22,567 nucleotides of DNA from IMG/VR virus record IMGVR_UViG_3300021961_007035, positions 1-22,567 of that record. One strand, 5' to 3'. The notes beneath the pieces were generated by a model. The model was given only the letters and a program-made list of their open reading frames with translations, made no database searches and was not told the DNA's origin. The position numbers and the translations under genes were made by a program. How positions within the stretch are numbered: the first letter of the stretch is position 1; each line of letters opens with the position of its first letter. The stretch comes from a virus. Positions 1-22,567 of the stretch are shown one piece after another.

Positions 1-2
1 CA

Positions 3-137
3 GATCCACCTAGGATACCTTTGCCACGGTTGATTGAGAAAGCTCCAGATAACTCTGAAGCTCAAAGATTACTTGGTGGTGAAATAAGGTTATGTGCTCC
101 ATGGGTTGACGATTGTACCCAAGAACCTATAAAATAG
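3..137 (+). CDS. C-terminal end of an unknown protein (partial)
   Basis: The frame is open from the window edge to a TAG stop at 135-137, giving the last 44 residues of a protein that begins upstream. The tail is mixed polar with two Cys (in LCAPW and DDCTQ) and ends EPIK. I see no motif that identifies a family. The stop lies 8 nt before a tRNA relic, so the gene marks the upstream edge of the tRNA cluster. Reality is supported mainly by the open frame and phage-like packing; function unknown. Confidence 0.55.
   Translation, partial: DPPRIPLPRLIEKAPDNSEAQRLLGGEIRLCAPWVDDCTQEPIK
106..133 (+). promoter_or_regulatory. possible sigma70-type promoter
   Basis: TTGACG (106-111) and TATAAA (128-133) are separated by 16 bp. 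It lies at the end of the partial upstream gene and points into the tRNA cluster; a start near 140 would sit just before the tRNA relic. The -10 and spacing are less ideal than at the other promoters here. Confidence 0.35.
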
Positions 138-145
138 AATATATT

Positions 146-204
146 GGGTCTGTAACTCAGTTGGTAGAGGAAATTGTGTCGGAGGTTCAAGTCCTCCCAG
201 ACCC
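146..204 (+). pseudogene. tRNA relic lacking the anticodon arm
   Basis: A 59-nt tRNA-like sequence has a perfect 7-bp acceptor stem (GGGTCTG with CAGACCC), a D arm with the usual AGTTGGTAGAG loop, and a perfect T arm (GGAGG, TTCAAGT, CCTCC at 181-197). Only 10 nt (171-180) lie between D and T arms where about 27 are expected, so the anticodon stem-loop is missing. It cannot decode. The intact acceptor and T arms suggest a recent deletion or retained non-decoding use, for instance as a processing signal. Original identity cannot be told. Confidence 0.7.
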
Positions 205-207
205 TAT

Positions 208-287
208 TGCCGTGGTTCAAGACTTGAGATAAGATCCAGTGGGGCACTTATCAAAGAGAATTGATTTAGATTCACAACCACACGGCA
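208..287 (+). other. possible cloverleaf-like RNA element between tRNAs
   Basis: A 7-bp closing stem (TGCCGTG 208-214 with CACGGCA 281-287) encloses three possible arms: TCAA/TTGA (217-220/224-227), GATAAG/CTTATC (228-233/247-252, 13-nt loop) and GAAT/ATTC (258-261/270-273). Overall size and closing stem are tRNA-like, but it lacks a canonical T loop and a 7-nt anticodon loop, so it is not called a tRNA. It could be a degenerate tRNA, a small RNA or chance. Confidence 0.3.
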
Positions 288-290
288 TTT

Positions 291-383
291 GGAGGATTGG
301 CAGAGTTAGGTTTAATGCAGGGGATTGCTAATCCCCCGATACATGTTATAATGTATCCGTTGGTTCAAATCCAACATCCTCCG
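291..383 (+). tRNA. tRNA-Ser (GCT)
   Basis: Class II tRNA with acceptor GGAGGAT/ATCCTCC, anticodon stem GGGGA/TCCCC enclosing loop TTGCTAA (anticodon GCT), a long variable arm (GATACAT and ATGTATC pair), T arm GTTGG-TTCAAAT-CCAAC and discriminator G, as usual for serine. The 3' CCA is not encoded. It reads AGC/AGU codons. Confidence 0.95.
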
Positions 384-386
384 TAT

Positions 387-460
387 GGGAGATTAGCTCA
401 GTTGGTTAGAGCGCACGACTGATAATCGTGAGGTGCCAAGTTCGAGTCTTGGATTTCCCA
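387..460 (+). tRNA. tRNA-Ile (GAT)
   Basis: A full cloverleaf: acceptor GGGAGAT/ATTTCCC with one G-U pair, D arm GCTCAGTTGGTTAGAGC, anticodon stem CACGA/TCGTG with loop CTGATAA (anticodon GAT), T arm CCAAG-TTCGAGT-CTTGG. No CCA encoded. The promoter at 462 starts immediately after its 3' end. Confidence 0.95.
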
Positions 461-461
461 C

Positions 462-490
462 TTGACAATCAAATCCTGAACTGGTATGAT
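462..490 (+). promoter_or_regulatory. consensus sigma70 promoter before tRNA-Arg
   Basis: TTGACA (462-467), 17-bp spacer, TATGAT (485-490). The elements sit within an inverted repeat (GACAATCA 464-471, TGATTGTT 487-494), a layout shared with the promoter at 1147. The predicted transcript starts near 497 and can fold at its 5' end (ACACG 501-505 with CGTGT 526-530; AGAGG 496-500 with CCTCT 550-554). Nothing codes in 461-582, which I read as promoter plus structured leader for tRNA-Arg. Confidence 0.75.
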
Positions 491-582
491 TGTTAAGAGG
501 ACACGGGCAGCGGAGGTCCAAACTTCGTGTAAGTCCTACCCCTCCCATGCCTCTCATAGAAGCACAAACAGGGAGGTCTCTT

Positions 583-654
583 GGGCTCATAGTTAAGCGG
601 ATATAACCACCGCCTTCTAAGCGGTTGTCCCAGGTTCGATTCCTGGTGAGCCTG
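583..654 (+). tRNA. tRNA-Arg (TCT)
   Basis: Acceptor GGGCTCA/TGAGCCT with a terminal G-U pair, anticodon stem ACCGC/GCGGT with loop CTTCTAA (anticodon TCT), T arm CCAGG-TTCGATT-CCTGG, discriminator G. No encoded CCA. It reads AGA/AGG, codons common in this AT-rich window. Confidence 0.93.
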
Positions 655-660
655 TTGGTT

Positions 661-668
661 TATAAATA
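661..668 (+). promoter_or_regulatory. T4-type late promoter before HNH gene
   Basis: An exact TATAAATA box. By T4 geometry transcription would start near 674-675, about 20 nt before the ATG at 694 and downstream of the 5' arm of the hairpin at 667-693. Confidence 0.7.
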
Positions 669-693
669 GATTAGAATACTTAAGTCTAATTTA
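667..693 (+). promoter_or_regulatory. hairpin abutting the HNH start codon
   Basis: Positions 667-675 (TAGATTAGA) pair with 685-693 (TCTAATTTA) to give a 9-bp stem with one G-U pair and a 9-nt loop, ending at the base before the ATG. In read-through transcripts it would hide the ribosome-binding region. A transcript from the late promoter at 661-668 would lack most of the 5' arm. This matches the known control of T4 homing endonuclease genes such as I-TevI; application here is inference. Confidence 0.5.
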
Positions 694-1002
694 ATGAGTA
701 AACCATATAAACTGATGACGGAAGAAGAGAAATCTGCTTTCAATCAGTATTGTATTCAAAGATGGCGTCAAAGAAAACTTGACGCTGTAGAATACAAAGG
801 TGGAAAATGTGAGAGATGTGGATATGATAAGTATCCAGATGTTCTAGAGTTCCATCATCTTAATCCAACAGAAAAAGAAGCTTCTTGGAATAAGATTCGT
901 CTTTGGAGTTGGGAAAAGATAAAAGCAGAGTTAGATAAATGTTCTATGCTTTGTGCTAACTGTCATCGTGAAGTTCATGTTGAACTTCGTAGTGATATAT
1001 AA
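694..1002 (+). CDS. HNH endonuclease (free-standing, homing-type)
   Basis: A 102-residue protein with the zinc-bound HNH pattern: C39-x2-C42-G, the double His H54-H55 in EFHHLNP, then C87-x2-C90-H91 and H95 in CANCHREVH. This is the usual core of small phage HNH nucleases that cut DNA and promote their own spread. It sits alone between tRNA genes, a common insertion place for such genes in T4-like phages. The start is the ATG right after the hairpin at 667-693; no clear Shine-Dalgarno is visible, consistent with tight control. Catalytic His/Asn positions look intact, so activity is likely; its target site is unknown. Confidence 0.88.
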   Translation: MSKPYKLMTEEEKSAFNQYCIQRWRQRKLDAVEYKGGKCERCGYDKYPDVLEFHHLNPTEKEASWNKIRLWSWEKIKAELDKCSMLCANCHREVHVELRSDI

Positions 1003-1063
1003 AAGTGATAGAGGGTAAGTCACTGTTATATCCTGATGAGGTATATCACACTTACTCCATCTA

Positions 1064-1145
1064 GTCGTTGTGGCGGAATTGGTAGACGCGCTGGGTTTAG
1101 GTTCCAGTAGATTAATCTGTGAAGGTTCAAGTCCTTTCAACGACA
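1064..1145 (+). tRNA. tRNA-Leu (TAG)
   Basis: Class II tRNA: acceptor GTCGTTG/CAACGAC, anticodon stem CTGGG/TCCAG with loop TTTAGGT (anticodon TAG), short variable arm (AGATTAATCT), T arm GAAGG-TTCAAGT-CCTTT with a closing G-T, discriminator A. No encoded CCA. The 60 nt before it (1003-1063) can form a GTAAGT/ACTTAC stem and hold no gene. Confidence 0.93.
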
Positions 1146-1146
1146 C

Positions 1147-1175
1147 TTGACAATCAAACTAAAATAGTTTATGAT
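1147..1175 (+). promoter_or_regulatory. consensus sigma70 promoter before tRNA-Gly-Asn-Val
   Basis: TTGACA (1147-1152), 17-bp spacer, TATGAT (1170-1175), starting 2 nt after tRNA-Leu. A perfect 8-bp inverted repeat (GACAATCA 1149-1156, TGATTGTC 1172-1179) spans both elements. This is the same arrangement as at 462-490. Confidence 0.8.
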
Positions 1176-1183
1176 TGTCATAT

Positions 1184-1222
1184 GGAAAACATAGAGACCA
1201 CCACCACCCCTCTATGTTTTCC
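1184..1222 (+). promoter_or_regulatory. 13-bp hairpin at predicted 5' end of tRNA transcript
   Basis: GGAAAACATAGAG (1184-1196) pairs perfectly with CTCTATGTTTTCC (1210-1222); the 13-nt loop is ACC repeated four times plus C. It begins where the promoter at 1147-1175 should start transcription and ends 4 nt before tRNA-Gly. There is no T-run, so it is not a terminator. It may protect the 5' end or be a small RNA. Confidence 0.6.
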
Positions 1223-1226
1223 ACCT

Positions 1227-1298
1227 GCGGAATTAGTTCAGTGGTAGAACGTCAGCCTTCCAAGCTGAATGTCACCGGTTCGAATCCGGTATTCCGCT
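1227..1298 (+). tRNA. tRNA-Gly (TCC)
   Basis: Acceptor GCGGAAT/ATTCCGC, D arm GTTCAGTGGTAGAAC, anticodon stem CAGC/GCTG region with loop CTTCCAA (anticodon TCC), T arm CACCGG-TTCGAAT-CCGGT, discriminator T. No CCA encoded. It reads GGA/GGG. Confidence 0.95.
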
Positions 1299-1318
1299 CT
1301 GAACCTTAAGGTTCTTAT

Positions 1319-1390
1319 TCCCCTGTGGCGCAGCGGTAGCGCAGTTGACTGTTAATCAATGGGTCGCAAGTTCGAATCTTGCCGGGGGAG
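1319..1390 (+). tRNA. tRNA-Asn (GTT)
   Basis: Acceptor TCCCCTG/CGGGGGA with one G-U pair, D arm GCGCAGCGGTAGCGC, anticodon stem TTGA/TCAA with loop CTGTTAA (anticodon GTT), T arm GCAAG-TTCGAAT-CTTGC, discriminator G. The next bases, 1391-1393, are CCA, so this is the only tRNA in the window with an encoded 3' CCA. tRNA-Val follows with no further gap. Confidence 0.95.
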
Positions 1391-1393
1391 CCA

Positions 1394-1465
1394 GGGCGAT
1401 TAGCGCAGTGGTAGCGCACCTCCTTTACACGGAGAGGGTCGGGGGTTCGAATCCCTCATCGCCCA
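1394..1465 (+). tRNA. tRNA-Val (TAC)
   Basis: Acceptor GGGCGAT/ATCGCCC, D arm GCGCAGTGGTAGCGC, anticodon stem CTCC/GGAG with loop TTTACAC (anticodon TAC), T arm GGGGG-TTCGAAT-CCCTC with one G-T pair, discriminator A. No CCA encoded. Confidence 0.95.
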
Positions 1466-1466
1466 T

Positions 1467-1474
1467 TATAAATA
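1467..1474 (+). promoter_or_regulatory. T4-type late promoter before Dps-like gene
   Basis: An exact TATAAATA box beginning 2 nt after tRNA-Val. By T4 geometry the transcript would start near 1480, leaving only about 7 nt before the ATG at 1487, so a late mRNA would be nearly leaderless. Confidence 0.65.
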
Positions 1475-1486
1475 TTTTTAAAAAAG

Positions 1487-1924
1487 ATGGACGAATTATA
1501 CCAGTCATTACATAAAGCACAAACAAGTCTTTTTTGTTTAATGCAAAAGACATGGGTATATCATTGGAATGTGGTTGGTTCTGATTTTTTTCAACTTCAT
1601 GAAGCATTTGGAGAACAATACACTACAATGCAAACTGAGCTTGATAGATTGACCGAACACATGAGATATCTTCGTATGAAGGCAATCACTCAAATTGAAA
1701 GAGTTGTTGAAACTTCTGAAATTCCAGAAGCAACAGTGAATCCAAATGATAAGTCTATGGTTTCTCAATTGTTATCTGATAATAAAAAAATGATTGACCT
1801 CCTTACATCAGTTATTGAATCAGCAGAAAAATCAAAACAATATACAACTTCAAATATCGCCCAAGATTTGATTGAAACTCATGGTAAATTTGTCTGGATG
1901 TTAAGATCGTATTTAAAGGAATGA
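1487..1924 (+). CDS. Dps/ferritin-like protein
   Basis: A 145-residue, mostly helical protein. Dps proteins form 12-subunit shells that oxidise Fe(II) with peroxide and protect DNA. The first ferroxidase motif is clear: H26-W-N-x-x-G, then F34/F35, L37-H38 and Y45, followed by D53 and E57 in DRLTEH. Against the Listeria Dps ligands (H31, H43, D47, D58, E62) four match, but the D47 equivalent is G42, with E43 next to it. Iron binding may be altered or supplied by E43. Length is near the family norm, without a long basic N-terminal DNA-binding tail. It fits functionally with the peroxiredoxin at 19914. No good Shine-Dalgarno; expression likely from the late promoter at 1467. Confidence 0.8.
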   Translation: MDELYQSLHKAQTSLFCLMQKTWVYHWNVVGSDFFQLHEAFGEQYTTMQTELDRLTEHMRYLRMKAITQIERVVETSEIPEATVNPNDKSMVSQLLSDNKKMIDLLTSVIESAEKSKQYTTSNIAQDLIETHGKFVWMLRSYLKE

Positions 1925-1927
1925 AAA

Positions 1928-2179
1928 ATGATTTCTATAAGATGCAAAGATTGTAATAGAGAAATATCAGGACACCCCACAAAAACAGTAACTTGTGGAT
2001 GTCCTAATATGGCAACAATTCGCGGAGATAAAATTTCTGCAGTTGACTTAAGCCGTGTTGTTATGCTAAACTCTATACAGAAAGAACAGAAATCAAATGT
2101 TCTTTCATCATCCGATCTTGCTTATCAAGAGGCAAGAAGACAGCGCAAAGTTCGTAGATTGGACTTTGAAGTTCGTTAA
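1928..2179 (+). CDS. small zinc-ribbon-like protein, unknown function
   Basis: An 83-residue protein whose first 30 residues hold C6-x2-C9 and C23-G-C25, a likely four-Cys metal site. The C-terminal half is helical and rich in Arg/Lys (EARRQRKVRR). It starts 3 nt after the Dps-like gene with a good Shine-Dalgarno (AAAGGA) inside that gene's end, so the two are probably co-expressed. Basic tail plus metal knuckle would suit nucleic-acid binding, but I do not recognise a named family. Confidence 0.75.
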   Translation: MISIRCKDCNREISGHPTKTVTCGCPNMATIRGDKISAVDLSRVVMLNSIQKEQKSNVLSSSDLAYQEARRQRKVRRLDFEVR

Positions 2180-2186
2180 AAAACCT

Positions 2187-2271
2187 GGAAAGGTGGTCGA
2201 GTGGTTGAAGGCTCCAGTCTTGAAAACTGGCGAAGTGCAAGCTTCCGTGGGTTCGAATCCCACCCTTTCCG
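2187..2271 (+). tRNA. tRNA-Ser (TGA)
   Basis: Class II tRNA: acceptor GGAAAGG/CCTTTCC, D arm GTCGAGTGGTTGAAGGC, anticodon stem CCAGT/ACTGG with loop CTTGAAA (anticodon TGA), variable arm pairing GAAG with CTTC, T arm GTGGG-TTCGAAT-CCCAC, discriminator G. It is the second serine tRNA and reads UCN. Confidence 0.95.
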
Positions 2272-2330
2272 TTTAGATAAATTACAAATTTAATAATTGC
2301 TTAATGAGTGTTACGTAATGAACACATAAG

Positions 2331-2360
2331 TTGACATTGAAATATCTGTGATTATTATAT
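2331..2360 (+). promoter_or_regulatory. probable sigma70 promoter
   Basis: TTGACA (2331-2336) with AT-rich -10 candidates: TTATAT at 2355-2360 (18-bp spacer) or TATATA at 2356-2361 (19 bp). It lies in the 112-nt non-coding gap after tRNA-Ser and drives the small-gene cluster from 2384. Confidence 0.55.
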
Positions 2361-2383
2361 AGTATTATCGCAGGGATAGTCCC

Positions 2384-2533
2384 ATGGATCAACACACCTA
2401 TGATAATTGGGTGAAGATCAAGGCAACTTTCGAAGCCTCTGGCAATACCAATAATATGTTTTATTATAGAGCATGTGAAATTGTAAAAACTAGAAGAGAC
2501 CCTCTGGCAAAGTTTCTTGGAGATGAGAAGTGA
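2384..2533 (+). CDS. 49-aa unknown protein
   Basis: An open frame from ATG 2384 to TGA 2531-2533 encodes a soluble, charged 49-residue protein starting MDQHTYDNW and ending FLGDEK, with a basic patch KTRR. Its stop shares a base with the ATG of the next gene, the coupled arrangement seen throughout the window. It is the first gene after the promoter at 2331. No family recognised. Support is position and coupling; composition is ordinary for a small helical phage protein. Confidence 0.6.
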   Translation: MDQHTYDNWVKIKATFEASGNTNNMFYYRACEIVKTRRDPLAKFLGDEK

Positions 2534-2733
2534 TGGAGCCACCCGATGAATTAGTCAGTCGTTCTGAAGTTCAGGAGATGATTGATGCTGCTATACGAAG
2601 GCACAATCGGAATGCTTCCATTATTTCTATGTGCGTTGGTTGGGTTGTCCTTGCTCTATTTGCTGAAGGACTGCTAAGACTAATCGGAGTTATTCCACCT
2701 ATACTGCCATGGCTCAAAATCACTCTGAATTAA
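2533..2733 (+). CDS. 66-aa single-span membrane protein
   Basis: The protein has a soluble N-terminus (MEPPDELVSRSEVQEMID, basic stretch RRHNRN) followed by a long hydrophobic segment from about residue 29 to 60 (SMCVGWVVLALFAEGLL, then IGVIPPILPW). ATG 2533 overlaps the previous stop; a GTG one codon earlier is possible. Its last 25 nt overlap the next gene. It is part of a run of tiny membrane proteins (2533-3557). No family recognised. Confidence 0.65.
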   Translation: MEPPDELVSRSEVQEMIDAAIRRHNRNASIISMCVGWVVLALFAEGLLRLIGVIPPILPWLKITLN

Positions 2734-3023
2734 TCTACTTAGTTCCTTGGTTTGTTCTTATGGGTATTGCTTTATCTATGATTATTCAGGGGTGGATGAT
2801 TATGAATGCTCATCGTGGATATTCAAAAAGTCCAAAAGTAAAACATCCAGAACTTAACGACGTTAAAGCGGGAGATCCTTTACTCGTGGTTAGATTTACG
2901 CAAGAAGATTTAGACAAGCTTCAACAAAGAGTCACAGAACAAAAAATGATGGAACTATTTGAAGAACCATCAACCTACGAAGACGACGATGATGACGACG
3001 ACGGATTGGTTCATATTCATTGA
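2709..3023 (+). CDS. 104-aa membrane protein with acidic tail
   Basis: An N-terminal membrane span (about residues 9-32, LVPWFVLMGIALSMIIQG) is followed by a soluble region with a helical, charged part (TQEDLDKLQQRVTEQKMME) and a run of seven Asp near the end before GLVHIH. The layout suggests a membrane-anchored cytoplasmic tail able to bind a basic partner or divalent ions. It overlaps the preceding gene by 25 nt. The function is not recognisable. Confidence 0.7.
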   Translation: MAQNHSELIYLVPWFVLMGIALSMIIQGWMIMNAHRGYSKSPKVKHPELNDVKAGDPLLVVRFTQEDLDKLQQRVTEQKMMELFEEPSTYEDDDDDDDGLVHIH

Positions 3024-3036
3024 TTTTCTTTCACAT

Positions 3037-3117
3037 ATGCTCTATATGTTTGTAGCGTTTATGTGTGGACTCATTATGGGATACATTATAGGATTTAGAA
3101 ACGGTGGAGGAATGTAA
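3037..3117 (+). CDS. 26-aa hydrophobic peptide
   Basis: ATG 3037 to TAA 3115-3117 encodes a 26-residue peptide that is almost entirely one membrane span (MLYMFVAFMCGLIMGYIIGF) ending RNGGGM. Its stop overlaps the next ATG (TAATG). It is short, so existence rests on the coupled start/stop and its place among similar genes. Confidence 0.45.
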   Translation: MLYMFVAFMCGLIMGYIIGFRNGGGM

Positions 3118-3248
3118 TGCCACACTTACTTGGTAGATTTTTACTCGTGTTAGCAATCCCTTTTGTGATTGCTACTCTTTATATCGGATCAAAGAAAGGA
3201 GACTACTATGATTCCGAAGACTATAAAGGTAATGGAACCGCCCATTAG
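3117..3248 (+). CDS. 43-aa single-span membrane peptide
   Basis: ATG 3117 overlaps the previous TAA; the frame runs to TAG 3246-3248. A hydrophobic stretch (LLGRFLLVLAIPFVIATLYI, residues 4-23) is followed by a polar tail with KKGDYYDSEDY. A strong Shine-Dalgarno for the next gene lies inside it, and it overlaps that gene by 41 nt in another frame. No family recognised. Confidence 0.5.
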   Translation: MPHLLGRFLLVLAIPFVIATLYIGSKKGDYYDSEDYKGNGTAH

Positions 3249-3432
3249 ACAGCGATTTCATTTCGCAACATCTGCATTTTCAAGAATGTTTGGTGTAGAA
3301 CATGTTACTGCACCAATGATAGATTTCTGTTATAATTGGGCAATCGCAGAACAATCAGCCCCACTTGATTGCTTAAATCACGTAGACATATACTTCAGAA
3401 ACCTATGGGACACTTCGCAGCAGCAGCACTAA
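3208..3432 (+). CDS. 74-aa unknown soluble protein
   Basis: ATG 3208 is chosen because AAAGGAGA precedes it at ideal spacing (about 3196-3203); in-frame codons further upstream lack such a site. The protein (MIPKTIKVMEPP to TSQQQH) is soluble with aromatic-rich segments (FHFATSAF, FCYNWAIAEQ, DIYFRNLW). It overlaps both neighbours, which are membrane peptides. I recognise no family. Confidence 0.65.
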   Translation: MIPKTIKVMEPPIRQRFHFATSAFSRMFGVEHVTAPMIDFCYNWAIAEQSAPLDCLNHVDIYFRNLWDTSQQQH

Positions 3433-3557
3433 ACAATCCAATTATTCTTGGCATCATGTGTTTTAGTCTCATTGGAGTTCCCATCCTAGGTATGTGGGCC
3501 GTTCACAAATACAACTGGCAGCATTGGGCTCCATTTGACAAAGGACACAAGGACTAG
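3405..3557 (+). CDS. 50-aa single-span membrane protein
   Basis: Starting at ATG 3405 the protein reads MGHFAAAALNNP, then one membrane span (about residues 13-32, IILGIMCFSLIGVPILGMWA), then a soluble end with HKYNWQHWAPFDKGHKD. An earlier in-frame start at 3369 would add 12 basic residues but overlaps more of the preceding gene. Its last codons contain a perfect -35 box (3535-3540) of the promoter for tRNA-Pro. No family recognised. Confidence 0.6.
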   Translation: MGHFAAAALNNPIILGIMCFSLIGVPILGMWAVHKYNWQHWAPFDKGHKD

Positions 3558-3563
3558 TATAAT
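3535..3563 (+). promoter_or_regulatory. perfect consensus sigma70 promoter before tRNA-Pro
   Basis: TTGACA (3535-3540), exactly 17 bp, TATAAT (3558-3563): every consensus base is present. The -35 is inside the end of the preceding gene and the -10 follows its stop. Transcription would begin near 3570, 11 nt before tRNA-Pro, and continue into the Phd-like gene and two more tRNAs. Confidence 0.85.
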
Positions 3564-3580
3564 TAGTAGGTAAGAAACAA

Positions 3581-3654
3581 CGGGGTGTGGCGCAGTTTGG
3601 TAGCGCGGATGCTTTGGGAGCATTAGGTCGCAGGTTCGAATCCTGTCACCCCGA
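3581..3654 (+). tRNA. tRNA-Pro (TGG)
   Basis: Acceptor CGGGGTG/CACCCCG, D arm GCGCAGTTTGGTAGCGC, anticodon stem GATGC/GCATT (one G-T) with loop TTTGGGA (anticodon TGG), T arm GCAGG-TTCGAAT-CCTGT, discriminator A. No CCA encoded. Confidence 0.95.
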
Positions 3655-3668
3655 TTCATAAACACTTT

Positions 3669-3908
3669 ATGAAAATGTATCCAGAACTAAACGAACTTCA
3701 ATCATTTACAGTCGAAGAGTTCCAAGCAGATTTTGATAATCTGATAGACAGAGTTGAAAAAGGAGAATCATTTATTATACGTGATGGAAGAAAAAGTGCT
3801 GTAATAGTTCCATACAATGAAACCATAAAGTATGCATTAGATCAACAAAAACCCACTGTGGATGATGAATTGATACACATCCACACAGATCACGAAGAAG
3901 GTTCGTAA
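3669..3908 (+). CDS. Phd/YefM-like antitoxin-fold protein
   Basis: A 79-residue protein whose first 50 residues match the Phd/YefM antitoxin pattern: a short N-terminal strand (FTVEEFQADFDNLIDRVEKG), then SFIIRDGRKSAVIVPY, where these proteins form the dimeric DNA-binding fold. The C-terminal part (residues 55-79) is acidic and His-rich (ELIHIHTDHEE), where a real antitoxin would carry its toxin-binding tail. No toxin gene follows; a tRNA begins 7 nt later. It may neutralise a host toxin, act as a repressor, or have another role; only the fold assignment is reasonably supported. Confidence 0.65.
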   Translation: MKMYPELNELQSFTVEEFQADFDNLIDRVEKGESFIIRDGRKSAVIVPYNETIKYALDQQKPTVDDELIHIHTDHEEGS

Positions 3909-3915
3909 TTTGATT

Positions 3916-3987
3916 GGGAGTATAGCTTAATGGTTAGAGCGCCCTGCTTATAACGGGGTAGTCTGGGTTCAACTCCCAGTACTCCTA
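3916..3987 (+). tRNA. tRNA-Ile (TAT)
   Basis: Acceptor GGGAGTA/TACTCCT with a terminal G-U pair, D arm GCTTAATGGTTAGAGC, anticodon stem CCCTG/CGGGG with loop CTTATAA (anticodon TAT), T arm CTGGG-TTCAACT-CCCAG. A UAU anticodon reads AUA directly; many bacteria instead use a CAU tRNA modified to lysidine. No CCA encoded. Confidence 0.92.
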
Positions 3988-3988
3988 T

Positions 3989-4063
3989 TGCTCCTTTAGC
4001 AATCTGGTGAATGCACCGAACTCATAATTCGGCTAAGGTGGGTTCGATCCCCTCAAGGAGCAT
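3989..4063 (+). tRNA. tRNA-Met (CAT), probably elongator
   Basis: Acceptor TGCTCCT/AGGAGCA, anticodon stem CCGAA/TTCGG with loop CTCATAA (anticodon CAT), T loop TTCGATC. A CAT anticodon can mean elongator Met, initiator Met or lysidine-type Ile. The anticodon stem lacks the three G-C pairs of initiators, and an Ile tRNA for AUA lies directly upstream, so elongator Met is most likely. It starts 1 nt after tRNA-Ile. Confidence 0.85.
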
Positions 4064-4087
4064 AGGACAGAATCAACACTGTCCACC

Positions 4088-4116
4088 TTGACTTCTTCAA
4101 GTCAAACCCTTATAAT
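4088..4116 (+). promoter_or_regulatory. sigma70 promoter
   Basis: TTGACT (4088-4093), 17-bp spacer, TATAAT (4111-4116). It lies in the gap between tRNA-Met and the gene at 4139. Confidence 0.75.
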
Positions 4117-4138
4117 ACTAAGGTCAACATTCAAAACA

Positions 4139-4354
4139 ATGACTCTTACAGCAAAATTCAAGAAAGACGTTTCCACTCTTCGTGGTGCAGCAAATGGTGA
4201 TTTCTACCTTGATGTAAAGAATCCGAAACTTTTCAAAAAGGTCCGCCGCTACTACGAGAACGAAGGTGTGGTATTCTCTGGTGATCCTCTGGATGATTAT
4301 GAGATGCTGATGGAATATGTTCTTGCCGATCTTGAATCTGTTGAGGTTGCATGA
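4139..4354 (+). CDS. 71-aa unknown protein
   Basis: ATG 4139 begins MTLTAKFKKD; starts further upstream would lie inside the promoter and are rejected. The protein is soluble with a basic first half (KLFKKVRRYYENEG) and an acidic C-terminal helix (DDYEMLMEYVLADLESVEVA). It is the first gene after the promoter at 4088 and overlaps the next gene by ATGA. No family recognised. Confidence 0.7.
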   Translation: MTLTAKFKKDVSTLRGAANGDFYLDVKNPKLFKKVRRYYENEGVVFSGDPLDDYEMLMEYVLADLESVEVA

Positions 4355-4596
4355 AAATCATTCTTGAACGGTTTCCATATCGTTATGTAGAATGTGGAAC
4401 TCTAGAAAATGGGTTCCCCGACTATCGTATTCAAAAGGCAGATAGTTGGACCAAACGATATCGAGATATGTATCTTCTTGATAACCAAATGCAACTTATG
4501 ACTGCTATTGATGATTTTGAATACACCAAATGGCTTGATCCTGAAGGTGTTCCCTGTTATGTCAAAGATGATGACGAAGACATGGAGAGTCTTTAA
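4351..4596 (+). CDS. 81-aa unknown protein
   Basis: Coupled to the previous gene through ATGA at 4351-4354. The protein is soluble, aromatic-rich at the start (RFPYRYVECG) and strongly acidic at the end (VKDDDEDMESL). No known motif. The pair 4139/4351 probably works together. The 110 nt that follow (4597-4706) hold no gene or clear terminator. Confidence 0.7.
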   Translation: MKIILERFPYRYVECGTLENGFPDYRIQKADSWTKRYRDMYLLDNQMQLMTAIDDFEYTKWLDPEGVPCYVKDDDEDMESL

Positions 4597-4706
4597 AAAC
4601 CCTGGTCGGGAGAAACCCCCCTTCAGTCACGGATGGACTATAACAGAACTGGTGGAGTCATTAAGACCCCTTAAAACTAAATAACTCAAGAGTTTAATAC
4701 TTAAAC

Positions 4707-4910
4707 ATGGCAACAAAAAGAAGTACAGTTTCTTCAACATCATCTAGTGATAGTTCAAGTGTAGATCTTTCTGGAATTGAAGAAAGGTTGCAAGCCCTAG
4801 AATCTCAAGCACACACTCCTTGTGGTGGTAGTGATAGTGATAGAATTGCGGCACTTGAAGCAAGAATCGATGATTTGGTAGCAAAACTTTCCAAAAAAAT
4901 TAGTTTCTAA
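4707..4910 (+). CDS. 67-aa Ser-rich coiled-coil protein
   Basis: The first 20 residues are a flexible Ser/Thr run, followed by two amphipathic helical stretches with leucine spacing typical of coiled coils (IEERLQALESQ at 24-34; RIAALEARIDDLVAKL at 46-61), linked by a Gly/Ser hinge with one Cys. It could be a small oligomeric adaptor or structural peptide; no family is recognised. It stands alone between two non-coding gaps. Confidence 0.65.
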   Translation: MATKRSTVSSTSSSDSSSVDLSGIEERLQALESQAHTPCGGSDSDRIAALEARIDDLVAKLSKKISF

Positions 4911-4938
4911 TATAAAGGTTTCTTGCTCTTATCCTTAA

Positions 4939-5008
4939 AGGCAAGTGGTGCGGATGGGGTTACCCCGCCTGGTTTCTTTCCTCCAGTCAAAGGGCAAGTG
5001 GCGAGCCT
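4939..5008 (+). other. two structured copies of a GGCAAGTGG motif in a non-coding leader/trailer
   Basis: The 170-nt gap 4911-5080 has GGCAAGTGG at 4940-4948 and again at 4993-5001. The first copy lies in a hairpin where AGGC+GGGG pair with CCCC+GCCT (4939-4942, 4956-4959, 4963-4970), leaving the motif in a 13-nt bulge. The second has GGGC/GCCT (4992-4995/5005-5008) around the motif loop. It might be a small RNA or regulatory leader; I match no known riboswitch. Confidence 0.35.
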
Positions 5009-5021
5009 GAATTGTAACTTT

Positions 5022-5048
5022 GGAGGTTGACAACAACCTCCTTTTTTT
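5022..5048 (+). terminator. Rho-independent terminator
   Basis: GGAGGTTG (5022-5029), loop ACAA, CAACCTCC (5034-5041), then seven T. It ends the small-gene region before the carbohydrate operon. The loop region also contributes the -35 box of the next promoter. Confidence 0.9.
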
Positions 5049-5055
5049 GTATCAT
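5027..5055 (+). promoter_or_regulatory. sigma70 promoter of the carbohydrate operon, overlapping a terminator
   Basis: TTGACA (5027-5032), 17-bp spacer, TATCAT (5050-5055). The -35 spans the terminator stem/loop and the spacer is its 3' arm and T-run. It leads into AAGGAG and the ATG at 5081. Confidence 0.7.
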
Positions 5056-5080
5056 ATATAAAAGGAGTTTAGATTAATCT

Positions 5081-6166
5081 ATGAGTGATTATAAGAAAAC
5101 AGCACTTGTACTTGGTGCTGGTGGATTTATTGGAAGTCATATGGTAAAAAGACTTCGTGCAGAAGGATATTGGGTTCGTGGCGTAGATCTTAAGTATCCA
5201 GAGTTTTCTGTCTCTGAAGCAGATGAATTTATTCAAGGTGACTTGAGGGACATGAGCTTTGTCCGACGTGTGATTGAATTCAAGGGAGAACGAGGTAACT
5301 TTTATAATTCAGTTCCTTATCGTTACATTCTTCCTTTCCATGAAATCTATCAGTTCGCTGCTGACATGGGTGGTGCTGGTTTCGTTTTCACTGGCGAGAA
5401 TGATGCAGATATTATGCATAATTCAGTTTCAATCAACCTGAATGTTCTTGAGGCACAACGTCAACTGAATGAAACTTTTGATGGTGTTGATAATGGCACT
5501 GCATGTGTTCGTCCTGTTCTAGATTATCAGACCAAAATTTTCTACTCTGGTTCTGCTTGCATGTACCCAGAACATAACCAACTTGATCCCGATAATCCCG
5601 ACTGCCGTGAAGAATCTGCATATCCCGCTAATCCTGATAGCGAATATGGATGGGAAAAACTCTTCTCAGAAAGACTCTATTTCGCTTACAATCGTAATCA
5701 CGGCATCCCTGTTCGCGTTGCTAGGTATCATAATATCTTTGGTCCTGAAGGAACCTGGGAAGGTGGAAGAGAGAAAGCACCTGCAGCAATCTGCCGTAAA
5801 GTCGCATATCTTCCAGAGAACGGTGGAACCATCGAGGTGTGGGGAGATGGCTTACAAACTCGTTCCTTCTTGTATATTGATGAATGCATCGAGGCAACCC
5901 GTCGATTGATGGATTCTGATTTTATGGGTCCGGTCAATATTGGATCTGAAGAGATGGTAACCATCAATCAACTGGTTGAAACTGCTGCCAAAGTTGCTGG
6001 CAAGAATGTGGAGAAGAATCATATTGATGGTCCTCTTGGGGTTCGTGGTCGCAATTCTAATAATGATCTGATCCGTGAAAAACTTGGATGGGATTATTCT
6101 CAAACTTTAGAGGAAGGAATTGGGAAAACTTATAACTGGATTTGTTCTCAAATATCTAAACAATGA
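5081..6166 (+). CDS. GDP-mannose 3,5-epimerase-like SDR protein
   Basis: A 361-residue extended short-chain dehydrogenase with an N-terminal NAD-binding motif (G12-A-G14-G15-F-I-G18), S158/C160 in SGSACMYPE, Y189-x3-K193 and the signature GTWEGGREKAPAA. By homology GDP-mannose 3,5-epimerase converts GDP-D-mannose to GDP-L-galactose. C160 and K232 keep the spacing of the acid/base Cys145 and Lys217 of the Arabidopsis enzyme (29 residues to Tyr, 39 from Lys). WGDGLQTRSFLYIDEC also matches the family. Insertions around residues 65-88 and 131-150 make the first half longer than in plants. First gene of the operon, with AAGGAG upstream. Its text looks richer in G/C than the following genes, which may mean separate acquisition. 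Confidence 0.9.
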   Translation: MSDYKKTALVLGAGGFIGSHMVKRLRAEGYWVRGVDLKYPEFSVSEADEFIQGDLRDMSFVRRVIEFKGERGNFYNSVPYRYILPFHEIYQFAADMGGAGFVFTGENDADIMHNSVSINLNVLEAQRQLNETFDGVDNGTACVRPVLDYQTKIFYSGSACMYPEHNQLDPDNPDCREESAYPANPDSEYGWEKLFSERLYFAYNRNHGIPVRVARYHNIFGPEGTWEGGREKAPAAICRKVAYLPENGGTIEVWGDGLQTRSFLYIDECIEATRRLMDSDFMGPVNIGSEEMVTINQLVETAAKVAGKNVEKNHIDGPLGVRGRNSNNDLIREKLGWDYSQTLEEGIGKTYNWICSQISKQ

Positions 6167-6477
6167 AAAGATACGTAATTGACTTGGATCATACCTTATG
6201 TGATACGAGGAAAAATGAGGATGGTAGTTGGAATTACCTTCAAGCTCTTCCATTTCCAGATAGAATTGCAAAAGTAAATAAGTTGTCAGAAGAAGGAAAC
6301 TATATTATCATAGAGACTGCTCGTGGATTTTGGACGAAAAGAAATTGGTATTGTGAGACTTACGATCAACTCACTCGTTGGGGACTTAAATTTCATGAAT
6401 TAAGAGCCGGAGTAAAATTTGCTGCAGATTATTACATTGACGATAAAGCAATCAACAGTGAGGAATTTTTCAAATGA
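6163..6477 (+). CDS. HAD-superfamily phosphatase
   Basis: A compact 104-residue HAD fold: D7-L-D9-H-T11 (nucleophile and acid/base), T52 in ETARG (motif II), K85 (motif III) and D93-D94 in YYIDDKA (motif IV). Without a cap domain it resembles small hydrolases found in capsule loci that act on sugar or heptose phosphates. It overlaps the epimerase stop (ATGA) and the next gene. It may remove a phosphate from a sugar precursor; the substrate cannot be read from the sequence. Confidence 0.85.
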   Translation: MKRYVIDLDHTLCDTRKNEDGSWNYLQALPFPDRIAKVNKLSEEGNYIIIETARGFWTKRNWYCETYDQLTRWGLKFHELRAGVKFAADYYIDDKAINSEEFFK

Positions 6478-7463
6478 GTAATGCCGATTATCTAAAACAA
6501 GAAAGTGGTGGAAAAACAAAAGTCATTCTTGTAAGTAGGGTTCATAAGGAAGCCGCAGATGAAAGAATGATGAAACTTGTTGATGAATATGAATTCATTG
6601 AATCAATTCCTACAGAATTTAAGGACTATTTTCCACGTATTGTTCTTTATGGAATAGAGGGAAATAAAGCATTCTACGAAATGGAGCACTATGATCTCCC
6701 TACACTTCGTAGACTAATGCTATCAAATGAAATTAAAGAAGATGAAGTTCTTTATTGGTGCGATAAGATCACTGAACTATCCCGTAAGTTATATCTTCAT
6801 CAAGTCTTGCCGATGCCAAACGATTACTTTGAAGCAATGCATTTTCAAAGACTTGATAATCGTTTAGATGAACTTGGTAAAAAATCTGATTGGTTTAAAG
6901 ATCTGATTCAACAGGATACCGTTGTTGTTAATGAAAAAGAATATAAAAATATTCCGGTATTGGCAGAGAAATTTAAAAATACAGACTTTTTAAATACTGT
7001 CAAACCAGAGTTTGTTGGTAGGTGGAGTCATTCTGATTTACACTTCTCAAACGTTTTGATAGATCGTCAAAATGATAAATTCATTATGATTGATCCTCGT
7101 GGATATGATTATTGTGATTATTACTATGATTATGGTAAGTTCTGGCACTCTGTAAATGGTAAGTATGAAATGATTGCTTCTCGTGAATTTGATCTTGATG
7201 GCAGTAATTTCAAACTTTGGGATAATGAGATGTATAAATTGTGCGAATCCCTGAAAAAGTCTATACCAAATATTCTTTACAAGCACTCACCCGAAAGTCC
7301 AGAGGACGTGATGAGGAAAACTGAGTGGAATGAAGTAATGCATTTCTCAAGCCTGCTCCCCTTCCTTTTAGACTTTGATGGTGTAGATGCTCGATCAAAA
7401 GTTGCATATTACACAAGTGTTATTTTAATTAATGAATTTTGTGAAAAATATGAGATCAATTAA
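6474..7463 (+). CDS. APH/choline-kinase-fold phosphotransferase
   Basis: A 329-residue protein with the catalytic loop of the aminoglycoside phosphotransferase/choline kinase fold: H186-S-D188-L-H-F-S-N193, followed by the Mg-binding D207 in MIDPRG, and a nearby YDYGKFWHS segment typical of capsule-associated kinases. These enzymes transfer phosphate from ATP to a small hydroxyl compound. Overlaps the HAD gene (ATGA) and the next gene. Side by side with a HAD phosphatase and an aminotransferase, it likely prepares a phosphorylated sugar or alcohol for the glycan. Substrate unknown. Confidence 0.82.
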   Translation: MSNADYLKQESGGKTKVILVSRVHKEAADERMMKLVDEYEFIESIPTEFKDYFPRIVLYGIEGNKAFYEMEHYDLPTLRRLMLSNEIKEDEVLYWCDKITELSRKLYLHQVLPMPNDYFEAMHFQRLDNRLDELGKKSDWFKDLIQQDTVVVNEKEYKNIPVLAEKFKNTDFLNTVKPEFVGRWSHSDLHFSNVLIDRQNDKFIMIDPRGYDYCDYYYDYGKFWHSVNGKYEMIASREFDLDGSNFKLWDNEMYKLCESLKKSIPNILYKHSPESPEDVMRKTEWNEVMHFSSLLPFLLDFDGVDARSKVAYYTSVILINEFCEKYEIN

Positions 7464-8517
7464 TTGGGACGATCAAGATATTGGATCTGAAGAAATTAAT
7501 GCAGCAGTTGAATCTTTATCTAAAGGAGTTGGTGCAAAGGGAGATAATCTTGTTCTCTTGGAAGAAGAACTAAAAGAAAAACTAGGATGCAAACATGCAA
7601 TATTAGTTTCCAATTGTACGACAGCATTAATTACTTCTCTTCTGGCACTAAAACAAAAGTATCCAAACATTAAAAAAATTGCTGTTCCATCTTTTACTTT
7701 TATTGCCTCTGCCAATGCTGCAAAATTTGTATTGGATGATGTTGAATTGGTTGATTGTGGAATAGATGATTGGAATGTAAGGCCTGAAGATATTCCAGCA
7801 GATGTTGATGCTGCGATGTTAATTGATGTTGGTGGAGTTCCTTGTGACTATGATAAATTTAAAGATTTGGGAATTCATCTTCTTGCAGACTCTGCCGAAA
7901 GTTTAGGTTCAACTTATAAAGGAGAACAAATTGGAACTCAAGTAAGTCTTCATTGCTTTAGTTTTCAACGTTCTAAGATAGTTACTTCAGGTGAAGGAGG
8001 TCTCATCACTACTAATGATGACGAACTGGCTAGTATTTGTAGAGCAATAGTTAATCATGGGTATTCTGAAAGCAAAAAATCTTATGAATACATTCATGAT
8101 AATTTTGGTTTAAATTTTAGAATGTGTGATGTTGAGGCAGCTATACTCAGACAACAACTTAAAAAACTAGACAAATATGTAGTTCGGAGAAATGAAGTAG
8201 CGAAGAGATATACGCAATTTTTATCTCCACACTATCAAGTACAACAAATTCCAAACTACTGTACGTCAAATTATTTTTTCTATGGTATACTTGTTGATGA
8301 AAGAATAAGAAATAATTTTGCAGAATATTTGATTGAAAATGGAATTGTTGTCAAATGCTGGACTGCAATTCATCAACAAAAATTGTGGAAGACTTCTGGA
8401 CTTCCTAATGCCACTTCAATTTCAAATCGAGTTATTCTTCTTCCCATACATAATAAGATAACAGATAATGATGTTGATTACATTATCGAAACTTGCTTAC
8501 AATTTAATGAAAGATGA
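7450..8517 (+). CDS. DegT/DnrJ/EryC1-type PLP aminotransferase
   Basis: A 355-residue sugar aminotransferase of the DegT family. Visible marks are D147 in LADSAESLGS (contacts the PLP ring nitrogen), K176 in FQRSKIVTSGEGG (Schiff-base lysine) and the FGLNFRMCDVEAA segment. These enzymes move an amino group, usually from glutamate, to a keto-sugar nucleotide. I chose ATG 7450 (MRSINWDD), where family members normally begin; ATG 7432 would add six residues. It overlaps the kinase gene. It implies an amino sugar in the final glycan. Confidence 0.9.
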   Translation: MRSINWDDQDIGSEEINAAVESLSKGVGAKGDNLVLLEEELKEKLGCKHAILVSNCTTALITSLLALKQKYPNIKKIAVPSFTFIASANAAKFVLDDVELVDCGIDDWNVRPEDIPADVDAAMLIDVGGVPCDYDKFKDLGIHLLADSAESLGSTYKGEQIGTQVSLHCFSFQRSKIVTSGEGGLITTNDDELASICRAIVNHGYSESKKSYEYIHDNFGLNFRMCDVEAAILRQQLKKLDKYVVRRNEVAKRYTQFLSPHYQVQQIPNYCTSNYFFYGILVDERIRNNFAEYLIENGIVVKCWTAIHQQKLWKTSGLPNATSISNRVILLPIHNKITDNDVDYIIETCLQFNER

Positions 8518-9725
8518 AAAAATTTTTTTATAAAATCTTTGATAAATTTACCTTCAATCAGTTACCCCATTTAAATTTCTTCATTGAGATGGAGAGAAAA
8601 ACAATTGGAGAACTGAAAAATTTTCAATTTGAAAGGCTTAAAGAAACTGCTTCTAAGTTTAATATAAGCATCCGCACCTGGGATGACTTTTATAAACTGC
8701 CTATCACCACAAAGTCAGATCTACCAGATCGCCCTAATTTCCCTAGTGAGGAAATGCGGCAGCATGAAACGTCTGGATCAACAGGTCAACCTAGAGTAAT
8801 TTGGGTTCCTCCCTCCACCTGGTATAGGAAGGATGCTATTTTTACCCGTAGTTGGTTGAAAATGGGTAGAAAAGATGAATGGGTCTTTCGTTTGATTTCT
8901 GGAGAACCCAAGTATCCATTTTATGATAGTCTTAGAAATGTTAAGGCTATGAATTATAAAACCCTGTCTCAAGATCATGTTGATTGGGTTGTTAAGAATA
9001 AACCATACCTTATTCATGGGCCAGGTGGGTCTATAAGACAGTTATGTGAAATGATTATTGATGCGGGTCATGGTGATGTTCTTAAGGATATTAAGATACA
9101 TTGGTGTAGTGAGAGTTCATACGGTCACAAAGAAAGACTTGTGCCTTTAGTTAAAGAATTTCACGAACAGTATGGTCTTGCAGAACTAGCAACTGTTGGT
9201 GCAACTGATGGGCGCGGAAATATTCGTGTTGTAATGGAACAGGGGATTGTTGAAATTCTAGATGAAGATGGAAATCCGACCCCAGAGGGCGAAGAAGGAT
9301 ATATTATAGTGACAGATTTTAATAACTATCAAACTCCTATTTTTAGGTATCGATGTGGAGATCGTGGAAAGATAAAAACAGTTGAATATGATGGTAGACA
9401 ATATTATGTTCTTTATGATATAATCGGTAGAGGAGTTGATTATTATAATGGACCTGAGGTTAAGAGACCTATAGGTTGGTGGATAGTATCTCCCATATCA
9501 CATACAGTAGGTCATGTGATTGAAAAGTGGAGATGTGAAGTAAATGTTCCTACGAAAACATTGATTTTGCATGTAAAATTTAAAGGTGAAGAAAATTTTG
9601 AATCCTTAACTCCGTATGCAGAATGGGTAAAAGAAAACGTTGGTCTTGATACTAAATTTGTAATTTCTGAAGAAGAACAGTATGACATTTACTGGAAAAA
9701 TAAATTAGTAAGAGTAGTAAAATGA
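8514..9725 (+). CDS. CapK/phenylacetate-CoA ligase-like adenylating enzyme
   Basis: A 403-residue member of the ANL (adenylate-forming) superfamily, closest in look to the CapK/PaaK group of capsule loci. Motifs in order: T86-SGSTGQP (P-loop-like), YGLAELA at 210-216, RYRCGDRG with D283, and IIGRG at 303-307. By family it activates a carboxylic acid with ATP, which could then be joined to an amino sugar as an amide, a reasonable partner for the aminotransferase upstream. No CoA-specific feature can be proven. Overlaps both neighbours (ATGA). Confidence 0.83.
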   Translation: MKKFFYKIFDKFTFNQLPHLNFFIEMERKTIGELKNFQFERLKETASKFNISIRTWDDFYKLPITTKSDLPDRPNFPSEEMRQHETSGSTGQPRVIWVPPSTWYRKDAIFTRSWLKMGRKDEWVFRLISGEPKYPFYDSLRNVKAMNYKTLSQDHVDWVVKNKPYLIHGPGGSIRQLCEMIIDAGHGDVLKDIKIHWCSESSYGHKERLVPLVKEFHEQYGLAELATVGATDGRGNIRVVMEQGIVEILDEDGNPTPEGEEGYIIVTDFNNYQTPIFRYRCGDRGKIKTVEYDGRQYYVLYDIIGRGVDYYNGPEVKRPIGWWIVSPISHTVGHVIEKWRCEVNVPTKTLILHVKFKGEENFESLTPYAEWVKENVGLDTKFVISEEEQYDIYWKNKLVRVVK

Positions 9726-10936
9726 ATGTAAGTTTTGTTGGACTTGGAAAACTAGGACTCCCTTTAGCGTGTTGTTTAGCGCAATCGGGAAATAAAATTC
9801 TAGGTGTTGATAAAAATGAATATGTTCTTGACACTTTGAGTAGAGGAGAACTCCCTTTTTATGAACCAGGACTTAATAATATTTTTCCTCATATAAATTT
9901 TCTTGGATTCACTGATTCATACCAAAGAGCCGTTGATGAAACAGATGTAACAATCATTCTCGTTAACACGCAACTTGGTGACAACGGATATTCTTCTGAA
10001 TTTGTTGAGGATGTGTTAACTGATCTGGCATTAAATTTACGGAAGAGTAAGAAAGAAAAACATACGATAATTCTTTCATCAACTGTCCTTCCTGGCACTA
10101 TCAAAAAGTTGATTAAACTTGTTGAAAAGATCTCCAAGAGAAAGTATGGTGAGGGATTTGGCTTTGCATATGTTCCAGACTTTGTTAAGTTGGGAAATGT
10201 AATTCATGATTTTAAAAATCCTGAATTCTTTTTGATTGGCGCTAATAATATGGAGGATATTGTTACCACCCAAGGTATCTGGTATGAGTTTCATCAAAAT
10301 AATCCACCAAAGAAAATTCTAACTCTTGAGGAAGCTGAGATTTCTAAAGTTGCATTGAATGCATATATTGTAAATAAAATTACATTTGCAAATTTCTTAG
10401 GTCAACTTTGTGAGGGGATTGATAATGTAGACGTTCATAATATCACGAAAACAATTGGTATTGACAAGAGAATTTCTCCATACTTTTTTGGATATGGAAC
10501 TCCTTATGGTGGAACATGTTTTCCAAGAGATACTTCTGCCTTCATTAAATTTGCTAAAGATAGAAAGAAAGTTGCAAAGAATCTAATCTTTGCTGAAGAA
10601 GTTAATGAGATGGTTTACAAGAGTATTCTGGAAAAAGTAAAAGATTGTAAGAAAGTTGGTATTTTGGGAATTTCATTTAAGCCAGATTCTCCTGTAGTGA
10701 TTGGATCGCCATCAGCAAGACTAATTAAAGACTTGTTGGAACTTGGTGCAACTGTTAATGGTTTTGATAAGATTAAAGAGTCCTATCAAAATCTTGATGT
10801 TGATATTAATGAGTTTGATGATGCTCAGCAATGCGTAAATGAATCTGAAGTTGTTGTTATCATGCATCCGGATAAAACTTATTCTAATTTGAATTATTCA
10901 AATAAGTCAGTTGTTGACTATTGGGGTGTCGTGTAA
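9722..10936 (+). CDS. UDP-glucose/GDP-mannose dehydrogenase family protein
   Basis: A 404-residue protein with the three-part layout of nucleotide-sugar 6-dehydrogenases: Rossmann motif G7-L-G9-K-L-G12, central helices with K219 and N223, catalytic C266 in YGGTCFPRD, and a C-terminal domain beginning GILGISFKPDS. The family oxidises a UDP- or GDP-sugar twice with NAD to a uronic acid. The usual NPEFLREG box is altered to VPDFVKLGN, so the exact substrate may differ. The uronic acid is a likely glycan building block. Its stop overlaps the next ATG. Confidence 0.88.
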   Translation: MNVSFVGLGKLGLPLACCLAQSGNKILGVDKNEYVLDTLSRGELPFYEPGLNNIFPHINFLGFTDSYQRAVDETDVTIILVNTQLGDNGYSSEFVEDVLTDLALNLRKSKKEKHTIILSSTVLPGTIKKLIKLVEKISKRKYGEGFGFAYVPDFVKLGNVIHDFKNPEFFLIGANNMEDIVTTQGIWYEFHQNNPPKKILTLEEAEISKVALNAYIVNKITFANFLGQLCEGIDNVDVHNITKTIGIDKRISPYFFGYGTPYGGTCFPRDTSAFIKFAKDRKKVAKNLIFAEEVNEMVYKSILEKVKDCKKVGILGISFKPDSPVVIGSPSARLIKDLLELGATVNGFDKIKESYQNLDVDINEFDDAQQCVNESEVVVIMHPDKTYSNLNYSNKSVVDYWGVV

Positions 10937-11520
10937 TGTCAAACTATGAATCATATTCGCATCTCTTTCGTGGATCGTGGTCTATTCATAATCAAGAAAA
11001 ACCATCTTGGGATTTGGTAAAAACTTTTTTAAACAAAGATTGTGTCTTTTTGGATATTGGATGCCAAAAGGGAATATATTCTCAAGGAGTTATTGATATA
11101 TTTGGTGAAGATTGTTCGGTGTATGGATTCGATGTTTTAGATCATCCAGAAATAAAATTAATTGAAAATGCTCATGATAACTTCAAATTTATTCATTCAG
11201 CCGTTGGGGATGGAAAGTCTAACGTAGATTGTGTCGTTCATTATGATACAAATACTAAACTGGAAAACCAACAAACAATTTCAATTGATGATTTCTGCAC
11301 TGAAAATAATTTAAAAAAAGTTGACTTTGTAAAAATAGATGTTGATGGTTGTGAAACTAGCGTTCTATCTGGGATGATAAAAACGTTGCAAGATTTTTCT
11401 CCCGTCCTAATGATAGAAATTGAAAATGACTTTGACTCTAAGGTAAAGTTTCTTGAAAATTATGGATACAAATATATGTGTGCTAGGAATGATATAAACA
11501 GATTCTTTTCAAAACAATGA
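10936..11520 (+). CDS. FkbM-family SAM methyltransferase
   Basis: A 194-residue methyltransferase. Motif I is FLDIGCQKGIYS (about residues 38-49), and the FkbM hallmark is VKIDVDGCETSVLSGM near residue 140, followed by VLMIEIEND. FkbM enzymes O-methylate sugars or related hydroxyls using S-adenosylmethionine. The start is ATG 10936, overlapping the previous TAA; the upstream TTG extension is unlikely. A second FkbM gene follows directly, so the glycan may carry two methyl marks. Confidence 0.85.
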   Translation: MSNYESYSHLFRGSWSIHNQEKPSWDLVKTFLNKDCVFLDIGCQKGIYSQGVIDIFGEDCSVYGFDVLDHPEIKLIENAHDNFKFIHSAVGDGKSNVDCVVHYDTNTKLENQQTISIDDFCTENNLKKVDFVKIDVDGCETSVLSGMIKTLQDFSPVLMIEIENDFDSKVKFLENYGYKYMCARNDINRFFSKQ

Positions 11521-12227
11521 ATGAAATAGTAAACTCAGTATTAAAAGACCTTTTGGTAGATGGTAAGATTTTTATTCCCGAAAATCTTACCAGAGTAAAG
11601 TTGGATGTTGGAACTTCGATTAATGCACCAAACTCCGAGTATTGGTTAAGTTCTGATAATGATGTTTGTGTTTTTGGATTTGAACCAAATCCATTTAATG
11701 TTGAATTTGTAAAAAGAGGTGGAAATATCTGGCCAATTCACTTAAATACTGATCGCATCAATAAAACTTTTTTTATGGTTGAATGTGCTTTATCTTCTGG
11801 TGAACCAAGATACTCTAACTTCTATTGTACTGAAGGAGACTCAGGTACATCTAGCATGTTTAAACCATCTTACTTTGGTGTTGCTAAAGAAGTAACTGTT
11901 CCAACTATTTCGTTGAAACATTTCTTTGACCTTTTCCCTTGGGATAAAGTTGAATATATCGAACATCTTAAAATAGATGCTCAATCAGCTGACTTTGATA
12001 TTGTAAAAGGTGCTGGAGACTATTTGCAAGAAAAGGTTTTATACCTGAGTGTTGAAACAAATACAGGAGATCAATATCAAAATCAAGAGAATCCTTTAGA
12101 AATGAAAAAGTATATTGAAGATCGCGGATTCCAATGTAATTTATGGCAATCAAATGGAAACTTTTCTAACAAAAAATTTGAGTACCTTTGGAATAAAATC
12201 GAATCAAAATTTTTAGAACCTAATTAA
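11517..12227 (+). CDS. FkbM-family methyltransferase (second)
   Basis: A 236-residue protein with a divergent SAM site (KLDVGTSINAPN, then VFGFEPNPFN) and a degenerate FkbM motif (LKIDAQSADFDIVKGAG), ending with VLYLSVETN. The acidic residue usual after KID is replaced by Ala-Gln-Ser, so it is more divergent than its upstream neighbour. It overlaps that gene by ATGA. Likely another O-methyltransferase of glycan assembly; loss of activity cannot be excluded. Confidence 0.78.
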   Translation: MNEIVNSVLKDLLVDGKIFIPENLTRVKLDVGTSINAPNSEYWLSSDNDVCVFGFEPNPFNVEFVKRGGNIWPIHLNTDRINKTFFMVECALSSGEPRYSNFYCTEGDSGTSSMFKPSYFGVAKEVTVPTISLKHFFDLFPWDKVEYIEHLKIDAQSADFDIVKGAGDYLQEKVLYLSVETNTGDQYQNQENPLEMKKYIEDRGFQCNLWQSNGNFSNKKFEYLWNKIESKFLEPN

Positions 12228-12229
12228 TC

Positions 12230-13081
12230 ATGACAATCTCATTAAGGACAAACACTGATGGTTGGAATCAAGAAGGAGTTGGATCTATATGCCAATGGAA
12301 TATTTTATTGGCAGCCTTAGCTCAAGATCTGGGAGTTGAATTTTGTGCCGATCCGTTTTCAAATTTAAATCATTATCAGTACAATGGGTTTTCTTCGAAA
12401 GATTGGTCTGATTTGTTTACTAAGTTTTTTAATTTTAAAACAAGAAACGCAAGTAATAAATTGATAGAATACAATGGTGACATTAATGGTCTTCAAAATT
12501 TAATTAATACTTCTAATGAAGATCTAACAATCAATTTATCAAAACAATTTATTGTTAATAATTGTTTTTCTAGAATAACTGAATTTGGAGATAAAGGATA
12601 CTTTACTAATATTAGGAATAATCTTGTATTTGAAGATGATGTTTATTTTGATAAAAATTATTTAAATATCAGTCTACATTTAAGATCAACCAATCCAGGG
12701 GACATACCTCCAGATTGTCCTGCAATGGAAACATTTGGAGTCTGGCTTGGAGAAGATAAGATATGTAATCTCATTGACCAATTAAAACAAAAATATTATA
12801 ATAGTAAAGTTAGGTTGTATATTCATTCTCAAGGTGATTCTGAAAAATTCTCTATGGTTCAAAATAAATCTACAGAGGAGTTTCAAGTAATCTTAAAACT
12901 GAATGAATTACCAACAAGAGATCTATACCACATGTCTTATTCGGATGTATTAATTCTGGCAAGAAGTTCATATAGTTGGATAGCTCATCTACTAAATGAT
13001 AACCTTACAATTGCTAGAGACAACTTTCATCAGCCACTAAAGTCTGGCATAATTTTTCTTAATTCAAACTACACTTTTTAA
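12230..13081 (+). CDS. putative fucosyltransferase-like glycosyltransferase
   Basis: A 283-residue protein with features of the GT-B fucosyltransferase supergroup: an N-terminal GVGSICQWNILLAALAQDLG helix, LHLRSTNPGD (about 149-158) resembling the GDP-binding HxR-GD motif, and a C-terminal SYSDVLILARSSYSW block like the (D)-S-S-F-S segment of GT11. It sits right before two clearer GT11 genes, which supports the call. Identity is weaker than for those; donor and acceptor are unknown. Confidence 0.55.
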   Translation: MTISLRTNTDGWNQEGVGSICQWNILLAALAQDLGVEFCADPFSNLNHYQYNGFSSKDWSDLFTKFFNFKTRNASNKLIEYNGDINGLQNLINTSNEDLTINLSKQFIVNNCFSRITEFGDKGYFTNIRNNLVFEDDVYFDKNYLNISLHLRSTNPGDIPPDCPAMETFGVWLGEDKICNLIDQLKQKYYNSKVRLYIHSQGDSEKFSMVQNKSTEEFQVILKLNELPTRDLYHMSYSDVLILARSSYSWIAHLLNDNLTIARDNFHQPLKSGIIFLNSNYTF

Positions 13082-13085
13082 TAAA

Positions 13086-14009
13086 ATGTTATCATACGAT
13101 AGACTAGGTAGTAATGGTCGCCTGGGAAACCAAATGTTTCAATATGCAGCCCTACGGGGTATAGCATCTAATCGTGGATTTGATTGGGTTATTCCTCATA
13201 AAGATGTTCCATCAATAACCGATTATTGTATACAACTTCCTTTTAAAATGAAAAATTTAAAGGAGAGTAACATTGGAACTCTAAACAAAAACATTTCTAA
13301 TCAAGAGAGGCATAGTTTCTATCAACTTGCTTCTTCCAATCCTAGTGTCAAAAATAAAATTGAAAAGTCCTTTGAGTTCGATCAGGATTTGTTTGATAAT
13401 ATCGAAGACAATACAAATATTGATGGATTTTTTCAGTCAGAAAAATATTTCAAACATATCGAAACTGAGATTAGGGAAGACTTTGAGTTTATTGATGAGA
13501 TTTTAGATCCTTGTAAAGAATTCGTGTCTCAATTTGATAAGGTAATCTTCTTGCATGTAAGGAGGGGAGATGCAGTTGGGTTCGAACATCTTTGTAGATT
13601 TCCCACTTTTGATGGGTATTATGCTCCAGCACTAGAACACTTTGATGATGACACTGCTGTGATTGTATGCAGTGATGAAATTGAATGGTGCAAAGAACAA
13701 AAGTTTTTTGACAATGAAAGATTTTATTTTTCAGAAAACAACGAAAGGTTTGAAAACAAGTGTTGGTTATGGCTTGATGGAAATCCAGAAATGAGAAACT
13801 CAACTATCCCTTACACAGATCTATGCTTGATGAGTCTTTGTAATGGTGGAATCACGCCAACTAGTAGTTTGAGTTGGTGGGGTGGTTGGTTGCAAAAAGA
13901 TAGAACTAATCCTATAATTGTACCAAACCCTTGGTTTGGACCAGAACTTTCAAAAAGTAATAACACTAAAGACCTTATCCCTCATGATTGGATTCAACTA
14001 TCTTGGTAA
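13086..14009 (+). CDS. GT11 alpha-1,2-fucosyltransferase-like (copy 1)
   Basis: A 307-residue GT11 protein. Motifs: NGRLGNQMFQYA (10-21), H157-V-R-R-G-D162 (GDP-sugar binding) and SSLSWWGGWL (270-279). GT11 enzymes move L-fucose from GDP-L-fucose to the 2-OH of galactose, the bond of the H blood-group antigen. An ~22-residue insertion (about 215-237) distinguishes it from copy 2. Its last 26 nt also encode the start of copy 2 in another frame. The acceptor is unknown. Confidence 0.85.
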   Translation: MLSYDRLGSNGRLGNQMFQYAALRGIASNRGFDWVIPHKDVPSITDYCIQLPFKMKNLKESNIGTLNKNISNQERHSFYQLASSNPSVKNKIEKSFEFDQDLFDNIEDNTNIDGFFQSEKYFKHIETEIREDFEFIDEILDPCKEFVSQFDKVIFLHVRRGDAVGFEHLCRFPTFDGYYAPALEHFDDDTAVIVCSDEIEWCKEQKFFDNERFYFSENNERFENKCWLWLDGNPEMRNSTIPYTDLCLMSLCNGGITPTSSLSWWGGWLQKDRTNPIIVPNPWFGPELSKSNNTKDLIPHDWIQLSW

Positions 14010-14775
14010 AATGGGACAACTGGGAAACCAGATGTTTCAGTATGCAACTGTCTTAGGAATATCTAGATTTATTGGAACTGGTTTTTCAATACCTAATCAT
14101 AGAGAAGTTGTGAGAGATGGTCTTGGTAATAATTTGAGAATTGAATTATTTGATTGTTTTGATTTAAAACCTGATAATATTGGTTTTGTTTCTGGAGAAG
14201 TCTCTCAAGAAAAATATTTTCATTTTGATGATAAGTTTTTTAATCTTAATAAAGATGTAAACCACGATATTGTTGGATACTTTCAAACTGAGAGGTATTT
14301 TAAACATATTGAAAATGAAGTAAGAAATAATTTTATTTTCAAAGATGAAATTAAAAAAGACTGTGATGAACTTTTATCTTCTGTAGACTCTCCTGTAGCA
14401 CTGCATATTCGTAGGGGCGATTATACTATTAACTCTGGTAATCATCACAACCTCACTCTTGAATATTATGCAAATGCTCTAGAATACTTTCCTAATAGAG
14501 AAGTAATTATCTTTACTGATGATCCAAATTGGGCTCGTCAGCAAGGTTTATTTTCTGATGATAGATTTCTTGTGTCCGAAAATAACAGTCCTTATCATGA
14601 CCTTTACATGATGTCTCAATGTGGTGATTTTATCATTGCTAACTCTACCTTTTCGTGGTGGGGTGCATGGTTAGCTAATAGAGGAAAGGTTATTTCTCCT
14701 CAAAAATGGTTTGGACCTGCATTGGAAAATAATAACACCAAAGATTTGTACTTAGAAAACTGGATAAAACTATGA
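13984..14775 (+). CDS. GT11 alpha-1,2-fucosyltransferase-like (copy 2)
   Basis: A 263-residue GT11 enzyme with GQLGNQMFQYA (11-21), H141-I-R-R-G-D146 and STFSWWGAWL (221-230). ATG 13984 is chosen because MIGFNYLGKMGQLGN aligns with copy 1; it lies inside the end of copy 1. Both copies share GYFQTERYFKHIE/GFFQSEKYFKHIE, DEI at the same place, and WFGP...NNTKDL near the C-terminus, so they arose by tandem duplication and then diverged, mainly in the acceptor-facing middle. It overlaps the GT6 gene by ATGA. Confidence 0.87.
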   Translation: MIGFNYLGKMGQLGNQMFQYATVLGISRFIGTGFSIPNHREVVRDGLGNNLRIELFDCFDLKPDNIGFVSGEVSQEKYFHFDDKFFNLNKDVNHDIVGYFQTERYFKHIENEVRNNFIFKDEIKKDCDELLSSVDSPVALHIRRGDYTINSGNHHNLTLEYYANALEYFPNREVIIFTDDPNWARQQGLFSDDRFLVSENNSPYHDLYMMSQCGDFIIANSTFSWWGAWLANRGKVISPQKWFGPALENNNTKDLYLENWIKL

Positions 14776-15503
14776 AAATCTGTATTGTTACTGTCGCTAC
14801 TGGCAGATATATTCAATTTGTTGAAAACTTATTGAATAAAGTAGATGAATTTTTCTTAAATGGAAATGAGATAAGTTGTCTTCTTTTTACTGATAATGAA
14901 ATGGAAGAAACTTCTGATAACATCAAGGTTAGTCAAATCGAACACAAACCTTGGCCAGAACCTGCCATGAAAAAGTATAATTATATCAATTCAGAAAAAG
15001 AATTTTTAAAAGAATTTGATTATGTTTACTTATTTGATGCTGATGTTGACTTAGTAGATCAAGTTGGTAGTGAAGTACTTCAAGATTTGGTAGGTGTTCT
15101 TCATCCTTGGAAAATACTTGAGGATAAATCAGTCTATCCGTATGAGACTCGTCCAGAGTCTACTGCCTTTGTAAGAGAAGATCAGAGGAGTAAATATTAT
15201 GCAGCCGCTTTTGTTGGAGGAAAATCTGAAGTTTTTCTGAGAATGGCAGAGACAATCTCTCAGAGAGTAACCGAAGATGAAAAAAATAATGTAATCGCTA
15301 TATGGCATGATGAAAGTCATTTAAACAAATACTTTATTGAAAATCCTCCCACAGATTTAGCCCCAAGTTATATGTTCCCAGAGGAACTAATTGGTAATGA
15401 TAGATATCCTTGGAAACCAAAGATCGTTGCTATCAACAAAAATGCATTTGATACATCATTCAATCAAGAAAAAATAGATAAAGGTCAATACGGAAACAAT
15501 TGA
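14772..15503 (+). CDS. GT6 (ABO/alpha-1,3-Gal type) glycosyltransferase
   Basis: A 243-residue protein of family GT6, the family of vertebrate ABO, alpha-1,3-Gal and Forssman transferases. It has KICIVTVATGRYIQF at the N-terminus, the metal-binding DxD in FDADVDLV (D89, D91, D93), the donor-selecting YYAAAFVGG (142-150) and the active-site WHDESHLNKY (168-177). Family enzymes add Gal or GalNAc in alpha-1,3 linkage, often next to an alpha-1,2-fucose. Many bacterial GT6 proteins have NxN; this one keeps the metal-type DxD. There is no signal anchor, unlike vertebrate forms. Directly follows the two GT11 genes. Confidence 0.9.
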   Translation: MKICIVTVATGRYIQFVENLLNKVDEFFLNGNEISCLLFTDNEMEETSDNIKVSQIEHKPWPEPAMKKYNYINSEKEFLKEFDYVYLFDADVDLVDQVGSEVLQDLVGVLHPWKILEDKSVYPYETRPESTAFVREDQRSKYYAAAFVGGKSEVFLRMAETISQRVTEDEKNNVIAIWHDESHLNKYFIENPPTDLAPSYMFPEELIGNDRYPWKPKIVAINKNAFDTSFNQEKIDKGQYGNN

Positions 15504-15504
15504 G

Positions 15505-16221
15505 ATGAAAATTGATATAAGAAATTTACCTACTTACTATATCAACTTAGATAGTCAGGAAGAAAGAAGACAATCTGTATCTTATACTTTGAATAGATTA
15601 AATTTTACTTCAGTAACAAGAGTTCCTGGAGTCATTCATGACGATCCCAAAGTTGGTTGCGCTAGATCTCAAGAAAAAGTTCTAACAGATAAAACTATTC
15701 CAACACCATTTCTTTTGATGGAAGATGATTGCGTCTTTACTGGAGTCGATGAATTGGTGTATGAAGTTCCCGATGATGCAGATGCTCTTTATCTGGGAGT
15801 TTCACAGTGGGCTAGATATCTAAACTTCTCAGGACCATTCTTGCATTATCAAACGATTAATGATAAGATTGTAAGAGTTTATAATATGCTTGCCGCACAT
15901 GCAGTAATTTATCTTACTGATGAATATCGGCAAGTTTGTTCTCGCATTTCCAAATATTGCGGTCACCAACTTTTGGACCACATGGATAATGGATATGCAG
16001 AAATACAAAAATACTATAACGTTTATTCTCTTGATGCACCAATCTTTAAACAGTCAGGACACAATGGTGGAGTGACTTCCTCAAAAGTATCTGATATTGG
16101 AATTGAAATTTCATCTGCCAACAAATTCTTTGATGAAGTTAAATTTGATTTGAATAAACTTCAGGGTGTTCCTGATTTGAATAACTGTCCGAGTACGTAT
16201 TATCCTTCTAGACTTGTATGA
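15505..16221 (+). CDS. GT25-like glycosyltransferase (copy 1)
   Basis: A 238-residue protein with the GT25 layout: YYINLDSQEERR (11-22), GCARSQEKVL (51-60) and LLMEDDCVF (70-78), whose acidic triplet binds metal and nucleotide sugar. GT25 enzymes work in LPS or lipooligosaccharide synthesis, often as galactosyltransferases. It begins 1 nt after the GT6 stop and overlaps the next gene (ATGA). The usual SH-L after GC is AR-SQ here, a small deviation. Donor unknown. Confidence 0.8.
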   Translation: MKIDIRNLPTYYINLDSQEERRQSVSYTLNRLNFTSVTRVPGVIHDDPKVGCARSQEKVLTDKTIPTPFLLMEDDCVFTGVDELVYEVPDDADALYLGVSQWARYLNFSGPFLHYQTINDKIVRVYNMLAAHAVIYLTDEYRQVCSRISKYCGHQLLDHMDNGYAEIQKYYNVYSLDAPIFKQSGHNGGVTSSKVSDIGIEISSANKFFDEVKFDLNKLQGVPDLNNCPSTYYPSRLV

Positions 16222-17576
16222 GTAAACTTAAAATTTTTATCTTTGCATTCAATCGTCCAGATCTACTTCAAAAACAATTTGACTGTTTCTATCGATATCT
16301 TATCGGTGAATATCAAGTTAATGTTGTATATGATTATCGAGAAGACATATGCGGTGACGAGTTTGAAAGAATTTGTTCTGAAAATGGAGCCAAATTTTAT
16401 CGCCATGAATCTAAACCGGGAAATGTTCCCAGCGGATATCATGGAGATACTCTTGATTGGGTTTATAATAATCTACTTGAAGATGATGATTATGTAGTCT
16501 TCTTAGATCATGACATCTTTTTGATAGATGATTTTGATCTTAAGAAACGATTGGATCAATTTGATGTTTTGGGTCATAAACAAACTAGAGGTGATGTTGT
16601 ATATTTCTGGCCTGGTCTTTTTATGTTTAATTATTCCAAAATTAAACATCTAGCAGTCAATTTCCAACCATGTCAGATTAATGGTGAAATGTTGGATAGT
16701 GGAGGTGGTACTTATACCATTGCTGAAGATCAGAACATCAAAGTTAGCTTTGTGGATCAAATTTATCCAGATTACTATAAAGACTTGAATTTAAAAGATC
16801 CAAGTGTTACCAATGGATATGGGTTTGAAATCTTTGATGATAATAAATTTTTACATACCAAAAATGCTTGCCATTGGCACAACAACTATCAAGTAGTAGA
16901 TAAACAAAAAACGGAGATTATTAACATTATGCTAAATGATATTTTATCTGGGTGTTACGATGTTGACGAAGATGATATTCTAATGAAAGAATATCATTTG
17001 TTTTCCAATACCCCAACAGAAATTAACGAACATCTTCCAACTTTGTTTTCGTTGGCGAAAGAGTGTTCTAGTATTGTAGAACTTGGAGTTTGCCATGGAA
17101 AATCTACAAGAGCTTTACTTGCATCGGGAACAAAACTGAGATCTTACGACGTGTGGATCGAACCAAGAGTTCTTGAACTTTTCAATCATGCGAAAAGCAT
17201 TGGTAGAGATGTTGATTATATCAAAGAAAGTTCTATCAAATGTGAGATTGATGAGTGTGATATGTTGTTCATTGATAGTTGGCATAACTATTATCAATTG
17301 AGAAAAGAACTTAAACTACATGCAGACAAAGTTAAAAAGTACTTAGTCTTTCATGATACCATGAGTTGTGGTAGTAGTGATGAAGGACTTGAAGCATGGG
17401 GGAATGGAGCTGGGATTAACGTACAAAAAGTCTATGAAGATCTTGATACCACTGAGTTTAAAAATTATGGAATCAACAGCGCAATTTTTGAATTCTTATC
17501 CGAAAACCAAAATTGGGTTGTAAAGAAACATTATAAGAATAATAATGGGTTGACAGTTTTGGAAAGGAAGTCTTAA
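16218..17576 (+). CDS. bifunctional GT-A glycosyltransferase / SAM methyltransferase fusion
   Basis: A 452-residue protein in two parts. Residues 1 to about 235 look like a GT-A glycosyltransferase (KIFIFAFNRPDLLQKQ start, DxD-type D97-H-D99 in VVFLDHDIF). Residues about 270-452 look like a class I methyltransferase: VELGVCHGKSTRALL (287-301) as SAM motif I, then CDMLFIDSWHNY (347-358) and LVFHDTM, as in Methyltransf_24/cephalosporin-hydroxylase-like proteins. A single enzyme may add a sugar and methylate it. A single uninterrupted frame rules out a simple sequencing join. Substrates unknown. Confidence 0.8.
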   Translation: MSKLKIFIFAFNRPDLLQKQFDCFYRYLIGEYQVNVVYDYREDICGDEFERICSENGAKFYRHESKPGNVPSGYHGDTLDWVYNNLLEDDDYVVFLDHDIFLIDDFDLKKRLDQFDVLGHKQTRGDVVYFWPGLFMFNYSKIKHLAVNFQPCQINGEMLDSGGGTYTIAEDQNIKVSFVDQIYPDYYKDLNLKDPSVTNGYGFEIFDDNKFLHTKNACHWHNNYQVVDKQKTEIINIMLNDILSGCYDVDEDDILMKEYHLFSNTPTEINEHLPTLFSLAKECSSIVELGVCHGKSTRALLASGTKLRSYDVWIEPRVLELFNHAKSIGRDVDYIKESSIKCEIDECDMLFIDSWHNYYQLRKELKLHADKVKKYLVFHDTMSCGSSDEGLEAWGNGAGINVQKVYEDLDTTEFKNYGINSAIFEFLSENQNWVVKKHYKNNNGLTVLERKS

Positions 17577-18373
17577 TGGATAAGAATAAATCTACTCATA
17601 AACTTAAAAATATTGGTCCAATTTATTATCTCAATCTCGACGGACAACCAGAGAGACGTGAGTATATGGAGGATCAATTTAAATACTGGGAGATTGATAA
17701 CTATGAACGTATTTCTGCCTATGATGGTAGAGGTGATGACCTAAGTGATATTATTGTCGGTAGATATCCAGAAATGATGAGCTCTGGTGAGATTGGTTGT
17801 GTGACCTCTCATCTTAAGGCTATCAAACATTGGTATGAGACATCTGATAGTCCATATGCAATCATCATGGAAGATGATTGTAATTTAGATCTTGTTAGAT
17901 TCTGGAACTTCACTTGGAGTGATTTTTACGCACACATTCCTTATGATTGGGATGTGGTGCAAATCGCTATTATTTGCACAGGAGACTTGCATGTCAAACT
18001 TCATAAAAGATTTGTAAATGATTTCTCTACAGCATGTTATCTTATTACAAGGCATCATGCAGAAAAACTTATCAGACTTCATGTTCGAGGGGATAAGTAT
18101 AAACTTGATAATGGAATGAAACCAAGACCAGTTGCAGATGATTTGATTTATAATTCTGGAAATACTTATTCAATTCCTTTACTTCTTTACAGGATTGAAC
18201 TTGGCTCTTCAATTCATCCAGAACACATTGATGCATTTCATAGAGGAAACTTCAATGCTTTATCTGGATTCTGGGAACAGAATGGAGCAAATATAAACAT
18301 CAAAGAGTATATGGATTATGATCCATATCTTGGTAGAGTTGTTGAAAATTCTGCAGCACAACAGCAAGCTTGA
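17576..18373 (+). CDS. GT25-family glycosyltransferase (copy 2)
   Basis: A 265-residue protein with clear GT25 motifs: IYYLNLDGQPERRE (16-29), GEIGCVTSHLKAI (71-83, with the canonical GC-x-x-SH), IIMEDDCNL (97-105) and a later PVADDLIY. More canonical than copy 1. It is the last gene of the carbohydrate operon; no terminator follows and its stop codon lies inside the -35 box of the next promoter, so operon transcripts probably read through. Confidence 0.87.
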   Translation: MDKNKSTHKLKNIGPIYYLNLDGQPERREYMEDQFKYWEIDNYERISAYDGRGDDLSDIIVGRYPEMMSSGEIGCVTSHLKAIKHWYETSDSPYAIIMEDDCNLDLVRFWNFTWSDFYAHIPYDWDVVQIAIICTGDLHVKLHKRFVNDFSTACYLITRHHAEKLIRLHVRGDKYKLDNGMKPRPVADDLIYNSGNTYSIPLLLYRIELGSSIHPEHIDAFHRGNFNALSGFWEQNGANINIKEYMDYDPYLGRVVENSAAQQQA

Positions 18374-18398
18374 CATAAAGTTAAGAAAATGTTAAAAT
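18370..18398 (+). promoter_or_regulatory. sigma70 promoter of the beta-barrel-like gene
   Basis: TTGACA (18370-18375), 17-bp spacer, TAAAAT (18393-18398). The TGA stop of the GT25 gene is within the -35. Confidence 0.75.
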
Positions 18399-18403
18399 AA
18401 ATA
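18397..18403 (+). promoter_or_regulatory. late-type promoter box overlapping the early -10
   Basis: ATAAATA fits the relaxed NATAAATA late box of T4-like cyanophages and overlaps the TAAAAT -10 by two bases, giving the gene both early and late control from nearly the same start. Confidence 0.5.
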
Positions 18404-18451
18404 TATTCAGGTGATGAGACCCCAAATACTCGTTGAGTCACTGAATCAAAC

Positions 18452-18494
18452 GGAGAATGTCGGTTCTCCTTACATCCGCAGGTATTACTCTGCG
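18452..18494 (+). promoter_or_regulatory. structured 5' leader with two hairpins
   Basis: GGAGAA/TTCTCC (18452-18457/18464-18469) and CGCAG/CTGCG (18477-18481/18490-18494) lie in the ~105-nt leader before ATG 18515, with GAGAAACTTAGAGG just upstream of the start. They may stabilise the mRNA; no known riboswitch is matched. Confidence 0.45.
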
Positions 18495-18514
18495 AGAAAC
18501 TTAGAGGTACTATT

Positions 18515-18874
18515 ATGTTTAAATCCGCAATCGCAGCTGTCGCTGCTGCTCCTTTCCTTGCCACCGCTGCGTTCGCTGGCCCTTATGTTAACGTCGAGGC
18601 TAATGCTGGTCTGACTGGTTCTGACTACGTTGGCACCCTGACCGAAGCACATATCGGTTATGAGGGTAAACTGAGCGAAACCGTTTCTGGTTACATCCAA
18701 GCAGGTCCTGCTCTGTCCACTCCTGAGGGTGGCGATGCTACTGTTAAGGTCTCTGGTAAGGCTGGTGCATCGGTTGCTGCTACCGATAACCTGAGTGTCT
18801 ACGGTGAGTACTGGTTCCTGACTGGTGATGACCTCACCAGCAACATCAAGGCTGGTCTGAAGTACACCTTCTGA
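18515..18874 (+). CDS. secreted outer-membrane beta-barrel-like protein
   Basis: A 119-residue protein with a typical Sec signal peptide (MFKSAIAAVAAAPFLATAAFA, cleavage after AFA at about residue 21). The mature part has alternating beta-strand patterns (VNVEANAGLT, AHIGYEGKL, VSGYIQAGPAL, VSGKAGASV, LSVYGEYWFL, SNIKAGLKYTF) and ends in the C-terminal Phe typical of outer-membrane barrels. About 6 strands, so too small for a porin alone. Codons are visibly richer in C/G than nearby genes, like a highly expressed or host-derived gene. It has its own early and late promoter and a strong terminator. Likely location: host outer membrane or virion surface. Function unknown. Confidence 0.7.
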   Translation: MFKSAIAAVAAAPFLATAAFAGPYVNVEANAGLTGSDYVGTLTEAHIGYEGKLSETVSGYIQAGPALSTPEGGDATVKVSGKAGASVAATDNLSVYGEYWFLTGDDLTSNIKAGLKYTF

Positions 18875-18913
18875 TTTAGTAAGTATTAATACTTAATTGA
18901 GTCAGGATTTTCT

Positions 18914-18943
18914 AACAAGGGTGGGTTTCCACCCTTGTTTTTT
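18914..18943 (+). terminator. strong Rho-independent terminator
   Basis: AACAAGGGTGG (18914-18924), loop GTTT, CCACCCTTGTT (18929-18939), then a T-run to 18943. The T-run region contributes the -35 of the hli promoter. Confidence 0.92.
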
Positions 18944-18963
18944 CTTTAGATTTGCTATATAAT
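18935..18963 (+). promoter_or_regulatory. hli promoter overlapping a terminator
   Basis: TTGTTT (18935-18940), 17-bp spacer, TATAAT (18958-18963), with transcription expected near 18970 and the hli ATG at 18991. Confidence 0.65.
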
Positions 18964-18990
18964 GTTGTAACAGTTCGTAACAAAACTATT

Positions 18991-19200
18991 ATGACGGTAA
19001 CTAAAAATGAATTTGGACAAATGAATATGTTTGCCAAAGAACCTTCCATGTATATGACTAAGGAAGATCTTGAGCGTTATGGTATTGAACCCTACGCTGA
19101 GAAAGCAGAAAAAATGAATGGTCGTTGGGCTATGATTGGAATCGTTGCTGGTTTCCTTTCATATGCTTTGACAGGTAACTTTTTCTTTGGTGTAGTTTGA
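18991..19200 (+). CDS. hli: high-light-inducible protein (Hli/HLIP)
   Basis: A 69-residue chlorophyll a/b-binding-like protein with one membrane span. The signature AEKMNGRWAMIGIVAGF has the chlorophyll-binding E40 and N43 and the helix-pairing R45, followed by a hydrophobic segment ending LTGNFFFGVV. The N-terminal 35 residues are a soluble extension (FAKEPSMYMTKEDLERYG). Hli proteins protect photosystem II and chlorophyll in excess light; cyanophages carry them to keep photosynthesis running during infection. ATG 18991 is chosen because earlier in-frame codons lie in the promoter. Confidence 0.93.
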   Translation: MTVTKNEFGQMNMFAKEPSMYMTKEDLERYGIEPYAEKAEKMNGRWAMIGIVAGFLSYALTGNFFFGVV

Positions 19201-19203
19201 GAC

Positions 19204-19232
19204 TTGACAATGACTTCACTTTTGTTTACAAT
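19204..19232 (+). promoter_or_regulatory. sigma70 promoter before ferredoxin
   Basis: TTGACA (19204-19209), 17-bp spacer, TACAAT (19227-19232). It starts 3 nt after the hli stop and lies mostly within the 28-aa frame at 19210. Confidence 0.65.
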
Positions 19233-19296
19233 GACATCCGTTGCCTTCTTCGTTCTGTTGGCAGCATCCGTAGAAAAACTTTGTGAAACTTACTAA
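19210..19296 (+). CDS. 28-aa membrane peptide between hli and ferredoxin
   Basis: ATG 19210 to TAA 19294-19296 encodes [20 protein letters not shown] followed by VEKLCETY: one membrane span and a short polar end. Its stop overlaps the ferredoxin ATG (TAATG), a sign of coupling. The size and topology recall small photosystem or cytochrome subunits, but I cannot match one. A shorter start at ATG 19231 is possible. Confidence 0.5.
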
Positions 19297-19589
19297 TGGC
19301 TACTTTTAACGTTACTCTTCAATCCCCTGACGGCACCGAGACTACTATTCAGTGTCCCGACGACCAATACATTCTTGAAGCAGCAGAAGAGGCAGGTGTT
19401 GACCTTCCTTCTTCTTGCAAAGCAGGTGCTTGCTCTGCTTGTGCTGGTAAACTGATTAGCGGCACCGTAGATAACGAGGAGCAATCGTTCCTTGATGACG
19501 AACAACTTGCTGAAGGCTGGGTACTGACTTGTGTAGCATATCCCACCAGCGATTGTGTGATTCTCACCGAACAAGAAGAGAACCTGTGA
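19296..19589 (+). CDS. petF: plant-type [2Fe-2S] ferredoxin
   Basis: A 97-residue ferredoxin with the cluster-binding pattern C41-x4-C46-x2-C49 and C79 ([13 protein letters not shown] and VLTCVAYP), full family length and the usual acidic C-terminus. It carries electrons from photosystem I or other donors to reductases. In cyanophages it likely supports phage-encoded reductases or redirected electron flow during infection. It is coupled to the peptide at 19210 and to the next gene by overlap. Confidence 0.95.
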
Positions 19590-19798
19590 GTTCTAATATG
19601 CTAGGGCAGTTCAACCTTGCCCTTCAAGAACTGGTTGAGAGTGGTGCCTGGGATCGAGATGTAGAACTAGAAGTTTCGATTGCCGGCACCCTTAAGAACG
19701 ACAAATTTATTGTCATTAAACCTGTCAAAGAAAAATTGGTTTCTAATCCAGATCCAGAACTTAAACAAAAACACCCTTATCGAGGAGAAAAACAATGA
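19586..19798 (+). CDS. 70-aa unknown protein in the photosynthesis/redox cluster
   Basis: The GTG at 19586 overlaps the ferredoxin stop (GTGA) and has AGAAGAG upstream; ATG 19598 would give 66 residues without a visible Shine-Dalgarno. The protein has an N-terminal helix ([18 protein letters not shown]), two strands ([18 protein letters not shown]) and a Pro/Lys-rich polar tail. No family recognised. Its end overlaps the second hli gene by ATGA. Confidence 0.7.
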
Positions 19799-19902
19799 AC
19801 GAAAAAGCAGAACGTATTAATGGTTGGGCAGCGATGATTGGTATCGTTGCTGCAATGGGTAGCTATGCTGCTACTGGTCAGATTATTCCTGGCATTTGGT
19901 GA
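19795..19902 (+). CDS. hli: short Hli protein with altered NGR motif
   Basis: A 35-residue minimal Hli: AERINGWAAMIGIVAAMGSY then AATGQIIPGIW, one membrane helix. E6 and N9 of the chlorophyll-binding ExxN are kept, but the Arg after NG is W11 (upstream Hli: NGRW; here NGWA). That Arg normally pairs with the Glu of a partner helix. GAGGAGA precedes the ATG at good spacing, so expression is likely. It overlaps the previous stop. Confidence 0.88.
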   Translation: MNEKAERINGWAAMIGIVAAMGSYAATGQIIPGIW

Positions 19903-19913
19903 TGGAGGTAAAA

Positions 19914-20441
19914 ATGCGTAAAGAGCAATATCAAGTTCCTCAAGTAGAATTCGTATTCCGTGAAGATGGAGAGTTTGTTGCTAAGCCATCACTGGATCTC
20001 TTCACTGGTAAACGGGTGGTTATTTTTAGTCTACCTGGTGCATTTACTCCTACTTGCAGTGCTTATCAACTCCCTGGATTTGAAGAGCGATATGAAGAGT
20101 TTATTCAACTTGGTATCGATGATATTTACTGCATCTCTGTTAATGATGGCTTTGTAATGAATGCTTGGGGTAAAGATCAAAAAATCGAAAAAGTAAAACT
20201 TATTCCAGATGGAAATGCATATTTCACCCGTTCTATGGGATACCTTGTCCGCAAGTCTAACCTTGGTTTCGGGGAGCGTTCTTGGCGTTATGCTGCTGTC
20301 GTGGACAACGGAGTCATCGAAAAACTATTCGTTGAAGAAGGTTTCCGTGACAACGCAGACACGGACCCATATGAAGTATCGACACCCGAAAATATTTTAA
20401 ACTACGTTAAGTCAACAGTTAAAGAAACAGTCTCTGTTTAA
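19914..20441 (+). CDS. type II peroxiredoxin (Prx5-like)
   Basis: A 175-residue peroxiredoxin. The active site is PGAFTPTCSAYQLPGF with T45 and peroxidatic C48; the conserved Arg is in GERSWRYAAVV (R125). A second Cys (C73, in DIYCISVND) might resolve. Family role: reduce H2O2 and alkyl peroxides using glutaredoxin or thioredoxin. ATG 19914 is chosen because TGGAGG sits 5-10 nt upstream; ATG 19902 would add four residues. Last gene before a terminator, in an operon with Hli and ferredoxin, so it likely limits oxidative damage during infection in light. Confidence 0.92.
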   Translation: MRKEQYQVPQVEFVFREDGEFVAKPSLDLFTGKRVVIFSLPGAFTPTCSAYQLPGFEERYEEFIQLGIDDIYCISVNDGFVMNAWGKDQKIEKVKLIPDGNAYFTRSMGYLVRKSNLGFGERSWRYAAVVDNGVIEKLFVEEGFRDNADTDPYEVSTPENILNYVKSTVKETVSV

Positions 20442-20450
20442 ATAAAACCA

Positions 20451-20474
20451 AGCGCCCTTTGAGGCGCTTTTTTT
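20451..20474 (+). terminator. Rho-independent terminator after peroxiredoxin
   Basis: AGCGCC (20451-20456), loop CTTTGA, GGCGCT (20463-20468), then seven T. The last T is the first base of the late promoter TATAAATA. Confidence 0.9.
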
Positions 20475-20481
20475 ATAAATA
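20474..20481 (+). promoter_or_regulatory. T4-type late promoter of the lysis region
   Basis: An exact TATAAATA fused to the terminator T-run; start expected near 20487, about 18 nt before ATG 20505. Confidence 0.7.
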
Positions 20482-20504
20482 TTGTGTGTTTTAAGTAATA
20501 TCCA

Positions 20505-21176
20505 ATGACCTTAGATCTTCATAACTTTTTTAAGTATTATGATGATAAGAACCCTAATCATGTAGCTGCGGTTCAGTGGTTGGAGGATAATCTTCCAGAA
20601 CAATTCATGGATGATTCTGAAACTGAATGGGTGGGAATTTTTAGAACCAAACCTCCCACACCTGAAGTTCTTGCGGTTCCTTACTTTAATCAAGTAGATA
20701 ACTATAGAGACGCCCATAGAACTTGCAACTCTTCGTCGTGTGCTATGTGTCTTGCTTTCCTCAAGCCAGGAAGTATCAAAGGCGACGATGAGTATGTCAA
20801 GAAAGTATTTGAGATTGGCGATACAACCGATCATGCAGTACAGACAAAAGTTCTGTCAGCTTATGGTGTTAAGTCACACTTTAGTTACAATCTATCTTTT
20901 GCTGATATTGATAAAAGTTTGGACGCTGGGAAGCCCGTTGTTATTGGCATACTCCATAGGGGTTCTCTCACTTCACCTACTGGTGGGCATATGTGTGTTG
21001 TGATTGGCAAGACTCCAGATGGTAAGGGATACTTTGTTAATGATCCATACGGTTCATTGAATGACAACTATAGTGGACCAGTAACAAATGGTAAGAAGAC
21101 CATCTACACTAAAGCAGTTCTAAAGCACCGCTGGTGTCCAGGAGGTAACGATGGATGGGGAAGGATCTTCGACTAA
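20505..21176 (+). CDS. C39-like cysteine peptidase with shared N-terminal module
   Basis: A 223-residue protein. Residues 4 to about 47 (DLHNFFKYYDDKNPNHV, AVQWLEDNLP) form a helical module repeated almost exactly in the protein at 21275. Residues 56-223 look like a papain-like Peptidase_C39_2 domain: VPYFNQVDN, C74-N in RTCNSSSCAM (likely nucleophile), GGHMCVVIG with H162, and NDPYG with N179/D180. Such domains in phages often act as endopeptidases or cell-wall amidases. With a lysozyme and holin-like gene downstream, a lytic or tail-associated role is likely. Driven by the late promoter at 20474. Confidence 0.8.
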   Translation: MTLDLHNFFKYYDDKNPNHVAAVQWLEDNLPEQFMDDSETEWVGIFRTKPPTPEVLAVPYFNQVDNYRDAHRTCNSSSCAMCLAFLKPGSIKGDDEYVKKVFEIGDTTDHAVQTKVLSAYGVKSHFSYNLSFADIDKSLDAGKPVVIGILHRGSLTSPTGGHMCVVIGKTPDGKGYFVNDPYGSLNDNYSGPVTNGKKTIYTKAVLKHRWCPGGNDGWGRIFD

Positions 21177-21189
21177 TTTTAAACGTAAA

Positions 21190-21297
21190 ATGTTAAAAGT
21201 GATTAGAGATCTTACAAACAACGGTAGACACGTAGAAGCAAGCGAACTTTATCAAAGGTATTTCGGAGACAACAATGGCAAGGATCGACCTTCATAA
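21190..21297 (+). CDS. possible 35-aa protein
   Basis: ATG 21190 to TAA 21295-21297 encodes MLKVIRDLTNNGRHVEASEL then YQRYFGDNNGKDRPS, a plausible soluble helical peptide. It fills the 98-nt gap before the next gene and overlaps it by 23 nt. No Shine-Dalgarno and no known family; the last residues may be chance overlap. Confidence 0.4.
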   Translation: MLKVIRDLTNNGRHVEASELYQRYFGDNNGKDRPS

Positions 21298-21502
21298 CTT
21301 CTTCAATTATTACGACGAGAAGAACCCTAACCACGTCAAAGCAGTGCAGTGGTTAGAAGATAATCTTCCAGTTAAATTTCTGGAAGATAATGTAGATTGG
21401 GCTGAGATCTACAGAGGCAAGAAAGGTGGATCAGCACCTGCAACTGCTGCCGCTCCTGCGGGTGATGCCTGCCCCCACTGTGGTAAACCACTGGGAAAGT
21501 AA
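21275..21502 (+). CDS. 75-aa module protein; zero-frame product of a predicted -1 frameshift
   Basis: Residues 4 to about 46 repeat the N-terminal module of the C39-like protein (DLHNFFNYYDEKNPNHVKAV, WLEDNLP). A flexible Ala/Pro linker (SAPATAAAPAGDA) and a C60s knuckle, CPHCGKPL, follow, then the stop. CGGAG lies before ATG 21275. The final codons read CTG GGA AAG TAA and contain the slippery heptamer G GGA AAG. A -1 slip there continues through a second copy of the linker into the GH24 lysozyme at 21550. Without frameshift it may act as a free targeting or regulatory module. Confidence 0.82.
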   Translation: MARIDLHNFFNYYDEKNPNHVKAVQWLEDNLPVKFLEDNVDWAEIYRGKKGGSAPATAAAPAGDACPHCGKPLGK

Positions 21503-21531
21503 GTAGCGGCAGTGGTACTCCTGCTGCCGCT
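21493..21531 (+). promoter_or_regulatory. predicted programmed -1 ribosomal frameshift signal
   Basis: The heptamer GGGAAAG (21493-21499) is read G GGA AAG in the zero frame, fits X XXY YYZ, and is directly followed by UAA. After a 5-nt spacer, AGCGGCAG (21505-21512) pairs perfectly with CTGCCGCT (21524-21531) around an 11-nt loop. The -1 frame reads VSSGSGTPAAAPSGDVP into the lysozyme with no stop. The heptamer is the one known from phage lambda G/GT. Confidence 0.75.
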
Positions 21532-21549
21532 CCTAGTGGTGATGTACCA

Positions 21550-22005
21550 ATGATGGGTATTAAACTCATCAAAGAGTTTGAAGGATGCCACCTGAGTGCC
21601 TATCCAGACCCTCTCACAGGTAACCTACCAATCACTATTGGTTGGGGTTCCACCCGTAAGAAAGATGGATCGCCATTCAAACTGGGTGATAAGATTACTC
21701 AGGCAGAAGCAGATGATCTTTTGATTAGTCAGTGCAAGAGTCAGTTTATTCCAGCACTCACAAAGATTCCACACTGGAATGAAATGAGTGACGGTAAAAG
21801 AGGTGCTCTATTATCCTTCGCTTATAATTTGGGCGCTGGTTTTTATGGTGGTGATAATTTTAATACTATTACTCGCGTACTGAAGAATAAAGAATGGGAC
21901 AAAGTTCCTGATGCGCTTTACCTCTACAGAAATCCTGGTTCAAATGTAGAAGCAGGACTTGCTCGTAGAAGAAAAGCGGAAGGTGAAGCTTGGAAAAAAG
22001 GTTAA
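21550..22005 (+). CDS. GH24 phage lysozyme (T4-type endolysin)
   Basis: A 151-residue lysozyme when counted from ATG 21550. The catalytic triad follows the T4 pattern: E11 in FEG, D20 in AYPD, T29 in ITIGWG (three residues further than in T4). Later GALLSFAYNLGAG and the C-terminal GLARRRKAEGEAWKKG are also family-typical. It cuts the MurNAc-GlcNAc bonds of peptidoglycan. The start has no good Shine-Dalgarno, and the frame is open upstream to 21487, coding a Gly/Ser/Pro/Ala linker. The main product is therefore probably a 243-residue fusion to the 21275 gene by -1 frameshift. No signal peptide, so it needs a holin. Confidence 0.9.
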   Translation: MMGIKLIKEFEGCHLSAYPDPLTGNLPITIGWGSTRKKDGSPFKLGDKITQAEADDLLISQCKSQFIPALTKIPHWNEMSDGKRGALLSFAYNLGAGFYGGDNFNTITRVLKNKEWDKVPDALYLYRNPGSNVEAGLARRRKAEGEAWKKG

Positions 22006-22047
22006 CCTATCACACTAACTATCATGGATAAGAAAAAGGAAAATCGT

Positions 22048-22398
22048 ATGGGAACATTGATTCGTATTTTGATTTTGAGTTGGTCCGCTGCACTTCTCAC
22101 TGCTAGCTATGCTGGTGCTCTATCTAAGATGGACCCCACCTTCATTGCTACTGTATTCACAGCTTCTGCTGCCACTTTCGGTATCAATACTATGAAGAAG
22201 GGTGGTGACGATGATGACGATCATCCAGCACCAGAGCAAAGAAGAGAAGTGGTGATTGATACACCACCAGCCCCAGAACCCGTTTGGGAAGAACCTGCTC
22301 CTGCAAGAGATACTTCTCTTGAAGAAAGAGTAGAAGCTCTTGAAACCAAAGTAGAAGATGGTGAAGGATTTGTCCAACCTCGCACTGGTGGTGTATAA
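22048..22398 (+). CDS. holin-like two-span membrane protein
   Basis: From ATG 22048 the protein has 116 residues: a first membrane span (LIRILILSWSAALLTASYAG), a short polar turn (LSKMDPT), a second span (FIATVFTASAATFGINTM), then a charged KKGGDDDDDH and a Pro/Glu-rich tail with a short coiled coil (LEERVEALETKV). This resembles class II holins, though the long tail is unusual. AAGGA precedes 22048; an earlier in-frame ATG at 22024 would add MDKKKENR. It lies 42 nt after the lysozyme. Holin function is inferred from topology and place, not from a family match. Confidence 0.6.
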   Translation: MGTLIRILILSWSAALLTASYAGALSKMDPTFIATVFTASAATFGINTMKKGGDDDDDHPAPEQRREVVIDTPPAPEPVWEEPAPARDTSLEERVEALETKVEDGEGFVQPRTGGV

Positions 22399-22505
22399 TG
22401 TCTAAGTCACCTAATAAGGGCAAGAAAGGTTCTGCTGGTAATAAAAAGCAGAACCAAGGAAACGCTACTGCCAAAAAGGCAAAAAATGGAGGAAAGAAAA
22501 AGTGA
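22398..22505 (+). CDS. 35-aa very basic peptide
   Basis: ATG 22398 overlaps the previous TAA. The peptide is almost only Lys, Gly, Asn, Ala, Gln and Ser (14 Lys in 35), without hydrophobic residues: MSKSPNKGKKGSAGN to NGGKKK. It is disordered and histone-tail-like, fit to bind DNA, RNA or an acidic protein; the acidic tail of the preceding holin-like protein is one possible partner. A GGAGG site near its end serves the next gene. Confidence 0.65.
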   Translation: MSKSPNKGKKGSAGNKKQNQGNATAKKAKNGGKKK

Positions 22506-22567
22506 TCCTACTTGATGTTTTGATTGCTGGTAATGTAATGATTGGTCCTAGTTTATGTCAAGCTGAT
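22502..22567 (+). CDS. start of an unknown gene (partial)
   Basis: GTG 22502 overlaps the previous stop (GTGA) and has GGAGG at ideal distance. The frame is open to the window end for 22 codons (starting with ILLDVLIAGNVMIGPSLCQA). Product unknown because the rest lies outside the window. Confidence 0.6.
   Translation, partial: MILLDVLIAGNVMIGPSLCQAD

Follow-up and report, generated by a model that had tools for sequence, protein, structure and literature searches.

A putative programmed -1 ribosomal frameshift joins a small module to the GH24 lysozyme of T4-like cyanophages

We infer that, in the virus DNA studied here, a small module ORF and the GH24 lysozyme ORF that follows it constitute one gene with a programmed -1 ribosomal frameshift, a reading to which we assign a probability of about 0.9 from sequence comparison, there being no protein or reporter data. 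It rests on the observed signal, on the conservation of this signal in phase, on covariation within its stem, and on its recurrence at the homologous junction with other heptamers and with the opposite polarity. A first-pass annotation of the same DNA had proposed that the lysozyme is made by such a frameshift from a small module protein; conservation of the signal in relatives supports the frameshift itself, but the proposal was too narrow, since in many phages the partner is also a C39 peptidase.

The window, by which we mean the whole stretch of DNA analysed, is a virus record of 22.6 kb, and the isolates nearest to it are T4-like phages of Synechococcus. Its separate C39-like peptidase gene encodes at the N-terminus the same module as the short ORF (Table 1), and in other cyanophages the GH24 lysozyme has this module-C39 protein itself as its zero-frame partner. 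The module-lysozyme pair adjoins the peptidase gene and is not, as in the lambda G/GT case, a tail assembly chaperone beside the tape measure gene. Elsewhere, the window carries eleven tRNA genes (290-4063), among which there is a tRNA-Gly(UCC), a possible reader of the GGA of the heptamer, and no tRNA-Lys; positions 5081-18373 of this phage contig hold a long series of sugar-nucleotide and glycosyltransferase genes (epimerase, UDP-glucose/GDP-mannose dehydrogenase, GT25).

Table 1. Features of the module-lysozyme locus, in window coordinates
Feature	Position	Strand	Remarks
C39-like cysteine peptidase gene, separate	20505..21176	+	Pfam PF13529, E=7.4e-14; phrog_3617/phrog_10051
Module ORF, zero-frame short product	21275..21502	+	75 aa; helical module over about aa 1-50, then an Ala/Pro/Gly linker and, before the stop, the CPHCGKPLGK tail
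Linker repeat, copy 1	21444..21467	+	zero frame
CPHCGKPLGK zinc-knuckle-like tail	21470..21499	+	kept in all cassette relatives
Slippery heptamer G_GGA_AAG	21493..21499	+	X_XXY_YYZ phase, abuts stop; 28/28 cassette loci
-1-frame extension VSSGSGTPAAAPSGDVP	21499..21549	+	joins module to lysozyme
Zero-frame stop UAA	21500..21502	+	abuts heptamer; UAA or UAG in relatives
Predicted stimulatory stem-loop	21505..21531	+	arms 21505-21515/21521-21531; 5-nt spacer after heptamer; arms covary among relatives
Linker repeat, copy 2	21521..21544	+	-1 frame; 77 nt from copy 1
GGTGAT, weak SD-like	21538..21543	+	before lysozyme AUG; also encodes linker Gly-Asp
GH24 lysozyme	21550..22005	+	151 aa + stop; -1 frame relative to module; PF00959, E=5.3e-22

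The module ORF ends CTG GGA AAG TAA, with the heptamer placed as the first-pass annotation had described it, and the perfect 8-bp stem-loop that it had noted beyond the spacer is likewise present, its 8 Watson-Crick pairs being followed by three more, including two G-U, to give 11 in all. The 52 nt concerned fold with a minimum free energy (MFE) of -19.8 kcal/mol (z -2.26), which 4 of 200 shuffled sequences equalled. Read in the -1 frame, the sequence continues as GK, the 17-residue extension and MMGIKL..., and its conceptual translation has the 243 residues predicted for the fusion (75 + 17 + 151 aa). The repetition of linker DNA in two frames also proved real: the two 24-nt copies are 88% identical, and their 77-nt spacing equals a -1 phase difference. 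All coordinates given in that annotation hold. The lysozyme itself matches PF00959 over the whole profile (1-125 of 125), with E (in FEG), D (in AY.D) and T (in TIG) aligned with the catalytic residues of PDB lysozymes; we take these to be the counterparts of E11, D20 and T26 of T4 lysozyme. The short product was modelled by AlphaFold2 as helical, with block pLDDT values of 69-88 for aa 1-50 and low values for the linker and tail, while the module matched no fold in a search of the PDB. On this model the module would be a small domain made of helices, with no known function and no demonstrated targeting role.

Starting from 80 IMG/VR lysozyme relatives, in 14 of which a module that ends in CPHCGK(P/S)LGK precedes the lysozyme and the latter lies in the -1 frame, and then scanning DNA with a pattern that left synonymous codons free, we assembled 28 distinct loci of the GGGAAAG type, made up of the window and IMG/VR sequences and here called cassette loci. 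The cassette is known only from metagenome contigs in this survey. The offset is -1 in 28/28, and GGGAAAG with an adjacent stop is likewise found in 28/28; all 27 distinct sequence contexts recovered by the pattern scan, which is blind to synonymous codons, read GGGAAAG followed by TAA or TAG. At the codon level, GGA, AAG and a CTG or TTG leucine codon are each present in 28 of 28 loci; elsewhere in the cassette ORFs GGT predominates among glycine codons and few leucine codons are of the form xTG, and the codon preceding the conserved ones varies. The stem begins mostly 4-6 nt downstream of the heptamer, with a mean hairpin MFE of -20.4 as against -8.4 for the control. Because loop lengths differ and the MAFFT alignment of the cassette stems (A1) was therefore poorly registered, we used an arm-swap test, in which cognate arms paired better than swapped ones and 0 of 10,000 permutations reached the observed mean. 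Arm pairs that change together include GCGGCAG/CTGCCGC, GGGGCAG/CTGCCC and GGGACAGC/GCTGTCC. The check that had been suggested, whether relatives conserve the heptamer, spacer, stem and frame offset, was thus positive across the 28 loci.

The same offset recurs where a module-C39 ORF lies upstream of GH24. In most of the surveyed T4-like cyanophages with this order, A_AAA_AAG and a stop close the C39 ORF, and GH24 follows in the -1 frame. Sixty-six distinct C39-GH24 loci have a -1 offset and none a +1 offset; counting all distinct loci in which GH24 is out of frame with an upstream module or C39 ORF, the figures are 94 and 0. AAAAAAG occurs in phase in 59 of the 66 and abuts the stop in 51 of those, 38 of which lack any ATG, GTG or TTG start for GH24. 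The C39-type locus L183 has instead CCCAAAG and a stem resembling that of the window. Hairpins of the C39 type average an MFE of -13.9 (control, -7.5), and again no permutation out of 10,000 reached the observed mean pairing in the arm-swap test. In an ungapped subset with constant loop length, the 13 pairs are 98.5% paired and 4 are double-changed, with no such changes among slid partners. Base composition alone, considered as a source of the stem, was rejected by the arm-swap and slid controls. Taken as criteria for programmed -1 frameshifting, a canonical heptamer in zero-frame phase inside the ORF overlap (the window and 28/28 cassette loci), a -1 frame open from the heptamer into a conserved domain with a conserved offset, and a covarying stem downstream of the heptamer are all met.

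Cultured phages are among these cases. In S-PM2, one of the 38 loci just described, the module-C39 protein ends GCAAAAAAG TAA, with GH24 in the -1 frame and without a start codon, and in S-CAM7 a T_TTT_TTT is followed by an 8-pair stem; the -1 offset is seen in two S-PM2 sequence records and in several S-CAM7 isolates. The annotated lysins of these phages (L083, S-PM2 AJ630128, 2450-2947; L087/L292, S-CAM7) begin at an internal ATG and lack about half of GH24. Exceptions are formed by the S-SRM01 clade, L175, L177 and L186, which have an AUGA/GUGA overlap or an AUG of their own and in which the stem or heptamer is missing or weak; the S-SRM01 clade, with its overlap and little stem, looks like a case of coupled reinitiation. 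A separate observation concerns S-CRM01 (L085, 2780-2900), where GH24 is split near its C-terminus into two CDS (g113/g112) with a -1 offset in A-rich sequence. No canonical heptamer is present at this split, which could be a sequencing indel.

A mirror image of this layout is found in 55 continuous module-GH24 fusions, including those of the cultured phages DSL-LC02 and DSL-LC03. E. coli dnaX uses a -1 frameshift at A_AAA_AAG with a stem-loop and an immediate -1 stop, and it is the continuous relatives, not the window, that meet these criteria of heptamer in phase, -1 stop and stem. The end of the fusion module reads R-GGA-AAA-AAG, placing A_AAA_AAG in phase in 55/55; what follows is mostly NNT AGT or NNT AAT, which puts a -1 stop at the second codon in 48 of the 55, and about 6 nt downstream comes a stem with covarying arms and a mean of -17.9 kcal/mol (control, -8.4). 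By comparison, the remaining ORFs, about 200,000 codons in total, contain only 15 in-phase AAAAAAG, one of them with an immediate -1 stop, and the fusion-equivalent site of the cassette loci contains none (0/28). The fusions thus share the dnaX layout, in which a shift would truncate the product, but in a phage endolysin gene, whereas the window has the reversed polarity and a shift would lengthen it. The 52 nt of linker nearest GH24 did not separate fused from frameshift forms; the hairpin goes with the heptamer, and in fusions it sits further upstream. In ACG-2014f, which has a continuous module-C39-GH24 protein, a dnaX-like device lies between C39 and GH24. Thirteen distinct ACG-2014f-like fusions (among L299-L312) have no heptamer at the C39-GH24 junction, and the device is therefore dispensable in at least one lineage; the notion that every family member carries the signal was rejected on the same grounds.

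Independent translation of the lysozyme from AUG 21550, by reinitiation past the UAA or directly at GGUGAU, with the -1 offset as a by-product of gene order, seems improbable to us. The first-pass annotation had held that this AUG lacks a Shine-Dalgarno (SD) sequence, which is only partly so: GGUGAU can form pairs with the extended anti-SD, at -8.4 kcal/mol, but it is weak, it is linker coding sequence, and the strength of such pairing varies among relatives (-1.3 to -11.8). The AUG is kept in 26 of the 28 cassette loci, and the AUGA/GUGA overlaps of some C39-type relatives are also what such initiation would predict; yet the AUG is absent from two cassette loci (L165 and L092), and in the majority of C39-type loci GH24 lacks any start, which disfavours this as the main route. 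The methionine and the Gly-Asp codons moreover occur inside the continuous fusions as well and are therefore inherited linker, and independent initiation would not require that the heptamer and the -1 offset be invariant or that the stem covary. It could, however, add some free lysozyme to the products of the frameshift that we favour.

We give almost no credence to a frameshift mutation, or a sequencing or assembly error, that split a continuous gene. Relatives with a single continuous frame, named beforehand as what would refute the frameshift, do exist, and L281 and L259 (from the same contigs as L313 and L317) differ from the frameshift form by a single base, having seven A rather than six and hence a continuous module-C39-GH24 frame, which may be natural or may reflect an error in the homopolymer. 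But the continuous module-GH24 relatives lack the whole cassette, not one base, and have their own dnaX-like signal, so they are no sign of a sequencing error, and the same -1 offset and signal recur across numerous independent assemblies as well as in cultured S-PM2 and S-CAM7. This recurrence excludes simple mutation or error for the group. Slippage of RNA polymerase rather than of the ribosome is very hard to credit as the source of the -1 product: although the C39 type has runs of six A, transcriptional slippage usually needs 8 or more A or T, and the GGGAAAG run of the window is too short. The stem, too, is a typical stimulator of ribosomes, at the usual spacing of 5-8 nt (PMC4066793), and ribosomal frameshifting remains our preferred reading.

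In a tree of GH24 sequences, cassette and continuous forms are interleaved, and supported branches force at least 7 changes of state; recombination of a small segment could explain part of this. The sequences counted here are related, and the counts are not numbers of independent events.

Known systems offer partial parallels. G_GGA_AAG is the lambda heptamer, and transposases of the IS3 family frameshift at A_AAA_AAG, where, as proposed here, a heptamer and a stem fuse two ORFs at their junction, although genes and purpose are unrelated. The lambda tail assembly chaperones G and GT arise by -1 frameshifting (Xu, Hendrix and Duda 2004, as cited in PMC6316719 and PMC3483164). The cyanophage genes resemble them in predicting a short and a C-terminally extended protein with a common N-terminus, but differ in encoding an endolysin and in conserving the stem-loop and the adjacent stop. 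Three heptamers of this gene family (AAAAAAG, CCCAAAG and GGGAAAG) coincide with sequences that are highly shift-prone in E. coli (PMC5009743). For endolysins, two polypeptides made through internal starts have been described, in CTP1L (PMC4777826), LysIME-EF1 (PMC7098653) and a wider survey (PMC9430671), with the short form binding the long one. There, as would be the case here, a single gene encodes both the complete enzyme and a shorter form that lacks the catalytic domain; but there the shorter form corresponds to the C-terminal part and the phages infect Gram-positive hosts, whereas the cyanophage one would be the N-terminal part and made by frameshifting, which the survey does not mention. 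In the literature searched, phage frameshifting belongs to tail genes and endolysin isoforms to internal starts. We found no earlier report of endolysin or cyanophage frameshifting, in a search that left most subscription papers out, and the trait, which is broader in cyanophage endolysin genes than the window alone, is apparently undescribed.

In the mechanism that we propose for the window, ribosomes that do not slip would stop at the UAA and release the 75-aa short protein, module and CPHCGKPLGK tail, while a fraction, delayed by the stop and the stem-loop, would slip one base back on G_GGA_AAG and go on to complete the module-lysozyme fusion. That slipping takes place in infected Synechococcus, how efficient it is, and that the two forms have a joint role are inferences. 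In most of the family, -1 frameshifting of either polarity seems to yield two forms, a short one without GH24 and a long one that contains it, though the products are untested; shift-to-fuse and shift-to-stop wirings would thus give the same product pair, with and without the lysozyme domain. Selection would keep the device if, as we infer, lysis needs the two forms in a set ratio, and both perhaps associate through the shared module. If the analogy with endolysins in which the short form binds to the long one applies, the module may act as a subunit that assembles lytic enzymes.

With less confidence than in the frameshift itself, we think it fairly likely that control of the endolysin by -1 frameshifting is a lineage trait of T4-like cyanophages, that its wiring has flipped repeatedly, and that the short form is a lysis subunit or regulator. 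On that reading, selection would preserve the two-form output while the wiring alternates: in one arrangement, shift-to-fuse, a stop follows GGGAAAG or AAAAAAG, and in the other, shift-to-stop, the layout is dnaX-like. The frameshift would account for the truncated lysin annotations of S-PM2 and S-CAM7, because the true reading would need a -1 shift from the C39 ORF, and cultured phage offers a directly testable case. Two mirrored signal layouts in close relatives amount to a natural experiment on the purpose of frameshifting, and a recoding signal seems to govern the lysis enzyme of a large, ecologically important group of phages.
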